Positions 1-64,000 of a stretch of 64,000 nucleotides of DNA are shown here, piece by piece. Position 1 is the stretch's first letter, and each line of letters begins with the position of its first letter. The position numbers were made by a program, and so were the translations under genes. Below the pieces are notes generated by a model, which did no database searches, had not been told where the DNA came from, and saw nothing but the letters and a program-made list of their open reading frames with translations. The stretch spans positions 124,001 through 188,000 of the forward strand of contig NZ_JAAKGV010000018.1 in NCBI RefSeq assembly GCF_011043735.1, given 5' to 3'. Source of the stretch: Methylobacterium sp. DB0501. GTDB lineage: Bacteria > Pseudomonadota > Alphaproteobacteria > Rhizobiales > Beijerinckiaceae.

Positions 1-1
1 G

Positions 2-448
2 GCGGTGCGCCGCAGCTTCATCACGCCATTCGACCGTGGCGACATCAAGGACCTGATCCAGTCGATGGACGACGCCATCGACCAGATGAACCGGACCGCC
101 AAGACCATCATGCTGTTCGAGGTGCGGGACTTCGATCCCGTCATGCGCGAAATGGGCGGAACGGTGCTGGAGGCCGCCCGCCTCACCGCCGAGGCGGTGC
201 CGCTCCTCAACGGCATCGGCAAGCATTCCACCCGCCTGTCCGAGCTGACAGAGCGGGTGACGAAGGTCGAGGGGCGCTCCGACGCCCTGCACGAGCAGGG
301 GCTGAAGGCGCTCTACCACGCGAGCGGCCGCACCGATCCGATGGCCTACATCGTCGGCAGCGAGATCCTCGGCCATCTCGAGGACGTGGTCGACCGCTTC
401 GAGGACGTCGCCAACGAGATCAGTGCCATCGTGATCGAGAACGTGTAG
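2..448 (+). CDS. DUF47 family (PhoU-like) protein, 5' end missing
   Basis: The reading frame is open from the first bases of the window and ends in TAG at 446-448. About 148 residues are visible, whereas DUF47 proteins are usually a little over 200 residues, so the N-terminal helices lie upstream. The visible part is wholly helical in character and matches the PhoU-like DUF47 family (for example ITPFDRGDIKDLIQSMDD near the left end). DUF47 proteins are typically encoded directly before PiT permeases and are thought to control low-affinity phosphate uptake. The PiT gene follows after 11 bases, and the Shine-Dalgarno sequence for it overlaps this stop codon. The GTG at 5 lies inside the conserved domain and is not the true start. 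Confidence 0.85.
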   Translation, partial: AVRRSFITPFDRGDIKDLIQSMDDAIDQMNRTAKTIMLFEVRDFDPVMREMGGTVLEAARLTAEAVPLLNGIGKHSTRLSELTERVTKVEGRSDALHEQGLKALYHASGRTDPMAYIVGSEILGHLEDVVDRFEDVANEISAIVIENV

Positions 449-459
449 GAGCCTTGATC

Positions 460-1464
460 GTGGAGGCTGCCCTCTCGCTGCCGCTGCTCGCCGGGCTGAT
501 CGCCGTCGCGCTGTTGTTCGATTTCCTCAACGGCCTGCACGACGCCGCCAACTCGATCGCCACCATCGTCTCGACGCGGGTGCTGCGGCCGCAATACGCG
601 GTGGTCTGGGCCGCATTCTTCAACTTCATCGCGTTCCTGTTCTTCGGCCTGCACGTCGCCCAGACGCTCGGCACCGGCATCGTCGCGGCGAGCCTGGTCG
701 ATGCCCGGGTGATCTTCGGCGCGCTTTCCGGCGCCATCGCCTGGAACGTGCTGACCTGGGTGCTCGGCATCCCGTCGAGCAGCTCGCACGCGCTGGTCGG
801 CGGCCTCGTCGGGGCCGGGCTCGCCAAGGCCGGCTGGCAGGCGGTGGTCTGGGGCGGGCTCGGCAAGACCGCCGCCGCCATCGTGCTCTCGCCGCTCCTC
901 GGCTTCGCGCTGGCGCTGCTCCTCGTCCTGATCGTCTCGTGGCTCTGCGTGCGCTCCACGCCCTTCGCGGTCGACCGCCGGTTCCGGATGCTGCAATTCG
1001 TCTCCGCTTCGCTCTACAGCCTCGGCCATGGCGGCAACGACGCCCAGAAGACGATGGGCATCATCGCGGTACTGCTGTTCAGCCAGGGCCATCTCGGCTC
1101 CGAGTTCCACGTGCCGCTCTGGGTGGTGCTGTCGTGCCAGGCGGCCATGGCCGCCGGCACGCTGCTCGGCGGCTGGCGGATCGTCCACACGATGGGCTCG
1201 CGCATCACCCGGCTCACGCCGATGCAGGGCTTCTGCGCCGAGACCGGCGGGGCGCTGACCCTGTTCGGGGCGACCTGGCTCGGGGTGCCGGTCTCGACCA
1301 CCCACACCATCACCGGGGCGATCGTCGGGGTCGGCGCGGCGCGGCGCACCTCGGCGGTGCGCTGGGGCGTGGCGAGCGACATCGTGGTGGCCTGGGTGCT
1401 GACCCTGCCGGCGGCGGCCCTGATCGGCGCGGGAGCCTATGCCCTCACGGGGCTGGCGACGTGA
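460..1464 (+). CDS. Inorganic phosphate transporter, PiT family
   Basis: Predicted low-affinity phosphate permease of the inner membrane (PF01384), coupling phosphate or metal-phosphate uptake to a cation gradient. It has about ten hydrophobic segments and the two inverted PiT signature repeats: one near the N-terminus (FLNGLHDAANSIATIVSTR) and one in the middle (GHGGNDAQKTMG), plus a late VSTTHTITGAI motif. Length of about 334 residues is normal for short bacterial PiT. An upstream in-frame TTG at 454 exists, but the AGGAG at 447-451 is spaced correctly for the GTG at 460, so I chose that start. It forms an operon with the DUF47 protein upstream. Confidence 0.9.
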   Translation: MEAALSLPLLAGLIAVALLFDFLNGLHDAANSIATIVSTRVLRPQYAVVWAAFFNFIAFLFFGLHVAQTLGTGIVAASLVDARVIFGALSGAIAWNVLTWVLGIPSSSSHALVGGLVGAGLAKAGWQAVVWGGLGKTAAAIVLSPLLGFALALLLVLIVSWLCVRSTPFAVDRRFRMLQFVSASLYSLGHGGNDAQKTMGIIAVLLFSQGHLGSEFHVPLWVVLSCQAAMAAGTLLGGWRIVHTMGSRITRLTPMQGFCAETGGALTLFGATWLGVPVSTTHTITGAIVGVGAARRTSAVRWGVASDIVVAWVLTLPAAALIGAGAYALTGLAT

Positions 1465-1550
1465 GGGCGACGTCGGGGCAGATTCCGGCTGGACAGCACG
1501 GTCCGCCCGTCGTCTCCTGCCGCCCGCATCACGACCGGGAGGATACCGTC

Positions 1551-2966
1551 ATGCGCAGGGCCCTGATGTCTGGCGCCGCCTGTCTCTGCCTCGTCCTGTC
1601 CCTGCCGGCGGCGGCGCAGACCGCGACGAACCTCGTCGCCCTGAAGGGGCTCGCCCCGGTCAGCGCCCTGCAAAGGACCCCGGAAGGGCGCGCCGCCCTC
1701 GAGGTCAACCTGCGGGTGACCGGCGACATCCAGTTCGGCACCGCCAAGCCGCCGCATCTCTTGCCTCTCGACCAGCAGCGCCAGCTCGCCCTGCGCGACT
1801 GCTTCATCACCGACGGCAACGCCACCGAGCTCGCCGACGGCCTCGGCAGCCGGCTGGCCGAGATCTACCAGTCCAAGGCGCGCTATACGGACTACAAGAC
1901 CTTCAGCAACGTGACGCAGTCGGTCGCCGACCTGCTCGGCTACACCAACAACATCACGAAATCCGATTCGAACTCCGGAAAATACTTCTTCGCCAATGGC
2001 ACCACGGACGGCAAGGCGCCGGTCTCGGAGGCGGCCGCCGCGATCTTCACCGCGCGGGACGGCGTCCCGGACGTGTTCGGCCGGGCCTACGACCGCAGGG
2101 CCGGAGCCAAGGGAGCGGACGCCTTCGGCAATTCGCGGCCGTTCCAGACCTTGGCCCAGCTCTACGCCTATCGCGGCAACGACTATTTCGGCCAGGGCTC
2201 GCACAGCCTCGACTGGCTGCACGGGCCGAGCCAGAACCTGACCGACAGCCCGTCCTATCCGAGCGGCCACACCACCTACGGCTATACCGAATCCCTCGTC
2301 CTCGCCCTGCTGGTGCCCGAGCGCTACCAGCAGATGATCGCGCGGGCGGCCGAGTACGGCAACAACCGCATCGTCGTCGGCGCGCATTACGCCATGGACG
2401 TGCTCGGCGGTCGCGCGGTGGCGCTCCACGCCGTCGCCCACCTGCTCGCCAACGACCCGGCCTATGTCGGCCAGATCCGCAGGAACCCGGCGGTGATCGA
2501 GGAGATGAGCCGCGCGACCAACGACGCGGTGGCGATCACCGATTACCGCGCCGCCCTGGAGGCGGCCCGCTCCGACCTCGCCCTCGTGCTGAAGGATGCC
2601 TGCGGCGAGGCGCTGGGGAGTTGCGCCGCCAAGGATACCGGCCGGTTCCGGGATCCGGCGGCCAACGAGGCCCTGTACAACGCCACCCAGACCTACGGCC
2701 TGCCGGTGGTCCATGCCGCGACCGCCGACAGCGTCGAGGATGTGGGCAAGCTCGCGCCGGAAGCCGGCTACCTCCTGACCGCCGCCTTCCCGTCCCTGAC
2801 CCTCGCGGAGGCGAACGCCATCCTGACCGAGACGCAAGGACCCGGCGGCGGCTTTCTCGACGACGGCTCCGCCTTCGGGGTCTATTCGCGCCTGAACCTC
2901 TACGCCGCCGCCGGCAAGGCGGCGGCCCTCGCGGCGACGCGGCGGGGGCCGGCGCCGACGCGCTGA
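1551..2966 (+). CDS. Secreted PAP2-superfamily acid phosphatase
   Basis: 471-residue predicted periplasmic phosphatase. An N-terminal signal peptide (MRRALMSGAACLCLVLSL, cleavage after AAAQ) is clear. The PAP2/class A acid phosphatase core is present: PSYPSGHTTYGY (the PSGH motif) and R-x5-H-x3-D in NNRIVVGAHYAMD, which supplies the phosphohistidine-forming His and the Asp. The first K..RP motif is less exact (K then NSRPF eight residues later). A C-terminal extension of about 150 residues goes beyond the catalytic core. A GGGAGGA sequence seven bases before ATG 1551 fixes the start. Lying 86 bases after the PiT gene, it could supply phosphate from extracellular esters to that permease. Confidence 0.85.
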   Translation: MRRALMSGAACLCLVLSLPAAAQTATNLVALKGLAPVSALQRTPEGRAALEVNLRVTGDIQFGTAKPPHLLPLDQQRQLALRDCFITDGNATELADGLGSRLAEIYQSKARYTDYKTFSNVTQSVADLLGYTNNITKSDSNSGKYFFANGTTDGKAPVSEAAAAIFTARDGVPDVFGRAYDRRAGAKGADAFGNSRPFQTLAQLYAYRGNDYFGQGSHSLDWLHGPSQNLTDSPSYPSGHTTYGYTESLVLALLVPERYQQMIARAAEYGNNRIVVGAHYAMDVLGGRAVALHAVAHLLANDPAYVGQIRRNPAVIEEMSRATNDAVAITDYRAALEAARSDLALVLKDACGEALGSCAAKDTGRFRDPAANEALYNATQTYGLPVVHAATADSVEDVGKLAPEAGYLLTAAFPSLTLAEANAILTETQGPGGGFLDDGSAFGVYSRLNLYAAAGKAAALAATRRGPAPTR

Positions 2967-3769
2967 CGCTGCCCCCGGGCCGTGGCGCGGTCTGTCGGCA
3001 TCCTGGCGTCGAACCGTCCGGGACGAGGAAAGGGTACGAGGCTTTTCCTCCTTCCCGGCAGATCCCGGGCTCGGCAAGCGCCAGGCGAGGTCGGACAAGC
3101 CCGACTTCGCGCGGGGAACGGCCCGCTCGTCTCTTTTCACGAACAGCCCTGCGCCCGCGGGGAGAGGTTCCGCGCCGTTCCTTGGAAACTCTCCCGGACG
3201 GCTTCGCGCCGGGCGCGGCAGGGGGCCGTGCCCGCCCGGAGAGACGATATCCCCCGGATCTTGGCGGAGATGGTGAAATCGTCCCGTGTTCTCGCTTATT
3301 TTAAATAATAAAAACTATAGACGCTCCTGCTTGGAGGGCATTATCGTAATAATGCTCATCACGTCGCCCCGGCCGATTTCCGCCCGGTGAGGGAATTGCT
3401 TCGATGAACCTGTGGCCCTCGCGCCGGCCGGGATCCGGGCCGGATCGCTCCGTGTCCTCAGCGCCGCGCCGCAGCATCGGCGCTCTATCTTCACGGACAA
3501 AGGTCCGGTCCGAGAGCGGGGCCACCGCCGACCACGACCGACATGCCGCCCGGAGCCTGCACGCCTCTCAGAGACGGGTGGCCGTCAAGCAGTCCGACCG
3601 CGACGGGTTGATCGGCTGACGGCGAGAGGATGGACTCAAAACGCAGTTGCACACTGCCCGCTGTCTCTCTTGGTCATCCTGGGGATCGTCTTCGGAGAAT
3701 CCCGGGACGACCGGGGAGGATGCGGCTCCGGTCGCTCCCATCACGCCGACACTCGACAGAAGGACCCCC
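2967..3769. other. Long intergenic region with hairpins
   Basis: I find no convincing gene in these 803 bases; open frames here have no Shine-Dalgarno sequence and compositionally look like noise. An imperfect stem-loop lies at 3161-3196 (GGAGAG arms). An AT-rich patch at about 3296-3325 interrupts the GC-rich sequence and could be a promoter. A palindrome of the dispersed family described at 3673-3711 lies just before the next gene. Confidence 0.5.
3673..3711. repeat. Palindromic intergenic element (REP-like)
   Basis: Imperfect inverted repeat: GTCATCCTGGGGAT on the left pairs with AATCCCGGGACGAC on the right, around a short GC-rich loop. Its GTCAT(C)CnGGG ends resemble the ends of the palindromes near 26.2 and 47.6 kb, so it is probably one member of a dispersed family. 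It could also act as a transcription barrier before the SsuA-like gene. Confidence 0.45.
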
Positions 3770-4717
3770 ATGACGCTCACCCGACGCACCTTCGCCGCCG
3801 GCACCGCCGCCGCCCTGGCGGCCTTCGCGACGGCGGGCCCGGCCCGGGCCGACCGCGTGCTGCGGGTCGGCTACCAGAAATACGGCACGATGCTGCTGCT
3901 GAAGGCCCGCGGCAGCCTCGATGCGGCGCTCAAACCCCTCGGGTTCCGGGTCGAGTGGCGGGAATTCCCGGGCGGGCCGCAACTCCTCGAGGCGCTCAAC
4001 GCCAAGGCCGTCGATCTCGGCATCGTCGGCGAGACGCCGCCGATCTTCGCGCAAGCGGCCGGCGTGCCGCTGGTCTACCTCGCCCATGAGCCGCCCGCCC
4101 CGAAGAGCGAGGCGATCGTCGTCCGGATGGACAGCCCGATCCGCACGGTCGCCGACCTGAAGGGGAAGACGGTCGCGCTCAACAAGGGCTCGAACGTCCA
4201 TTACCTGCTGGTGCGGGCGCTGGAGGCGGCCGGCCTCGCTTATGCCGACATCCAGCCGGTCTTCCTCGCCCCGGCCGACGGGCGGGCGGCGTTCGACGGC
4301 GGGTCGGTCGAGGCCTGGGTGATCTGGGACCCGTTCCTGGCCGCCGTCGAGATCGCGAGCGGCGCCCGGGTGCTGCAGGACGCCACCGGGCTCGCGGCGA
4401 ACCACCAGTTCTACGTCGGCGAGCGCTCCTTCGTGGAATCGCAGCCGCAGGCCGTCGACGCGGTGCTGGCGGCAATCGCCGAGGTCGACCGCGAGACCAA
4501 CGGGGTGACCGAGGCGGCGGCGCGCGAACTGAGCCCCGCCATCGGCATGCCCGTGCCGATCCTCTCCCGCGCGCTCGCCCGCCAGAGCTGGGGCGTCGCC
4601 CCCCTCGGGCCGGAGGTGGTCGCCGGGCAGCAGCGCATCGCCGACACCTTCCTGCGCCTCGGGCTGGTGCCGCGGCCGATCCGGGTGGCGGACACCGTGC
4701 GGCAGGCGCGGGCCTGA
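3770..4717 (+). CDS. SsuA/TauA-like ABC transporter substrate-binding protein
   Basis: 315-residue periplasmic binding protein of the aliphatic sulfonate/nitrate/taurine family. The N-terminus is a probable Tat signal (LTRRTFAAG, cleavage near ARA). The mature part has the type II binding-protein layout: YQKYGTMLLLKARG for the first strand and helix, LEALNAKAVDLGIVGETPPIFA, DLKGKTVALNKGSNVHYLL, and VEAWVIWDPF. These resemble SsuA more than NrtA. The start is set by AGAAGGA seven bases before ATG 3770. No permease or ATPase gene is adjacent, which is unusual because ssuA normally sits with ssuBC. It is therefore either an orphan that uses a transporter encoded elsewhere or a relic of a larger cluster. 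Confidence 0.85.
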   Translation: MTLTRRTFAAGTAAALAAFATAGPARADRVLRVGYQKYGTMLLLKARGSLDAALKPLGFRVEWREFPGGPQLLEALNAKAVDLGIVGETPPIFAQAAGVPLVYLAHEPPAPKSEAIVVRMDSPIRTVADLKGKTVALNKGSNVHYLLVRALEAAGLAYADIQPVFLAPADGRAAFDGGSVEAWVIWDPFLAAVEIASGARVLQDATGLAANHQFYVGERSFVESQPQAVDAVLAAIAEVDRETNGVTEAAARELSPAIGMPVPILSRALARQSWGVAPLGPEVVAGQQRIADTFLRLGLVPRPIRVADTVRQARA

Positions 4718-4802
4718 AGCCTGACAGCGCGGTGCTCGGGCGCTATATCGGTCGGCATCGTCGATCGCGGGCTACGGTACCCGCCAGCCTGCGGAGTCCG
4801 CC

Positions 4803-5894
4803 ATGTCCCGCGACCCGGTCCCCAGCCTCCTCGACCCGATCCGGCTCGGCGCGCTCGCGGCGCGCAACCGGGTGCTGATGGCGCCGCTCACCCGCGCCCG
4901 CGCCACCCGCGACCACGTGCCGACCGACGTGATGGTGGAGTACTACGCCCAGCGCGCCTCCGCCGGGCTGATCATCTCGGAGGCGACCGGGATCAGCGCG
5001 CAGGGGCTCGGCTGGCCCTACGCGCCGGGGATCTGGAGCGAGGCGCAGGTCGAGGCCTGGAAGCCGGTCACCGCGGCGGTGCACGCGGCGGGCGGCCTGA
5101 TCGTCTCGCAGCTCTGGCACATGGGGCGGGTGGTCCATCCGAGCCTGCCCGGGCGCGGGCAGCCGGTCTCGTCCTCGGCCACCACCATGCCGGGCCTGGC
5201 GCGCACCTACGAGGGCAAGGCGCCCCATGTCGAGGCCCGCGCCATGACGGAGGACGACATCGCCGCCGTTCTCGACGATTACCGCCGGGCGGCCCGGAAC
5301 GCGATCGAGGCCGGGTTCGACGGGGTGCAGATCCACGCCGCGAACGGCTACCTCATCGACCAGTTCCTGCGCGACAACGCGAATTTCCGCACCGATCGCT
5401 GGGGCGGGTCGATCGAGAACCGCATCCGCCTCCTGCGCGAGGTGACCGCGGCGGTGGCCGGGACCGTCGGGCCCGACCGCACCGGGGTGCGCCTGTCGCC
5501 GAACGAGGAGCGCCAGGGCGTCAACGACAGCAACCCCGAGCCCCTGTTCGAGGCGGCCTCCACGGCCCTCTCCGAGATCGGCATCGCCTTCCTGGAGGTG
5601 CGCGAGCCGGGCTACGACGGCACGAACGGCAAGGCCGAGCGCCCGCCGGTGGCGCCGCGCATGCGGGCGGCGTTCCGGGGCGCCTTCGTGCTCAACTCCG
5701 ATTACGACGGAGCGAAGGGGCAGGCCGCGCTCGAGGCCGGCGCAGCCGACGCCATCGCGTTCGGGCGTCCGTTCATCGCCAATCCGGACCTGCCGCGGCG
5801 GATCGCGCACGGGATTCCGCTTTCCGCCGACGACACCGAGACCTGGTATGTCGGCGGGGCGAAGGGCTACGTCGACTACCCGCCGGCCGCGTGA
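4803..5894 (+). CDS. Old Yellow Enzyme-type alkene reductase (NemA-like)
   Basis: 363-residue FMN-dependent NAD(P)H reductase with a TIM-barrel fold. OYE hallmarks are present: MAPLTRARA near the N-terminus, QLWHMGRVVHP around residue 105, the substrate-binding pair H178/N181 followed by Y183 in QIHAANGYLIDQF, and the RWGGSIENR segment at about 200-208. These enzymes reduce activated C=C bonds and nitro or nitrate ester compounds, often in the cytosolic response to electrophiles. The gene stands alone and ends 15 bases from the stop of the convergent rdrB gene, so the defence locus abuts it directly. Confidence 0.93.
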   Translation: MSRDPVPSLLDPIRLGALAARNRVLMAPLTRARATRDHVPTDVMVEYYAQRASAGLIISEATGISAQGLGWPYAPGIWSEAQVEAWKPVTAAVHAAGGLIVSQLWHMGRVVHPSLPGRGQPVSSSATTMPGLARTYEGKAPHVEARAMTEDDIAAVLDDYRRAARNAIEAGFDGVQIHAANGYLIDQFLRDNANFRTDRWGGSIENRIRLLREVTAAVAGTVGPDRTGVRLSPNEERQGVNDSNPEPLFEAASTALSEIGIAFLEVREPGYDGTNGKAERPPVAPRMRAAFRGAFVLNSDYDGAKGQAALEAGAADAIAFGRPFIANPDLPRRIAHGIPLSADDTETWYVGGAKGYVDYPPAA

Positions 5895-5909
5895 CGGGCC
5901 GGAGACCGG

Positions 5910-8486
5910 TCATGGCCGGTCGAGGGATCGGTCGTCCGGCCGGAACCGGTAGGTGCGGGCGCTGTCGCCGATCGTCTCGACGAGGCGCGCCGCCTCCGGC
6001 GCCGCCTGGCCGAAGCTGTCCCGCAGGGCGGCGGCGACCGCCGCGTACTCGTTGCGCAGGCTCGTGGCGAAGATCCCCGGATCGTCGCTGCCGATCACGA
6101 CCGTCGGACGGTTGGCGAGCGCCGGCCCCGCGACGCCGAGCCAGCGGAAGAGGTGATGCTCCGCGATCGTGTCGTAGAAGCTGATGCGGACGTTGCTGGT
6201 GGGCAACGCCTCGAGCGCCACCCCGCGGCGGTTGACGTCCCCGAGCACGCTGTCCTGCAGGAAGGCCAGCGCCTCGACCGGGAGGAGCGTCGCCGCGACC
6301 TCCACCCGCCCCTGCCAGACCTCGCGCCCGAGGCTCTGGCGCCGGGCATAGACCGCGTAGGCCGAGCCGGCCGTCTCCACCGTCTTGGCGATCAGCGCCA
6401 GCTCGGCCGCCCGCGGGCGGTCGATGACGGTGTCCGCCAGCCGGCTGGCGTGCCGCGCGACGTTCGCGGCGGTGAGGGGCTCGCCCCGGCGGGCGACCGC
6501 CCGCTCGACGATCCGCATCTCCAGGGCGTCGAGGCACCGGAGTTCCCAGGCGCGGTGCAGCAGCGCCGGGCCATGCACCTCGCCGTAGAGGGCCTCGGAC
6601 AAGGTCGCGATCCGGTCCGCAAGCATCAGGACCTCGCCCTCGTAGCCGCCGTGCTCGGCAAGCCTGCGATAGGCGAAGACCGCGTCGTCGAGGGCGTCGA
6701 TCCGCGGCAGGTAGGCCCGCCGCGCCGTCCGGGCGATCCAGAGTTCCGGCGCGATCCCGAGGGCGGTGGCGTGGCCGATCCGGTCGCCGGAGCGCAGGTC
6801 GAGGAAGGTGAGCGCCTCCGCCACGGCGCGGATGCCCGAGACGAGGTGCCGGAAATCCTCGCCGGCATGGAAGGTCGCCCGGGGGATGCCGGCCGCGCGG
6901 GCGAGGCGGAAGGCCGGCGCGAACGGCTCGGGCGGGGCGTGGAACTCGTTCGCGGCCGCATCGATCCCGCGCACCAGGGCGCGGGCGATCCGGTTGCCTT
7001 CCAGCAGGATCTTCAGCCCCCGCGCCTGCGCCTGCAGCGCGAGCCGCAGGTCGCTGTCGCGGCAGCCCCGGGCCCGGTCGGACGCCGGCCTGGGCGGCTT
7101 CTTGATGAAATGCGCCACGAGGGAGAATTCCGCCCCGGGCCGGCCGGCGCGCGGGGGCGCCTCCTGACAGGATCGCCCGGCTCGCGGGCCCGGATCGTGG
7201 CAGGGACGGCCGAGCAGGCAGGGCGGCGGCTCCCCGGCGAGGTTGCGCGTCCCGTGGCGGCAGCCCCGGAAGGCGAGGTAGTCGTCGACGATGGTGGTGA
7301 TGAGGGCGCGGGTCCCGGCCACGTCGTCCTTGGGGGCGAAGCGCCCTTCGAGATGCGCCAGGGTGTCGAAGGGCGCGCGGCCGTTGAGCTGGCGGAAGCG
7401 CATCTCGTAGCGCTCCTCGATCCCCCACCGGGTGCCCACGAAGGTGTATTTCTGGAACTGGTCGAAGCCCCGCTCGTCGGCCTGCTGGACCACGATCCGG
7501 CCGATCTGGTTGAGCACGATCAGGCTGTGGTAGAGGCCCGTGCCGATGACGCAATCGGGCGCCCGCGCGAGGGCTTGCAGGGCGGCGTAGAGGAAGGCCG
7601 CCTCCTCGACGATGAGGGCGGCGGGCGGGCCGCCGGCATGGACGACGCGGCCCGGCGGGACGTGCAGCGGGCCGCCCATCGGGGCGCGCCAGGCGCGGTC
7701 GCTGCGGTCGTCCGCCATGGCGCGCAGCAGGCCCTGCATCCCCCAGGCGACGGGCGGGCCCGGCCGGGGCGCGCCGAGCCGGCAGGCGATCTCGGCGGCG
7801 ACCTGCCGGCGCACGCGGCGGACGGCGCGCAGGCGCCGGTACAGCCCGAGCGGCGTGAGGCCGGGCTCCATCTGCTCGTAGAGCTCGGCGGCGGGCTCCC
7901 GGTTGGCGTTCCAGGCCTCGGCGAGTGCCTTGTGGAACAGGTCGGGATCGCGGCAGATGGAGGGCCAGAGCACGTCGAGCTCGGTCGAGCCGTTCAGGTG
8001 CATGTGCAGCTCGAACAGCCCCTTGCGCGCGACGAGGTCGCCCAGTCCCGGGTCGCACGGCCCGATCAGCGCCGTGTCGCCGATCTCCCGCTCGAGGAAG
8101 GGGCGGGGATTCTCCGTCGGGCGCGGGCCGGTCCCCTCGTCCACCAGGAAGGCCACGATCACCGCGAGCGGCGAGATGTAGGGCAGGAGCTCGTGCCACT
8201 CGACGAAGCCGTCGACCCGCACCGCGACGCGCCCGTCCCGCCGCTCCAGGAAGCGCTGGGCCAGCCGCGTCAGGACCAGGAGCGGAATCTCGCTCACGTC
8301 CTTCGCGGAACCCAGCCGCTCATCGAGATAGCCCTTGTAGAAGTGGTCGGGCCGGTCGAGGTCGGTCCGCCGCTCGGCGATGAAGATCCGCCGCCGCGTC
8401 TCCGCGATCGAGGGCAGCTCGCCGCGCCCGAACAGGGCGAGGGCGTGGTGGTCCGCGAAGGCGCGGCGGTCGATGAGGGCGGCCAT
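5910..8486 (-). CDS. rdrB: RADAR defence deaminase RdrB (adenosine-deaminase fold)
   Basis: 858 residues. All adenosine deaminase landmarks are visible in order: the zinc pair H161-M-H163 in FELHMHLNGS, H540 with catalytic E543 in TFHAGED, H572 in RIGHATAL, LPTSN at 761-765, and the zinc/catalytic aspartates D801-D802 in GSDDPGIF. The protein is more than twice the length of housekeeping adenosine deaminase, with a long N-terminal part and large insertions, as in RdrB. A Pro/Cys-rich stretch at about 415-450 looks disordered. Known RADAR systems (RdrA plus RdrB) deaminate adenosine in RNA or ATP during phage infection; RdrB forms a large shell with RdrA. The start lies 6 bases after the rdrA stop, with no clear Shine-Dalgarno sequence, suggesting translational coupling. 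Assignment rests on motifs, size and neighbour. Confidence 0.85.
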   Translation of the reverse strand: MAALIDRRAFADHHALALFGRGELPSIAETRRRIFIAERRTDLDRPDHFYKGYLDERLGSAKDVSEIPLLVLTRLAQRFLERRDGRVAVRVDGFVEWHELLPYISPLAVIVAFLVDEGTGPRPTENPRPFLEREIGDTALIGPCDPGLGDLVARKGLFELHMHLNGSTELDVLWPSICRDPDLFHKALAEAWNANREPAAELYEQMEPGLTPLGLYRRLRAVRRVRRQVAAEIACRLGAPRPGPPVAWGMQGLLRAMADDRSDRAWRAPMGGPLHVPPGRVVHAGGPPAALIVEEAAFLYAALQALARAPDCVIGTGLYHSLIVLNQIGRIVVQQADERGFDQFQKYTFVGTRWGIEERYEMRFRQLNGRAPFDTLAHLEGRFAPKDDVAGTRALITTIVDDYLAFRGCRHGTRNLAGEPPPCLLGRPCHDPGPRAGRSCQEAPPRAGRPGAEFSLVAHFIKKPPRPASDRARGCRDSDLRLALQAQARGLKILLEGNRIARALVRGIDAAANEFHAPPEPFAPAFRLARAAGIPRATFHAGEDFRHLVSGIRAVAEALTFLDLRSGDRIGHATALGIAPELWIARTARRAYLPRIDALDDAVFAYRRLAEHGGYEGEVLMLADRIATLSEALYGEVHGPALLHRAWELRCLDALEMRIVERAVARRGEPLTAANVARHASRLADTVIDRPRAAELALIAKTVETAGSAYAVYARRQSLGREVWQGRVEVAATLLPVEALAFLQDSVLGDVNRRGVALEALPTSNVRISFYDTIAEHHLFRWLGVAGPALANRPTVVIGSDDPGIFATSLRNEYAAVAAALRDSFGQAAPEAARLVETIGDSARTYRFRPDDRSLDRP

Positions 8487-8492
8487 CGGCGG

Positions 8493-11400
8493 TCAGGCGG
8501 TGGATTTCGGCGGAGACTTTCGCCGGGTGGTGCGCGGGGCTTTCGCCGTCCCGGTGGCGGCCCTCCTGGCGGCTGCGCTCCCCAGGGGCGGGGGCTGGCC
8601 GTCAACGGCTGAATCGTCGATCTGAGCATGGTTCGCCAGCGTTCCGGCCAGGTTCTGTCCCACGGGCGATTCCGGCGCGCGCTTCGTGGCCTGGATCGGA
8701 ATGGTGTTGAGGAGCGGGTACAACCCGTCGAAGCGACGGGGGTACCGATTGTCCTTGGCCCTGAACGTCAATTCGTAGGACGGCTTGATGCCGTCGGCGG
8801 ACATGCACATGACGTATTGTTGGTATATCTCTTCCGAGTAATTCTTCTTGCCGTCTTCGATGTCTTCGTCCTTGCGGGCCAGGAAATATCCCCAGAGCGG
8901 ACAGGTGAAGATCGTGTGGAAGATCCACATCTTGCGATCGTTGTCCGGGATGATTTCGGTCGGATGATAGATGCTTTTGAGGAGTTCCAGGAAGGCCGCC
9001 CCGGAGGCGGTCGGGTTGCGGATGGTCTTCGTCGTCGGAGCGTGCCCGGCGGCCTTCAGGGCCTCGACGCCGACGGCGTGCAGGAACACGACGATGGCCC
9101 GATGCATCAGGACGCCGAGATAGCGCGTCCTCGTGTGCCGCAGGTCCTCGACGACGCCGTCGAACGCCTCGGCGAACCGCGCCCAGGTCCGGGCCAGCGT
9201 GAGGGGCGAGATCGACGGGGGCGGCTCCTTCAGGACGGCGTCGAGCCAGGTATCCAGGAGCACGTGCAGGGCCCGCTCGTCCGATCCGGGCCCGGTCCCG
9301 GACTCGGCCTGGATCGCCGTGTCGTCGGCCTCGTCCTCCGCATCCTCCTCGACCGCGGTGGGCGCGGCGCCCGCCCCGGTGCCCGGGCCGCCGGAGGCGG
9401 GGATCGGATAGCTGCCGAGGAGCGAGAACTCGGACAGGAACTCGGCGATGGCGTGGGCGCGCTTCTGGCCCGGCTTCATCCGCGCCTCGATGGCCAGGAC
9501 CTCGCCCACGAAGCCGATCAGGCGGAGGATGGAGTAGCTGGTGCTCTCGGCCAGCTGGCCGCTGCGCGCGCGGGCGGCGGGAATCATGACCACGGCCGCG
9601 ATTTCCGGCTGCAATCGCCTCTCCAGGCCCGTCAGGGAATTGGCGAAGACCGCCGTCAGCCCGGGTTCCGACCCGCGCAGGTAGTTCTGGCCCGCCGCCA
9701 TGAGCGTGCGATGATAGGCGCGCAGCGGGACGGGCAGGGCGCCGACGAGTTCCTTCTTCTGCTCGCTCCCGCCCTCCTGCGCGATCTGGCAGAAGGTTTC
9801 GCGGTCGAATTCACCGGCGAGCCCGTACAGGCGTTCGGTGTAGCCCTGCTGGCGCGAGCGCCCCAGGTTCAGGGTCGCCGGGATGCTGATGCCGCTGAGG
9901 CGCAGGCCGGGCTGGATCTTGCCGTCCTCCACCGCTTCCCAGGCCCAGAGGCGGCTCGCGAACTGGATCGAGTCCTCGTTCGGCGCGACCTTGAGGTGGG
10001 CCCACAGCTTCGCGCGCTTGTCGGTCGAAACGGTGTCGATCCGGTCGATCAGGTTCTTGATCGTGCAGATCTTGAGCCAGTAATCGAAGATCGTCCGCGG
10101 ATGCGTCCGAAACAACGCGGTCAGCGTGCCGGCGAGGAGCAGGGCGACGAGGTCCTCGTCCTCGGCCCTGCCGTGGGGGAAGAACCCCGCCATCGTCGGC
10201 CAGAGGTCCTTGGCGGTCATCCATTGCGACAGCAGCCCGACGATGCGGTCGGGATCGACCTCCAACAGGGCCTCGTGATCCAGGTCGAGGGTCATCAGGG
10301 CCTGCGACGCGACCGAGCGGAGCGCGTCGAGGGCGTCCTGGGTCCAGGCGAAGCCCTGGTCGCTCCCGCCCTGCGGGTCGGGCCGCCCCTCGCCGGCACC
10401 CGGGGCGGCCGCCCCGGCGCCGATCAGGCGCCAGGCTCCCGCCAGCGCCTGGAGGCTGCTGCGCAGCGGGAGGCGCAGGAGGGTCGACCGGATGACCGCG
10501 TTCTCCTCGGCGCCGACCTGGGCGAAGAGGCGGTCCGCGTAGCGCGCGAGGGCCGTGCGCTCGGACATCGGATCGCCGTGGCCCCGCTTGCGCGAGACGA
10601 AGGACAGGTTCGACCGGTCGGCATAGTACAGCAGATTGTGCAGATCGAGGCGGTTCTCGGGCCGCGCGATCTTGATCAGGTACTGATCCTGGAGAACGTC
10701 GACCATGATGCAGATCTGATCGAGATAGGAATTTTCCGGCGTGCAGGCCGTCTCGATCTGGACGAAATTCTTGTCCATCTGCTTCCACTGCTGCTGTCGC
10801 ACCAGCAGATTGTAGAGCTTCAGGTCTCCGGCCAGGACGACTTTGAGTTGCGGGGCAGCGAGATACTTGCGCAACGCCTCCAGAACCGGCCAGCCGCGCT
10901 CGAACGAGGTGTCGACGTCGTCGATGGCGAGGACGAACGCGTCCATCTTCAGGAAGGTGCAGGCCTCCGCCACGTAGCGCCGGAATGCCCGCTCGAAGCC
11001 GCCGGCGGCCCCGGCCCGGTCGAGGCCCTTGTCGAGGATGAAGTCCGGATCGGCCCAGTCCTTGCCCTGGAGCATCGACTCGCCGATGCCGTCGAGGAGG
11101 GTCAGGCCGCCTGCCAGATCGTAGAGCCTGGTCTTGAACGCGTCGTAGCCCGCCCTGTTTCCCGATTGGCGCTCGTGCATGTGGTCCACCGCCGCCTTGA
11201 TCTTCTCGATGATGATCACGACGATGTGCTGCTTGGCCTCGATCAGCGTCGGATCGACGATGCCGAGACTGTAGAGGCGGCCGATCTGGTCCGACGGCAC
11301 GGTGCCGTCGAGGTGGTCCCTGAAATCCGCGGTCCCATGCTGGACATCCTGAATCAACGTCAGGATGTCGGTCAGGAAGGTGGTCTTTCCGTCGCCGCGG

Positions 11401-11657
11401 CGGGCGCTGATCAGGATCGCGTCGTGGCTGCGATTCGGCATCACGTCGAGCGCCTGAGGCCGCCCGGAGCAGGCGTCCTCCTTCTCCGGCTCCTCGGTCG
11501 GCATCGCCACCAGCTTGGCGAGGACGCGCCGAAAGGCGTCCTGGCGGATGACGCGGGTCGCCCCGGCACCCGCCGCACGGCGCGAACCGAGACGCGTCGC
11601 AGGCCCTGCGCCGAGGGCGTCCAAGTCGATGATGATGTCGTCGCTGCCCGGTGACAC
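8493..11657 (-). CDS. rdrA: RADAR defence ATPase RdrA (large P-loop NTPase)
   Basis: 1054 residues, cytosolic. A P-loop lies at residues 85-93 (ARRGDGKTT, with Ala where the first Walker Gly is usual) and a Walker B at 241-247 (FVLAIDD), followed by VDTSFERG and a sensor-like LKVVLAGDLK at 271-280. The rest is a long, mostly helical C-terminal region without a motif I recognise; residues around 750-790 are acidic and low-complexity. Size, KAP/AAA-like ATPase core and position immediately before an RdrB-type deaminase match RdrA of RADAR, which senses infection and channels substrate to RdrB. Start is GTG at 11657, preceded by AGGGG. No third RADAR gene (RdrC or RdrD type) is present on either side. 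Confidence 0.83.
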   Translation of the reverse strand: MSPGSDDIIIDLDALGAGPATRLGSRRAAGAGATRVIRQDAFRRVLAKLVAMPTEEPEKEDACSGRPQALDVMPNRSHDAILISARRGDGKTTFLTDILTLIQDVQHGTADFRDHLDGTVPSDQIGRLYSLGIVDPTLIEAKQHIVVIIIEKIKAAVDHMHERQSGNRAGYDAFKTRLYDLAGGLTLLDGIGESMLQGKDWADPDFILDKGLDRAGAAGGFERAFRRYVAEACTFLKMDAFVLAIDDVDTSFERGWPVLEALRKYLAAPQLKVVLAGDLKLYNLLVRQQQWKQMDKNFVQIETACTPENSYLDQICIMVDVLQDQYLIKIARPENRLDLHNLLYYADRSNLSFVSRKRGHGDPMSERTALARYADRLFAQVGAEENAVIRSTLLRLPLRSSLQALAGAWRLIGAGAAAPGAGEGRPDPQGGSDQGFAWTQDALDALRSVASQALMTLDLDHEALLEVDPDRIVGLLSQWMTAKDLWPTMAGFFPHGRAEDEDLVALLLAGTLTALFRTHPRTIFDYWLKICTIKNLIDRIDTVSTDKRAKLWAHLKVAPNEDSIQFASRLWAWEAVEDGKIQPGLRLSGISIPATLNLGRSRQQGYTERLYGLAGEFDRETFCQIAQEGGSEQKKELVGALPVPLRAYHRTLMAAGQNYLRGSEPGLTAVFANSLTGLERRLQPEIAAVVMIPAARARSGQLAESTSYSILRLIGFVGEVLAIEARMKPGQKRAHAIAEFLSEFSLLGSYPIPASGGPGTGAGAAPTAVEEDAEDEADDTAIQAESGTGPGSDERALHVLLDTWLDAVLKEPPPSISPLTLARTWARFAEAFDGVVEDLRHTRTRYLGVLMHRAIVVFLHAVGVEALKAAGHAPTTKTIRNPTASGAAFLELLKSIYHPTEIIPDNDRKMWIFHTIFTCPLWGYFLARKDEDIEDGKKNYSEEIYQQYVMCMSADGIKPSYELTFRAKDNRYPRRFDGLYPLLNTIPIQATKRAPESPVGQNLAGTLANHAQIDDSAVDGQPPPLGSAAARRAATGTAKAPRTTRRKSPPKSTA

Positions 11658-12576
11658 GTCAGCCCCTGGGATCGTTTCGGTCGTTCTCCAGAGATGTTAG
11701 CGGCAGACGCGCGGCGGCGCTATCGATTAATGCTGTCACGTCCTTCGATATTTGGAAAATTGTTTTCGATGTGGACGGAAACGGCTATTTGGATTTTATC
11801 GTACTGAATAATTAATTGAAAAATTGCCATAAAAGACTTGCAGTATGAAGAAAAATTGCCGTCTCAAGCGAGAAAAATTTTCCTTTTGCGATGTTTTGTT
11901 GATCGTCTCACCTTATTGATTGTTAGTTTGTTCAAAGCAAGATTCGATCGAGAGCGATGAGAAGGATGTGAGGCCCGCGATGCCGCACCGTCGCACCTTT
12001 GCCTGGCGCGGGGCGGACGGAGCCGCGGCGCCGATCTCGGCACCCATGACACCCATGACACCCATGACACCCATGACACCCCTGGCGTCCTGACGCCTCG
12101 CCCCGCCCGTCATGCGATCAGGACGATTCCGCGGGTCCGCATGGCTTCCGGAGCCGGCCAGGTCCACGACACGCCGGCGCAGCCGAGCCCCTTTGGCGGG
12201 CGGCTCCTCGCCCACCTTCCCCCCTGTCCCGGACGACTGAGGCGAGAGCGAAAGGAGATCCGGGAAAGGCGAGGCTGACGAGGAGCCGCCAGGTGGTTCG
12301 GCGGGGCAGAGATGCCTTGTCGTGTCCCGCGCGGAGCCCGTCTACCTGGACCTCGCCAGGGGACGGCAGTCGAAATTTGTCTAAAATGTTTCCGGATCCT
12401 TGGATGTGCCGGATTGTGCCGGTGGAGCATCGGAAATCTTCGACGATCGACTTGCGGGTGCAAAGCGTCACCCGTAGGCTTCCCCAGCGCACACCACGAG
12501 ACAATAGAGATCACGCGGCAGGGCGCCGGTCCTCGAGGCCGGTGCGCGGCCGCTCCAGCCCGATCGCTATCCAGGA
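11658..12576. other. AT-rich promoter region upstream of rdrA; no gene seen
   Basis: About 919 bases without a believable gene. Positions 11700-11960 are strikingly AT-rich compared with both flanks, with T and A runs, and probably contain the rdrA promoter on the minus strand; such composition is common where defence islands have been inserted. A short tandem repeat lies at 12042-12077. The stretch 12080-12576 is GC-rich and probably includes the mdtABC promoter. Confidence 0.5.
12042..12077. repeat. Four tandem copies of a 9-bp unit
   Basis: Four perfect head-to-tail copies of ACCCATGAC, followed by a partial ACCC. Read on the minus strand the unit is GTCATGGGT. Perfect short repeats in otherwise single-copy sequence are prone to slippage, so copy number may vary between strains. 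It lies in the non-coding interval between rdrA and the mdtA-like gene. Confidence 0.85.
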
Positions 12577-13872
12577 ATGTCGACGATGCGCGGTTTCGTC
12601 TGGGGTCTCGGTGCCGGCCTGGCCGTCGCATTCGGCACGTTCGCCGCGTGGCCGCAGGCCGCCGCGTTCCTCGCGCCGCTCCAGGGGCGGATCCAGGCGC
12701 AGCTCCAGAACCAATGGGCCGCGTGGCGGCCCTCCCCCGACGCGCCCGGGCCCACGGCGGAGCCGCGGCCGGACCTGCCCGCCGTCGCCCCCGCCCGCGT
12801 CGCCGTCGAGGCGGCCCGCAGCGCCGACGTGCCGATCACGCTGTCGGGCATCGGCACGGTGCAGGCCTACAACACCGTCAACGTGCGCTCGCGCATCGAC
12901 GGCGAGATCACCAAGATCCTGTTCCGCGAGGGCCAGGACGTGAAGGCCGGCGATCCCCTCGCCCTCATCGATCCGCGCCCGCTCCAGGCCCAGGCCGACC
13001 AGCAGGAGGCCACCCGCCTGCGCGACCAGGCCCTCCTCGACGGCGCCCTGCTCGATCTCCAGCGCTACGAGACCCTGATCCTCAAGGACTTCGCCAGCCA
13101 GCAGCAGCTCGACCGGCAGCGGGCGCTGGTCGCGCAGTACCGGGCCCAGATCAAGAGCGACGAGGCGCAGGTCGCCTATGCCCGCACCCAGCTCGCCTAC
13201 ACCACCGTCGCGGCGCCGCTCTCCGGGCGCACCGGCATGCGCCTCATCGACCAGGGCAACACCGTCCGCGCCGGCGACGCCGCGGCGATCGTGGTGGTGA
13301 CCCAGCTCCAGCCGATCTCGGTCGTGTTCACGCTGCCGGCCACCGCCGTGGCGAGGAGCCGCCTGACCCCCGGCGAGGCGGCGGCGCCGGTCCGGGTCTT
13401 CGCCGCCGACGACCGCACCCTGCTCGATTCCGGCACGGTCGAGCTCGTCGACAACCAGGTCGATCCGACCACCGGCACCATCAAGCTCAAGGCGAGCTTT
13501 CCCAATGCCAGGCTGACGCTGTGGCCCGGCAACTTCGTCAACGGCCGCATCACCGTCGAGGTCCGGCCCCAGGGCGTCACCATCCCCCTGGCGGCGCTCC
13601 GCCACGGCCCGCGCGGCGACTTCGTATACGTGGTCCGGGACGGCAGCAGGGAGGGAGAGAAAGAGGGGCCCACGGACGGGCTCCACGTCGCGACCCGCGC
13701 CGTCACGCCGGGCCAGGCGAGCGGCGGCTGCGTCCTCGTCGAGAAGGGCCTGAAGGCCGGCGAGCGCGTCGTCACCGAGGGGCATTACCGGCTGGAGAAC
13801 GGCACCCCGGTCACGATCATCGAGAAGCCCGAGCCGCCGCGGCCGGAGCCCTCGCCCCGGACCCCGAGCTGA
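12577..13872 (+). CDS. mdtA: RND efflux periplasmic adaptor subunit, MdtA-like
   Basis: 431-residue membrane fusion protein linking an inner-membrane RND pump to an outer-membrane channel. An N-terminal hydrophobic anchor (residues about 5-30) is followed by a short Pro-rich linker, the first half of the lipoyl domain (GTVQAYNTVNVRSRIDGEI), a helical hairpin with coiled-coil character (about 130-200), the second lipoyl half (TTVAAPLSGRTGMRLIDQG) and a beta-barrel domain. This pattern matches MdtA of MdtABC. The C-terminus is Pro-rich. Start ATG 12577 follows CCAGGA; an in-frame ATG at 12586 is an alternative. It is the first gene of a three-gene operon. Confidence 0.9.
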   Translation: MSTMRGFVWGLGAGLAVAFGTFAAWPQAAAFLAPLQGRIQAQLQNQWAAWRPSPDAPGPTAEPRPDLPAVAPARVAVEAARSADVPITLSGIGTVQAYNTVNVRSRIDGEITKILFREGQDVKAGDPLALIDPRPLQAQADQQEATRLRDQALLDGALLDLQRYETLILKDFASQQQLDRQRALVAQYRAQIKSDEAQVAYARTQLAYTTVAAPLSGRTGMRLIDQGNTVRAGDAAAIVVVTQLQPISVVFTLPATAVARSRLTPGEAAAPVRVFAADDRTLLDSGTVELVDNQVDPTTGTIKLKASFPNARLTLWPGNFVNGRITVEVRPQGVTIPLAALRHGPRGDFVYVVRDGSREGEKEGPTDGLHVATRAVTPGQASGGCVLVEKGLKAGERVVTEGHYRLENGTPVTIIEKPEPPRPEPSPRTPS

Positions 13873-13884
13873 CGGCGGCCGGTC

Positions 13885-16800
13885 GTGTCGGCCCCCTTCA
13901 TCCTGCGCCCGATCGCGACGGCGCTCCTGACCCTGGCGCTGATCCTGCTCGGGATCGTCGGCTACCTCGCCCTGCCGGTCTCGGCCCTGCCGGCGGTGGA
14001 TTTCCCGACCATCCAGGTCACCACCGCCTATCCGGGCGCCTCGCCCCAGGTGATCGAGACCTCGCTTACCGCGCCGCTGGAGCATTACCTCGGCCAGATC
14101 ACCGGCCTGACCCGGATGAGCTCGACCAGCGCCGCCGGCACCAGCCAGATCACCCTGCAATTCGACCTCGCCCGTCCGATCGCCGTCGCCGCCCAGGACG
14201 TCCAGGCCCAGATCAACGCCGCCTCGGGCTGGATGCCGGTCGCCCTGCTGCCAGGCCCGCCGACCTACCGCCTCGTCAACCCGGCCGACGCGCCGATGCT
14301 GATCCTGGCGCTCACCTCCGAGATCCTGCCCCTGCACGAGGTCAGCGACTATGCCCAGACCGAGGTGATCCAGAAGCTGTCGCAGGTGCCGGGCGTCGGC
14401 GCCGTGACGGTCGAGGGCGACCAGACCCGCGCCGTGCGCCTCAGCGTCGATCCCGCGCGCCTCGCCGGGCTCGGCCTGTCGCTGGAGGATGTCCGGCGGG
14501 CGGTGGCGGCGGCCTCCGTCAACACGCCCAAGGGCAGCCTCGACGGCCCGCGCCAGGCCTTCCAGGTCGGCGCCAACGACCAGCTCCTCGATTCCGCGGC
14601 GTTTCGCGACGTGGTGATCGCCTATCGCAACGGCGCGCCGGTCCACCTGCACGACATCGGCAGCACCCATGACGGGGTCGAGAACGCCGATCTCGCCGCC
14701 TGGTTCGACGGGAAACCCGCCATCCTCCTCGACGTACAGCGCCAGCCCGGCGCCAACACGCTCGAGGTCGTCGACGCGATCCACGCCCTTCTGCCGACGC
14801 TGCGCGCCGCCCTGCCGCCCGCCCTCAAGATCGCGGTCGTCACCGACCGCACGGTCTCGATCCGGGCGGCCATCGCCGACGTAGAGGTCACCCTGGTCCT
14901 CACCGTGGCGCTCGTCGTGCTGGTGGTGTTCCTGTTCCTGCGCAAGCTCTGGGCCACGGTGATCCCGAGCATCGCGCTCCCGGTCTCGCTGGTGGCGACC
15001 TTCGGGGCGATGGCGCTTCTCGGCTACTCCCTCGACAACCTGTCCTTGATGGCGCTCACCATCGCGTCGGGCTTCGTCGTCGACGACGCCATCGTGATGA
15101 TCGAGAACATCGTGCGCCACATCGAGGCCGGCGAGGCGCCTTTGCCCGCGGCCCTGAAAGGGGCGCGCCAGATCGGCTTCACGGTGGTCTCGCTCACCGT
15201 CTCCCTGGTGGCGGTGTTCATCCCGCTGCTGCTGATGGGCGGCCTCGTCGGGCGGCTGTTCCGGGAATTCGCCGTCACCCTGTCGCTCGCGGTGGTGATC
15301 TCAGGGGTCGTCTCGCTGACCCTGACCCCGATGATGTGCGCCCGACTCCTCAAGCCCGAGCCTGCGGACCACCGTCCGGGCCGGTTCTACCGCTGGAGCG
15401 AGGCCGGGTTCGAGGCGCTGACGCGCCTCTACATGCGCGGCGTCGACGGCGTGCTCGCCCATCGCCGCGCGACGCTGGCGGTGTTCGCCCTCACGGCCGC
15501 GGCGACCGCCTGGTGCTACGCGGCGGTGCCGAAGGGCTTCATCCCCGAGCAGGATACCGGCCTCCTCGTCGGCACGACCGATGCGGCGCCGGACATCGCC
15601 TTCCCGGCCATGGCCGAGCGCCAGGGCCGCATCGCCGAGATCCTGCGCCGGGATCCGGCGGTGCGGGCGGTGTCGAGCTTCGTCGGCGCCGGCACCGTCA
15701 ACCCGACCCTCAATACCGGCCGGCTCTACCTCGATATCGGCCCGGCCGACCGGCGCGAGCCGGCTCCGCTCGTCATCGAGCGCCTGCGCCGGGCCGTCGA
15801 GGGGGTGCCGGGCATCGCCCTCCACCTCCAGGCGACGCAGGACCTCACCATCGAGACGCGGGCCGCGCGCACCCAGTACCAGTACACGCTCCAGGCCCTC
15901 GACGGCGACAGCTTGCGCCGGTGGAGCCGGCGTCTCGTCGCGGCCCTGCGCGACGAGCCGGCGCTCGCCGACGTGGCGAGCGACCAGCAGGACGAGGGCC
16001 TGCAACTGGCGCTGACCATCGACCGCAAGGTGGCGGCCCGCTACGGCATCACCGTCGATGCCCTCGACCAGGTCCTCTACGACGCCTTCGGCCAGCGCCA
16101 GATCGCCACGGTCTACGGCGCCCTCACCCAGTACCGGGTGGTGCTCGGCGTCGATCCGGCGCTCAAGGAGACGCCGGACGTCCTCGACCGGATCTACGTC
16201 ACCCCCGGCACCTCGCAGGCGCTGACGGCCGGCGACGCCGCCAACGGCCTCGGCGCCGGCTACCGCCAGGCCGGGGCGGCGGTGCCGCTCTCCGCCTTCG
16301 TGCGGGTCGAGCGCCGGACGGCGCCGCTCTCGATCACCCACCAGGGCCTTTTTCCGGCCGCGACCCTGTCGTTCAACGTCGCCCCCGGCTCCTCCCTCGG
16401 GGCCGCCCTCGACGCTCTCGGCCGGGCCGAGCGCAGGATCGGCCTGCCCGACACGGTGACGACCGGGCTCTCGGGCGCCGCGGCCGAGTTCGCCGCCTCG
16501 CTCAAGAGCACCGGCATCCTGATCCTGGCGGCGATCGTCACGGTCTACATCGTGCTCGGCGTGCTCTACGAGAGCGTCATCCACCCGCTGACGATCCTCT
16601 CGACCCTGCCCTCGGCGGGCCTGGGCGCGCTGCTGGCCCTGATGCTCGCCGGCATGCCGTTCGACCTGATCGCAATGATCGGCATCATCCTGCTGATCGG
16701 CATCGTGAAGAAGAACGCCATCATGATGGTCGACTTCGCCCTGGAGGCGCAGCGTGAGCGCGGGCTGTCGCCCGAGGCGGCGATCCGCGAGGCCTGCGCC

Positions 16801-17037
16801 TTGCGCTTCCGCCCGATCATGATGACGACCTTCGCGGCTTTGCTCGGGGCGCTGCCGCTGGCCCTCGGCGAGGGGATCGGGGCCGAGCTGCGCCGGCCGC
16901 TCGGGGTCGCGATCGTCGGCGGCCTCGTGGTGAGCCAGGTGCTCACCCTCTACACCACGCCGGTGATCTACCTCGCCTTCGACGCCCTGACGCGCCGCCG
17001 CAAGCCCGCGCCGTCCGCCCTCGCGGCGGCGGAGTAG
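13885..17037 (+). CDS. mdtB: RND efflux permease subunit, MdtB-like
   Basis: 1050-residue inner-membrane proton/drug antiporter. The proton-relay aspartates of TM4 are D400-D401 (GFVVDDAIVMIENI) and the TM10 lysine is K942/K943 (GIVKKNAIMMVDF). The usual two periplasmic porter domains and a repeated 6+6 TM layout fit the length. It starts at GTG 13885, 12 bases after the mdtA stop. Two different RND subunits encoded in tandem after one adaptor is the arrangement of MdtABC/MuxABC pumps, where B and C form a heterotrimer. The substrate cannot be told from sequence; enteric relatives export bile salts, novobiocin and similar compounds. Confidence 0.92.
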   Translation: MSAPFILRPIATALLTLALILLGIVGYLALPVSALPAVDFPTIQVTTAYPGASPQVIETSLTAPLEHYLGQITGLTRMSSTSAAGTSQITLQFDLARPIAVAAQDVQAQINAASGWMPVALLPGPPTYRLVNPADAPMLILALTSEILPLHEVSDYAQTEVIQKLSQVPGVGAVTVEGDQTRAVRLSVDPARLAGLGLSLEDVRRAVAAASVNTPKGSLDGPRQAFQVGANDQLLDSAAFRDVVIAYRNGAPVHLHDIGSTHDGVENADLAAWFDGKPAILLDVQRQPGANTLEVVDAIHALLPTLRAALPPALKIAVVTDRTVSIRAAIADVEVTLVLTVALVVLVVFLFLRKLWATVIPSIALPVSLVATFGAMALLGYSLDNLSLMALTIASGFVVDDAIVMIENIVRHIEAGEAPLPAALKGARQIGFTVVSLTVSLVAVFIPLLLMGGLVGRLFREFAVTLSLAVVISGVVSLTLTPMMCARLLKPEPADHRPGRFYRWSEAGFEALTRLYMRGVDGVLAHRRATLAVFALTAAATAWCYAAVPKGFIPEQDTGLLVGTTDAAPDIAFPAMAERQGRIAEILRRDPAVRAVSSFVGAGTVNPTLNTGRLYLDIGPADRREPAPLVIERLRRAVEGVPGIALHLQATQDLTIETRAARTQYQYTLQALDGDSLRRWSRRLVAALRDEPALADVASDQQDEGLQLALTIDRKVAARYGITVDALDQVLYDAFGQRQIATVYGALTQYRVVLGVDPALKETPDVLDRIYVTPGTSQALTAGDAANGLGAGYRQAGAAVPLSAFVRVERRTAPLSITHQGLFPAATLSFNVAPGSSLGAALDALGRAERRIGLPDTVTTGLSGAAAEFAASLKSTGILILAAIVTVYIVLGVLYESVIHPLTILSTLPSAGLGALLALMLAGMPFDLIAMIGIILLIGIVKKNAIMMVDFALEAQRERGLSPEAAIREACALRFRPIMMTTFAALLGALPLALGEGIGAELRRPLGVAIVGGLVVSQVLTLYTTPVIYLAFDALTRRRKPAPSALAAAE

Positions 17038-17041
17038 CCGC

Positions 17042-20000
17042 GTGAACCTCGCCGCCCCCTTCGTCGCGCGGCCGGTCGGCACCGCGCTCATCGCGCTCGG
17101 GCTGCTGCTGGTCGGCCTCGTCGCGCTGGTCCGGCTGCCGATCGCCTCGCTGCCGAACGTCGAGCGCCCGACCATCGTGGTCCAGGCGAGCCTGCCCGGC
17201 GCCAGCGCCGACACCATCGCGACCTCGCTGGCCCAGCCGCTGGAGGACCGCCTCGGCCTGATCGCCGGCCTCACCGAGATGAGCGCCCACAGCGGGACGG
17301 GCGGCACCCAGATCGTGCTGCAATTCGCGCTCTCGAAGAGCATCGACGCCGCGGCGGGCGACGTGCTGGCGGCGATCAACGCCGCGAGCCGGGACCTGCC
17401 GCAGGGGATGCCGCGCCCGCCGGTCTACTATAAGGCCAACCCGTCGAACCTCGCGGCGATCGTGCTGGCGCTGACCTCCGACATCCTGCCGCCGAGCGAG
17501 GTCTACGAGCTTGCCGACAGCGTCGTCTCGGCCCGGCTCTCGGCCCTGCCGGGCGTCGCCCAGGTCACCGTCTCGGGGGCCGAGCGGCGGGCGGTGCGGA
17601 TCCGGGTCTCGCCGCGCCTGATGGCGAACATGCAGCTCTCCCTGGAAAGCTTGCGCGCGGCGATCACCGATGCGAGCGCGAACCTGCCGAAGGGCGCGGT
17701 GACGCTGGCCGACCAGACCTGGACGCTTTCGGCCGACGACCAGCTGATCCGGGCCGAGGACTGGGCCGAGGTGATCGTCGCCTTCCGCGACGGCCGGCCG
17801 ATCCGCCTCGGCGACGTCGCCGAGGTGACCGACAGCGTCATGGACACCCGGACCGCCGGCTGGTTCAACGGCGAGCGCGGCGTGGTGGTCTTCGTCCGCA
17901 AGCAGCCCGACGCCAACGTGGTCGAGACGGTGGACGCCGTGAAGGCGGCCCTGCCCGAACTCGCCCGCTGGCTGCCGCCCTCGCTCAAGGTGCACACGCT
18001 CTACGACCGCACGGTGCTGATCCGCGAATCGGTCGCGGAGGTCGCCCGCACCATCGCGATCGCGATCGGCCTCGTGATGGCGGTGGTCGGCCTGTTCCTG
18101 CGCCGGCTGGCCGCCACCCTGGTGCCGGTCGTGAGCATCCCGGTGGCGCTCGCGCTCACCGTCGCGGCGATGGCTTCGCTCGGCTACTCCCTCGACAACC
18201 TGTCGCTGATGGCGCTCACGATCGCGGTCGGCTTCGTGGTCGACGACGCGGTGATCGTCGTCGAGGCGGTGGTGCGCCTGATGGAGGAGGGCCGCTCCGC
18301 CCGTGAGGCCGCCCTGGAGGCGGCGCGCCGGATGGGCGCCACCGTCGTGGCGATCTCGGCCGCGCTCGCGGCGGCCCTGCTGCCGGTGCTGCTGATGCCC
18401 GACGTGGTCGGGCGCTACTTCCGCGAGTTCGGGCTGACGCTGGTGGCGGCGATCGCCGCCTCGGCGCTGGTCTCGCTCACCCTGGTGCCGATGCTGTGCG
18501 CGCGGCTGCCGCGGCGGGGGATTCCGGCGCGCCCGGTCAGGGCCTCCCGGGCGGCCCGCGCCTACCGGGCGAGCCTCGCCGGGTGCCTGCGCCGGCCGGG
18601 CCCGGTGCTCCTCGCCCTGGGGCTCAGCGCGGCGGGCTCGGCCGGGCTCTACGCCGCCCTGCCGAAGGGCTTCATGCCGACGCAGGATACCGGGATCCTG
18701 CAGGTGCGCACGGTCACCAGCCCGAACGTCTCCTTTTCCGCCATGGAGCGGCTGCAGCGCCAGGTCGCCCGGGCGATCCTGCAGGAGCCGGCGGTGGCGG
18801 CCCTGAGTTCCTTCATCGGCGGCAGCGGCGCGGTGCTCAGCAACGGCAACCTCTATGTCGGCTTGAAGCCCCTGGCGGCGCGGCCCGGGATCGAGGCGGT
18901 GGTCGACCGCCTGCGCGAGCGACTCGCCCGGGTGCAGGGGGTGCGCACCGTCTTCACGCCGCTGCAGGACCTCAGCCTCGGCGCCTCGGGCGGCGCGGCG
19001 CGCTATCAGTACACGCTGGTCGGCCCGGACCCGGACGCTCTGTGGACCGCCTCGGAGGCGATGCGGCGGCGCATGCGGGCGATGCCGGAGATCACCGACG
19101 TGGTGACGAGCGCCGAGCGCGCCGGGCTCGAGGCCGGTCTCGTCATCGACCGGCAGCGGGCAGCGCAGTTCGGGGTGACGCCGCGGGCGATCGACAACAC
19201 CCTCTACGACGCGTTCGGCCAGCGCCAGATCGAGATGATCTACCTGCCGTCGAACTACGCCCACGTGGTGCTGGAGGTCGAGCCGGGCGCGCAGGAAAGC
19301 CCGTCGGCGCTCGCCGGCCTCTACGTGCCCGGCGCGAGCCCCGACCGGCCGCAGGTGCCGCTCTCCGAGGTGACGCGGCCGAGCCGCGGGCACGCCGCGA
19401 TGTGGCTGCGCCACCTCGACGGGATGCCCGGCGTGACGCTCTCGTTCAACACCCGGCCCGGCGTGGTGATCGGCGACGCGCTGGCGGCGATCCGCGCGGC
19501 GGAAGCGGCCCTGCACTTTCCCGACGAGATCAGGACGGGCTTTCGCGGCGAGGCGGCGGAGGCGGGCAAGTCCGGGTCGCGCCAGCTGCTGCTGTTCCTC
19601 GGCGCCGTCTTCGCGATCTACGTCGTGCTCGGCGTGCTCTACGAGAGCCTGGTCCACCCGCTGACCATCCTCTCGACCCTGCCCTCGGCGGTGATCGGCG
19701 GGCTCATGGCGCTCCGGGTCACCGGCACGCCGCTGACGCTGGTCGCCTCGATCGCCTGCGTGCTCCTCGTCGGGATCGTGATGAAGAACGCCATCCTGAT
19801 GGTCGACGTCGCCCTCGCGCTCCAGCGAGAGCGGGGGCTCGCGCCCCGCGACGCGATCCTGGAGGCGGCGCTCGCCCGGGCGCGGCCGATCCTGATGACC
19901 ACGCTGGTGGCCGCCCTGAGCGCGGTGCCGCTGGCGCTCGGCACCGGGCCGGGGCACGAATTGCGCCAGCCGCTGGGGATCACGGCGGTGGGCGGGCTCG

Positions 20001-20131
20001 TCGCGTCGCAGCTGCTGACGCTGTACTCGACGCCGGTGGTCTTCGCGGTGCTGGCCGGGTTCGCGCGGGGACGGGAGACGGTCGGGGCCGGCCGTCGGCG
20101 GGTTCGGGCGTCGGCGGCCGCGGGTCGATAG
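17042..20131 (+). CDS. mdtC: RND efflux permease subunit, MdtC-like
   Basis: 1029-residue RND transporter, partner of the preceding permease. TM4 aspartates D401-D402 (GFVVDDAVIVVEAVV) and TM10 lysine K915 (GIVMKNAILMVDVAL) are intact, so proton translocation residues are conserved in both subunits. It starts at GTG 17042, four bases after the mdtB stop. Length and motifs match the MdtC/MuxC class. No outer-membrane channel gene follows, so a TolC-type partner must be encoded elsewhere, and no two-component regulator is adjacent. Confidence 0.92.
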   Translation: MNLAAPFVARPVGTALIALGLLLVGLVALVRLPIASLPNVERPTIVVQASLPGASADTIATSLAQPLEDRLGLIAGLTEMSAHSGTGGTQIVLQFALSKSIDAAAGDVLAAINAASRDLPQGMPRPPVYYKANPSNLAAIVLALTSDILPPSEVYELADSVVSARLSALPGVAQVTVSGAERRAVRIRVSPRLMANMQLSLESLRAAITDASANLPKGAVTLADQTWTLSADDQLIRAEDWAEVIVAFRDGRPIRLGDVAEVTDSVMDTRTAGWFNGERGVVVFVRKQPDANVVETVDAVKAALPELARWLPPSLKVHTLYDRTVLIRESVAEVARTIAIAIGLVMAVVGLFLRRLAATLVPVVSIPVALALTVAAMASLGYSLDNLSLMALTIAVGFVVDDAVIVVEAVVRLMEEGRSAREAALEAARRMGATVVAISAALAAALLPVLLMPDVVGRYFREFGLTLVAAIAASALVSLTLVPMLCARLPRRGIPARPVRASRAARAYRASLAGCLRRPGPVLLALGLSAAGSAGLYAALPKGFMPTQDTGILQVRTVTSPNVSFSAMERLQRQVARAILQEPAVAALSSFIGGSGAVLSNGNLYVGLKPLAARPGIEAVVDRLRERLARVQGVRTVFTPLQDLSLGASGGAARYQYTLVGPDPDALWTASEAMRRRMRAMPEITDVVTSAERAGLEAGLVIDRQRAAQFGVTPRAIDNTLYDAFGQRQIEMIYLPSNYAHVVLEVEPGAQESPSALAGLYVPGASPDRPQVPLSEVTRPSRGHAAMWLRHLDGMPGVTLSFNTRPGVVIGDALAAIRAAEAALHFPDEIRTGFRGEAAEAGKSGSRQLLLFLGAVFAIYVVLGVLYESLVHPLTILSTLPSAVIGGLMALRVTGTPLTLVASIACVLLVGIVMKNAILMVDVALALQRERGLAPRDAILEAALARARPILMTTLVAALSAVPLALGTGPGHELRQPLGITAVGGLVASQLLTLYSTPVVFAVLAGFARGRETVGAGRRRVRASAAAGR

Positions 20132-20257
20132 GGGGCGCCGGCGCGCATCCGGGCGCGCCCGCGGTCCCGTGCGACCCTGCCTTCGGCTCCTCCGCGGCGG
20201 CGCCGGCATCCGGCGACACGCGGGCGATCGAGGCGGGGGCCGGATGCCGGGTCGCCC

Positions 20258-20294
20258 TTGACTGTGCGTGAATCGTGCACATATCGTGCGTGAA
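20258..20294 (+). promoter_or_regulatory. Probable promoter and operator of the Xre/RES operon
   Basis: A -35-like TTGACT at 20258-20263 is followed at about 16-18 bases by CATATC/TATCGT. Two direct copies of GTGCGTGAA (20264-20272 and 20286-20294) are spaced 22 bp, two helical turns, and overlap this promoter. ATCGTGC is also repeated inside. Type II antitoxins usually repress their own operon by binding repeats of this kind, so these are the best operator candidates. The antitoxin ATG lies at 20315. Confidence 0.5.
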
Positions 20295-20314
20295 ACAGGC
20301 AAGGCTATAGTCCC

Positions 20315-20716
20315 ATGACCACGACCGCAGAGGTCCGCAGGGGCCACCCGAACACGCTCATCTCGCAGTTTCTGGGCGAGGTCCAGGAGCCGCGGCAATC
20401 GTACATCTCGTCCGAACGCTTCGCGGAGCGACTGGGCATGAGCAAGATGGCATTGGCCAAGGTTGCCGGTGTGCACCGCAACACATTGCACGCTAATCCG
20501 AATTCGGAACAGCTGCAGGATCGCCTCCGGGAGATCACGAAAATCCTGATGTCGGCGAGCGAATTGACCGGAGACATCGAGACCGCGACTTACTGGCTCA
20601 AGAACGAGCCCATCAAGGATTACAGAGGTAAGACGCCTATCGAGCTGGTGGCTTCCGGTCACTGTGAAGCCGTTCTGGCGTATATAGAAGATATCAAGAA
20701 TGGTGCGATCGGGTGA
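20315..20716 (+). CDS. Xre/MbcA-type antitoxin (type II TA)
   Basis: 133-residue DNA-binding antitoxin. An N-terminal helix-turn-helix lies at about residues 32-60 (ERFAERLGMSKMALAKVAGV). The C-terminal half, with TATYWLKNEPIKDYRGKTPI and a terminal helix, matches the toxin-binding MbcA/ParS/Xre-C domain found beside RES toxins. The stop codon overlaps the start of the toxin gene by 4 bases (GTGA), so the two are translated together. The family neutralises RES by covering its active site and autoregulates transcription. A weak AAGG at 20301-20304 precedes ATG 20315. Confidence 0.9.
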   Translation: MTTTAEVRRGHPNTLISQFLGEVQEPRQSYISSERFAERLGMSKMALAKVAGVHRNTLHANPNSEQLQDRLREITKILMSASELTGDIETATYWLKNEPIKDYRGKTPIELVASGHCEAVLAYIEDIKNGAIG

Positions 20717-21246
20717 TTCTGACCTCTTTTGTCGAAGAGCGGATATTCTATCGATACTTGACCCCTCGTTGGTCGCATCAGCCGTTGAGCGGCGCGGGGG
20801 CCGCGATGAACGGGGGCCGGTTCAATCCCAAGGGAGTGTCGGCCCTCTATCTCAGCGCGGACCCGGAAACTGCCTTGGCCGAGTTGCGCCAGGACGCCTT
20901 GCTCGCACCGCCCGCGACGTTGGCGGCGTACAAGGTCATCGTCGGCGACATCGTCGATTTCGCGGGCGGATTCGACTCCGATCGATGGTCCCCGGACTGG
21001 TCGGACTGGAACTGCGACTGGAAATATATGTCCCGCATCGAGCGAAAGATGCCGCAGACATGGCGTCTGTCGAACGAGATCATCGGACAACAATGTCGCG
21101 GGCTGCTGTTCCCCTCCACGCGCAAGCCTGGCGGCACGAATCTGGTGCTGTTCAGTGATCATCTGACCCAGGCCGACAAGGTCGAGGTGCACGATCCGAA
21201 CGGCGATCTGCCCCGGAATCAATTGTCCTGGAATCGAAATAGCTAA
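20713..21246 (+). CDS. RES-domain toxin (NAD-degrading)
   Basis: 177 residues, full length for a RES toxin. The name-giving residues are visible: R36 in GGRFNPKG, E57 in TALAELRQ and S135 in FPSTR. Characterised RES toxins (for example MbcT) are NAD+ phosphorylases or hydrolases that stop growth when freed from antitoxin. Start is GTG 20713, overlapping the antitoxin stop. The pair lies alone between the efflux operon and a LysR gene and is somewhat lower in GC than neighbours, as expected for a mobile accessory module. Confidence 0.92.
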   Translation: MILTSFVEERIFYRYLTPRWSHQPLSGAGAAMNGGRFNPKGVSALYLSADPETALAELRQDALLAPPATLAAYKVIVGDIVDFAGGFDSDRWSPDWSDWNCDWKYMSRIERKMPQTWRLSNEIIGQQCRGLLFPSTRKPGGTNLVLFSDHLTQADKVEVHDPNGDLPRNQLSWNRNS

Positions 21247-21473
21247 CAGATAAAAATCGGAATATCGGCGACTTTCGGCGACAGCGAAATGTCGTGCGCA
21301 CGAGAATTCGAGCTCGATTCTCGGTATGACCTGGCGGGCGGAAGGCGGCGCCGCTCGATGCCGTCGCGCCCCGGCATCCTTCATGCCCATCCGACGTCCC
21401 GGATCCGCACCGACGGCGACCGGTCATCGCGAACGACGGACCCGTCGCTCCGCGAGCAAGCCCCCGTAACCCC

Positions 21474-22355
21474 TCACCCCCGCCCCGTCATCTCCTCCCG
21501 CAACCACGCCGCCACCGCGCGCAGGTCCGGCCGGTGGCGCAGATGTGCGGCGGTCCAGAGCTGGAGGGTGTGCGGGCCGTTCGTGAAGCCGAGCGGCGCG
21601 ACGAGGTGGCCGGCGGCGATCTCGTCCTCGACGAGGAGGCGGGGGGCCAGCGCCACGCCGAGGCCGCAGGCGGCGGCCTGGATCACCAGGTAGAAATGGC
21701 CGAAGCTCTCCTGCGCCGCCGCCGGAAGGTCCGGGTGCCCGATCGCCCGGGTCCATTCGGGCCAGGCCTCCGGGCGGGTCGCGGTGCCGAGCAGGCGCGC
21801 CCGCGCGACCAGCTCGTCCGGGCTCTCGATCGGCAGGCGCCGGGCGTAGTCGGGATGGCAGACCGGCCCGATCTCCTCGCGGATCAGGGTTTCGACCACC
21901 GCGTCCGGCGGGGCGCGGACCATGTCGTTGCGGATCGCCAGGCTGACCGCATCGCGGATGAAGTCGACCTCGCCGTAGCTGATGGTGAGCCGCAGCTCGA
22001 TTCCCGAATGGTTGCGCTTGAACGTTTCCAGGCGGGGGATCAGCCAGCGCATCATCACGGTCGCCGAGCAGGAGAGCGTCAGCGGGCCGGGCTGTACCTG
22101 CGCCACCGCGGCCTGGATGCGGGCGAAGCTCTCGGCGAGTTCACCGGCAAGCCGCGCACCCTCCGGCGTCGGCGCGACGGCGCGGGGAAGACGCTCGACC
22201 AGCGGCAGGCCGAAAAGGTCCTCGAGCGCGCGCACCTGCCGGCTCACCGCCCCGTGGGTGACGCCGAGCTCGAAAGCCGCGGCGCTCATGCTGCCGAGGC
22301 GGGCCACCGCCTCGAAGGCACGCAGGGCGTTGAGCGGCAGGCGCGGCTTGGACAC
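21474..22355 (-). CDS. LysR-family regulator (GcvA-like)
   Basis: 293 residues. The winged HTH is at the N-terminus (LNALRAFEAVARLGSMSAAA, then THGAVSRQVRALED), followed by the two-lobed effector domain. Overall pattern is that of the GcvA/AmpR subgroup. The frame extends upstream to 22409, but GAGGAG lies six bases before GTG 22355 and the protein then begins with the typical SKPRLPLN lead-in, so I chose that start. It is transcribed divergently from the RuBisCO-like gene, with 164 bases between, and probably controls that catabolic operon as well as itself. Confidence 0.9.
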   Translation of the reverse strand: MSKPRLPLNALRAFEAVARLGSMSAAAFELGVTHGAVSRQVRALEDLFGLPLVERLPRAVAPTPEGARLAGELAESFARIQAAVAQVQPGPLTLSCSATVMMRWLIPRLETFKRNHSGIELRLTISYGEVDFIRDAVSLAIRNDMVRAPPDAVVETLIREEIGPVCHPDYARRLPIESPDELVARARLLGTATRPEAWPEWTRAIGHPDLPAAAQESFGHFYLVIQAAACGLGVALAPRLLVEDEIAAGHLVAPLGFTNGPHTLQLWTAAHLRHRPDLRAVAAWLREEMTGRG

Positions 22356-22372
22356 GGATCGCTCCTCGGTGA

Positions 22373-22387
22373 TGAGAGTTTTTCTCA
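22373..22387. promoter_or_regulatory. Candidate LysR operator
   Basis: Inverted repeat TGAGA-gtttt-TCTCA in the divergent promoter region, close to the lysR start. LysR proteins bind dyads with a T...A ends pattern of similar size. It is the only clear dyad I see in the 164-bp interval. Confidence 0.4.
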
Positions 22388-22519
22388 CAGCTCCCTGCGC
22401 CGAACTCAAGTTCCGGCCGGACCGGCGCTTCGCTAGGCTAGCGCCGCATCGTCCCGGAGTGAGAGCATGATCCCTCGTTCGCCCGTCCCGGTCGCCGCCG
22501 CCCGCCGGGGCGCCTGACG

Positions 22520-23782
22520 ATGGCTCAGCCCCCGATCCGGATCGAGGCCGATTACCTCCTCGAGACCGCGGGCGATCCCCGCCGGGTGGCGGAGACGATG
22601 GCCGGCGAGCAATCGAGCGGCACCTTCGTGCCGGTGCCCGGCGAGACGCCGGAGCTGAAGGCCCGCTCGGCCGCCCGGGTCGAGCGCCTGGACCTCCTCG
22701 ACGAGCCGGTCCACAGCCCCTCGCTGCCGACCACCGCCGCGGTCGATCCGGCAGACTTGCGCCGCGCCCGCGTCACCCTGTCCTGGCCGATCGAGAATCT
22801 CGGGCCGTCGCTGCCGAACCTGCTCGCCACCGTCGCCGGCAACCTGTTCGAGCTGCGCCCGATCACCGGCCTTCGCCTCCTCGACATCCGCCTGCCGCAG
22901 GCCTTCGCCGACGCCTATCCGGGCCCGCGCTTCGGGGTCGAGGGCACGCGCCGCCTCGCGGGGGTGCAGGGCCGTCCGATCATCGGCACCATCATCAAGC
23001 CGAGCGTCGGCTTCGGGCCGGACGAGACCGCCGCCCTGGTGCGGACCCTGTGCGAGGGCGGGATCGACTTCATCAAGGACGACGAGTTGCAGGCCGACGG
23101 GCCGCATTGCCCGTTCGAGGAGCGGGCCCGCGCGGTGATGCGGGTCGTCGACGACCATGCCGAGCGGACCGGCAGGAAGGTGATGGTCGCCTTCAACCTC
23201 ACCGGCGAGATCGACCGGATGCGCCGGCGCCACGACCTGGTGCGCGACCTCGGCGGCACCTGCGTGATGGCGAGCCTCAACTCGGTCGGCCTCGTCGGCA
23301 TGATCGAGCTCGCCCGGATGAGCGAATTGCCGATCCACGCCCACCGCAACGGCTGGGGATACCTCACCCGGCACCCGCTGCTCGGCTGGTCCTACGTCGC
23401 CTGGCAGAAGATCTGGCGGCTCGCCGGCGCCGACCACATGCACGTCAACGGCCTCGACAACAAGTTCTCGGAGGACGACGACAGCGTCGTCGCCTCGGCC
23501 CGCACCTGCCTGACCCCGCTGTTTCCCGACAAGCCGTGCCTCGCCATGCCGGTCTTCTCCTCCGGCCAGACGGTGCGGCAGGCGCCCGGCACCTATGCGG
23601 CCCTCGGCTCGACCGACCTCATCGTCACGGCGGGCGGCGGCATCGTCGCCCATCCGGGCGGCCCGGGCGAAGGGGTGGCGGCCCTCCGCCAGGCCTGGGA
23701 GGCGGCCGTCGCCGGAATCGACCTCGCGGAGCATGCCCGCTCCCATCCGGCGCTGGCGCAGGCGCTGGAGGGCGCGGCGTGA
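22520..23782 (+). CDS. RuBisCO-like protein (OiaX/OiaT-type, sugar-acid catabolism)
   Basis: 420-residue type IV RuBisCO (RLP). The C-terminal TIM barrel keeps K160 in GTIIKPSVG, the carbamylation lysine and metal ligands K186-D187-D188-E189 (DFIKDDE), the HxHR motif at 273-276, SSGQ at 347-350 and the phosphate-binding GGGIVAHPGG. The loop-6 lysine motif of true RuBisCO is replaced (HVNGLDNKF), so it should not fix CO2. RLPs directly followed by a DUF1537 kinase are known from D-apiose/isoapionate catabolism, where they act on 3-oxo-isoapionate 4-phosphate as decarboxylase (OiaX) or transcarboxylase (OiaT). Which of these it is cannot be settled here. It is the first gene of a three-gene operon, overlapping the kinase by 4 bases. 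Confidence 0.85.
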   Translation: MAQPPIRIEADYLLETAGDPRRVAETMAGEQSSGTFVPVPGETPELKARSAARVERLDLLDEPVHSPSLPTTAAVDPADLRRARVTLSWPIENLGPSLPNLLATVAGNLFELRPITGLRLLDIRLPQAFADAYPGPRFGVEGTRRLAGVQGRPIIGTIIKPSVGFGPDETAALVRTLCEGGIDFIKDDELQADGPHCPFEERARAVMRVVDDHAERTGRKVMVAFNLTGEIDRMRRRHDLVRDLGGTCVMASLNSVGLVGMIELARMSELPIHAHRNGWGYLTRHPLLGWSYVAWQKIWRLAGADHMHVNGLDNKFSEDDDSVVASARTCLTPLFPDKPCLAMPVFSSGQTVRQAPGTYAALGSTDLIVTAGGGIVAHPGGPGEGVAALRQAWEAAVAGIDLAEHARSHPALAQALEGAA

Positions 23783-25170
23783 GCGCAAGGTCCGAGACGC
23801 CCCGCCCGCTCCCCGACGGTCCCCTCGTCGCCTTCTACGGCGACGACTTCACCGGCTCCTCGGCGGCGATGGAGGTGCTGGCCTTCGCCGGGCTCGAGAC
23901 CGTGCTGTTCCTCAGCACCCCCACCCCCGAGCGCCTGGCCGCCTTCGCCGGAGCCCGCGCCGTCGGCATCGCCGGGGTGGCGCGCTCGCAGCCGCCGGCC
24001 TGGATGGACCGGGAACTGCCCGGGCCGTTCCGGCTGCTCGCCTCGCTCGGCGCGCCGGTGGCGCATTACAAGGCCTGCTCGACCTTCGATTCGGCGCCGC
24101 ATGTCGGTTCGATCGGCCGGGCCGCCGAGATCGGGCGCGGGATCTTCTCCGGCGACTGGATCCCGATGGTGGTCGCCGATCCCGGGATGGGACGCTACCA
24201 GAGCTTCGGCCACCTGTTCGCGATGGCCCACGGCACCGGCTACCGCCTCGACCGCCACCCGACCATGGCCCGCCACCCGGTCACGCCGATGGACGAGGCC
24301 GATCTCGGTCGCCACCTCGCCCGCCAGACCGCCCTGCCGGTCGGCCTCGTCGATTTCGTCGGGATGAAGCGGGGGGAGGGGGAGGCGGCCCTCGACCGGG
24401 CGCGGGCGGAGGGCGCGGCGATCGTCTCCCTCGACGTGCTCGATGCCGAGACCCTGGCCGAGGCCGGCCGGCTGATCTGGGAGCTGGGCGGATCCCGCGT
24501 CTTCGCCGTCGGATCCCAAGGCGTCGAGGCCGCCCTCGTCGCCCATTGGCGCGACGCCGGCCTCCTGCCGGCCGAGGCGCCGGTGCCCCGCTGCACGCCG
24601 GTGGCGCGGATCGCGGTCGTCTCCGGCTCGGTCTCGCCGGCGACCGCCGGCCAGATCGCCCACGCGCTCGGGCACGGCTTTGCCGGCATCCGGCTCGATG
24701 CGCGGCGGGTGGTCGACGCGGACGCCTTCGCGCGCGAGATCGGCCGCGCCGTGATGGAGGCCCGCGCCGCCCTGAGCGAGGGCCGCGACCCCCTGATCTA
24801 CAGCGCCGCCGGCCCCGACGACCCGGCCGTGGCGTCCTTGCGCGAGGCGGTGGCGGGCGCCGGCCTCGATCCGGGCGCGGCGAGCGACCGGCTCGGGGCC
24901 GGGCTCGGGCGGGCCCTGCGGGAGATCGTGCTGGCGGCCGGCCTGACCCGGGCGGTGATCGCCGGCGGCGACACCTCGGGCCACGCCGCGATGCAACTCG
25001 GGATCGACGCGCTCACGGCGCTCAGTCCCCTCGATCCGGGCTCGCCGCTGTGCCGCGCCCACGGCCCCGATACGCCGCTCGACGGGCTCGACCTCGCCCT
25101 CAAGGGCGGGCAGGTCGGTCGGCCGGACTTCTTCCTGGCCGTCAAGCAGGGCGGCCGCGCCCCTTCGTGA
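23779..25170 (+). CDS. Four-carbon acid sugar kinase family (DUF1537), OiaK-like
   Basis: 463-residue ATP-dependent sugar-acid kinase. The N-terminal substrate domain begins LVAFYGDDFTGSSAAMEVLA (the D-D-x-T-G motif of the family), and the C-terminal nucleotide domain contains VVSGSVSPATAGQIAHA and AVIAGGDTSGHA. Family members phosphorylate 3-oxo-tetronates or 3-oxo-isoapionate. Start GTG 23779 overlaps the RLP stop (GTGA), giving tight coupling. By context it should make the phosphorylated substrate that the RLP then acts on. Confidence 0.87.
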   Translation: MSARSETPRPLPDGPLVAFYGDDFTGSSAAMEVLAFAGLETVLFLSTPTPERLAAFAGARAVGIAGVARSQPPAWMDRELPGPFRLLASLGAPVAHYKACSTFDSAPHVGSIGRAAEIGRGIFSGDWIPMVVADPGMGRYQSFGHLFAMAHGTGYRLDRHPTMARHPVTPMDEADLGRHLARQTALPVGLVDFVGMKRGEGEAALDRARAEGAAIVSLDVLDAETLAEAGRLIWELGGSRVFAVGSQGVEAALVAHWRDAGLLPAEAPVPRCTPVARIAVVSGSVSPATAGQIAHALGHGFAGIRLDARRVVDADAFAREIGRAVMEARAALSEGRDPLIYSAAGPDDPAVASLREAVAGAGLDPGAASDRLGAGLGRALREIVLAAGLTRAVIAGGDTSGHAAMQLGIDALTALSPLDPGSPLCRAHGPDTPLDGLDLALKGGQVGRPDFFLAVKQGGRAPS

Positions 25171-25183
25171 GGAGACGGACACC

Positions 25184-25945
25184 ATGCAGAGGCTCGCAGG
25201 TAAGGTCGCCCTCGTCACCGGCGCCGCCCGGGGCATCGGCTACGCCGTCGCCGCCGCCTTCGTGCGCGAGGGCGCGCGGGTCGTCGTCGCCGACGTGAAC
25301 GGGGCCGGGGCGGCGGAGGCCGCGGCGAGCTTGGGCGAGGCGGCGATGCCGGTCGCGGTCGACGTCGCGAGCCCGGATTCCGTCGCCGCCCTGATGGCGG
25401 CGATCCTCGCCGCCCATGGCCGCGTCGACATCCTGGTCAACAATGCCGGGATCGGCGCCAACACGCCGTTCCTCGAGACCAGCCTCGCCGACTGGAACCG
25501 CATCCTCGGCGTGAACCTCACCGGCGCCTTCATGGTGGCGCAGGCCTGCGCCCGCGAGATGGTGCGGATCGGCGGCGGCAAGATCATCAACATCGCCTCG
25601 CTGTCGGGCCAGCGCGGCGGCAACGGCCGGGCGGCCTACGGCTCGGCCAAGGCGGGGCTCGAGCTGCTCACCAAGGTGATGGCGGTGGAGCTCGCCCGGC
25701 ACCACATCAACGTCAACAACATCGCGCCGGGCGCGATCGAGACCGAGATCGCCAAGGCGATGCACGACCGCGCGACCCGCGAGGCCTACGCCGCCCGCAT
25801 CCCGATGACCCGCTACGGCACGCCCGAGGAGATCGCCGACGCCGCAGTGTTCCTGTGCTCGGACGAGGCCCGCTACATCCACGGCCACACCCTCAACGTC
25901 GATGGCGGGTTTCGCGAGGCCGGGCTGATGTTCAAGACGGATTGA
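25184..25945 (+). CDS. SDR-family sugar or sugar-acid dehydrogenase
   Basis: 253-residue classical short-chain dehydrogenase. The Rossmann TGAARGIGYAVA motif, NNAGIG, the catalytic serine in NIASLSGQ, YGSAKAG (Y and K) and the C-terminal DGGF are all in place. An AGGAGA precedes ATG 25184 and only 13 bases separate it from the kinase gene. In this operon it probably oxidises the sugar acid to the 3-oxo acid used by the kinase, but the substrate is inferred from context only. Confidence 0.9.
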   Translation: MQRLAGKVALVTGAARGIGYAVAAAFVREGARVVVADVNGAGAAEAAASLGEAAMPVAVDVASPDSVAALMAAILAAHGRVDILVNNAGIGANTPFLETSLADWNRILGVNLTGAFMVAQACAREMVRIGGGKIINIASLSGQRGGNGRAAYGSAKAGLELLTKVMAVELARHHINVNNIAPGAIETEIAKAMHDRATREAYAARIPMTRYGTPEEIADAAVFLCSDEARYIHGHTLNVDGGFREAGLMFKTD

Positions 25946-26022
25946 GTGCGTGCCGGTCGGGCGACAACGGACAGAGATCCGGCCCCGCCGTCTCTAGGTA
26001 TATTTTGCAAAATTTGCTGCCC

Positions 26023-26052
26023 GTTTTGCGGCAAAAATCTGCGACAAAGCAA
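26023..26052. repeat. Dispersed repeat block 1, copy A
   Basis: 30-bp block matching 58937-58966 at 27 of 30 positions by my alignment (core AAAATCTGCGACAAA). In the other copy this block is 14 bases from block 2; here about 235 bases separate them. Confidence 0.75.
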
Positions 26053-26107
26053 CAATATAAGAGAATATTTGATTATTCTATACAGATATTAAATCCGTTT
26101 TGTCCTC

Positions 26108-26231
26108 CTGGGACCACGTCGCGGAGCCCGGAATCCAGACATTCGAGTGGTGGAAGATGAAGCGGAACGAGGACCGCTTCGTTCCGAGCCATCCGCGGTT
26201 CTGGATTCCCGGCTTCGCGACGCGGCCCCGG
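26108..26231. repeat. Large composite palindrome
   Basis: Arms 26108-26139 and 26200-26231 are imperfect inverted repeats; the inner 20 bases (26120-26139 against 26200-26219) pair at 18 of 20. A second perfect 8-bp dyad, CGGAACGA (26163-26170) and TCGTTCCG (26179-26186), sits in the middle, so the RNA or single-strand DNA could fold as a nested cruciform. The right end, CGCGGCCCCGGAATGACG at 26221-26238, recurs with one change at 47598-47615. Confidence 0.7.
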
Positions 26232-26286
26232 AATGACGAGGAGGGTGTGAATACTGTCGATCAGGTCAAACAGGCTCTGAGCGGAC

Positions 26287-26317
26287 GAAGCGTTGGCCTG
26301 CCAACGCAAGTCTGCTT
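26287..26317. repeat. Dispersed repeat block 2, copy A
   Basis: 31-bp block matching 58981-59011 at 29 of 31 positions. It contains a perfect hairpin GCGTTGG-CCTG-CCAACGC. It lies 120 bases beyond the stop of the minus-strand ggt gene. Confidence 0.75.
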
Positions 26318-26436
26318 GGCGAACGAAACGCCGCCGCACGATCGATGCGCGCCCGCTTCAAGCGGCACGGTCCTCGCCGGGGTGCCGCCCCGTGGGTGAG
26401 ATGCCGGAGGTCGTCGAGAACGGCCTTCGGCATGAT

Positions 26437-28035
26437 TCAGTGCGCCGCCACCGCCGCCGACCACGGCGATTGCACGTCGCTGCACCCTGTCGCGCCGCTC
26501 CCGTCGACCCGGATGACATTGGGACAGGCGAAGTTGATCGGCAGGACGCCGTGCTCGACCACCGTCAGCGGACCCGCCGCCGCGAGCGCGTCGCGCACCG
26601 CGTCGGGGAGCCGTGCATCCGCCGTCGTGCCGTCCGGCCCCGAGACGTCGATGCGCGGCGCATGGGCCGCCGCCTGCGGACCCATGCCGAAATCGAGGAG
26701 GAAGGCGAGGGTCTGGTAGACGCTCGCCAGGATGCGCCGCCCGCCGGAGGCGCCGGCGGCGAGACGCGGGCCGTCGCCGTCGCGCGGCGTGACGATCACC
26801 GGGCACATGTTGCAGAGCGGGCGGGCGGCGGGCGCGATCGGGTTGGCGCTGCCGGGGCGCGGATCGAACCACATCACGCCGTTGTTCATCAGGATTCCGG
26901 TCTTCGGCAGCACCACGCGGCTGCCCATCGAGGAGAGCAACGTCGTCGTCATCGACACCAGCATCCCGTCGCGATCCACGACGGTGAGGTGCGTGGTGCA
27001 GGTCTCGCCCGGCTCCCGTGCCGATCCTTGCGCCGCGCCGAGGCCCGCCAGGCGCCGTGCATAGGCCCCCCGCATCACGGTCGAGAGCCTGGCGAACCAG
27101 GCGGCGTCCGGGCCGTCGGGCGCACGCGCCGCCCCCGCCATGCCGGCGACCACCTCCGCCAGGGTCGGCGCCGCGGTGAGGCCGCCGGCGGTGTGGACGA
27201 GATGGCCGTCGCCCCAGGCGATCGTCGGCGCGTCGCGGATCACGGCGCGGCAGCTGGCCAGGTCCTCCCGGTCCACCACCCCGCCGAGGGACGCGATGTC
27301 GGCGGCCAGGTCGCGGGCGATGCCGCCCTCGTAGAAGTCCCGCAGGCCCGCTTCCGCCAGCCGCTCCAGCGTGTCGGGCAGGCGGCCCAGCGGCAGGAAG
27401 CCGGGCGCGCCCTGGTAGGGCGGCACCGGCGGCAGGCCGCCCGGCAGGTAGATCCGCGCGCTCTCCTCGTAGAGCCGCAGCACCGGGGCCGAGGATGCGA
27501 TCTTGAGGGTCGTGAACCAGTCCTGGGCGAGGCCCCGGCGGGCGAGCGCCAGGGCGGGGGCGAGGAGGCCGGCGACGGGCTCGGCCGTGCCGAACGCCTC
27601 GTGCAGGGCTGCGTAGCCGGCGACCGCGGAGGGGATGCAGAAGGAGAGCGGCCCGTGGACGTTGCGGTCGCCGACGACCTCCGGCCAGGTGAACAGGTCG
27701 CGCTTCACCGCGCCGGTCAGCGGATAATCGGCGGCGCGGGTGTTGCGGCTCGAGACGGGGCCGAAATCGACGATCCTGGCCGAGGTCGCGCCGGGCGGCA
27801 GCACCAGGGCGAAGCCGATGCCGCCGAGCCCGCTGTTCCACGGCTCCACCGCCGCGAGGGCGAAGGCGGTGGCGACGGCCGCGTCGGCGGCGTTGCCGCC
27901 GGCGGCCAGGATCGCGGCGCCCGCCTCGGCCGCCTCCCGGTTCTGGGCCACGACGAGGCCGTCCCGGCCGGAGGCGGCCGGCTTCGTCACCGTCCAGTTC
28001 TGCGTCCGGTAGGGCGCGAGGTCGTCGGCCGGCAT
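26437..28035 (-). CDS. ggt: Gamma-glutamyltransferase family protein
   Basis: 532-residue Ntn-hydrolase precursor that should cleave itself into large and small subunits. The autoprocessing threonine is T347 at the start of TTHLTVVDRDG, matching the small-subunit N-terminus of GGT; the later GSRVVLPKTGILMNNGVMWF and ASGGRRI segments are typical. It transfers or hydrolyses gamma-glutamyl groups (glutathione and related amides). No signal peptide is visible, so this copy is probably cytosolic, unlike E. coli GGT. The frame opens at 28053, but that first ATG lies upstream of a GGAGGA that is placed for ATG 28035, so I chose the latter. Confidence 0.9.
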   Translation of the reverse strand: MPADDLAPYRTQNWTVTKPAASGRDGLVVAQNREAAEAGAAILAAGGNAADAAVATAFALAAVEPWNSGLGGIGFALVLPPGATSARIVDFGPVSSRNTRAADYPLTGAVKRDLFTWPEVVGDRNVHGPLSFCIPSAVAGYAALHEAFGTAEPVAGLLAPALALARRGLAQDWFTTLKIASSAPVLRLYEESARIYLPGGLPPVPPYQGAPGFLPLGRLPDTLERLAEAGLRDFYEGGIARDLAADIASLGGVVDREDLASCRAVIRDAPTIAWGDGHLVHTAGGLTAAPTLAEVVAGMAGAARAPDGPDAAWFARLSTVMRGAYARRLAGLGAAQGSAREPGETCTTHLTVVDRDGMLVSMTTTLLSSMGSRVVLPKTGILMNNGVMWFDPRPGSANPIAPAARPLCNMCPVIVTPRDGDGPRLAAGASGGRRILASVYQTLAFLLDFGMGPQAAAHAPRIDVSGPDGTTADARLPDAVRDALAAAGPLTVVEHGVLPINFACPNVIRVDGSGATGCSDVQSPWSAAVAAH

Positions 28036-28153
28036 CCTGTCTCCTCCGGTCATCCGTCGCGGCCGAGGATGGACCGGTGGAGGCCGGCCGGCAATTCCGT
28101 CGGAGGCGCCGCCCCGGGGGGCGGTGCGGCGGCCCCGGGACGGGACCCGTGCC

Positions 28154-28666
28154 TCACGCCTCGCCGTCGGCCTCCGACTTGCGCGGGCGGCCGCGGCGGG
28201 CCGGGGTCGCGGGCGCGGCGGTCTTCGCCTCGGCCTCGGCCTTCTGGGCGGCGGCGCGCTCGCGCCGGATCTGCCCGAGGCCCAGGCTCTTAGCGAGCTC
28301 GGAGCGCTGGGCCGCGTAGGAGGCCGCGACCATCGGGTAGTCGAAGGGCAGGCCGAACTTCTGGCGGTATTCGTCCGGCGTGTAGCCGCGCGTCGTGAGG
28401 TGCCGCTTCAGGCTCTTGTACGGCTTGCCGTCGAGGAAGCTCGTGATGTGGTCCGGCGTCACGGACTTCCGGATCTGCGCCGCAGTGACCTTGTGGTCCT
28501 CCTCCGGCACGGTCGCCGGCTGGCCGAGCCCGGTCAGCGAGGCGTGCACGGACGCGATCAGCTCGGACAGGTCCGCTGCGCGCACGTTGTTGTTGGAGAC
28601 GTAGGCGCTAACGATATCACTCGTCAGCTCGATCAGAGGGGAGGTGAGGGAGGCTTGCTCGTCCAT
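28154..28666 (-). CDS. MucR/Ros-family regulator lacking the zinc ligands
   Basis: 170-residue transcription factor. The family core is unmistakable: KSVTPDHITSFLDGKPYKSL, then KRHLTTRGYTPDEYRQKFGL and DYPMVAASYA. Compared with Ros (C79, C82, H92, H97) the two cysteines are S76 and D79, the first His is kept (H89), and the second is Arg/Gly. It should therefore fold without zinc, as shown for some Mesorhizobium Ml proteins. The C-terminal tail carries RRGRPRKSE, an AT-hook-like patch. MucR proteins are global regulators of surface polysaccharide, motility and symbiosis genes. GGAAGAG precedes ATG 28666. Confidence 0.92.
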   Translation of the reverse strand: MDEQASLTSPLIELTSDIVSAYVSNNNVRAADLSELIASVHASLTGLGQPATVPEEDHKVTAAQIRKSVTPDHITSFLDGKPYKSLKRHLTTRGYTPDEYRQKFGLPFDYPMVAASYAAQRSELAKSLGLGQIRRERAAAQKAEAEAKTAAPATPARRGRPRKSEADGEA

Positions 28667-28986
28667 TTTCTCTTCCGATTACCAACCGCTCCCGTGATGG
28701 GCGCCAGTCCTTCCAAGGTCAACCGGCATGATTGAGCAACCCGCACATAAAATCGCCCAGACGCCCGACAAGGCGCGGGAACCCACCGTGAGACACGGGC
28801 AACCTCGGCGTTAGCGGGTCGAAAATACTGCGCGATAGCATCCTGGATACCAGGGCAGCCGGCGGTCCCGCGCGGAACCGCCGGGCGGCGGGCGCGCATC
28901 CTCTGCGGCCACGCTCGAACCGATTCCCGCGTCGGCCGTTCGCTCGCGGGGGCCTCGTGCGACGTAGCCATCCGGGAGCGGGAATC
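28667..28986. other. Intergenic region upstream of the MucR gene
   Basis: 320 bases with no gene seen. MucR proteins usually repress themselves by binding several AT-rich sites; short AT patches occur here (ACATAAAAT near 28744, GAAAATACT near 28820), but no strict consensus can be named. A GC-rich stem (GCGGTCCCGCGCGGAACCGC) lies at about 28861-28881. Confidence 0.4.
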
Positions 28987-29184
28987 ATGGAGTTCGGACG
29001 CAAGGCAGGCCGCTTCGGGCGCGTCGTCGAGGTCGGGGTACGCGGGCAGGCCCGCTACGCCCGCATGGCGAGCGGCGAGACGATCTGGTGGGGCTCGGAG
29101 GAGGACGTGCCGGATCAGGTGGCCCTGGCCGCCGCGCACGCGGCGACGGAGCGCGAGCGCGAGCGCGGGCGGGCGACGGCGTGA
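28987..29184 (+). CDS. Small hypothetical protein, 65 aa
   Basis: Frame of 65 residues starting MEFGRKAGRFGRVVEVGVRG. It has a basic, glycine-rich N-terminus that may form a small beta sheet, a conserved-looking ETIWWGSEEDVP segment and a charged helical tail (ERERERGR). A GGGAGCGGGA lies before ATG 28987. Alternative upstream starts exist at 28957. I do not recognise the family. Codon use looks coding (GC at third positions), so it is probably real but unproven. Confidence 0.5.
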   Translation: MEFGRKAGRFGRVVEVGVRGQARYARMASGETIWWGSEEDVPDQVALAAAHAATERERERGRATA

Positions 29185-29335
29185 GCGGAGAGGGGAGGGC
29201 GGCCCGGCGAGGCCTCGGTGACGGATCGCGTGGGATTCCCCCTCCCGGGAGACGGGATCCCGCGATATCCCGTCGGTGGGCATCGTCGCGACACGAACGG
29301 TGCACGAGACGAACGCTGCAACGGGAGGAAACGCC

Positions 29336-29644
29336 TTGATCCACGTTCTCGCCATCATCACCACCAAGCCCGGAATGCGGGACACCGTGCTCGACGCCTT
29401 CCGGGCGAACGTGCCGGCCGTCCACGCCGAGGACGGCTGCATCGAGTACGGCGCGGCGATCGACACCGAGGGCGCCGGGCCGATCCAGGCGGCGCTCGGG
29501 CCGGACACCTTCGTGGTGGTCGAGAAATGGGCGAGCCTCGACGCCCTCAAAGCGCACGCGGCAGCGCCCCACATGGCGGCCTACGGCGCCAGGACCAAGG
29601 ACCACGTCGTCTCCCGGACGATCCACGTCCTGTCGCCGGCCTGA
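29336..29644 (+). CDS. Antibiotic biosynthesis monooxygenase-domain (ABM) protein
   Basis: 102-residue dimeric alpha+beta barrel protein of the YgiN/ABM type. It has the family pattern of strand HVLAIITTKPGM, helix VLDAFRANVPAVHAEDGC, strand IEYGAAID, then VVEKWASLDALKAHAAAPH, and HVLSPA at the end. Relatives include quinol monooxygenase and heme-degrading enzymes, but many have no known role. The frame extends upstream to 29276; GGGAGGA at 29323-29329 points to TTG 29336, where the conserved fold begins. It is convergent with the next minus operon, 16 bases away. Confidence 0.83.
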   Translation: MIHVLAIITTKPGMRDTVLDAFRANVPAVHAEDGCIEYGAAIDTEGAGPIQAALGPDTFVVVEKWASLDALKAHAAAPHMAAYGARTKDHVVSRTIHVLSPA

Positions 29645-29660
29645 GCGGGAGCGGGCGCCC

Positions 29661-30566
29661 TCACTCCTTGGGCGCCCGGACCGCGACGCCGAGCATCGCC
29701 TCGAAGGGCAGCACCATCGCGCCCTTGTCGCGGTCGCCGTGGCCGGCGCGCAAGGCCATCTGGTAGGTCGTCGTGGCGGCGGCCGTCACCGGCAGGGGGA
29801 AGCCGCGCGCCACCGAGACGTCCGCCGCGCTGACCAGGTCCTTGTAGGCCTTGCCCAGCGGATAGCCCTCGTCGAAGGCGCCCTGCAGGATCCGCGGCAC
29901 GAAGTATTGCGAGGCGTAGCTGCGGCTCGTGCCGGTCGTCACCACGCGCCCCAGCCGCTCCGGATCGAGCCCCATCGCCACCGCCATCGGCAGCACCTCG
30001 GCGAGCGCCGCGATGTTGATGTCGTAGATCACGTTGTTGACGGTCTTGGTCAGCTGGCCGCTGCCGAGCGGCCCCATATGCAGCACCTCGGCGCCGATCC
30101 GGTCGAGGAGCGGCTTCATCGCCGCGAAGGTTTGGTGCGTGCCCCCGCACATCACCGTGAGCGTCCCGGCCTCGGCGCCGGCGGGGGCGCCGGAGACCGG
30201 CGCGTCGAGGAACGGGAAGCCCGCGTCCTCCAGCGCCCGGCCGATCCGCACCGCCTGGCCGTGCGCGATGGTGCTGAGATCGATCACCGTCGCGCCGGGC
30301 GCGAGACGGTCCTTGAGCCCGTCGGGGCCGAACAGCACGCTCTCGACCACGTCGCCGTCGGGCAGGCACAGGATCAGCACCTCGGCGCCCGCGACCGCGT
30401 TCCTGTCGGTCGTGACGGCGATGCCGGGCTCGGCGAGGCCCGCGACGCGGCCCGGATCGGCGTCGACCGCCACGATCGTCTCGGTGCCGGCGCCCTTGCG
30501 GGCGAGGTTGAGGACGATCGGCCATCCCATCTGGCCGAGCCCCATGACGGCGATGCGGCGGCTCAT
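29661..30566 (-). CDS. NAD(P)-dependent beta-hydroxyacid dehydrogenase (HIBADH family)
   Basis: 301 residues. Rossmann motif VMGLGQMGWPI at the N-terminus, the substrate segment DAPVSGAPAGAEAGTL at 121-136, and catalytic K174 in GSGQLTKTVNN. The all-helical C-terminal domain completes the 3-hydroxyisobutyrate/tartronate-semialdehyde reductase fold. The exact hydroxyacid is not readable. It starts at ATG 30566 and overlaps the preceding gene's stop by 4 bases (ATGA), so the two form an operon, probably for a small aromatic or branched acid. Confidence 0.88.
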   Translation of the reverse strand: MSRRIAVMGLGQMGWPIVLNLARKGAGTETIVAVDADPGRVAGLAEPGIAVTTDRNAVAGAEVLILCLPDGDVVESVLFGPDGLKDRLAPGATVIDLSTIAHGQAVRIGRALEDAGFPFLDAPVSGAPAGAEAGTLTVMCGGTHQTFAAMKPLLDRIGAEVLHMGPLGSGQLTKTVNNVIYDINIAALAEVLPMAVAMGLDPERLGRVVTTGTSRSYASQYFVPRILQGAFDEGYPLGKAYKDLVSAADVSVARGFPLPVTAAATTTYQMALRAGHGDRDKGAMVLPFEAMLGVAVRAPKE

Positions 30567-31099
30567 CGGGCGGGGTCCTTGTCGTCGGCGGAATCGATCC
30601 CGATCGCCTCGAGGAAGCGCGACACCATGTTGTAGGCGCCGACCGTGGCGGTGAGCTCGACGATCGCCCGCGGGTCGAGATGCTCGCGCAAGGACGCGAA
30701 GACCGCGGGCGCGACGTGGATCGTCTTCGTCATCGCGTCGCAATAGGCGAGCACCGCGCGCTCGCGCGGCGCGAAGACGTCCGAGGCCTCCCAGTCCGGC
30801 AACGCGTCGAGCTGCGCCTGGGCGACGCCCTCGCGCAGCGCAATCGGCACGTGCTGCTCGGCCTCGTAGCGGGCGCCGTTCAGATGCGCGACCTGGACGA
30901 TCACCAGTTCGCGCAGCGCGCCCGGCAGCTCGCAGCGCTGGCGGATCGCCGTCAGGAAGGCCAGCCAGCCCTCGGCGACGGGCGGGCTGTGCAGCAGCAT
31001 GGCGTAGAGATGCAGGATCTCGCCGCGCTCGGCGACGATGCGCTCGGCGAGCGCCGCCGTCTCCGGCCGGGCCGGATCGGCATAGGGAATACGAGCCAC
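30563..31099 (-). CDS. Carboxymuconolactone decarboxylase family protein
   Basis: 178-residue AhpD-like helical protein. The conserved block LRELVIVQVAHLNGARYEAEQH (split around residue 65-85) has the Glu and His of decarboxylase-type members but not the CxxC of AhpD peroxidases, favouring a lactone decarboxylase or isomerase-like role rather than peroxide reduction. Its stop overlaps the start of the dehydrogenase. The physiological substrate is unknown. Confidence 0.85.
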   Translation of the reverse strand: MARIPYADPARPETAALAERIVAERGEILHLYAMLLHSPPVAEGWLAFLTAIRQRCELPGALRELVIVQVAHLNGARYEAEQHVPIALREGVAQAQLDALPDWEASDVFAPRERAVLAYCDAMTKTIHVAPAVFASLREHLDPRAIVELTATVGAYNMVSRFLEAIGIDSADDKDPAR

Positions 31100-31147
31100 G
31101 ATTCGGGGGTCTCCTTGCAGGGATCTCTTCGGCGGATCGGACCGGGG

Positions 31148-32131
31148 CTATTTCAGCGCCTCCTGCAGGAACCCCACCACGGCCGCCCTCGCCTCCGCCG
31201 TGGTCTGCGGGTTGTGGCCGGTATGGGCGCCGGTGGCGACGCACGGATCCTTGAGGCTGTAGGCCTCGCCGGTCGCGGCGTTCACGATCGTGCCGCCCGG
31301 CCCTTCCTTGAGCCGGCAATTGCGCGTGCTCTGCGCCTTCGGCACGTCGACGAGCGGCGGGCTCGTCGGGGTGTCGAAGCTGTGCTGCGAGTCCGGATAC
31401 TCGGTCAGGGTCACGTCGGCCCCCGCCTGCCTGAGCCGCGCCGCGTAGTCCCGGCACGGGCCGATGCTGACGTAATCGTCGCTGATGCCGTGGAACAGCC
31501 GGATGGGCGCCGGGCCGACCTTGGTGTCGCCGTCATAGGTCACGTTGCAGGGCGTGTAGAACCCGATATGGGCCGCGAAGCGGTGGGGACCGCCATAGGC
31601 GGCCTGGAACCGCGCGGCGGCCGAGTAGACCGAGGCGACCGCGCCCTTCGAGAAGCCCATCACGGCGATGCGGTCGGGCTTCACCCGCGGATGGGCGGCC
31701 AGGAGGTCCAGCGCCCGGTAGGCGTCGACCATCATCGCCAGGGAGCTCAGCTGGTCCTGGTTCTCGACGGTGCTGACGATGCCGCGTCCGGTGAACGTGT
31801 CGAGGATGAAGGCGCCGAGGCCCGCCTCGTTGAGCACCCGCGCCCAGGCATCGGCGCCGGAGCTGATCCCGCCGGAGCCGTGGACCAGGACGACCACCGG
31901 CACCTTCGCGGGCGCGCCGACCGGCAGCCGCAACTCGCCGCCGAGCAGCACCTCGCGCCCCGGCGCCCCGCCGCGCAGGAATTCCTCCCCGGTCAGGGTC
32001 CGGCTCCTGACCGCATGGACCTCGATCCGCCCCGGCAGGGGCGAGGCGGCCTGGGCGGCCGGCGCCGCGGCGGCGCAACCGGCCAGAAGGGCGGCCCGCG
32101 CGAGGGCCATGGGCGTGATCGAGACCCGCAT
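31148..32131 (-). CDS. Exported dienelactone hydrolase-like alpha/beta-hydrolase
   Basis: 327 residues. The N-terminus is a signal sequence with a lipobox LAGC (C19), so it may be a lipoprotein; alternatively cleavage after AQA at 28. The alpha/beta core has the oxyanion loop VLVHGSGGISSG, nucleophile S161 in GFSKGA, an acidic residue in SDDYVS and the His in DSQHSFD. Four or more cysteines in the C-terminal half could form disulfides. GGAGG precedes ATG 32131; the frame itself extends to 32188. The divergent LysR gene starts 128 bases away and may control it. Confidence 0.83.
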   Translation of the reverse strand: MRVSITPMALARAALLAGCAAAAPAAQAASPLPGRIEVHAVRSRTLTGEEFLRGGAPGREVLLGGELRLPVGAPAKVPVVVLVHGSGGISSGADAWARVLNEAGLGAFILDTFTGRGIVSTVENQDQLSSLAMMVDAYRALDLLAAHPRVKPDRIAVMGFSKGAVASVYSAAARFQAAYGGPHRFAAHIGFYTPCNVTYDGDTKVGPAPIRLFHGISDDYVSIGPCRDYAARLRQAGADVTLTEYPDSQHSFDTPTSPPLVDVPKAQSTRNCRLKEGPGGTIVNAATGEAYSLKDPCVATGAHTGHNPQTTAEARAAVVGFLQEALK

Positions 32132-32259
32132 CGTATCCTCCCGGCAGCGAACTTCTTGTGAGCGCTTTTCGTCCGGCCCAGCTTGCATTGCGGCGCGGGC
32201 GCGTCAACGACGGAGGGGGGCGGCTCAACGACCATTCCTCCCCATCCCGGACCTCTCCC

Positions 32260-33186
32260 ATGTCCACCCCCACCCTGAAGCAGATCCGCTTCTTCGTCGC
32301 CGCGGTGGATTGGGGCAGCCTGTCCCGGGCTGCGGCGCATCTCAACGTGGCGCAGCCGGCGCTGAGCCAGCAGATCGCCCAGCTCGAAGCCACCTTGAGG
32401 AACCCGCTCCTCAGCCGCACGGCGCGGGGCGTGCATCCGACCGAGGCGGGCCAGCGCTTCTACCGCCATGCCCGCACGATCCTGCGCCAGGTCGACGGGG
32501 CGGTCGCCGACCTCACCGGGCCGGAGCCGGTGATCGGCCGGGTGGCGATCGGGCTGCCGACCAGCGTCTCGACCCTGCTGGCCTACCCGCTGCTCGGCCG
32601 GATCCTGCGCGACTATCCGGGCATCCGGCCGGAACTGTTCGAGAGCCTGTCGGGCTACCTGCACGAACTGATCGCCCAGCGCCGGCTCGAACTGGCGATC
32701 CTTTACCGCGACCGTTCCGGGCCGGGGCTGACCGTGCAGCCGGTGCTGCGCGAGGAACTCTTCCTCGTGACCAGGGCGGACCCGGACGCCCCCGCCACCA
32801 TCACCATGCGGGAGGTCGCGAGCCTGCCCCTGGTGATGCCGAGCCCGACCCACACCCTGCGCACGATGGTGGAGGCGGCCTTCGCCCGCGAGGGCCTGTC
32901 GCTCACCGTGATCGCCGACGTCGACAGCCTGCCGACCATGCGCCGCATCGCCGCCTCGGGGCTGGCCGCCGCCATCCTGCCGATCTCGGGGCTCTCGGGG
33001 CTCGACGAGGCGGCCCGGCCGGGGATGATCCGCATCGTCGAGCCGACGATCACCCGTCCGCTGGGCCTGTGCTACGCCGCCGACCAACCCCTCGCCGGCC
33101 CCGCCGCCCTCGTCGCCGACCTGATGGTGGCGGAGATGCGCCGGCTCGTCGAGGACGGCGCCTGGGGCAACGCGGTTCTCGTGTGA
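32260..33186 (+). CDS. LysR-family regulator (Nac/CynR-like)
   Basis: 308 residues. HTH at the N-terminus (LKQIRFFVAAVDWGSLSRAA, AQPALSQQIAQLE), followed by the effector-binding domain with a conserved hydrophobic core. The pattern PALSQQI and RTARGVHPTEAG resembles the Nac/CbbR-like group. An upstream in-frame start at 32158 would add residues without homology, so ATG 32260 is preferred. It is divergent from the exported hydrolase and convergent with the isochorismatase genes. Confidence 0.88.
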   Translation: MSTPTLKQIRFFVAAVDWGSLSRAAAHLNVAQPALSQQIAQLEATLRNPLLSRTARGVHPTEAGQRFYRHARTILRQVDGAVADLTGPEPVIGRVAIGLPTSVSTLLAYPLLGRILRDYPGIRPELFESLSGYLHELIAQRRLELAILYRDRSGPGLTVQPVLREELFLVTRADPDAPATITMREVASLPLVMPSPTHTLRTMVEAAFAREGLSLTVIADVDSLPTMRRIAASGLAAAILPISGLSGLDEAARPGMIRIVEPTITRPLGLCYAADQPLAGPAALVADLMVAEMRRLVEDGAWGNAVLV

Positions 33187-33188
33187 GA

Positions 33189-33218
33189 CGACGTCCGGAC
33201 GATCCCTTCCGGACGTCG
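33189..33218. terminator. Strong hairpin after the lysR stop
   Basis: Perfect 11-bp arms CGACGTCCGGA and TCCGGACGTCG around an 8-base loop, starting two bases after the lysR stop. There is no T run, so it may slow polymerase or stabilise RNA ends rather than be a classical intrinsic terminator. A second perfect 14-bp palindrome, GAGGGACGTCCCTC at 33356-33369, abuts the stop of the convergent gene. Confidence 0.5.
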
Positions 33219-33371
33219 CCTCACCGGCCCGCGCGGCAGAGGGGAGCCGGCGCTCGATTTCGAGGGATTCTACGCCGGACAGCTCCGCGCGGGCGGAAGG
33301 AGAAGAGACCCCCGCGCCTCGGACCGATCCGCGAACGCATCGGTCGACGGGGGTCGAGGGACGTCCCTCCC

Positions 33372-33938
33372 TCACCCCATCAACCGCACCAACGCCCCCA
33401 TCGCCGCCTGCCCTTCCCGCGTCTCGAACGTGTCGGCGAACCGGGTGGCGAAGCTCGCGACCGAACTCGTGATCCCGCCCGCCGCCTCGATCTCCCGCAG
33501 GGCCGCCGCCTCGGTGCGGTCGGAGAAGCCGCCGCTCGCGTCGAGGAGCACGTGCACGTCGAGGCCTGCCGCCCGGGCCGCGAGGGCGGCGTGGAGGACC
33601 ACCACCTCGCTCGCCACCCCGGCGATCGCCAGGACGCGCCGGCCGGTGCCCAGGAGCGCCTCGCGGCTGGGAGCGTGGGCGAAGACCGCGGGACCGCCGC
33701 GCGTCAGGACCGGGATGTCCGGCAGGACGGCGGTGATCTCGGCGATCGGCCGGGGATCGTCGGTGCCGAACGGCACCACCGAGGCGAAGGCCGGCAGGCC
33801 GAGGTCGCGGGCGACGCCCGCGAGCGCCCCGGCCGACTTGCGCAAGCGCGCCTCGTCGGTGGTGGCGGCGTGGCCGACGATGCTGTCCTGGAGGTCGGCG
33901 AAGAGCACGGCGACGTCGGCGGGAACGAGCTGGGGCAT
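33372..33938 (-). CDS. Isochorismatase-like protein without the catalytic cysteine
   Basis: 188 residues of the cysteine-hydrolase (YcaC-like) fold. The nucleophile-activating Asp is kept (D15 in LFADLQDS), but where YcaC has T-E-V-C-V this protein has S110-E111-V112-V113-V114, so the catalytic Cys is Val, and the usual Lys is not apparent in LTRGGPAVFAH. It is therefore unlikely to be an amidase of the normal mechanism. It follows an intact paralogue by 121 bases on the same strand. GGAAGA precedes ATG 33938; the frame extends to 34013. Confidence 0.8.
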   Translation of the reverse strand: MPQLVPADVAVLFADLQDSIVGHAATTDEARLRKSAGALAGVARDLGLPAFASVVPFGTDDPRPIAEITAVLPDIPVLTRGGPAVFAHAPSREALLGTGRRVLAIAGVASEVVVLHAALAARAAGLDVHVLLDASGGFSDRTEAAALREIEAAGGITSSVASFATRFADTFETREGQAAMGALVRLMG

Positions 33939-34059
33939 GGGATCTTCCGTGCTGGGCGGCGCGAGCGCGCCGGCAATGTGCCTCGAAGCCGCCGCGGGGC
34001 GCCCCGGTTCCATCGGGCCGGCCCCGGGAGCGGGGCGCCCCCGGGGCCGGCTCTTCGGC

Positions 34060-34749
34060 TCACGCCGCGGCGCGGGCGCCCGGTGCGCCGGCGATCTCGC
34101 GCAGCACCTCCTCGGTGTCGGCGACGCGGCCCCACAGGCGGGAGAAGCCGCGCAGGGTCGCCTCCTGCATCGCTTCGCTGCAGGTGCCGGTGGCGTCCGA
34201 CACCATCACCACCCCGAAGCCCCGGTCCGAGGCCTCCCGCGCGGTGGTCTCGACGCAGTTGTTGGTCGAGACCCCGGTGACGACGATCGTCTCGATGCCG
34301 AGCGAGCGCAGCACGCCCTCGATGCCCGTCGACGCGAAGGCGCCCTGGGTGCGCTTGTTGATCACGAGCTCGCCGGGACGCGGCTTGAGGGCGTCGACGA
34401 TCTCATGCTCCCGGGTGCCGACCGTGTTGTTGGTGGCTCGAAAGAACGCCGCGGTGCTCGGCGGCGCGTCGGAGAAGTCCGGCAGCTCGCAGCCGAGGGT
34501 GACGTGGACGATTCGCGCGCCGGCCTGCCGGAAGCCGTCGAGCAGCCGGCGCGTGTTGGGCACCACCACCTGCTCGACGCGGTCGAACCGGTAGGCGGCT
34601 TCGTGCAGCCGTCCCTCGCGGGAAAGCAGCGCGCCGAGGCCGTGGTCGCGGCTGCCGGAGGCGTATTGCAGATCGACCGGGACCAGGGCGGTGCGGCGCG
34701 GATCGATGGCGACCTTGCGGGTGAAGAGATCGACGTAGGAGGGATGCAT
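34060..34749 (-). CDS. Isochorismatase-family cysteine hydrolase
   Basis: 229 residues with a complete triad: D26 (VPVDLQYASG), K132 (INKRTQGAF) and C165 (STNNCVETTAREA). The cis-peptide segment GVSTNNC is typical. Relatives hydrolyse C-N bonds (N-carbamoylsarcosine, biuret, maleamate, nicotinamide) or isochorismate. In an operon with a permease and CoA-transferases, an amide or ureido intermediate is the likeliest substrate (inference). It lies 27 bases after the MFS gene. Confidence 0.88.
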   Translation of the reverse strand: MHPSYVDLFTRKVAIDPRRTALVPVDLQYASGSRDHGLGALLSREGRLHEAAYRFDRVEQVVVPNTRRLLDGFRQAGARIVHVTLGCELPDFSDAPPSTAAFFRATNNTVGTREHEIVDALKPRPGELVINKRTQGAFASTGIEGVLRSLGIETIVVTGVSTNNCVETTAREASDRGFGVVMVSDATGTCSEAMQEATLRGFSRLWGRVADTEEVLREIAGAPGARAAA

Positions 34750-34776
34750 GGGGAATATCTCCTGGAAGGAACCGGG

Positions 34777-36162
34777 TCAGGCGAGGCGGCCGCGGGCGAG
34801 GCCGCGGAGGGGCCGGGGCCCGCCCTCGCTCTCGGCCTCCTCGAGGGAGCTGGCCCGCATCTCGACCGGCAGGAGCAGGACGCTGACGGCGAGGAGCGCC
34901 AGCACGCTCACCACCATCCCGACGACGCCCGAGACGCCGAAGGCGGTGAACAGCCAGACCACCGCGTACGGCATGGTGATCGAGGCGAGGCGGCCGCAGG
35001 CATTGGCAAAGCCCCCGCCGCGCAGGCGCAGGGCCGTCGGGAAGAGTTCCGGCCCGTAGGAGTAGAACGCCACCGCGACCAGGAAGTAGATCGCGCTCAC
35101 CAGCCCGAACCCGACCGCCGTCACCGCCGCCGGATCGGTCATCTGCGGGTAGAGGAGGGCGAACAGCCCGACCACCGCGCAGGCGCCGACCATCGAGGCC
35201 TTGCGCGGCAGGCGATCCGCCAGGAGGAAGCCGACCAGGGCGCCGAACGGCCCGCCGACCGTCATCAGGGTGGTGAAGCCGAGCGACTGGACCACCGACA
35301 GGCCCTGCTTGACCATGAAGGTCGGGATCCAGGCGATCATGCCGTAGACCGCGATGTTGATCGCCACGTGCGAGAGCGCCGCCACGAAGGTGCGCCCGCC
35401 GAGCGCCCGCGAGAACAGCGCCCGCATCGGCATCTCGGGCTGGCGCAGGTCGCGGGTGACCGGCACCGCCGGGAGCGGGCCTCTCTCGGCCGCCACCTCG
35501 GCCTCGATCGTCGCCAGCGCGGCTTCCGCCTCGTCGAGCCGGCCGCGGGATTCGAGCCAGCGGGGCGATTCCGGCATCTGCTTGCGCAGGATCCAGACCC
35601 CGAAGGCGCCGATCCCGGCGAGCACGAACATCACCCGCCAGCTGAACTGGGGGATCAGGAAGTAGCCGGCCGCGTTGGCGGCGGGCAGCCCGACATTGAT
35701 CAGCATGCCGAGCAGCGCGCCCCAGCGCCCGCGATGCGAGGGCGGGATGAACTCGCACAGGGTTCCGGCCGCCACCACCAGCTCGGCCCCGAGCCCGATG
35801 CCCATCACGAAGCGGCAGAGCGTCAGGACCGTGATGTTGGGAGCAAAGCACGCGGCGAGCGAGGCGAGGCCGAAGATCGCGAGGTTGGTCTGGTAGGAGA
35901 AGCGCCGGCCGTAGCGGTCGCCGAGATAGCCGGAGCTGGCGGCGCCGATCAGCATGCCGAAGAAGCCGCTGGAGACGAACAGCGCCCCCTGCGGCAGGGT
36001 GGCGAAGCCGTCCTTGACGAGCGCCGCCACGACGCTGCTGGCGAGGTAGACGTCGAAGGCATCGACGAAGCCGCCGGCGGCGATCAGCCAGAGCATCCGC
36101 CAGTGGAAGCGCGAGACCGGGAGACGGTCGAGCCGCGCCCCCGCATTGACGATGTGGGCCAT
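34777..36162 (-). CDS. MFS transporter, aromatic acid/sugar porter type
   Basis: 461 residues with about 12 TM segments and both MFS loop motifs: GYLGDRYGRRFSY after TM2 and ADRLPRKASM after TM8, plus PESPRWLESRGR in the central loop, typical of the sugar/aromatic-acid:H+ symporter branch (AAHS or SP families). It probably imports the substrate of the operon. GGAGGAAA sits before ATG 36162; the longer frame to 36288 lacks a ribosome-binding site. Confidence 0.88.
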   Translation of the reverse strand: MAHIVNAGARLDRLPVSRFHWRMLWLIAAGGFVDAFDVYLASSVVAALVKDGFATLPQGALFVSSGFFGMLIGAASSGYLGDRYGRRFSYQTNLAIFGLASLAACFAPNITVLTLCRFVMGIGLGAELVVAAGTLCEFIPPSHRGRWGALLGMLINVGLPAANAAGYFLIPQFSWRVMFVLAGIGAFGVWILRKQMPESPRWLESRGRLDEAEAALATIEAEVAAERGPLPAVPVTRDLRQPEMPMRALFSRALGGRTFVAALSHVAINIAVYGMIAWIPTFMVKQGLSVVQSLGFTTLMTVGGPFGALVGFLLADRLPRKASMVGACAVVGLFALLYPQMTDPAAVTAVGFGLVSAIYFLVAVAFYSYGPELFPTALRLRGGGFANACGRLASITMPYAVVWLFTAFGVSGVVGMVVSVLALLAVSVLLLPVEMRASSLEEAESEGGPRPLRGLARGRLA

Positions 36163-36284
36163 GGGGTTTCCTCCGGGTGACGCGGCCTTTGGCGGCCGTC
36201 GTTGTTCGGTTCGATCGCGGGACTTGCTCGGAGCCGGGGAGCCGGCTTGCGGTGGGATGACCCGGGACGTCGGCCGGGCCCGCC

Positions 36285-37088
36285 TCAATGCCTGGCGAGA
36301 AACCCGAGCAGCGCGTCGGCGAACTCGGCCTTGCGCTTCGATCCGGCGATGACGTGGGCGGCGAGCGGCATGTCGAGCCCCTCGGCGTTCGGGATCGCCG
36401 CCTCGATCGGCTTCGTCGTGCGCGGCCCCGTCACCTGGTCGAGGCCGGCATGCTGGACGAGGGTGGGGGCCCGGATGGCGCCCGCCCGGTCGCGGGCGTC
36501 GTGGTTCAGGCAGGCCTCGATCAGGCGGGCATGGGCCGGGACGCGGCCGTTGAGCTCGCTCCAGACGCCGTGCTCGCCGAGCAGCCGGTCGATGGTGCGG
36601 GCGTAGTAATCCGGCTCGAAGGAGAGCAGCGAGACGACCTTCTGGAAGGTCAGGAAGCCGGATTCGGCGTGGACGTCGAGGAGCATCCGCAGCTGGTCGG
36701 CGAGGAAGCGGTCGACCGCGATCCAGGCGCCGGTATTGACCATCGAGCGGGCAAGCTCCGGCCGGCGGATCGCCACCTCCTGCATGATGCAGGCGCCCAT
36801 CCCGATCAGCCCGACGAGGTGGGCCCGCTCGATCCCGAGATGCTGCGACAGCCCGATCACGTCCTCGGCGTAGAGGGCGGTGGTGGCCGGGACCGCGAGG
36901 TCGTCGTCGGACTCGCCGATGCCGCGATGGTCGAAGATCACCACGCTGTAGCGCTCGGCGAGGCCCTGGGGCAGGTGGCGCTCGCCGCCGTGGCAGAAGG
37001 TGCCCCAGCCGCCCGACAGGATCACGGGCTCGCCCGTGCCGTGGACCTCGTAGTGCATCCGGTGGCCGTTGATCGTCGCGCTCGGCAT
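36285..37088 (-). CDS. Alpha/beta-hydrolase fold protein with no nucleophile serine
   Basis: 267 residues. General alpha/beta-hydrolase layout: ILSGGWGTFCHGGE for the oxyanion loop, VVIFDHRGIGESDD, then the nucleophile elbow and a late His (LAAHVIAG). At the elbow, where GHSMGG is expected, the sequence is LVGLIGMGACIMQE (91-104): no Ser, Asp or Cys occupies the nucleophile position. It may be a lyase, a cofactor-free dioxygenase-like protein or a pseudo-enzyme. GGAGGA precedes ATG 37088. It is 28 bases from the CoA-transferase gene upstream. Confidence 0.82.
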   Translation of the reverse strand: MPSATINGHRMHYEVHGTGEPVILSGGWGTFCHGGERHLPQGLAERYSVVIFDHRGIGESDDDLAVPATTALYAEDVIGLSQHLGIERAHLVGLIGMGACIMQEVAIRRPELARSMVNTGAWIAVDRFLADQLRMLLDVHAESGFLTFQKVVSLLSFEPDYYARTIDRLLGEHGVWSELNGRVPAHARLIEACLNHDARDRAGAIRAPTLVQHAGLDQVTGPRTTKPIEAAIPNAEGLDMPLAAHVIAGSKRKAEFADALLGFLARH

Positions 37089-37116
37089 GGGGCGTCGTCC
37101 TCCATCAGGGTGGGTG

Positions 37117-38238
37117 TCAGGCAACGGGCTCGCCGGAGAGGATCGCGTCGGTGTGCTCACCGAGCGCCGGCTCGCGCAGGCGGGGCTCCGGCGGCTCGTC
37201 GCGGAAGCGGATCGCCGGGGCGACGTGGCGCCGGCCAGCCGCGTCGGTGAGGATCATGCCGCGGGCGAGCGCGTGCTCGTCGGAGAGGGCTTCCGGCAGG
37301 GTCTTCACGGGGGCGAAGCACACGTCGAGCGGCCGGAACCACTCGACCCACTCGGCCTGCGTCCGTGTCAGGAAGACCTCGCGCAGGTATGAGATCAGCG
37401 GCGCCTGGTGCGGCCCGGGGCCCGCCTCGCAGAGCGGCACGAGGTCGAGGCGGCCGAGCTTGCCGAGCAGGGTGCGGACGAACTTGATCTCCTGGCCGCC
37501 GAGGACGACGTGGCGGCGATCGGCGGTCTCGTAGACCTGGTAGAAGGCCGAGCCGCCCATGCTGCGCTCGTGCTTCGGATTCGGGTGGCGGTTCTCCGCG
37601 AGGGCCGGGCCGAGCACGTTCGGCATCGAGGCGAGCACGCTCTCGTGCATCGAGACGTCGATGTAGTCGCCCCGCCCGGTCTGCTGCCGGCGCAGCAGCG
37701 CCATCAGCACGCCCGAGAGCGCGTGGAGCGAGGCCAGCATGTCGGCGGCCGGGATGCCGGGGATCGCCGGGGCATCGTCGCGCCCGAGCGTGATGCCGAT
37801 CGAGCCGGCCAGCGCCTCGGTGGCGAGGTCGTGGGCCGGCACGCCGGCATAGGGCCCGGTCTGCCCGAAGGCACTGATCGCGCAGTAGACGATGCCGGGA
37901 TTGCGCGCCCGCACCGCGTCGTAATTCACCCCGAGGCGCTTCACCACGCCGGGCCGGAAGGTCTCGACGAAGACGTCGGCCTCCTCGCACAGGCGCAGCA
38001 GCGCCTCGCGCCCCTCGTCCGACTTGAGGTCGAGGACGACGCTGCGCTTGCCGCGGTTGACGTTGCGGAAGAATACCGTCGAGGGCCCGTCCGCCGGGCC
38101 GATGGCGCGGCCGGGATCGCCCTCGCCGGGCGGCTCGACCTTGATGACCTCGGCGCCGTGATCGGCCAGCACCATGGTCAGGTACGGCCCGGGCAGGAAC
38201 ACCGAGAGGTCGACGACCTTGAGACCGGCGAGCTTCAT
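37117..38238 (-). CDS. CaiB/BaiF family (class III) CoA-transferase, second of a pair
   Basis: 373 residues. Family motifs: LPGPYLTMVLADHGAEVIKV near the N-terminus, RGKRSVVLDLKS at about 62-73, ETFRPGVVKRLG, and the likely acyl-forming aspartate D166 in IPAADMLAS. These enzymes move CoA between organic acids (formyl, succinyl, citramalate, carnitine and others). It overlaps the upstream paralogue by 4 bases (ATGA), suggesting balanced synthesis and perhaps a mixed complex. Substrate unknown. Confidence 0.92.
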   Translation of the reverse strand: MKLAGLKVVDLSVFLPGPYLTMVLADHGAEVIKVEPPGEGDPGRAIGPADGPSTVFFRNVNRGKRSVVLDLKSDEGREALLRLCEEADVFVETFRPGVVKRLGVNYDAVRARNPGIVYCAISAFGQTGPYAGVPAHDLATEALAGSIGITLGRDDAPAIPGIPAADMLASLHALSGVLMALLRRQQTGRGDYIDVSMHESVLASMPNVLGPALAENRHPNPKHERSMGGSAFYQVYETADRRHVVLGGQEIKFVRTLLGKLGRLDLVPLCEAGPGPHQAPLISYLREVFLTRTQAEWVEWFRPLDVCFAPVKTLPEALSDEHALARGMILTDAAGRRHVAPAIRFRDEPPEPRLREPALGEHTDAILSGEPVA

Positions 38239-39467
38239 GCCACGGCCTCCGGCGCCGTTCCGAGGATGTCGTGGGTATCCGCCCCGAGCGGGCTGCAGGC
38301 GGCCGGCACCGGCCGGACTCCGTCGATCTTCAGCGGGTTGGCGAGCACCCGCAGGCCCGGCCGCGCCGGATGGTCGATCCGGGCGATCATGCCGGCTTCG
38401 GCCACGAAGGGGTTGGCGAGCGCCTGCGCCACGTCGTGGACCGGCGCCACCGGCAGGCGGCCGGACAGGATCTCGAGCCAGGCCTGCGTCGGCCGGGTCG
38501 AGAACACGTCGTCGAGCGCGGCCGTCAGCGCGTCCCGGTTGTCGCGGCGGGCGCCCGCGCTGGAAAAGCGCGGATCGGCGGCGAGGTCCGGGCGGCCGAG
38601 CCCGGCGACGAGCGCGTCCCAGAACTTGTCCATCATGCAGCCGACGAAGATCCAGCCGTCGGCGGTGCGCAGGGTCTGGACCGGCGTGCGGGCGAGGTGC
38701 GAGCCCCGCGGCAGCCGCGCCGGCACCTCGCCCTCGTTGAGGTGCCAGGTCCCCGGATAGGTGAGCTGGTGCAGGGCGACGTCGAACAGGCAGGTATCGA
38801 CGTCGCAGCCCCGCCCCGTGGCGCGGGCCCGGATCACCGCGGCGAGCAGCCCGGTGATGCCGGTAATCCCGGTCATGAAGTCGATCATCGACACGCCCAT
38901 CCGGGCGGGCGGCCCGTCCGGCTCGCCGGTCAGGCTCATCAGCCCGGCCTCGGCCTGCATCAGGAAATCGTAGCCCGGCCAGTCGCGGCGGGCGTTGTCG
39001 CGGCCATAGGCCGAGATGTGCAGGCACACGATCCGCGGGTTGGCCGCCTGCAGGCTCGCGTAGTCGATCCCGAGCTTGTCCGGCTGGTCGCCGCGCAGGT
39101 TGTTGATGACCGCGTCGGCACCCGCCACCAGCCGCCGGAAGGTCTCCTTCCCGGCCGGGCTCTTGATGTCGAGGGCGATGCTCTTCTTGTTGAGGTTGAA
39201 GGTCTGGAAATACTGGCTGTCGTTCTCGCCGAGCAGGTGCGGGCCCATCTGGCGCGAGGCGTCGCCGCCGGTGGCGGCGTTCTCGACCTTGATCACCTCG
39301 GCGCCGAGATCGGCCAGGAACATCGAGCCGTAGGGGCCGGCGCCGAACTGCTCGAAGGTGAGCACCCGGAGGCCGGCGAGCGGCCCGTCGGCGGGGGCCG
39401 GCGATCGTCCCGGCCGTGCGGCGGAATGGCGGGCCTCATGGCCGGCGTCATGGCGGGCATCTGGCAC
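38235..39467 (-). CDS. CaiB/BaiF family (class III) CoA-transferase, first of a pair
   Basis: 410 residues. Motifs FGAGPYGSMFLADLGAEVIK, LNKKSIALDIKS, and D196 in VSMIDFMTG as the predicted catalytic aspartate. About 30 Pro/His-rich residues precede the fold. The frame opens at ATG 39482, but GGGGAGGAGCGCG inside it is spaced for the in-frame GTG at 39467, so I use that start. It heads a six-gene minus-strand unit (two CoA-transferases, alpha/beta protein, MFS, two isochorismatases) behind the promoter and operator at 39491-39529. Confidence 0.9.
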   Translation of the reverse strand: MPDARHDAGHEARHSAARPGRSPAPADGPLAGLRVLTFEQFGAGPYGSMFLADLGAEVIKVENAATGGDASRQMGPHLLGENDSQYFQTFNLNKKSIALDIKSPAGKETFRRLVAGADAVINNLRGDQPDKLGIDYASLQAANPRIVCLHISAYGRDNARRDWPGYDFLMQAEAGLMSLTGEPDGPPARMGVSMIDFMTGITGITGLLAAVIRARATGRGCDVDTCLFDVALHQLTYPGTWHLNEGEVPARLPRGSHLARTPVQTLRTADGWIFVGCMMDKFWDALVAGLGRPDLAADPRFSSAGARRDNRDALTAALDDVFSTRPTQAWLEILSGRLPVAPVHDVAQALANPFVAEAGMIARIDHPARPGLRVLANPLKIDGVRPVPAACSPLGADTHDILGTAPEAVA

Positions 39468-39490
39468 CGCGCTCCTCCCCATTTGTTTGT

Positions 39491-39529
39491 ATGTCCGTAC
39501 AAATGAGCACTCACAGGCGGGCCTGTCAA
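39491..39529 (-). promoter_or_regulatory. Promoter with GntR-type operator, CoA-transferase operon
   Basis: On the minus strand TTGACA (39529-39524), 17 bases, TCATTT (39506-39501). Overlapping the -10 and likely start point is the dyad TTTGTA...TACAAA at 39486-39503. Within it, ATGTCCGTACAA (39491-39502) differs by one base, apart from the first, from the operator at 47439-47450. Repressor control is therefore likely. Confidence 0.55.
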
Positions 39530-39618
39530 TCGGCGCGCGCCTGTCGCGGTGACGGGCGCGGGCGGCTTCCGATAAGGTTCGGGTCAGGGCGCCGCCGGCG
39601 CGACGCGAGGACCACGGG

Positions 39619-40938
39619 ATGCGCCGTCGCCCGCCGAGCTTGCAGGATCCGGGCTGGCGGCTCGCCCTGTTCGCGCTGCTCTACCTCTACCAGGGCGTCG
39701 TCGCCGGTTTCGCGCTGACGGCGCTCGCCAACCATTTCGCGGCGGCGGGGTCCTCCACCGCGGAGGTCGGCCGCCACCTCGCCGTCGTCGGCCTGCCCTG
39801 GGTGCTCCAGCCGCTGCTCTGGGGGCCGGTGATCGACCGGGCCGCATCCCGGCGCATGGGGTCGCGCCGCTTCTGGCTCGTTCTGGCGCTGGCCTGCGCG
39901 CAGGCGTGCCTTGCCGGGCTGCTCGTCCTCGGCGTTTCGCCGAGCCTCACGGCGGTGAGCGTCGTGCTCCTCCTGCACAGCCTGGCCGCGTCGCTGGCCG
40001 ACACCGCCACCGACCGGATGATCGCCGGCAGCGTCCCCGCCGATGCGCTGGGGCGCACCAGCGCGGCGACGCGGGCGGGCTTCGTGACCGGCAGCGCGGC
40101 GGGTGCCGCTCTCTTCGCCTGGATCCTCGGGGCCTGGGGCTTTCCGGCGGCGGCCGCGGCGCTCCTCGGGCTCACCACGCCCTTCGCCCTCGCGGCCTTC
40201 GTGGTGCGCGAGACGCCGGAGGACCGGTTGCTACCGCTCCGCCGGGCCGGGCCGGCACCTCTCCCGGGGCGGGGCGGGATGGTGGAGACGACGGCCTTCG
40301 CGCGCCGGCTCCTGGCGTCGTTCCGCGGCCGCAAGGCGGCGACCCTGCTGGCGTTGTGCTTTTCCGTCGATGCCGGGCTCGCCCTGTTCCAGGTGCCCTT
40401 CGGGGTCGCACTGGTGCAGGTCCATGGCTGGGAGGCCGGCGCGCTCTCGCGCCTCCAGGCGATGCTGGCGCTCCTCGGCGGCACGCTCGGGGCGGCCGGC
40501 ATCGGCGCCTATGTCGACCGCGTCGGCCCGGGGCGGGCCTTGCGGGTGCTGCTGCTGGCTTGCGCTGCGGCGTTCGGGCTCGCCGGGCTCATGATCGCGG
40601 CGGGATGGGAGGCCGCGACGGGGCCGTTCATCCTCGGGCTTGCGAGCGTCGTGCCGGCGCTCCTCTACGTCGCCCTGCTGCCCGCGGTGCTGCTGGCGAG
40701 CCGCGCCGGCAGCAGCACCGCCACGCAGTTCCAGGTCTACATGGCGGCGATGAATCTCGGCGACGTCGCCGGCTCAGGGTTCGCCGGCGTGGTCGCCTCG
40801 GTGGTCGCGCCGGGCGTCGTCGCGCTCGGCGTCGCGGGGCTTTTCGTGGGCTGCGCGTGGGCAGCGGGCTCCGGGTCGCCTGTCACATCGACGGCATCGC
40901 CGAGCGGCCGTGCTGGACGAGCGGACGACCCGTCATAA
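39619..40938 (+). CDS. MFS transporter (AmpG/PAT-like)
   Basis: 439 residues, about 12 hydrophobic segments. The sequence VLQPLLWGPVIDRAASRRMG after TM2 and AYVDRVGPGRALR after TM8 fit major facilitator loops, and the overall pattern is nearest the AmpG/acetyl-CoA transporter group. The C-terminal 25 residues are Ser/Gly/Pro-rich. It is transcribed away from the CoA-transferase operon and stands alone on its strand; the TTTGTA dyad lies about 120 bases upstream and might affect it. Substrate unknown. Confidence 0.8.
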   Translation: MRRRPPSLQDPGWRLALFALLYLYQGVVAGFALTALANHFAAAGSSTAEVGRHLAVVGLPWVLQPLLWGPVIDRAASRRMGSRRFWLVLALACAQACLAGLLVLGVSPSLTAVSVVLLLHSLAASLADTATDRMIAGSVPADALGRTSAATRAGFVTGSAAGAALFAWILGAWGFPAAAAALLGLTTPFALAAFVVRETPEDRLLPLRRAGPAPLPGRGGMVETTAFARRLLASFRGRKAATLLALCFSVDAGLALFQVPFGVALVQVHGWEAGALSRLQAMLALLGGTLGAAGIGAYVDRVGPGRALRVLLLACAAAFGLAGLMIAAGWEAATGPFILGLASVVPALLYVALLPAVLLASRAGSSTATQFQVYMAAMNLGDVAGSGFAGVVASVVAPGVVALGVAGLFVGCAWAAGSGSPVTSTASPSGRAGRADDPS

Positions 40939-41034
40939 GCTCCCCCTGTCCCGGATCTCCTGCCGCCGACGCTTCGGTCGTCCGGGAACGGGGCGGGTGA
41001 TGGAGGCACCGCCGCGTTCGGAGCCGTCGCCCCG

Positions 41035-41811
41035 TCACGCCGCCCGATGGATGAACCGCCGGTCGAGCCACAGCAGCACGCCGTTGGCCGCCACCGCCAC
41101 GATCACCAGCATCAGGATCACCGCGGTCGTCTGCTGGACGTTATGCAGGCTGATCCCGTTGACGATCAGGAAGCCGAGCCCCCTCTGCGAGGCGAACATC
41201 TCGCCGACCAGCACCCCGAGCAGCGTCAGCGAGAACCCGACCCTGAGCCCCGTGACGATTTCGGGCAGCACCGCCGGGGCGAGGATCGTGCGGATCGTCT
41301 CGGCCTGGCCCAGCCGCATCGCCCGGGCGGTGCGGATCAGCACCGGGTTGATGCCCTTGACCGCCGTCAGGGTGAACAGCGTGATCGGGATCACGCCGTG
41401 GATCACCCCGAACGCCACCTTGGCGCCGATCCCGAGGCCGAAGACCAGCAGGATGACGGGATAGAGCGTGACCTTCGGGATCGAGTAGAGCCCGGCCAGG
41501 ATCGGCTCGGCGACCTCGCCGGCGAAGCGGCGCAGGCCGAGGACCAGTCCGAGCCCGATGCCGAGGAGGGCCGAGATGGCGAGCGCCCCCGCGAAGGCGG
41601 AGAGCGTGGCGCCGGCATGCGACCAGAACCCGGCCGTCGCGACGAGGCCCGACAGGTGCCGGAACGCGGCGAGCGGGGAGGCGATCGCCGCCTCGCCGGC
41701 ATAGGCATGGAGCGCCTGCCAGAGGCCGAGCAGGACGACCACGGTGACGAGGCCGTCGAGGAGCCACGGGCCGCGCGGGCCGGTGGCGGGGAGCGCGGCG
41801 GAGCCGCTCAT
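41035..41811 (-). CDS. ABC transporter permease, NitT/TauT type
   Basis: 258 residues, six predicted TM segments, BPD-transporter (SsuC/TauC) family. The EAA loop region is visible (RAMRLGQAETIRTILAPAVLPEIVTGLRVGF). Its start overlaps the end of the other permease gene by 4 bases. It is the last gene of the 47.3-to-41.0 kb operon. With the second permease it should form a heterodimeric channel for the binding protein encoded upstream. Confidence 0.9.
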   Translation of the reverse strand: MSGSAALPATGPRGPWLLDGLVTVVVLLGLWQALHAYAGEAAIASPLAAFRHLSGLVATAGFWSHAGATLSAFAGALAISALLGIGLGLVLGLRRFAGEVAEPILAGLYSIPKVTLYPVILLVFGLGIGAKVAFGVIHGVIPITLFTLTAVKGINPVLIRTARAMRLGQAETIRTILAPAVLPEIVTGLRVGFSLTLLGVLVGEMFASQRGLGFLIVNGISLHNVQQTTAVILMLVIVAVAANGVLLWLDRRFIHRAA

Positions 41812-42569
41812 GCGCGGGCGCGCCGGCGCATGACGCGGCCCTCCCAGGCGTGCAGGGTCATGTTCAGCCCCGTGACCACCACGAGCACGAACAGCATCAG
41901 GGCGTACATGGTGCGGTTCTCGAAGCCGTCATAGGCGTAGGCGATGGCGTGGCCGAGCCCGGCATCGGCCAGGATGAACTCGCCCGCGATGATCCCGATG
42001 AAGGCGTAGGCGAGCGCTAGCTTCACGCCGGTGAGGAGGTAGGGCAGGGCGCTCGGCATCACCACGTGGGCGAGGGTGGAAAGCCGCCCGAGCCGGTAGG
42101 ACCGGGCGGTGCGCATCAGCACCCGCGGCACCCGGTCGAGCCCGTTGAGGGTGGCAAGGATCATCGCCGGCACCCCGAACGCCATGCCGAGCACGATCAG
42201 CGGCACGCTGTTGAGCCCGAAGATGGCGACGAAGAGCGGGTAGAAGACGAAGGTCGGGATCGAGTAGTACGAGGCGAGCAGCGGATCGAGCCCCTGCCGG
42301 ACCCGCGGCAGCGCGTGGATCGCGACGCCCAGGGTGAAGCCGATCGCGACGGCGAGCACGACGGCGATCGCCACCGTCGAGAAGGTCCGGGCGATGTCGC
42401 CGGCGATCTCGCCCGAGGCGATGAGGCCCCACAGGGTCGCGGCCATCTCGCTCGGCGGGATCAGGGTCAGGGGGTTCACGAGGTGCAGGCGGCACACGGC
42501 CTCGAGCAGCAGCACGAAGCCGGCGATCCAGGCGATGCGGGTGAGGGTGACGGCGCGCTCGCGGGTCAT
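41808..42569 (-). CDS. ABC transporter permease, NitT/TauT type
   Basis: 253 residues with six TM segments. EAA-type coupling loop: RSYRLGRLSTLAHVVMPSALPYLLTGVKLALAYAF. It overlaps both neighbours by 4 bases (ATGA), giving a tightly coupled transporter operon. Many members of this family carry pyrimidine precursors, taurine, sulfonates, nitrate or aromatic acids. Confidence 0.9.
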   Translation of the reverse strand: MTRERAVTLTRIAWIAGFVLLLEAVCRLHLVNPLTLIPPSEMAATLWGLIASGEIAGDIARTFSTVAIAVVLAVAIGFTLGVAIHALPRVRQGLDPLLASYYSIPTFVFYPLFVAIFGLNSVPLIVLGMAFGVPAMILATLNGLDRVPRVLMRTARSYRLGRLSTLAHVVMPSALPYLLTGVKLALAYAFIGIIAGEFILADAGLGHAIAYAYDGFENRTMYALMLFVLVVVTGLNMTLHAWEGRVMRRRARA

Positions 42570-43402
42570 GGCGCACGGCCCGCCTTACCGATCGCCTTCA
42601 GCGATTCCTCGCGCAGGTGCGACCACAGCCGGGCGGTGATGTGGCCGAAGCGCTCCTCGGCGACGATGCGGCTGTCGCGCTCGCGCGGCCAGCCGGTCTC
42701 GACGATCTCGATGAAGCGGCCGGGCCGCGACGACATCACGCCGATGCGGTCGGACAGCATCGCCGCCTCGTCGAGGGCGTGGGTGATGAGGAGCACCGTG
42801 GCCCCGGTCTCGCGCCACAGCCGCAGCAGCTCGTCGCCCATCAGGAGGCGCGTCTGCTGGTCCAGCGCCCCGAACGGCTCGTCGAGCAGGATCAGGCGCG
42901 GCCGGGTGACGAGGGTGCGGGCGATGCAGACCCGCTGGCGCATGCCGCCCGAGAGCTGCGCCGGATAGGCGTGCGCGAAGTCGGTCAGCCCCATGAAGCC
43001 CAGCGCGTAATCGACCCGGCGGGCGATCTCGGCCGCATCGACGCCGGCCCGGCGCAGTCCGAAGGCGACGTTGTCGGCGACGGAGAGCCAGGGGAACGAG
43101 GCGTCCTCCTGGAACACGATGCCGATTCCGTCCGGCACGCCCTCGACCGGTGCGCCCTCGAAGGTGACGGTGCCGGCATTCGGCCGCCCGAGCCCCGACA
43201 GGACGTCGAGCAGGGTGGACTTGCCGCAGCCGGACGGGCCGACGACCGAGAAGAACTCGCCCTTGACGAGGTCGAGGTCGAGGGGCCCGAGGGCGGCGAG
43301 CCGGCCGTAGACGCGGGTGACCCCGCGCAAGGACGCGTGGATCTCGCGGGTCTCCGCGGGCATCGCCCCGCGGGGATCGGCGCTGAGGGCAACGACGGCC
43401 AT
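42566..43402 (-). CDS. ABC transporter ATP-binding protein, NitT/TauT type
   Basis: 278 residues. Walker A GPSGCGKST at 55-63, signature LSGGMRQ at 150-156, Walker B ILLDEP at 171-176 and the D-loop FGALD. About 25 residues precede the core. It powers the two permeases encoded after it. AGGGAG precedes ATG 43402, ten bases after the binding-protein gene. Confidence 0.93.
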   Translation of the reverse strand: MAVVALSADPRGAMPAETREIHASLRGVTRVYGRLAALGPLDLDLVKGEFFSVVGPSGCGKSTLLDVLSGLGRPNAGTVTFEGAPVEGVPDGIGIVFQEDASFPWLSVADNVAFGLRRAGVDAAEIARRVDYALGFMGLTDFAHAYPAQLSGGMRQRVCIARTLVTRPRLILLDEPFGALDQQTRLLMGDELLRLWRETGATVLLITHALDEAAMLSDRIGVMSSRPGRFIEIVETGWPRERDSRIVAEERFGHITARLWSHLREESLKAIGKAGRAP

Positions 43403-43411
43403 GACGGCTCC

Positions 43412-44395
43412 CTACTGCGAGGCCTGGAGGTCTTTCGGCAGGAAGGACGTGTCGACGACCTGGCTCCACTCGACCGGCCCCTTGAGGCGGCCGACGAGCT
43501 TCATGCCGTCGAGCATGCGGTTCATGTTGTCGTAATGCAGCCGGCCGTCGCCGAAATACTCGAAGCCGACGAAGTGCTTGAACACCTCGCGGAACACCTT
43601 CGAATCGCCGCTATAGGCCTTGGCGACGATGTCGGCGGCCTCGTCCGGATGCGCCTTGATGTAGGCGACGCCCTCGCGCCGGGCCTCGATCAGGGCGCGC
43701 AGCTTGTCGCCGCCGGTCTTGGCGAACTCCGCCGTGGTGATGCCGACGGTCTGGGTCAGCGCCGGGTTCATGCAGTCCTTGGCCCAGAACGCCGCCTTGA
43801 CCTTGCCCTGGTTGCCCGACCACAGCGGCTCGCCCGACATCGCGGCATCGACCGCCCGGTTGAGCACCGCCGACAGGTTGGCGCCGAGATCGCCCGCCGC
43901 CACGAGCTGCAGGTCCTTCTGCTCCAGCCCCGCCTTCTGCAGGCAGTTGAGGATGATCATGTTGGTGACGGAGCCGGGTGCCGTATAGGCGACCTTCCTG
44001 CCCTTGAGGTCGGCCAGCGACCCGACCTTGCCGTCGGGCTGCGTGATCCAGAGGATGTCCTCGACGCTCTCGACGCCGCCGCTGATGATCTTGATCGGCT
44101 GTCCGGACTGGATCGCCAGGATGGCGGCCGGCAGCGCCACCTCGCCGAACGGCACCTCGCCGGCCAGCGTGTTGCGCACCGAGGTGCCGCCGCCGGCCGA
44201 GGTGAGGAAGCCGGTGATGTCGAGGCCGCGCTTCTTGAAGAAGCCCTTCTCGAGCGCCACCGCGTAGGGCGCGCCGTAGAAGGCCGAGCCCCAATGCGTG
44301 ACCGTGATGGTCTCGGCCCGGGCCGGTGCGCCGGCGAGGGCCGCGCCGGCGAGCAGCAGGCTCACGGCGCCGGCCCGCAAGGTTCTCAAGATCAT
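43412..44395 (-). CDS. ABC transporter substrate-binding protein, NMT1/SsuA-like
   Basis: 327 residues. Signal peptide MILRTLRAGAVSLLLAGAAL with cleavage near ARA. Mature protein shows the family pattern: VALEKGFFKKRGLDI, LADLKGRKVAYTAPGSVTNM and VDAAMSGEPLWSG. It captures the solute for this importer in the periplasm. Position between the LeuD-like gene (43 bases upstream) and the ATPase suggests the same transcript, so the importer probably supplies the substrate or precursor metabolised by the LeuCD-like hydratase and lyases. Confidence 0.9.
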   Translation of the reverse strand: MILRTLRAGAVSLLLAGAALAGAPARAETITVTHWGSAFYGAPYAVALEKGFFKKRGLDITGFLTSAGGGTSVRNTLAGEVPFGEVALPAAILAIQSGQPIKIISGGVESVEDILWITQPDGKVGSLADLKGRKVAYTAPGSVTNMIILNCLQKAGLEQKDLQLVAAGDLGANLSAVLNRAVDAAMSGEPLWSGNQGKVKAAFWAKDCMNPALTQTVGITTAEFAKTGGDKLRALIEARREGVAYIKAHPDEAADIVAKAYSGDSKVFREVFKHFVGFEYFGDGRLHYDNMNRMLDGMKLVGRLKGPVEWSQVVDTSFLPKDLQASQ

Positions 44396-44438
44396 CGTTT
44401 CTCTCCCGTCTCGCCGGCTCTGTCTCTCGAATGCGTCG

Positions 44439-45056
44439 TCAGGCGGTGGCCCAGATCCAGGGCCGCGCGGCGCGGTCGCGCGCCTGCCACTGCGCGATCT
44501 CGGCCTCGCGCGTCAGCGTGGCGCCGATCTCGTCGAGCCCCTCCAGCAGGGCCTGCCGCCGTTGCGGATCGATCGCGAACGGGACGACCGCGCCGGACGG
44601 CGCGCGCACCTCCCGGGCGACGAGGTCGACCGTGAGAGGCGCGCCGCTCGTCGCCTCGGCGGCGAGCCGGTCGATCGCCTCCTTCGGCAGCACCACCGGC
44701 AACAGGCCGTTCTGGAAGCAGTTGTTGAAGAAGATGTCGCCGAAGCTCTCGGCGACGACCGCCCGCAGGCCGAGGCCCATCAGCGCCCAGACCGCGCCCT
44801 CGCGCGAGGAGCCGCAGCCGAAATTGCGCCCGGCGATCAGGATCGGCGCGCCCCGGAAGCGAGGCGTGTCGAGGACGAAGGCGGGATCGCCCCCTTGCCC
44901 GCCCTCGGGGTTCCGGCGCAGGGCCTCGAAGGCGTAGCGGCCGAGATCGTCCCGCGGCACCCCGGTCAGGCGCTCGATGCGGATGACGACGTCGGTGTTG
45001 ACGTTGGGCTCCAGGAACGGCGCGGCCGGGCCGGTCACGGCGGTGAAGGGCTGCAT
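44439..45056 (-). CDS. leuD: LeuD-like aconitase-family small subunit
   Basis: 205 residues, full-length swivel subunit of isopropylmalate isomerase type. NVNTDVVIRIERL at the N-terminus, the family motif GRNFGCGSSREGAVWAL at about 76-92, and FFNNCFQNGLLPV. The start overlaps the LeuC stop by one base (TGATG). In this catabolic operon it may form a citraconate or dimethylmaleate hydratase rather than serve leucine synthesis, because no other leu gene is present; sequence alone cannot decide. Confidence 0.88.
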   Translation of the reverse strand: MQPFTAVTGPAAPFLEPNVNTDVVIRIERLTGVPRDDLGRYAFEALRRNPEGGQGGDPAFVLDTPRFRGAPILIAGRNFGCGSSREGAVWALMGLGLRAVVAESFGDIFFNNCFQNGLLPVVLPKEAIDRLAAEATSGAPLTVDLVAREVRAPSGAVVPFAIDPQRRQALLEGLDEIGATLTREAEIAQWQARDRAARPWIWATA

Positions 45057-46453
45057 CAGATCCGCCTCACGTCGGTGATCGCGCCGGTGACCGCCGCGGC
45101 GACCGCCATGGCGGGGCTGGCGAGATGGGTGCGCGCCCCCGGGCCCTGGCGCCCGACGAAGTTGCGGTTCGAGGTCGAGACGGCGCGTGCCCCGGGCGGC
45201 ACGCGCTCGCCGTTCGCCGCGACGCAGAGGCTGCAGCCCGGCTCGCGCCAGGCGAAGCCCGCCTCGCGAAACACCCGGTCGAGGCCCTCGGCCTCGGCGT
45301 CGCGCTTCACGCGCTCGGAGCCCGGCACCACCCAGGCGGTGACGCCGGGCGCGACGTGCCGCCCGCGGGCGAGGGCGGCGGCCTCGCGCAGGTCCTCGAT
45401 CCGGGAATTGGTGCAGGAGCCGATGAACACCCAGTCGACCGGCGTGCCGGCGAGCGGCCGGCCCGGCTCCAGGCCCATATAGTCGAGGGCCGCGCGCCAG
45501 GCCTCGCGCCGCTCGGCATCGGGCGCCGCCCGCGGATCGGGGATCGCGGCGTCGATCGCGATGGCGTGCTCGGGGCTGGTGCCCCAGGTCACCGTCGGCG
45601 TGACCTCCGCCACGTCGACCGTCACCTCGCGGTCGAACACCGCGTCGGGATCGCTGGCGAGAGTGCGCCAGTGGGCGACCGCCCGCTCGAAATCCGCACC
45701 CTTCGGGGCGAAGCGCCGGCCCGCGACATACGCGAAGGTCGTGTCGTCGGGCGCGACGAAGCCGATCTTGGCGCCGAGCTCGATCGAGAGGTTGCAGATC
45801 GTCATCCGGCCCGCGATGCCGAGGGCCCGGATCGCCGAGCCGGCATATTCGATCGCGTGACCGGTGCCCGCATCGGCGCCGAGCCGGCCGATGAGGTGCA
45901 GGATCAGGTCCTTGGGGGCGATGCCCCGGCCCATCGTGCCCTCGAACCGCACCCGCAGGCTCTTCGGCTTGCGCTGGCGCAGGGTCTGGGTCGCGAGGGC
46001 GTGGGTCAGCTCCGACGAGCCGACGCCGAAGGCCAGCGCGCCGAGCCCGCCATGGGTGCAGGTATGGCTGTCGCCGCAGATCAGGCTGACGCCCGGCAGC
46101 GTGATGCCGAGTTCCGGCCCCATCACGTGGACGATGCCCTGGCCGACCTGGCCCAGCTCGAAATAATGCAGGCCGGCCTCCGCCGCGCGGGCCCTCAGGC
46201 CCGCCCAGAGCGGCGCCCCCGGGGCGTAGCTCTCGCCGGTCCGGCCGGGGGCGCTCGACACCGCGTGGTCGGCGGTCGCGAAGGCGAGCTCCGGGTTGCG
46301 CACCCGCAGGCCGCGAGCCGCCAGGGCCTCGAGTCCCGCCGTGCCCGACAGGTCGTGCAGCAGGTGGCGGTCGACGTGGAGGAGCGACCAGCCGTCGCCG
46401 AGATCGGCGACGACATGGGCGTCCCACAGCTTGTCGAGGAGGGTGCGGGGCAT
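45056..46453 (-). CDS. leuC: LeuC-like aconitase-family large subunit
   Basis: 465 residues, colinear with E. coli LeuC. The 4Fe-4S ligands are C347 (IGSCTNSR), C407 and C410 (EPGCSLC). Substrate-side motifs GDSHTCTHG and GTSPEHA are present. The pair with LeuD hydrates or dehydrates a 2-hydroxy-dicarboxylate. It lies 4 bases after the lyase gene upstream and is co-transcribed. Candidate reactions in context are citraconate to citramalate or dimethylmaleate to 2,3-dimethylmalate (inference from neighbours). Confidence 0.9.
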   Translation of the reverse strand: MPRTLLDKLWDAHVVADLGDGWSLLHVDRHLLHDLSGTAGLEALAARGLRVRNPELAFATADHAVSSAPGRTGESYAPGAPLWAGLRARAAEAGLHYFELGQVGQGIVHVMGPELGITLPGVSLICGDSHTCTHGGLGALAFGVGSSELTHALATQTLRQRKPKSLRVRFEGTMGRGIAPKDLILHLIGRLGADAGTGHAIEYAGSAIRALGIAGRMTICNLSIELGAKIGFVAPDDTTFAYVAGRRFAPKGADFERAVAHWRTLASDPDAVFDREVTVDVAEVTPTVTWGTSPEHAIAIDAAIPDPRAAPDAERREAWRAALDYMGLEPGRPLAGTPVDWVFIGSCTNSRIEDLREAAALARGRHVAPGVTAWVVPGSERVKRDAEAEGLDRVFREAGFAWREPGCSLCVAANGERVPPGARAVSTSNRNFVGRQGPGARTHLASPAMAVAAAVTGAITDVRRI

Positions 46454-46457
46454 GGAC

Positions 46458-47345
46458 CTACTCGGCCGCCGCCGCCGCGGCGGGCGGGTCGTCGCGGAAG
46501 CGGGTGCGCAGGGTGTCCCACTGGTCGGCGCCGAGGCGGCGGAAGCGGTCGCGGATCGCCGGGGCGCCGGCCGAGGCCGGCGGGGCGTCGGTCTCCTTCA
46601 GGGTGGCCAGGGCGGCGTCGAAGGCCTCCATGGCGGCGCCGAACAGCAGGCTCGGCAGGATCGCCAGCCGGTAGCCCATGGCTTGCGCGTCGGGCATGGC
46701 GATGTCGGGCGTCTTGCCGCCGCGCACCACGTTGAGGAGGCAGGGGCCCTTCACCTGGATGGGCACCGCCTGCATCTCGTCGAGGCTCTGCGTCGCCTCG
46801 ACGAAGGCCATGTCGGCCCCGGCGGCGAGGGCCAGGTTGGCGCGCTCCACCGCCTCGTCGAAGCCGGCGACGGCCCGGGAATCGGTCCGGGCGATGATGA
46901 GGAAGTCCGGGTCGCGCCGCGCCGCCACGGCAGCGCGGATCTTCGCCACGAACTCCTCCCGCGGCACGATCTCCTTGCCGTCGAGATGGCCGCAGCGCTT
47001 CGGGCTCACCTGATCCTCGATGTGCAGGCCGGCGATCCCGCGCATCTCGTATTCCTGGATGGTGCGGGTGACGTTCAGCTCGTTGCCGTAGCCGGTATCG
47101 GCATCGGCGATGACCGGGATGTCGACGGCGCGGGCGAGGGTCCCGGCATTGGCCGCCATCTCGCTCATCGTCACGAGGCCGAAATCCGGGTAGCCGAGGG
47201 CGGCCGCGGTGCCGGCGCCGGTCATGTAGACGGCCGGGAAGCCCGCCTGCGCGATGAACTTCGCGGTGATGCCGTCATAGGCGCCGGGCGCCACGACCAT
47301 CTCGGGGCGCGCGAGGAGCGCGCGCAAGTTGCGGGCCTGACCCAT
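46458..47345 (-). CDS. Isocitrate lyase/PEP mutase superfamily lyase
   Basis: 295-residue TIM-barrel enzyme. The active-site loop has C118 in KRCGH, the lyase form of the signature; metal ligands D81 and D83 (ADADTGYG) and E110-D111 follow the family. Such enzymes cleave 2-hydroxy-dicarboxylates by retro-aldol reaction (methylisocitrate, 2,3-dimethylmalate) or decarboxylate oxaloacetate. The tail is Ala/Pro-rich. GGAGGA before ATG 47345 sets the start; the frame itself runs to 47642. First gene of the seven-gene operon ending at 41035. Confidence 0.88.
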   Translation of the reverse strand: MGQARNLRALLARPEMVVAPGAYDGITAKFIAQAGFPAVYMTGAGTAAALGYPDFGLVTMSEMAANAGTLARAVDIPVIADADTGYGNELNVTRTIQEYEMRGIAGLHIEDQVSPKRCGHLDGKEIVPREEFVAKIRAAVAARRDPDFLIIARTDSRAVAGFDEAVERANLALAAGADMAFVEATQSLDEMQAVPIQVKGPCLLNVVRGGKTPDIAMPDAQAMGYRLAILPSLLFGAAMEAFDAALATLKETDAPPASAGAPAIRDRFRRLGADQWDTLRTRFRDDPPAAAAAAE

Positions 47346-47438
47346 CCGTTCCTCCCTGGCCGGGTCGTGCCGGCCGCCCCGCTGGCGTGAGGGGCTTCGG
47401 GACGCCGTTGCGGCATCCACGATCCTGCATCGGTGCAG

Positions 47439-47476
47439 TTGTCCGGACAGGTTAGCCTTCGTTTCCGGTCTGTCAA
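47439..47476 (-). promoter_or_regulatory. Promoter with GntR operator, lyase-LeuCD-ABC operon
   Basis: On the minus strand TTGACA (47476-47471), 16 bases, TAACCT (47454-47449). The near-perfect dyad TTGTCCGGACAG (47439-47450) overlaps the -10 and the start point, where a repressor would block polymerase. The same dyad type lies in front of the divergent CoA-transferase gene next to gntR. Confidence 0.6.
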
Positions 47477-47568
47477 TGGCGATGTCGGGTGGCGCCGGGG
47501 CATGTGATGGGCGTCGCAGGCGACGTGCCGCATCGTCGCCCGGCATGATGTGCCGCCTTCGGTCCCTC

Positions 47569-47612
47569 CATCCTCCGGGTCGTTCCGCGCTCCGCTGCGC
47601 GGCCCCGGGATG
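47569..47612. repeat. REP-like palindrome
   Basis: Imperfect inverted repeat with CATCC and GGATG ends. Its right half CGCGGCCCCGGGATGACG (47598-47615) matches 26221-26238 at 17 of 18 bases. It lies downstream of gntR on the minus strand. Confidence 0.55.
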
Positions 47613-47654
47613 ACGCGGCGGGTGTCGCTCGCGCCAGGGCAAATCGAACAGGCC

Positions 47655-48428
47655 TTACGCCCGCCAATCCCCCCGCCGGATCCGCGTCGTGTAGCGGCAC
47701 TCCTCGCCCGGATGCCAGTTCACCGAGGTCAGCATGATGCCGCCGCTGACGTCGTAGTAGCGGCGCACGAAGCGCATCGCCGGGGCGCCCCGGGGGCGCT
47801 TGAGGGCGCGGGCGACCGCCGGCGGCATCGGCCGGGCGGTGATCTCCTGCAGCGCCTCGGCGATCAGCTCGCCCGAGCGCGCCTCGACGAGGCCGTAGAC
47901 CGCACCTCCCACCTCGCGCAGGTCGGTGAGCAGGGGGGCGAAGCGGGCATGGACGTAGACGCTGACGAAGCAGATCGTCGCGTCGCGCGCGGCGGTCCAG
48001 CGCACGCCCTCGGCCTTGAGCCAGGACGAGCCGACCGGCGCCTGCACGAAGCCGGCGACCTCCGGGTCGATCTGGATCATCTCGAGCGTCGCGACGTCGA
48101 GATGCGTGTCGCGGGCGTACTCGAACATGTCGGCGAGGTCGTCGAAGACCTGGGCGAAGCCCGGCTGGGCGCTCGTCGCGATCACCGTCGAGCCGGCGCC
48201 CTGGCGCCGCTCGACCAGCCCCTTCTCGACCAGCTTGCGCAGGGCCTCGCGCACCGTGAAGCGGCTCGCCGCGAAGCGGGCGCACAGGGCCGTCTCGGTC
48301 GGCAGGGTCGCGCCGACCGGGTGCAGCCCGGCGCGAATCTCCTCCTGGAGCGCCCGCGCGATCCGCTCGTTGAGCGGGCCCGCCTCCACGGCTCCCGGCT
48401 CCCGCGCTCCCGTTGCCCTGCCGGACAC
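47655..48428 (-). CDS. GntR-family regulator, HutC/UTRA subfamily
   Basis: 257 residues. The wHTH is at about 18-75 (LPTETALCARFAASRFTVRE, then ALRKLVEKGLVERRQGAGS), followed by a UTRA effector domain ending in YTTRIRRGDW. UTRA domains bind small acids or sugar phosphates and release the repressor from DNA. GGAGGAATTC precedes GTG 48428; a TTG at 48440 is in frame but overlaps that site. It is divergent from the CoA-transferase gene and probably represses it and the lyase operon through TTGTCC-GACAA dyads. Confidence 0.9.
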   Translation of the reverse strand: MSGRATGAREPGAVEAGPLNERIARALQEEIRAGLHPVGATLPTETALCARFAASRFTVREALRKLVEKGLVERRQGAGSTVIATSAQPGFAQVFDDLADMFEYARDTHLDVATLEMIQIDPEVAGFVQAPVGSSWLKAEGVRWTAARDATICFVSVYVHARFAPLLTDLREVGGAVYGLVEARSGELIAEALQEITARPMPPAVARALKRPRGAPAMRFVRRYYDVSGGIMLTSVNWHPGEECRYTTRIRRGDWRA

Positions 48429-48456
48429 GAATTCCTCCAAAGCCGGCGCTCGCCAC

Positions 48457-48485
48457 TTGTCCAGACAAATTTGCCCGACTAGGCT
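48457..48485 (+). promoter_or_regulatory. Promoter and GntR operator, CoA-transferase/HMGL operon
   Basis: Perfect dyad TTGTC-CA-GACAA at 48457-48468 in the 80-bp divergent interval. Its left half doubles as a -35 (TTGTCC), 17 bases before a -10-like TAGGCT (48480-48485). Binding would cover the CoA-transferase promoter and sit 29 bases from the gntR start, allowing autoregulation. Confidence 0.6.
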
Positions 48486-48508
48486 TCGGGAAACAAGAGG
48501 AACGCCCG

Positions 48509-49750
48509 ATGATCCAGACCACAGACCCTACCCTTGCGCCAGCCCTGTCGGACCTGCGCGTCCTGGAGATGGGCCAGCTCCTCGCCGGTCCGTTCTGCGG
48601 CCAGCTGATGGCCGATTTCGGCGCCGAGGTGATCAAGATCGAGCAGCCGGGCGCCGGCGACCCGATGCGGGAATGGGGCCGGGAGAAGCCGCACGGACAG
48701 TCGCTGTGGTGGCCTGTCATCGCCCGCAACAAGAAGTCGATCGAGATCAATGCCCGGGAGGCGGCGGGCCAGGACCTGATCCGGCGCCTCGTCGCGCAGT
48801 CGGACATCCTGATCGAGAATTTCCGCCCCGGCACGATGGAGAAGTGGGGGCTGGGCTACGACGCCCTGTCGGCGATCAACCCGCGGCTGATCATGATCCG
48901 CGTCTCGGGCTACGGCCAGAGCGGGCCCTACTCGCAGAAGGCGGGCTACGGCGCGATCGGCGAGGCGATGGGCGGGATGCGCTACGTCGCGGGCGATCCC
49001 TCCAACCCGCCCTCGCGGGCCGGCATCTCGATCGGCGACACGCTGGCGGCCACCTTCGCCTGCGTCGGCGGGCTGATGGCGCTGCATGCCCGTACCCGGA
49101 CCGGCCGCGGCCAGATCGTCGACAGCGCGATCTACGAGGCGGTGCTCGCCGTGATGGAGAATCTGATCACCGAGTACGACAAGACCGGCTACATCCGCGA
49201 GCGCACCGGCGCGATCCTGCCCAACATCGCGCCCTCGAACGTCTACCCGACGAAGAGCGGCGTCTACGTGCTGATCGCCGCCAACCAGGACAGCGTGTTC
49301 AAGCGCCTCGCCGCCGCGATGGGCCGGCCCGACCTCGCGACCGACCCGCGCTACGCCACCCATACCGAGCGCGGCCGGCGCCAGGCCGAGCTCGACGCCC
49401 TGATCGCCGCCTGGACGGTGACGCTCGACCGGGAGGAGCTCGGCCGCCGCCTCGACGAGGCCGGAGTGCCCCGCGGCGACATCTACCGCGCGCCCGAGAT
49501 GCTGGAGGACGCGCATTTCAAGGCGCGCCAGACCATCGTCGACGTCGCCCACCCGCTCTTCGGCTCGCTCAAGATGCAGAACGTGGCACCGCGCCTCTCG
49601 GCCAATCCGGGCCGGGTCGTCACCGCCGGGCCGGAGCTGGGCCAGCACAACGACGAGATCTTTCGCGGGCTCCTCGGCCTCGGGCCGGCCGACCTCGCGC
49701 GGCTCGTCGCCGACAAGGTGATCGGCGGGTCCGCCCGCGACGCGGCGTGA
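48509..49750 (+). CDS. CaiB/BaiF family (class III) CoA-transferase
   Basis: 413 residues. Motifs LLAGPFCGQLMADFGAEVIK, RNKKSIEINARE, ENFRPGTMEKWGLG, and predicted nucleophile D177 in ISIGDTLAA. It is more similar in pattern to succinyl-CoA:citramalate/formyl-CoA transferases than to BaiF. Followed after 14 bases by an HMG-CoA-lyase-type gene, it likely activates a hydroxy-acid as a CoA ester for that lyase. AAGAGGA precedes ATG 48509; the longer frame to 48413 would overlap the operator. Confidence 0.92.
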   Translation: MIQTTDPTLAPALSDLRVLEMGQLLAGPFCGQLMADFGAEVIKIEQPGAGDPMREWGREKPHGQSLWWPVIARNKKSIEINAREAAGQDLIRRLVAQSDILIENFRPGTMEKWGLGYDALSAINPRLIMIRVSGYGQSGPYSQKAGYGAIGEAMGGMRYVAGDPSNPPSRAGISIGDTLAATFACVGGLMALHARTRTGRGQIVDSAIYEAVLAVMENLITEYDKTGYIRERTGAILPNIAPSNVYPTKSGVYVLIAANQDSVFKRLAAAMGRPDLATDPRYATHTERGRRQAELDALIAAWTVTLDREELGRRLDEAGVPRGDIYRAPEMLEDAHFKARQTIVDVAHPLFGSLKMQNVAPRLSANPGRVVTAGPELGQHNDEIFRGLLGLGPADLARLVADKVIGGSARDAA

Positions 49751-49764
49751 GACGGGAGAGAACC

Positions 49765-50685
49765 ATGACCGCACAGCGCCCCGCCTCCGTCACCCTCGTC
49801 GAGGTCGGCCCCCGCGACGGGCTGCAGAACGAGAGCCGCCTGCTCTCGACCGACACCAAGGTGGAGATGATCCGCCGGCTCGCAGCCGCGGGCCTCAAGC
49901 GGATCGAGGCGGCGAGCTTCGTCAACCCGACGCGGGTGCCGCAGATGGCCGATGCCGAGGCGGTGCTGGCCCGGGTGGTCGGGATGCCGGGGCTCGGCGT
50001 CTCGGGCCTCGTGCTCAACGAGCGCGGCTTCGAGCGGGCGCTGGCGGCGGGTCTGCGCGAGATCAGCTTCGTGGCGGTGGCGACCGACGCGATGGCGGCC
50101 CGCAACCAGGGCACCACGGCGCGCGGCCTCGTCGAGGCCTGGGGCCGCCTCGCCGGGCGGGCGCAGGCGGCCGGGTTGTTCCGCTCGGTCACGATCGCGG
50201 TCGCCTTCGGCTGCCCGTTCGAGGGCGAGGTGCCGCTTGCCCGCGTCATCGAGATCGCCCGGGCGCTGGCCGAGAGCGGCCTCGACGAGATCTGCCTCGC
50301 CGACACGATCGGCGTCGCCACGCCCGCCGCCGTCGAGGCGCGCTTCTCGGCCCTCGCGCAAGCCGTGCCGGGCCTGCCGATGCGGGCGCATTTCCACAAC
50401 ACCCGCAACACCGGCTACGCCAATGCCGACGCGGCGCTGCGCTCCGGCGTCACGGTGCTGGATGCGAGCCTGGGCGGCCTCGGCGGCTGCCCGTTCGCGC
50501 CGGGGGCCACCGGCAACATCGCGACCGAGGACCTCGCCGCGATGCTGGAGCGGGATCGCGTCGCGACCGGGGTCTCGCTCGCGGCGCTGACCGACGCGAC
50601 GCGCTGGCTCGAGGCCGCGATGGAGCGGCGCCTGCCCGCCCACGGCGCCCATGTCTCGCCCTGGCCCGCGGTGCCGGCGGCCTGA
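49765..50685 (+). CDS. HMG-CoA lyase family enzyme (DRE-TIM lyase)
   Basis: 306 residues. VEVGPRDGLQNE with R17 and D18, metal ligands H209 and H211 (AHFHNTRNTGYAN), and the catalytic loop cysteine C242 in GGLGGCPFAPGATGN. All residues needed for HMG-CoA lyase chemistry are present. Next to a CoA-transferase it may cleave citramalyl-CoA or a related 3-hydroxy-acyl-CoA rather than HMG-CoA of leucine breakdown; no leucine-degradation genes are adjacent. GGGAGAG precedes ATG 49765. Confidence 0.92.
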   Translation: MTAQRPASVTLVEVGPRDGLQNESRLLSTDTKVEMIRRLAAAGLKRIEAASFVNPTRVPQMADAEAVLARVVGMPGLGVSGLVLNERGFERALAAGLREISFVAVATDAMAARNQGTTARGLVEAWGRLAGRAQAAGLFRSVTIAVAFGCPFEGEVPLARVIEIARALAESGLDEICLADTIGVATPAAVEARFSALAQAVPGLPMRAHFHNTRNTGYANADAALRSGVTVLDASLGGLGGCPFAPGATGNIATEDLAAMLERDRVATGVSLAALTDATRWLEAAMERRLPAHGAHVSPWPAVPAA

Positions 50686-50690
50686 CCAAG

Positions 50691-50720
50691 AAAAAAGGGG
50701 CCGGCCTTCCGGCCGACCCC
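50691..50720 (-). terminator. Rho-independent terminator for the 66-aa gene
   Basis: Read on the minus strand: GGGGTCGGCC, loop GGAA, GGCCGGCCCC, then six T residues. A GC-rich stem followed by a T run is a textbook intrinsic terminator, placed 26 bases after the stop of the small minus-strand gene. It lies 6 bases beyond the plus-strand lyase stop and its stem may also limit that transcript. Confidence 0.85.
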
Positions 50721-50745
50721 TGCATCGCGTTCGCGGTCGCCGCGC

Positions 50746-50946
50746 TTACTCGGCGGCGGTCATCTCGGCGCTGAAATGGCCGCACCAGTCGCTGGTGGAG
50801 ACGACCGGCCACAGGCCGTGCTCCTGCGGGCCGGGCTGGGTCACCGGGGGGTTGAATCGGCACAGGCCGGCATCGCCTTGGGCGCTCGCGCCGTTGCCGT
50901 TGTGCTCGTCGAAGAACTTGCAGCTGTCGCAGGTCGCGTTGGCCAT
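50746..50946 (-). CDS. Small four-cysteine protein, 66 aa
   Basis: Four cysteines: C6 and C9 in ATCDSCKFFDE, C29 in GLCRFNPPV and C55 in DWCGHFS. The layout CxxC-x19-C-x25-C with a conserved WPVVSTSDWCG segment is seen in small uncharacterised proteobacterial proteins and could bind zinc or an Fe-S cluster. It has its own terminator and probably its own promoter, so it is expressed as a single gene. Function unknown. Confidence 0.75.
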   Translation of the reverse strand: MANATCDSCKFFDEHNGNGASAQGDAGLCRFNPPVTQPGPQEHGLWPVVSTSDWCGHFSAEMTAAE

Positions 50947-51406
50947 GGTGTGCTCCTGATCGGTCGGCGTGTCCGCCTCGCCTGATGCGAATTAGAACAA
51001 ATCCAATGTAGGAGTCAAGGCTCGGCCGTGCCGCGAGGGGCGCGTCAGGTTGGGCATCGCCGGGGGACGGTGGATCGTCCTGGCGGGCCGGAGCCATTCG
51101 CCGCTGTGGCGCCGTTGCGCCCGGCCGGTCCGGATCCAGAACTCGACCGCACGGGCGAGGCACACCACTCCTCGCCCACACCCGAGCGACGGGGCCGGCG
51201 GTCGCCGCCGCCCTGCTCCATGACGGCGCAGCGCCACCGCGCGGGCTCCGCTCGGTGGCGCCGGTCACGCTCGGAAGGGTATCGGCGCCGCGGCCCGAGG
51301 CCCGCGCCGTCGCCGCGGATGACACGACCGTCGGCGGAAGCGGCAAGCCGTGGAGCGGAGCGCGGGTGCCGCGCCCAGGCTCAAGGTCGCGCGGCGCCCG
51401 GATCGC
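50947..51406. other. Intergenic region; nothing recognised
   Basis: 460 bases between two minus-strand genes. The part next to the 66-aa gene (50985-51020, AATTAGAACAAATCCAATG) is the only AT-rich patch and probably its promoter. The remainder is GC-rich without a believable frame. It also marks the switch into the lower-GC glycosyltransferase block. Confidence 0.45.
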
Positions 51407-53218
51407 TCACGCGCTCTTCGGCTTCCAGTACAAGGCGCTCCAGGCCTCCCGGGTGGCGAGGCCGTGCGCCTCCTGCTTCCATTGGCTCATCGCGGCATCG
51501 ACGTTGGCCTCGTACAAGGCGAGCACCCGGTCGACCGCGCCGACGTAATCCTTTCCCGCCCACCTGATCGTCTCGCTCGTCCGCTGACGACCTCCGAGCC
51601 GCGGGGAACGCAGTAGCGTGACGACCTGCCTCATGGACGGGTCCGTGTCCCCCTGAAGGCGATCCTTCAGGATCGCGGCGAAACTGCCGGTATCGTTTGA
51701 CAGACGCTTCAGAGACGCCCTGACGCCCTCGTGCAGACGTTCGGCATCGACAGCGAGCACGGACTTCGGGCCGGCGAGGAAATCCACGATGGCGAGACAC
51801 ATCGCCAGGGCTACCTCTTCCCGCCCGCTTTCGAGGCAGTCGACCAGGATATCCCGCAGCATCTCGACAGGCTGGATATCAAGCTTCTCTCGATCGGCAT
51901 AGAGCGAGCAGATGATGAAGCGATTTCGCCAGTTGTAATATTCGAGCCATGATGCCGTCTTCTCTGAAAACGGCTCGTGCCAGATAAACAGCCCCGGTAG
52001 GGATACCGTCGTTACATTTTGCTTCGCGCGCAGCCGCAGGCCGTATTCGAAATCGTCGCCGCGGATGAAAATATTCAGTGGCAAGCCGATATTAGCGGCT
52101 TTGGACTTTGGAACGCACGCGAACCACCACGCATTATAGTCGACATCGCGGACCTTGTCATAAAACGTCGCTTCTTGTGAGGAGCTCGCATCAATATTGT
52201 CGCCAATTTTCTGAAGGAAACCCCAGTAATCGAGCTTGGCGCCACCCTCGTACAGGATGTGCGGACGGTGCATGTCCATCATCTGTCCGCCAATCACGTG
52301 CTGAATTTTTGAATAAGCTACAAATGCCCAAAGTCTCTCCAGGACGTTGGTGTCGATATAGACATCATCATCCATGAAAATATGGTGATCGGAGTTCGAG
52401 TGCTCCATGGAGTAATCGAGAGTGCGCGCAAATCCGCCCGCCCCGCCGATGTTGCTTTGATCGATCAGATGAAAAATATCGTTGCTTTCCGCAAGTTCGG
52501 CAATAACTAGGATGTTATTGGGCGATCGATCGTTGTTGACGATGATGATGTCGGAGATGATGCCGGGATGTTGCGTTGTATAGGCACTCAGGTTCAGTGC
52601 AATATTCGTAACGTATTCTTCTTTTCGATAGGTGCAGATGCCGATGGAAAATGACGGCGCGGTTGCTGGCGGGGTAAACGCACAAAAGGCGAGCGATTTG
52701 ACTTCGAGATCGGTGGTTGCCTCGATATCGAAGAAATAGCGTCCGGGCCCGCCATCCGACGGCATATATTCAAACAGATTGAAATGGATATGAAAAGTAT
52801 TTTCGGATTCGACTTCACCGATCGGATAAGATCCGATCGAGTAAGTTCTGCCATTTGGGGTTGACCGGAAAAGATGGAGAATGCCGGTTCCCTTCACCTT
52901 CCCCGAGAGGCTGATCGCTCTCAGATTGGTATATTTATGCCAATAGGAGGCGTAAAAACTATTAATATAATTGTTGAAGCCAATCTTGCAGCCTCGATTA
53001 AGAAACAGAAAGTCGTTGATCTGGCGCACCCCGCCGATGAGTGCCGTGTAATATAGACCAGGAATTTTTGCGAAAGCAGGTGCTGTCATAATGACAGGTT
53101 GAAGAACGTATCGGTCGATTTCCGAGCTATAATTCGAATACGTTGATCTGCTTGATAGGATATTTCCATCGTCGGTGTCTGTGGCGACGGCATGGATGGA
53201 AAGGTCGTTGTCGTGCAT
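51407..53218 (-). CDS. GlfT2-like family 2 glycosyltransferase
   Basis: 603 residues, cytosolic or membrane-associated. An N-terminal beta-rich domain (about 1-185) precedes a GT-A domain: FSIGICTYRKEEYV at 190, the DDD metal motif D283-D285 (FMDDDVYID), W364-W365, the acceptor-side GDDFEYGLR at 387-395, and H414 in WHEPF. This order and spacing resemble mycobacterial galactofuranosyltransferase GlfT2. A helical C-terminal domain of about 170 residues follows. It may polymerise galactofuranose in a surface glycan, though no UDP-galactopyranose mutase gene is in the window. Codon use is less GC-rich than neighbours. GGAG precedes ATG 53218. Confidence 0.85.
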   Translation of the reverse strand: MHDNDLSIHAVATDTDDGNILSSRSTYSNYSSEIDRYVLQPVIMTAPAFAKIPGLYYTALIGGVRQINDFLFLNRGCKIGFNNYINSFYASYWHKYTNLRAISLSGKVKGTGILHLFRSTPNGRTYSIGSYPIGEVESENTFHIHFNLFEYMPSDGGPGRYFFDIEATTDLEVKSLAFCAFTPPATAPSFSIGICTYRKEEYVTNIALNLSAYTTQHPGIISDIIIVNNDRSPNNILVIAELAESNDIFHLIDQSNIGGAGGFARTLDYSMEHSNSDHHIFMDDDVYIDTNVLERLWAFVAYSKIQHVIGGQMMDMHRPHILYEGGAKLDYWGFLQKIGDNIDASSSQEATFYDKVRDVDYNAWWFACVPKSKAANIGLPLNIFIRGDDFEYGLRLRAKQNVTTVSLPGLFIWHEPFSEKTASWLEYYNWRNRFIICSLYADREKLDIQPVEMLRDILVDCLESGREEVALAMCLAIVDFLAGPKSVLAVDAERLHEGVRASLKRLSNDTGSFAAILKDRLQGDTDPSMRQVVTLLRSPRLGGRQRTSETIRWAGKDYVGAVDRVLALYEANVDAAMSQWKQEAHGLATREAWSALYWKPKSA

Positions 53219-53515
53219 CGATAGGCTCCGTAAGGGGTTGTTAGCCGTAGCGGCCCGTCAGGCCGCCACGGTTTGCTCCGCCCCAGAACAAGGAAATGTT
53301 TCGCGTCCGGATGAGGACCTGCAGCAGCGGCGCCCCAAGGTCTTTCGCCGGCGTGCTTCGCCATCGACAAGTCGATGGCGAAGCATTCAGCGCCCTGGCA
53401 TCGGCGCCCATTCGATCTTACCGTGCACCTCCAAGCGAGCTCGTTCCAGGAAACTGCAGTATCATATCAAACATGCTTCTGCGTCATCATGTTCGCCAAG
53501 TGTGATGCAGCGGTA

Positions 53516-55573
53516 CTAGGCCCGATAATACTTGCTGGAAAGGCGCCGCGAAAGATCGACGGTCGGTGGTTGCATGAGCATCGTATCGAGATAGCATGCT
53601 CCATAGCCCAAACGACTGGAACTGGCCTGACGGCGCTTCTGATTTAAGGTCTTGGCAAAATCTGCATGCAAGATATCGGCCTCCGATAGTTTGCCGAACA
53701 CCGACAGGCCGTAGCAACGCTCGATGGCCAGCCAGAGCTCGGCCGCGCCCTCGATGAAATCGCCAACTAGATCTTCTCGAATTCGATCCAGCGACCAATT
53801 AAACGTGTTGACAATGCACTGGCAGAATTCATGAAAATTATTCCAGCCTTCCGATACAGATCTTTTAAGAAGAAGTCTTAGCATCTCAATGCAGTAGAAA
53901 TGTCTCTCATCCCGCTGTCTGATGTCTTGGCTAGGATGTTGACGATAATGATAATTGATCCCGTCGACAGTTAGTACATCACGAGCGTAATTGATGCTAA
54001 TCAAATGAAATATAAAATCATCATACGCCCTGATATGCTCGGGGAAATATATTTGCTTTGATTCGAGAAAATCCCTGCGATAAATCCTGCGCCAAATCGT
54101 TGGCTGCCCGGTGAGCAGCTCATGGGACTGCGCCCGGAAGCAATATTTGTCCAGGAACGGCGTGCGCGAATGATTTTTGAAAAGAACGGTCTCATAGCTC
54201 TCAGTAAAAATCTGCTTCGTATCGTCATAGAAATCGAATCCACCTTGGACGATTTCGGACTTGCTCGTCTTTGCGAGATCCAGGAGGTTGGGAAAAAAGT
54301 CGGCGTCGACGAAGTCGTCGGCATCGACGAACGCGATGTAGGCTGCGTCCGAGGCCAGTCGTCCATAGTTGCGGGCCGACGCACAGCCGCCATTCGCCTT
54401 CCTGAGGAGACGCAGACGAGGGTGGTCGCCGAACCGGCGGCTCACCAGGTCGGCCGAGTCGTCGGTCGACCCGTCATCGACGACGATGACGTGGATATCC
54501 TCGCGTCCCGAGGCGAGCAGGCTTTCCACGCATTCCTCGATATGGGTCGAGGTGTTGTACATCGCCACCGCAATGTCCAACCGTGGCGCCAGGCCCGACA
54601 GGGCATCGCAACTCTGCGATCGCAGAATCCACGGCGTCTTGACGAACTTGACCTGCAGGTCGCTCTCACGCTCCGCCGTACGGAGGAACGACATCGACCT
54701 CTCCATCTTCGTTTCGACGGAGCAGACGGCGACGTGTCGATCGGGAAGCAGCATCTCTCCCGGGTTCGATGATGCCTCGGTCTCGCTGAAATAGTTGTAT
54801 CCGAGCAGGATCGCGAAATTCTGTGCGAGCGGCTCCGTGGCGGTCACGTGCGATCGTTCGCCGAGAAGACCGTATGAGCGTAATCTGCGGGTGAGGTCTT
54901 GCCGCGTCAACGCCTCGGCCTGAATGCGGTTGAGCTCGAAATGGTCCTGAATGATCCGGCTCTCGTCCAACGAACTCGAAACCGTCAGCAAGTCACGATC
55001 AGGGAAGATACTTTTCAAAACGACGCCGGCCAAGCCGTATGTCATTGACATATCAACAATAATTCCGCTGCTGCTCAAAGGCGTAACAGTCAAAAAACGA
55101 GCGATGTTCTGAAATACGAGCTTTGTGTTCTGTGCTCTGATCTCTCGAAACCTGTACTGCTTTCCCTGGAAACGCAGCTGGCAAATATCGCTATCTTCAG
55201 GACCTTCGAGTATGTCAAGAATCGTGAGGCCATCCGATTCGTCGTCGATATGATGAAGATTCGAATGCATTCGCGCGGAGCGCGGGATCGGATTGTCGAG
55301 CGTGACATCCAATATTAAAACGTCGTTGATCATAAGACTCGCTGACGACTTGTGGATCGTCAGATCGATCATGCATCGCGTGTTGGGGTCGAATTCATAC
55401 TCGACAATGGTTTCCGTCGCCCACGACCCATCTTTGAACGAGTTGAAAACGATGCGGTTACAGTCGGGCCGAAAAGAAAAATGGGCGGGGCGGTCGGAAT
55501 TACCAACCCACATATTGATGTAGGCCCAGTCACTAAAGTTTTTTACTTTGTATTCAAAGCTATACGTCAACAT
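53516..55573 (-). CDS. Family 2 glycosyltransferase with N-terminal galectin-like domain
   Basis: 685 residues from the start chosen. Residues 1-130 are beta-rich and carry a galectin-type signature: H31-x3-R35, V42-x-N44, W51-x2-E54. A middle region of about 200 residues has no recognised motif. The GT-A domain starts near 332 (LDIAVAMYNTS), with VVDDGSTDDS around 366 and VDADD at 416-420, then a helical C-terminus. It should extend or modify a cell-surface glycan, with the lectin domain binding acceptor sugar (inference). The frame opens at 55621, but GAAGGGA favours ATG 55573, where the lectin-like fold begins. AT-rich relative to the chromosome. Confidence 0.82.
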   Translation of the reverse strand: MLTYSFEYKVKNFSDWAYINMWVGNSDRPAHFSFRPDCNRIVFNSFKDGSWATETIVEYEFDPNTRCMIDLTIHKSSASLMINDVLILDVTLDNPIPRSARMHSNLHHIDDESDGLTILDILEGPEDSDICQLRFQGKQYRFREIRAQNTKLVFQNIARFLTVTPLSSSGIIVDMSMTYGLAGVVLKSIFPDRDLLTVSSSLDESRIIQDHFELNRIQAEALTRQDLTRRLRSYGLLGERSHVTATEPLAQNFAILLGYNYFSETEASSNPGEMLLPDRHVAVCSVETKMERSMSFLRTAERESDLQVKFVKTPWILRSQSCDALSGLAPRLDIAVAMYNTSTHIEECVESLLASGREDIHVIVVDDGSTDDSADLVSRRFGDHPRLRLLRKANGGCASARNYGRLASDAAYIAFVDADDFVDADFFPNLLDLAKTSKSEIVQGGFDFYDDTKQIFTESYETVLFKNHSRTPFLDKYCFRAQSHELLTGQPTIWRRIYRRDFLESKQIYFPEHIRAYDDFIFHLISINYARDVLTVDGINYHYRQHPSQDIRQRDERHFYCIEMLRLLLKRSVSEGWNNFHEFCQCIVNTFNWSLDRIREDLVGDFIEGAAELWLAIERCYGLSVFGKLSEADILHADFAKTLNQKRRQASSSRLGYGACYLDTMLMQPPTVDLSRRLSSKYYRA

Positions 55574-55607
55574 CGGTGCCGTCCCTTCGATTGTATTGCT
55601 GGTGGAA

Positions 55608-56642
55608 TCAAGTGCAAGCATCGCTTTGCATGAGACGCTCTTTGATCTCGCCTTTCATGCTTTGAATTTTTGCGACAGTTTGATGATATGATCTGTAAAA
55701 TCGCGAATTTTCATAATCAAGTTGGAGATATCCAGGGTCGATCATGGATATCAGATAAATGATAGCCTCGTGGTACTGGAAGCGATGAGTGTGACTGATT
55801 GAGTCTTTGCACCAGGAAATAATTCTGAATATTGCAATGACCAAGGCCTCCCGAAGGAGGGTGTTGTGATACCGGGGGCTGCGACGAAAAATGTCGAACG
55901 TCATCCTGGCAACGGCGAGCGCACCGAAGCGTGAGTCGTTGGTGGAGCCGGTGATTTGTGGCCGGCCGTACCGCCGGTAATACGTAAAGCATATATCGCC
56001 GACGACGCAGAATGACGACATGCTCGAAACAACAGCGCAATGAAAAAATATATCTTCGAAAAAATGGCCGTTTGGGAAGCTCAAAGAAAAATCTCTGACT
56101 AGCTTTGCCGATACAAACTTGTTGGCGGACTGGGGCTCAAGGAGCATCGTGTAGGAAGTAAGTTCATTGAAATCAGGATCTTCCGAACGACATGGCCAAT
56201 TGCTCTGGCGCTTCTCGATCAGGTGCTGGATGATTTCGTCATCGTAGAAATGCGTGATCTCACCGCGGAGATCGCACAAGCTGCCGCGTCCGAACGCGAC
56301 GTCGGCTTCTGACACCTGAAGGGCGTCGTAGACCTCCTGAAGCGCCCAGATCGGGCGCGTGTCGTCCCCATCAAGGAAGCAGATGTATCGACCTTTGGCA
56401 TGCCTGATGCCACGGTTGCGCGCAGAAGAGAGGCCATCATTCGCCTGCGTAATGACTCGAAATCTCGGATCGTCGATCTCCGCGATTGCAGCCTTGGTGG
56501 CGTCGTCCGCACCGTCATCGACGACGATGACCTCGAAATCCTTGAAACTTTGTCGGACCATCGAGTCCAGACTCAGATTCAGAAGTCTGCCTTCGTTATA
56601 CGCACAAATGATGCAGCTAAAAAATGGCTGTTCGGTCGACAT
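55608..56642 (-). CDS. Family 2 glycosyltransferase
   Basis: 344 residues. GT-A core: SCIICAYNEGRLL near the N-terminus, VIVVDDGADDATK, GLSSARNRGI and the metal motif FLDGDD at about 89-94. The C-terminal half is helical with several Tyr/Arg-rich segments and no TM region. GGGAGGA upstream favours ATG 56642 over 56678. It is the first of three glycosyltransferase genes on the same strand and ends 34 bases before the next start (or overlaps the longer version by 14). Confidence 0.87.
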   Translation of the reverse strand: MSTEQPFFSCIICAYNEGRLLNLSLDSMVRQSFKDFEVIVVDDGADDATKAAIAEIDDPRFRVITQANDGLSSARNRGIRHAKGRYICFLDGDDTRPIWALQEVYDALQVSEADVAFGRGSLCDLRGEITHFYDDEIIQHLIEKRQSNWPCRSEDPDFNELTSYTMLLEPQSANKFVSAKLVRDFSLSFPNGHFFEDIFFHCAVVSSMSSFCVVGDICFTYYRRYGRPQITGSTNDSRFGALAVARMTFDIFRRSPRYHNTLLREALVIAIFRIISWCKDSISHTHRFQYHEAIIYLISMIDPGYLQLDYENSRFYRSYHQTVAKIQSMKGEIKERLMQSDACT

Positions 56643-57385
56643 CGAAATTTTGTCCTCCCAAGTAGATGTGCTAATCATGATACAATCAGGATAAAAGCAA
56701 CTTCATCTTACTTCACTTGGTTGATTGGCGGCGCCAAATTCCACAATGCGCCAAAGGGAGCGTAAATATGACCTAAAGTTTGACGAGTCAACGCCGGCGC
56801 CTCCTGGGTCGAGTCGACCTGCAGGCTTTGGGCTGCCATATTGCAAACCGGCCAAGATATGATCTCGATTGTTTTGTCATAGTTTTGGTAGTCAATAATA
56901 TTCGTGTCAACATTTTAGATTGCGCGCATTGATATTTTTCAATATTATTTTTTGCTAAAAAAGGAAATACCACGGATTTGCTGTGGTGCCAGGAGCAGTT
57001 TAACGTTTCCTTGTGCGTCCATCGAAGAAGCAATATTTTGTTTTCCGCTAGGCATACGACGGAAATTGCAATGACGCACGAATATCTGTCTCTAGGTCAA
57101 TTAAAAATAAAATACGAAAATCACGTTATATAGAGACAAACTAACGCACGGAGCACGATTAGCCATCAGGACGCCTTTGCGTACGCTTGAAACGAGGTCT
57201 GGTATTCGAGATCGACCGGTTGGGTGACCGATCTCTTAACTTTGACGTCATACAAAATCCGATGGATCGCCTCCGGCGATCCTGTCGGATCGCCGTCGTG
57301 ATGCGGAAATCGGCTTCGCTCGCACGCCCTGCACATTCACTGGAAGGTCGCCATGCTGATTGACGCGACGCCGATCCGAGCATCG
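56643..57385. other. AT-rich intergenic region upstream of the glycosyltransferases
   Basis: 743 bases without a convincing gene. Much of 56680-57140 is AT-rich and must contain the minus-strand promoter of the glycosyltransferase genes. An 8-bp inverted repeat TGTCTCTA (57087-57094) and TAGAGACA (57131-57138) brackets a very AT-rich core. A perfect hairpin GATCGCC-tcc-GGCGATC at 57265-57281 lies beyond the bciA stop and may end that transcript. Confidence 0.5.
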
Positions 57386-58372
57386 TCAGAACACGGCATG
57401 GTCCCCGCGCTCGGCGACCGCTTCGCCCCGGATCACCCGGGCATAGTAGTCGAACAATGTCTCCGATCCCGCCGAAGGGGTGGCCCGTGCATCGTATCGC
57501 CCGGTCGCCGGATCCAGCACGAGCATGGATTCGGTCGCGTAGTAGCGACCGATCCGCGCGAGCTCGGCCTTGGCGGCCAGGGCGGGCACCCATCGTCCGG
57601 CCGTCGCCAGGACGGCGACGATCGCATCCAGCAGCGCGACCGGAACGTGGATGAAACGCGGTTCGCGCCCCAGCAGGGCGAAGAGCCGCTCGCCCTGGGC
57701 CTTCGGCGTGATCGCCTCGCCCGGCCCGCCAATCGGCAACACGCGATTGCGCCGCTCCTCGTCGTCGAGGCAATCGGCGAGGTAGCGGCCCAGATCGTCG
57801 TCGCCGATGGGCTTGCAGGCCGTCAGGGTTCCGTCGCCGAAAACCAGGAACGGCTTGCCGCGCCTGACGCGATCGATCTGTCCCGAGAGCGATTTGAAGA
57901 AGGCCGTCGGCCGCACGATCGTGTAGTCGAGCCCCGACGCGATCAGCACCGCCTCGAAGGCGAGCTTGGCCTTCTGGAAGGTGAGGATCGGCTTCTGGAC
58001 GCAGATCGCCGACAGGAGCACGACATGCCTCACGCCGGCCGTGCGACCCGCCTGCAGGGCGTTCACGTGCGCGCCGTAATCGATCGCCCAGGCGTCGTCG
58101 GGCACCCCGGTGCGCGATGCGAGGCACGACATCAGGACGTCGAAGGACTCGCCGCGGACACCGTCGCGCACCAGCGACACCGGATCGGTCAGGTCCACGA
58201 TCCGTTCGACGACGCCTGCGGGCAGAGCGGGGCCGGCAGGCTGCCTGACGAGGCAGACGACCTCGTGACCGCGCGACGCCAAGGCCCGCACGGTCGCCCG
58301 GCCGATCGTACCGGTCGCTCCCAGAACGAGGACGCGGCGCGGTTCTCCCCCGCCCGGTCGATCCGTGGTCAT
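57386..58372 (-). CDS. bciA: BciA-type divinyl chlorophyllide a 8-vinyl reductase
   Basis: 328 residues, atypical SDR/NmrA-like. The Rossmann motif VLVLGATGTIGRATVRAL opens the protein, followed by VVLLSAICVQKPILTFQKAK, the segment SIVRP-like YTIVRPTAFFKSLSGQ, GDGTLTACKPIGDDDLG and GRYYATESMLVLDP. This pattern is that of BciA, which reduces the C8-vinyl group with NADPH in bacteriochlorophyll a synthesis. The other photosynthesis genes are not nearby. ATG 58372 is chosen; ATG 58399 is equally open and has no better ribosome-binding site. Confidence 0.87.
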   Translation of the reverse strand: MTTDRPGGGEPRRVLVLGATGTIGRATVRALASRGHEVVCLVRQPAGPALPAGVVERIVDLTDPVSLVRDGVRGESFDVLMSCLASRTGVPDDAWAIDYGAHVNALQAGRTAGVRHVVLLSAICVQKPILTFQKAKLAFEAVLIASGLDYTIVRPTAFFKSLSGQIDRVRRGKPFLVFGDGTLTACKPIGDDDLGRYLADCLDDEERRNRVLPIGGPGEAITPKAQGERLFALLGREPRFIHVPVALLDAIVAVLATAGRWVPALAAKAELARIGRYYATESMLVLDPATGRYDARATPSAGSETLFDYYARVIRGEAVAERGDHAVF

Positions 58373-59009
58373 GATCGCTTCATCCCGACGCGTCGCCATC
58401 CTAGAGCATCGTCCGACGAAGCGGATACGGGGTCGTCGAAAGGCAATGCCGCAAAACCGAGGACCTGGAGGGGCGTACGATCGCGAAACGATCGGGCGCT
58501 GTTCGCGCGCGACGGCGGCGCTTGCGATGCCCCGCCGAACGGCGAGAGCGGTGTGACGGGGAGGTCCCTATCCTCCGGAACCGCCGGACCTGGCGTCGAC
58601 CGCGCCCATCTCGACATCGGCCGGCATCGTATCGACGCACACCGCCTCAGGCCGTCACGAATCCATCACGACGCTTGCACCGCAGGATCCCGGCGCCGAC
58701 CACCTCGAACGGCCGCAACCCGCGCACGCACGAGTTGGCGCAGCGCTGCGAGACCCGCATCGCCGAGGCGGCGATCCAGGCTCTCGCGCATGAGCCGGAA
58801 CGCGCGCGCTCGCTGTCCGGACGTGTCGACCCCGGCTTTGGCCCGTCCGACGGATGCCGGCTCGGCAGCCGAACCCCGACCGGACGCCGGGGACGCTCCC
58901 CCGAGACCTGAGCAGATTTCACAAGAGTGGTTGCTGGTTTTGCGACGAAAATCTGCGACAAAACAAGAATTCGAGCGGGTGAAGCGTTGGCCTGCCGACG
59001 CAAGTCGGC
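58373..59009. other. Intergenic region with dispersed repeats
   Basis: 637 bases with no believable gene; the frames present have no ribosome-binding sites. The right end carries two blocks of the dispersed repeat also found near 26 kb (58937-58966 and 58981-59011), the second ending at the stop codon of the hydrolase gene. Confidence 0.5.
58937..58966. repeat. Dispersed repeat block 1, copy B
   Basis: 30-bp block, 27 of 30 identical to 26023-26052. Here it is followed after 14 bases by block 2, which I take as the uninterrupted arrangement. Confidence 0.75.
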
Positions 59010-59011
59010 TT
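58981..59011. repeat. Dispersed repeat block 2, copy B
   Basis: 31-bp block, 29 of 31 identical to 26287-26317. It contains the hairpin GCGTTGG-CCTG-CCGACGC (one G:T pair). It overlaps the first base pairs of the stop codon of the minus-strand hydrolase gene, so the hairpin forms at the very 3' end of that mRNA. Confidence 0.75.
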
Positions 59012-60269
59012 AGACATGTTCGCGAATGAACGCCGTCAGAAGGGTTGCGACCTGCTCGGGCTGTTCCTGCTGGACCCAGTGACCGGCACCTTCGACGAGG
59101 TGGAAGCCGGTCATGTTGGTGCAGGCACGGGTGCGCATGGCCTCGGCCGCGCCCGGCGTTTGATACACGCCCCAGTCGCTCTTCCCCGAGATGAAACTCG
59201 CCGGCACGTCGATGGTGCGACCGGCGAACGGACGGAGATCGGCCACGCAGTCCGCGTCAGTGTAGCGGCGGTAGCCCTGCAGGCCGCCCTGGAAGCCGGT
59301 CCGTCTGTACTCCGTCACGTACACGTCCAGCTCGGCATCCGTCAGCCATGCGCAGGACCGGACCTGGTCCTCGGACGGCATCTCGGCGGCAACCGTGGCC
59401 GCCATGCCCTTGTCGCGGTCCATCACGTAGTAGGTCGGAAGCTGGGCGAGATCCTCGGCCGACCGTGAGGGGAGCGGATGGGGATCGTTGTCCGTCCAGT
59501 CGGCGCTTTTCGCGTGATAGTACGCGCGCAGGAAGTCTCGCAGTCCCTGAGGCGCTTGCAGCATGTCGTGATTGGCCTCGCGCGTCCGGTACCAGCGCTG
59601 GTAGAACTTGCGCGGGCGCGGCAGAGCGGCCAGCCGAGCGTCAAGGGCATCGTCGCTCTGCGCGGGCGAGAGGGCGGCCGTGCCGCCGGCGCCGGCCGGA
59701 AGGGCGGGAGGTCCGGCGAACGGGGCGCTCATCATCACCACCGAGCGGAAAACATCCGGCCTGAGGAGCGCGCACCACGCCGCGGCGGGTGAGCCGGCGT
59801 CGTGACCGACCACACAGGCGACCTGCTTGCGTCCGAGGGCGGCGGCGAGCGACAGCGTATCGGTGACGACGTTCAGGAAGCCGAAGGGATGCGGGCTCGC
59901 CTCATAGGACGAGTCCCAGCCGGTCGTCCGACCGTAGCCGCGCTGGTCGGCGGCCACGACGTGGAACCCGGCCTGCGCCAGCGGCAGCATGATCTTGCGC
60001 CAGCTATAGGCGAGTTCCGGGAAGCCGTGCAGGAGGATCACCAGCGGCCTATCGGCCGGCTCGAACCCTGCTTCCAGCACGTGAACCGTCAAGCCGTTGA
60101 GTCCTGGCAGGAGTCGAGACCTGATGCCTGCGGGAAGAGTGCGGTGTCCATACGGTGCGTGCTCGGAGCTTGCAGGAGGATCGCCGCGGTTCGTCTGAGC
60201 CAAGGACTGCATGGGTACGACGCCTGTGAAGAGACCCGTGCCAAGACAGAGCACAGTTCGCCGCGACAT
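59010..60269 (-). CDS. Tat-exported epoxide hydrolase-like alpha/beta-hydrolase
   Basis: 419 residues. N-terminus MSRRTVLCLGTGLFTG is a Tat-type signal. The oxyanion motif HGFPE is at 81-85, the nucleophile is aspartate D157 (VVGHDAGSPAA), and the His is in EGAGHWVQQEQPE near the C-terminus. Asp at the elbow and the cap region are those of soluble epoxide hydrolases and haloalkane dehalogenase relatives; EH is likelier. Periplasmic location is unusual for the family. The frame extends to 60374 but the Tat signal fixes ATG 60269. The next upstream sequence carries a 17-bp tandem repeat. Confidence 0.85.
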   Translation of the reverse strand: MSRRTVLCLGTGLFTGVVPMQSLAQTNRGDPPASSEHAPYGHRTLPAGIRSRLLPGLNGLTVHVLEAGFEPADRPLVILLHGFPELAYSWRKIMLPLAQAGFHVVAADQRGYGRTTGWDSSYEASPHPFGFLNVVTDTLSLAAALGRKQVACVVGHDAGSPAAAWCALLRPDVFRSVVMMSAPFAGPPALPAGAGGTAALSPAQSDDALDARLAALPRPRKFYQRWYRTREANHDMLQAPQGLRDFLRAYYHAKSADWTDNDPHPLPSRSAEDLAQLPTYYVMDRDKGMAATVAAEMPSEDQVRSCAWLTDAELDVYVTEYRRTGFQGGLQGYRRYTDADCVADLRPFAGRTIDVPASFISGKSDWGVYQTPGAAEAMRTRACTNMTGFHLVEGAGHWVQQEQPEQVATLLTAFIREHV

Positions 60270-60989
60270 GCACGACGCAGGCGTGGTGCCGGAAGCCCGA
60301 CGAGTGCGATGGTCAACGCCGCGCATGGGCAAAGGTCCATTTCGGGTAAAGGTCCGTTTCGGGCGACGATCCATGTCGTTCGTGCCGGAACGCTTGGACC
60401 GGGATGCTGACGCAGCATCCTGCCGAAGTCATCCTCTGTTCGGGGCGTAACAGTATCCCGCGTGCGGAACACGCTGAGCACGGGTATGATGACCGGCCGC
60501 CGCCCGGGCACCTCGGTGCCCGTCGGAACGAAGCTTCAGCCCTGGCCCGAACAGGCGAAGGTTCACGACGCTTCGGCCGGTGTCGCGCAGCGCCGGCCGG
60601 AGCTGCCGGCCGCGACGAGGCGCGGGTCCCGACGCGTGAGGGGACGTTCGGCGGGGCGTCATGCGGGCGACCGGATCCGACGACGGGCCCTGGCGCCGGG
60701 ACCGCATCCGAAGCGCGGCCTCGGAGATCAACGGGTGCATATTCCCCAGGGTCGTTGTGCGAATTTCTTCTCATGCTTTGCTGACGACAACCGGTTGTCC
60801 GGTGATTTGCATCGCGGGCGTCGATCCTGATGTCGCGCAGGTTATAACAATTACATGGAAAGCGAATAAACAATCGGAATTCATTATCAAGAAGACAATG
60901 ATGGAAGAAAGTCAGTCGGTTAGCAAAATCATAATATGTCGCGGCGATATTCGGGTCAGAGACGATGCCGCAGGGCAGGAGGCCAGCTC
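60270..60989. other. Divergent intergenic region
   Basis: 720 bases between divergent genes; no gene recognised. It includes the tandem repeat at 60331-60363 (hydrolase side). The stretch 60830-60950 is AT-rich and probably contains the promoter of the TRAP-type binding protein gene. Confidence 0.45.
60331..60363. repeat. 17-bp direct repeat upstream of the hydrolase
   Basis: AAAGGTCCATTTCGGG (60331-60346) and AAAGGTCCGTTTCGGG (60348-60363), 15 of 16 identical, separated by one T. It lies 62-94 bases before the start of the Tat-hydrolase gene, a position suited to activator or repressor binding. Confidence 0.6.
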
Positions 60990-62123
60990 ATGGCCGAGCG
61001 ACCGAAGACGGGCCGGGCGAGGCGAGCGCGCCTGACCGGCCTCAGGACTTGGCGGGAGAGAGGGACGGCCATCCGCCCGGCGGCTCTGGCCGCGATGGTG
61101 CTCGTGTCTCCGCCGGGATCCGGGGCCCGTGCCGCGGAGCCGATCCGCCTGACGGTTGTCGGCGGCCTCGCCGGCGTGAGCCAGTACAAGCAGCTCGAGC
61201 AGCCGTTCTGGCAGACGGAGATCGGCGAACGCACGGGCGGCCGCCTCACGGTGAGCATCCGTCCCTTCAACGAGAGCGGCCTGCGCGGGGAGGACATGCT
61301 CCAGCTGATGCGGCTCGGCGTCGTGCCCTTCGGCACGGCGCTGCTGGCCGTGGCGGCCGGGGACGAGCCCGAGCTGAATGCCGTGGATCTGCCGGCGATC
61401 AATCCCGACATGGCGGCGCTGAAGCAGACCGTCGCGGTCTACCGGGACCACCTGCGCCAGGTGCTGCGGGAGCGCTACGGCATCGAGCTCCTCGGCATCT
61501 ACGCCTATCCGGCCCAGGTCCTGTTCTGCACCCGCGCGTTCACCGGCCTGTCCGACCTGAGCGGCCGGCGCGTCCGCACCTCGTCCGTGGGGCAATCCGA
61601 GCTGATGGCCGCCCTCGGGGCGATGCCGGTCATCATCCCGTTCGCCGAGACGACGGCGGCGTTGCGGGACGGGGTCGCCGATTGCGCGATCACCGGCACG
61701 CTGAGCGGCTACGAGATCGGTCTGGCGGACGTCGCGACCCACGTTCACGCCATGGCGATCAGCTGGGGCATGTCGTTCTTCGGCGCGAACATCGCGGCCT
61801 GGCGGGCGCTCCCTGCCGATCTGCGGGAGGCGGTGCGCCAGGGCGTCGCCGACCTGGAGCGGCGGATCTGGAAGCAGGCGGAGGACGACACCGCGCGGGG
61901 CCTCGCCTGCGCCACCCAATCGCCCGCCCAATCGCTCTGCCCGGGCGCGCCGCGCAACCCGATGACGCTGGTGCCGCTCACCCCCGGCGATGCCGAGCGA
62001 CGGCGCCGCCTCCTCACCGAGACGGTGCTGCCGCGCTGGATCGAGCGCTGCGGCGACGCCTGCGTCGCGGCCTGGAACACGACGCTGAAGCCCGCGCTCG
62101 GGGTCACGGCGAAGGCCGAATGA
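60990..62123 (+). CDS. TRAP-type (DctP-like) periplasmic substrate-binding protein
   Basis: 377 residues. A long Arg-rich start, then a hydrophobic segment ending in GARAAEPIRLTV, gives an exported protein. The DctP pattern is visible: LQLMRLGVVPFGTALLAV, GRRVRTSSVGQSELMAALGA, and SFFGANIAAWRALPADLREAV. The conserved arginine for carboxylate binding is probably in RRVRTS. AGGAGG sits eight bases before ATG 60990; the longer frame to 60936 lacks a site. No DctQ or DctM membrane genes are nearby; instead a PAS-GGDEF receptor gene follows 30 bases later, so it may serve as a ligand-sensing partner. Confidence 0.85.
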   Translation: MAERPKTGRARRARLTGLRTWRERGTAIRPAALAAMVLVSPPGSGARAAEPIRLTVVGGLAGVSQYKQLEQPFWQTEIGERTGGRLTVSIRPFNESGLRGEDMLQLMRLGVVPFGTALLAVAAGDEPELNAVDLPAINPDMAALKQTVAVYRDHLRQVLRERYGIELLGIYAYPAQVLFCTRAFTGLSDLSGRRVRTSSVGQSELMAALGAMPVIIPFAETTAALRDGVADCAITGTLSGYEIGLADVATHVHAMAISWGMSFFGANIAAWRALPADLREAVRQGVADLERRIWKQAEDDTARGLACATQSPAQSLCPGAPRNPMTLVPLTPGDAERRRRLLTETVLPRWIERCGDACVAAWNTTLKPALGVTAKAE

Positions 62124-62153
62124 GCATGGGGTCCCGTCCGCATTTGGCGACTG

Positions 62154-64000
62154 ATGATGTGGCGTAAGTTCAAGCTGGCGATCGTCGCCGGAACGATCCT
62201 CATCCTGGCGCTGCTGGCTGCCGGCACGACGCTGCTCCTGAGCAATGCCGAGCGGACCGCCCGCCAGGCGGCGCGGGCCGGTCTCGAGCGCTCGGCGCAG
62301 GCGGTCGAGACCGCCTTCAACCGCCAGGTGCTGCAGGTCGACGGCGCGCTCGCCAGCCTTCCCGCGCTCTTCGCCGGCCTGGCCCCGGGCGGCGCGATCA
62401 CGCCCGATGCCGCGACCCAGCTCCTGCGCGGCCTGAATTTCCAGACCCTCGCCTTCCGCGACCTCTACCTCGTCGGGGCGGATGGGGTGATCTGGGCGGC
62501 GACCCGGCGGCGGGGGGCGGGCCGGCCGCTCCCCTTCGGCATGGCGGAGTTCAACCAGACCCGGACGATCGGCTCGAGCGCGGTGTTCGGACCGGTGCGC
62601 AACCAGGTCACGGGTGACTGGTCGCTCTATGTCGGGCGCCTGATCGAGCTGCCGCCAGCCGGAGAGACCAAGGCCGGGGAGGTTCTGGCCGTCGCGGAGG
62701 TGCCGCTGCCGGTCCTCACCCGGGGGCTCGCCGAGACGGGCCTCCAGCCCGGCCTGCGCGTGGCGCTCCAGCGCCGGGGAGGCCAGCTGATCGCCAGCCT
62801 GCCGCACGACGAGGTGGGCATGGGCCGGGTGCAGGCGGTACGGTTCGACGGCTTGAGGGCCGACGGCCGCGCCTTCGTCCTGCCCGAGACCGGCGGGCCC
62901 GACGCCGCCTTCGCGGTCGTCCGGCCGACGCTGTACGGCAACATCTTCGTCGGGCTCACCATTCCGCGGGACGTGGCCATGGCGGACGGGCGCCGCGATC
63001 GCGTCCGCCTGCTCGCCACCACGGGCGCGGGCGCGGTCCTGATCGTCGCCTTCGCCGTGGCGCTCCTCGTCGCCCTGCGCGGGCGCGAGCGGCTCGATGC
63101 CGAGCGGACCCGCGCCAGCACGGTCCTGACGAACGCGATCGAGGCGATGTCCGACGGCTTCGTCATGTGGGACGAGAACGACCGACTCGTGACCTGGAAC
63201 CGGCGCTACTGCGACCTCTACGCCGAGAGCGCTCCCTTCATCGTCAAGGGCGCGCTGTTCGAGGACGTCATCCGCCGGGGTGCCGAGGCCGGGCAGTACC
63301 CGCAGGCGGAAGGGCGCATCGATGCGTTCGTCCGGGAGACGGTCGCCTGGCACCGCGCATGCAGCGGCACGATCGAGCGCCAGCTGCCCGGCGGGCAGTG
63401 GCTGCTGATCACGGAAAGGCGCACGGCGGACGGGTGCACGGTCGGAATCCGCACCGACATCACGGCGTTGCGGCTCGCCCTCGCCGACCTCGCCGCCGCC
63501 ACCCGGCGCGCGAACGAGGCCGCCGAGGAGGCCATGAGGCAGAACGCCATCCTGAGCGAGCGCGAGGGCCGGATCCGCTTCCTGGCGCACCACGACCCGC
63601 TCACCCGGTTGCCCAACCGGGTGCTGTTCCGCAGCGAGCTCGACGTGGCTCTGCGGGCGATCCAGGAGCAGAGTGGAAGCGTCGCGGTCCTGTATCTCGA
63701 TCTCGACCGCTTCAAGGACGTCAACGACACGCTGGGACACCCGGCCGGCGACGAGCTCCTGCGGCTCGTGGCGGAGCGCCTGCGGGCCTGCACCGGCCAC
63801 ACGGTCGTGGCCCGGCTCGGCGGCGACGAGTTCGCGCTGATCTGCGCGTCGTCCGACCTCCCGACCGAGGCCGAGGCGCTGAGCCGGCGCCTCATCGCGG
63901 AGATGCGCTGCCCCTACGACGTGTTCGGCCACGCGGTCGTCACCGGGGCGAGCATCGGCATCGCGGTCGCGACCGCGGGCGACCTCGACGGCGACACGCT
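62154..64000 (+). CDS. Membrane PAS-GGDEF diguanylate cyclase, 3' end cut by window
   Basis: The frame runs from ATG 62154 through the end of the window (616 codons visible). TM1 at residues 8-30, an extracytoplasmic sensor region of about 250 residues (VETAFNRQVLQVDGALASL, then YLVGADGVIWAATRR, dCache-like), TM2 at about 285-305, a PAS domain from about 320 (AIEAMSDGFVMWDENDRLVT), a coiled linker and a GGDEF domain from about 477 (LAHHDPLTRLPNRVLF) with intact LGGDEFAL near 553-560. An EAL domain may follow beyond the window. It should make c-di-GMP in response to a periplasmic signal, perhaps delivered by the binding protein just upstream. Confidence 0.9.
   Translation, partial: MMWRKFKLAIVAGTILILALLAAGTTLLLSNAERTARQAARAGLERSAQAVETAFNRQVLQVDGALASLPALFAGLAPGGAITPDAATQLLRGLNFQTLAFRDLYLVGADGVIWAATRRRGAGRPLPFGMAEFNQTRTIGSSAVFGPVRNQVTGDWSLYVGRLIELPPAGETKAGEVLAVAEVPLPVLTRGLAETGLQPGLRVALQRRGGQLIASLPHDEVGMGRVQAVRFDGLRADGRAFVLPETGGPDAAFAVVRPTLYGNIFVGLTIPRDVAMADGRRDRVRLLATTGAGAVLIVAFAVALLVALRGRERLDAERTRASTVLTNAIEAMSDGFVMWDENDRLVTWNRRYCDLYAESAPFIVKGALFEDVIRRGAEAGQYPQAEGRIDAFVRETVAWHRACSGTIERQLPGGQWLLITERRTADGCTVGIRTDITALRLALADLAAATRRANEAAEEAMRQNAILSEREGRIRFLAHHDPLTRLPNRVLFRSELDVALRAIQEQSGSVAVLYLDLDRFKDVNDTLGHPAGDELLRLVAERLRACTGHTVVARLGGDEFALICASSDLPTEAEALSRRLIAEMRCPYDVFGHAVVTGASIGIAVATAGDLDGDT

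Follow-up and report, generated by a model that had tools for sequence, protein, structure and literature searches.

A standalone rdrAB gene pair of the RADAR type, probably horizontally gained, in Methylobacterium sp. DB0501

The stretch of DNA analysed here (the window, 64,000 nucleotides from Methylobacterium sp. DB0501) carries at 5910-11657, on its minus strand, a gene pair that we identify as rdrA and rdrB, with both open reading frames intact and a gap of 6 bases between them (Table 1). A preliminary description, made from the DNA letters, had proposed a 1054-aa ATPase and an 858-aa deaminase spaced in this way and arranged as in known RADAR systems. Both statements hold. In 20 of the 21 loci recovered by our genome scan, down to 28% identity, rdrA stands ahead of rdrB on one strand; for the remaining locus (L013), the available stretch starts at rdrB. 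Since this order recurs and both frames match RADAR models in PADLOC, the pairing is not due to chance. Opposite rdrA and rdrB lie plus-strand ORFs of 1008 aa and 819 aa, which look like by-products of high G+C; the minus strand is favoured as coding by its GC3 values (0.90 and 0.96) together with homology.

Table 1. Coordinates of the features of the rdrAB locus, numbered along the window.
Feature	Position	Strand	Remarks
rdrA	8493..11657	-	GTG start; 1054-aa AAA+ ATPase
RdrA Walker A, residues 85-92, Ala first	11382..11405	-	Ala in 10/11 alphaproteobacterial RdrA rows; Gly in 7/7 others
RdrA clade-specific loop, ~187-212	11022..11099	-	4 residues longer than E. coli-type RdrA
rdrB	5910..8486	-	ATG start; 858-aa deaminase
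RdrB zinc motif H161-x-H163	7998..8006	-	Aligned to E. coli RdrB H152/H154; His in 32/32 covering rows
RdrB four-cysteine loop C409-C440	7167..7262	-	Flanked by model strands 376-383 and 453-460
RdrB H540-xx-E543, zinc ligand and catalytic Glu	6858..6869	-	E. coli H498/E501; 34/34 rows
RdrB H572	6771..6773	-	E. coli H530 by alignment; 34/34 rows
RdrB D801-D802	6081..6086	-	D801 in 33/33 covering rows, D802 in 31/33
Segment present here, missing in genome G106	5895..12443	.	Boundaries approximate; holds rdrB, rdrA and ~0.8 kb of upstream DNA richer in A+T

Profiles, sequence and fold agree on the identity of the two products. PADLOC assigned them to RdrA (1e-21) and RdrB (5.4e-36), and at E <=1 it returned RADAR models only for both frames, bar one weaker CARF-ADA match to RdrB, the best stretch of which (492-583) lies within the deaminase part. 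The best NCBIfam matches are likewise RdrA (1.8e-31, at 109 of 600 bits) and RdrB (9.7e-49, at 167 of 800 bits), both far below cut-offs that the E. coli-type control L014 also misses and the Aliivibrio pair clears. Among solved structures in the PDB, those nearest by sequence are E. coli RdrA (E = 7.5e-20) and E. coli RdrB (E = 2.4e-89). The predicted RdrA model (pLDDT 73.5, pTM 0.73) aligns with 8fnw_M over 736 residues (VIA Z 32.2, rmsd 4.3) and, across 7-992 with the C-terminal helical lobe included, with 8hr8_H over 757 residues (Z 31.8, rmsd 3.5); the best non-RADAR fold among the matches listed reaches Z 11.7, and AAA+ proteins align partially. The RdrB model (pLDDT 86.4, pTM 0.88) aligns with 8hr7_C across 5-851, large insertions included (VIA Z 40.6, rmsd 3.0, 740 residues). 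These profile matches, the sequence matches to solved E. coli proteins and the full-length folds support the RADAR interpretation of the preliminary description; the structure comparison and profile search that it had named as able to overturn this interpretation found RdrA/RdrB similarity and no better unrelated ATPase-deaminase pair.

The catalytic and zinc residues listed earlier for RdrB (H161, H163, H540, E543, H572, D801 and D802) all occur at the positions given, and the zinc histidine tetrad (161, 163, 540 and 572) and the catalytic glutamate align with those of E. coli. In RdrA, A85, K91 and T92 of Walker A are likewise where they had been placed, within an aligned AAA+ set of Walker A G90-K91-T92, Walker B D246-D247, sensor 1 D278 and sensor 2 R399, which is kept in all 18 RdrA rows except for one row with Ser at T92.

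In our tree, the window falls with RADAR loci of Aureimonas phyllosphaerae, Rhizobium and Methylobacterium bullatum (L002-L005; 55-61% RdrB identity) in a group of five rows with support 100/99. These relatives share with the window the Cys4 loop, the Walker A Ala and the lack of a conserved third gene, but have different neighbours where examined, and the extra residues in the Cys4 loop are the window's own. The tree retained the Cys loop columns and left out the partial sequences L038, L039 and L040; it carries warnings of long end branches for L066, L067, L009 and L033 and of odd composition in eight rows, including the window. Among the underlying alignments, A1 omits L015 (near-duplicate) and L022 (match in several frames), A2 omits L012, L013, L015 and L017 (rdrA split, absent, near-duplicate or cut), A3 omits L016 too (ambiguous letters), and the extended RdrB comparison omits L022, L023, L031, L032 and L034 (broken, duplicate, near-duplicate or partial).

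Possible novelties put forward earlier include the Walker A Ala and the Pro/Cys-rich insert of RdrB. Both are real, but they are features of the alphaproteobacterial clade rather than of this genome alone. The insert holds Cys 409, 423, 429 and 440 within a Pro/Cys-rich stretch. At least four Cys are found in RdrB region 400-463 in 11 of the 12 clade rows, while none of the 22 other rows exceeds two (rows L038 and L039 cover the region partly); the clade member without the Cys loop is L009. Loop length alone was ruled out as a clade marker, since L035, L036 and L067 are long there and have no Cys. Compared with the rest of the clade, the window RdrB has extra Pro-rich residues inside the loop. 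The loop lies in a lower-confidence part of the model (pLDDT down to 52 at 431-440), and our guess, read from the sequence, is that it probably binds a structural zinc, which would stiffen a surface connection.

The clade loop of RdrA directly follows the residues that align with the E. coli crown, and as segment 188-218 has pLDDT <50, this loop too lies in a low-confidence part of its model. In alignments at ~20-30% identity, locally uncertain and using L014 in place of the E. coli proteins, crown residues K150, E151 and R162 of E. coli RdrA align to Y171, D172 and G183 of the window, and the three-fold interface E595-E597 of E. coli RdrB aligns to a gap, E636 and V637. Residues of the RdrA crown and of the RdrB three-fold interface are not family-defining. 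Given that this alignment does not keep the E. coli interface residues, assembly of the window pair into ring and shell is not certain. We entertain, as a tentative idea that is less likely to be right than wrong, that the clade is a structurally separate RADAR branch, with a Cys4 metal-binding knuckle, rebuilt RdrA-RdrB and RdrB-RdrB contacts, and altered assembly or switch-on.

As the preliminary description had it, rdrC and rdrD are not adjacent: a convergent FMN-oxidoreductase gene lies 15 bases from rdrB, and the three minus-strand ORFs before rdrA (100-173 aa) have no Pfam match, codon-position G+C calling no gene there. The window operon contains no Csx27 or SLATT gene and thus belongs to the standalone rdrAB subtype (subtypes of RADAR are named in PMC7699616). 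RADAR of C. rodentium and the Csx27- and SLATT-associated systems (rdrABC, rdrABCD) have the same rdrA and rdrB core; they differ from the window pair, which has no accessory membrane gene. On an Aureibacter plasmid, an rdrAB pair is followed by a SLATT gene. No conserved third gene was found among the 22 sources compared, several of which have stretches that are short on one side; of the ORFs with kin in at least two other loci, those present in most loci are rdrA and rdrB or overlap them, and the few others are common to 2-5 loci. ORFs within 3 kb after rdrB were listed in 11 alphaproteobacterial loci, six of which were scanned for Pfam: after rdrB, L011 has a transposase piece, L010 a recombinase, L009 an ABC-3C domain and L003 an IS66 transposase that adjoins RADAR, and the scanned ORFs of L005 and L008 have no Pfam match. 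The nearest neighbours in the window are, by Pfam, metabolic and transport genes, and PADLOC found no match in 10 selected window proteins, so no defence island is seen. A mobile element carrying rdrAB was not found through repeats (in 5700-12800, a tandem repeat of 9 bases at 12041-12085 and matches that were mostly weak and high in G+C), Rfam (no match in 5000-14000) or tRNA genes (none in the window).

The pair is rare. In counts that always include the window's own genome, full-length RdrB is present in 2 of the 111 genomes of the genus, and a match occurs in 2 of 397 genomes of the order and 6 of 385 of the class; a 77-residue match in G040, a third genome of the genus, was excluded from the RdrB count (E = 2.6e-4; it lies in a 346-aa ORF assumed to be an ordinary deaminase). 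At the corresponding site of genome G106, the flanking genes are adjacent without rdrAB between them: contig G106:C10 (L060) is 90% identical to window 3753-5887 and 92% identical to 12547-18198. The 588 bases that separate these two matches in G106 are mostly unrelated to the window, with a weak short similarity on the promoter side from 12444 (E 0.015). This rdrAB-less site is known from that single genome; in G035 some 60 kb separate the two flanking genes, and the DNA that precedes the HlyD gene in G003 resembles neither the window nor G106. One relative resides on a plasmid typed conjugative, and another plasmid relative adjoins genes for a DNA cytosine methyltransferase and a Vsr endonuclease. 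Phage records gave no match; IMG/VR yielded five loci whose best segments are 29-33% identical; two of these were placed in the tree, both outside the clade of the window. The rdrAB pair was probably gained horizontally.

We therefore hold with high confidence that the locus encodes an anti-phage RADAR system of the standalone (rdrAB) subtype, which belongs to an alphaproteobacterial RADAR clade and was probably acquired horizontally; the gene pair, its residues and predicted folds, its presence or absence at one site and its clade are shown by the present analysis. E. coli RADAR (PDB 8fnt, 8fnv, 8fnw, 8hr7, 8hr8) has the same gene pair, catalytic residues and full-length subunit folds, at ~27% (RdrB) and ~19% (RdrA) identity over structural alignments, but differs from the window in the Cys4 loop, the Walker A Ala, the interface residues and the length of RdrA, which is longer in the window. 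Cad1 (9c67, 8z3k), a deaminase fused to CARF in type III CRISPR systems and reported in PMC11645235 to turn ATP to ITP, shares the deaminase barrel of RdrB, ~330 residues aligning, all in the deaminase part. By homology, the most likely action of the window pair would be a phage-triggered conversion of ATP and dATP. As in E. coli RADAR, RdrA would assemble as an AAA+ ring, its C-terminal helical lobe may sense a sign of infection, and the ring would dock onto a hollow RdrB shell whose zinc-holding sites would produce ITP and dITP, upon which phage replication would halt and the cell would arrest or die. The Discussion of PMC9994260 leaves open what triggers RADAR and why its assembly is so large, at up to 10 MDa; the words cysteine, Methylobacterium, Rhizobium and Alphaproteobacteria are absent from the main text of that paper.

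The preliminary description had labelled the system an RNA/ATP deaminase. A RADAR acting chiefly by editing A to I in the RNA of host and phage was first reported for C. rodentium, as summarised in PMC7699616 and PMC9994260, and PDB entries of RdrA are titled 'RNA-loading state'. PMC9994260, however, describes ATP-to-ITP conversion with little RNA editing during defence and an RdrB without similarity to ADAR enzymes, and the best non-RADAR folds for the window RdrB are adenosine and AMP deaminases. The mononucleotide half of the label is thus the better supported there, and we consider action chiefly through RNA editing improbable. That RdrB matches Pfam A_deaminase over its cut-off (2.2e-10) could be read as a housekeeping purine-salvage enzyme lying beside an ATPase by chance. 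RdrB misses the NCBIfam adenosine-deaminase cut-offs, adenosine deaminases align with its model only partially (Z 26), the single-domain enzymes (~350 aa) over ~310 of 858 residues, and the pair is rare and missing from the same site in G106. As the preliminary description had argued, this is not a nucleoside-salvage gene; such a reading has a negligible chance of being right and is refuted for practical purposes.

A further alternative concerns how the proteins assemble. Proteins of these folds could form a RADAR relative that uses another oligomer or trigger, such as a redox or zinc switch, and the clade-wide Cys4 loop, the changed crown and three-fold interface residues and the longer RdrA loop would all fit such a system. 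On the other hand, PMC9994260 describes RdrA as variable outside the ATPase across RADARs in general, interfaces can drift together with the assembly unchanged, both proteins resemble the E. coli subunits in fold over their full length, and L009 belongs to the clade without having the loop; we judge a different oligomer or trigger to be rather unlikely. For decay into an inactive copy no support was found, beyond noting the Pro-rich additions to the RdrB loop, and it is very improbable given that both frames are open, all catalytic residues are kept and the codon-position G+C pattern is strong.

RADAR is already known as a phage defence, and the locus adds a further alphaproteobacterial member, with clade features that are worth a structure. 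Members of this clade may be under-counted, since the rdrA and rdrB products on the two plasmids examined carry the NCBI annotation 'hypothetical protein'. With the same folds and different contact residues, the divergent clade offers a natural comparison for which contacts matter, and mutations could readily be aimed at its Cys4 loop. If the clade is indeed a structurally separate branch, its giant assembly or its switching would differ from that of E. coli RADAR, for example through a zinc- or redox-sensitive loop.

The minus-strand gene pair, separated by 6 bases and with each gene present once in its genome, belongs to the known RADAR kind, of which it is an additional member, and is of the rdrAB subtype. 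The published subtypes given in PMC7699616 are rdrAB, rdrABC (Csx27) and rdrABCD (SLATT), and the census in PMC9994260 counts 270 systems across 75 genera and 7 phyla. PADLOC identifies the two proteins as RdrA (1e-21) and RdrB (5.4e-36), and the top NCBIfam matches are the RdrA and RdrB equivalogs, whose curated cut-offs (600 and 800 bits) lie above the scores reached here (109 and 167 bits). We used as a control L014, an E. coli-type locus whose RdrB gives a gapless 798-residue alignment with the solved E. coli RdrB and whose RdrA is close to the solved E. coli RdrA. Neither L014 protein reaches its cut-off (RdrB 111, RdrA 123 bits), and the same holds for seven RdrBs and seven RdrAs of the clade discussed below, scanned alike, whereas an Aliivibrio pair exceeds both (970 and 781 bits). 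Thus, the cut-offs fit one RADAR branch and do not exclude the window pair.

Predicted folds agree with the RADAR identity proposed in the preliminary description, as both models match E. coli RdrA and RdrB best; the models are template-free, with input alignments that contain E. coli-type relatives. The RdrB model (pLDDT 86.4, pTM 0.88) superposes 740 residues on E. coli RdrB (Z 40.6, rmsd 3.0), and the next structure is a single-domain adenosine deaminase (Z 25.9 over 316 residues); Foldseek separates the two similarly (4e-39 versus 1e-4). The RdrA model (pLDDT 73.5, pTM 0.73) matches E. coli RdrA with Z 31.8 and rmsd 3.5 over 757 residues (within model residues 7-992; Foldseek 1e-25) and Streptococcus suis RdrA with Z 19.5 over 516, and all other structures among the matches listed reach at most Z 11.7.

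Features of the window and of related loci
Feature	Location	Strand	Description
rdrA	8493-11657	minus	1054-aa protein
rdrB	5910-8486	minus	858-aa protein
Promoter-like match	11822-11793	minus	one match; 0.1 expected
Likely Xre/MbcA-RES toxin-antitoxin pair	20315-21246	plus	RES 1.7e-26; Xre_MbcA_ParS_C 5.8e-05, slightly below cut-off; GC3 below that of neighbours
RuBisCO large-chain family gene	22520-23782	plus	420 aa, 7.6e-65; RuBisCO or RuBisCO-like
Three glycosyltransferase genes	51407-56678	minus	one with galactofuranosyltransferase N-terminal domain, one with galectin-like domain
Adenylosuccinate-synthetase-family (2.6e-51) and DUF7002 genes	L027 13438-15737 (Rhizobium leguminosarum pRLN3)		~0.9 kb past rdrAB
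ABC-three-component C-terminal domain gene (1.2e-13)	L009 11737-12729 (Azospirillum)		~0.4 kb past rdrB; hint of a defence cluster
VanZ-family gene	L066 5060-5491 (Cetobacterium plasmid)		~70 bases past rdrAB; possible membrane accessory, differing from Csx27/SLATT by annotation

A genome scan returned 21 loci, 10 alphaproteobacterial (L002-L011; RdrB identity to the window 40-59%) and 11 others (28-31%). Together with the window and a Rhizobium phaseoli plasmid copy, the former make up a 12-member set that forms a single clade (support 99/98) in a 31-row RdrB tree, which carries warnings of long end branches (L066, L067, L009, L033) and odd composition in eight rows including the window. Within it, the window RdrB joins the Aureimonas and M. 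bullatum copies and two from Rhizobium in a five-row group (100/99); three other alphaproteobacterial RdrBs (L026, L035, L036) fall outside. The Walker A alanine and Cys-rich insert, proposed earlier as possible novelties, are both present, but they are common to the branch rather than peculiar to this genome, since the alanine occurs in 10/11 clade RdrAs (versus glycine in 7/7 non-clade ones) and 11/12 clade RdrBs have 4-5 cysteines in the region corresponding to residues 400-463, the Azospirillum locus L009 differing in both. The same region holds 0-2 cysteines in 22 non-clade rows (L038 and L039 span it in part). It lies between model strands 376-383 and 453-460, and its four cysteine columns (C409, C423, C429, C440) hold cysteine in 11, 11, 10 and 11 of 12 clade rows; these cysteines suggest a putative structural zinc site.

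Among the related loci, an IMP-using enzyme near a defence making inosine nucleotides (L027) is curious; L003, whose pair is closely related, has an IS66 transposase near that spot instead. The match to Kluyvera rdrB (L022) spans two or more reading frames, and Methylovulum rdrA (L012) is split across two open frames, each a broken copy or a sequencing error.

The window lies on contig 10 of a 7.58-Mb genome, and the pair is flanked on one side by genes for a PHO4 transporter, PAP2-domain protein, NMT1-like binding protein and FMN oxidoreductase, with HlyD/AcrB efflux genes on the opposite side. In G106, the one genome that shows the site without the pair, the oxidoreductase (G106:C10:123711-124784) and HlyD gene (from 125408) adjoin. 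Because these flanks match the window at 90-92% while the intervening DNA differs (588 mostly unrelated bases versus 6659, with weak short similarity ahead of HlyD starting near 12444), a segment of ~6.5 kb is missing there. In G035 the flanking genes lie ~60 kb apart, and G003 has different DNA ahead of HlyD. Full-length RdrB occurs in 2/111 genomes of the genus, so gain is likelier than loss. G+C is 74% in rdrB, 67% in rdrA, 59% upstream and 70% across the window. Elsewhere in the window, low GC3 (0.64) in the two longest glycosyltransferase genes suggests recent gain.

By homology, the pair is expected to act like the RADAR described in PMC9994260: RdrA rings would sit on an RdrB shell, and infection would lead to ATP and dATP being turned into ITP and dITP, a conversion that would block phage replication; the earliest proposal was RNA editing (PMC7699616). 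All catalytic and motif residues named previously are found in the window proteins. With numbering mapped through L014 as a stand-in, E. coli RdrB H152, H154, H498, E501 and H530 correspond to H161, H163, H540, E543 and H572, and RdrA G81, K82, T83, D221, D222 and D253 to G90, K91, T92, D246, D247 and D278. Sensor 2 R377 corresponds to R399 (invariant, 18/18 rows), allowing for a one-residue gap. However, where the alignment is weak, RdrA crown K150, E151 and R162 line up with Y171, D172 and G183, and RdrB E595-E597 with a gap, E636 and V637; swaps at these E. coli positions weaken or abolish defence (PMC9994260). These putatively changed RdrA/RdrB contacts are a lead; the Cys4 loop is a real sequence feature of the branch, and the contact changes appear to be one too.
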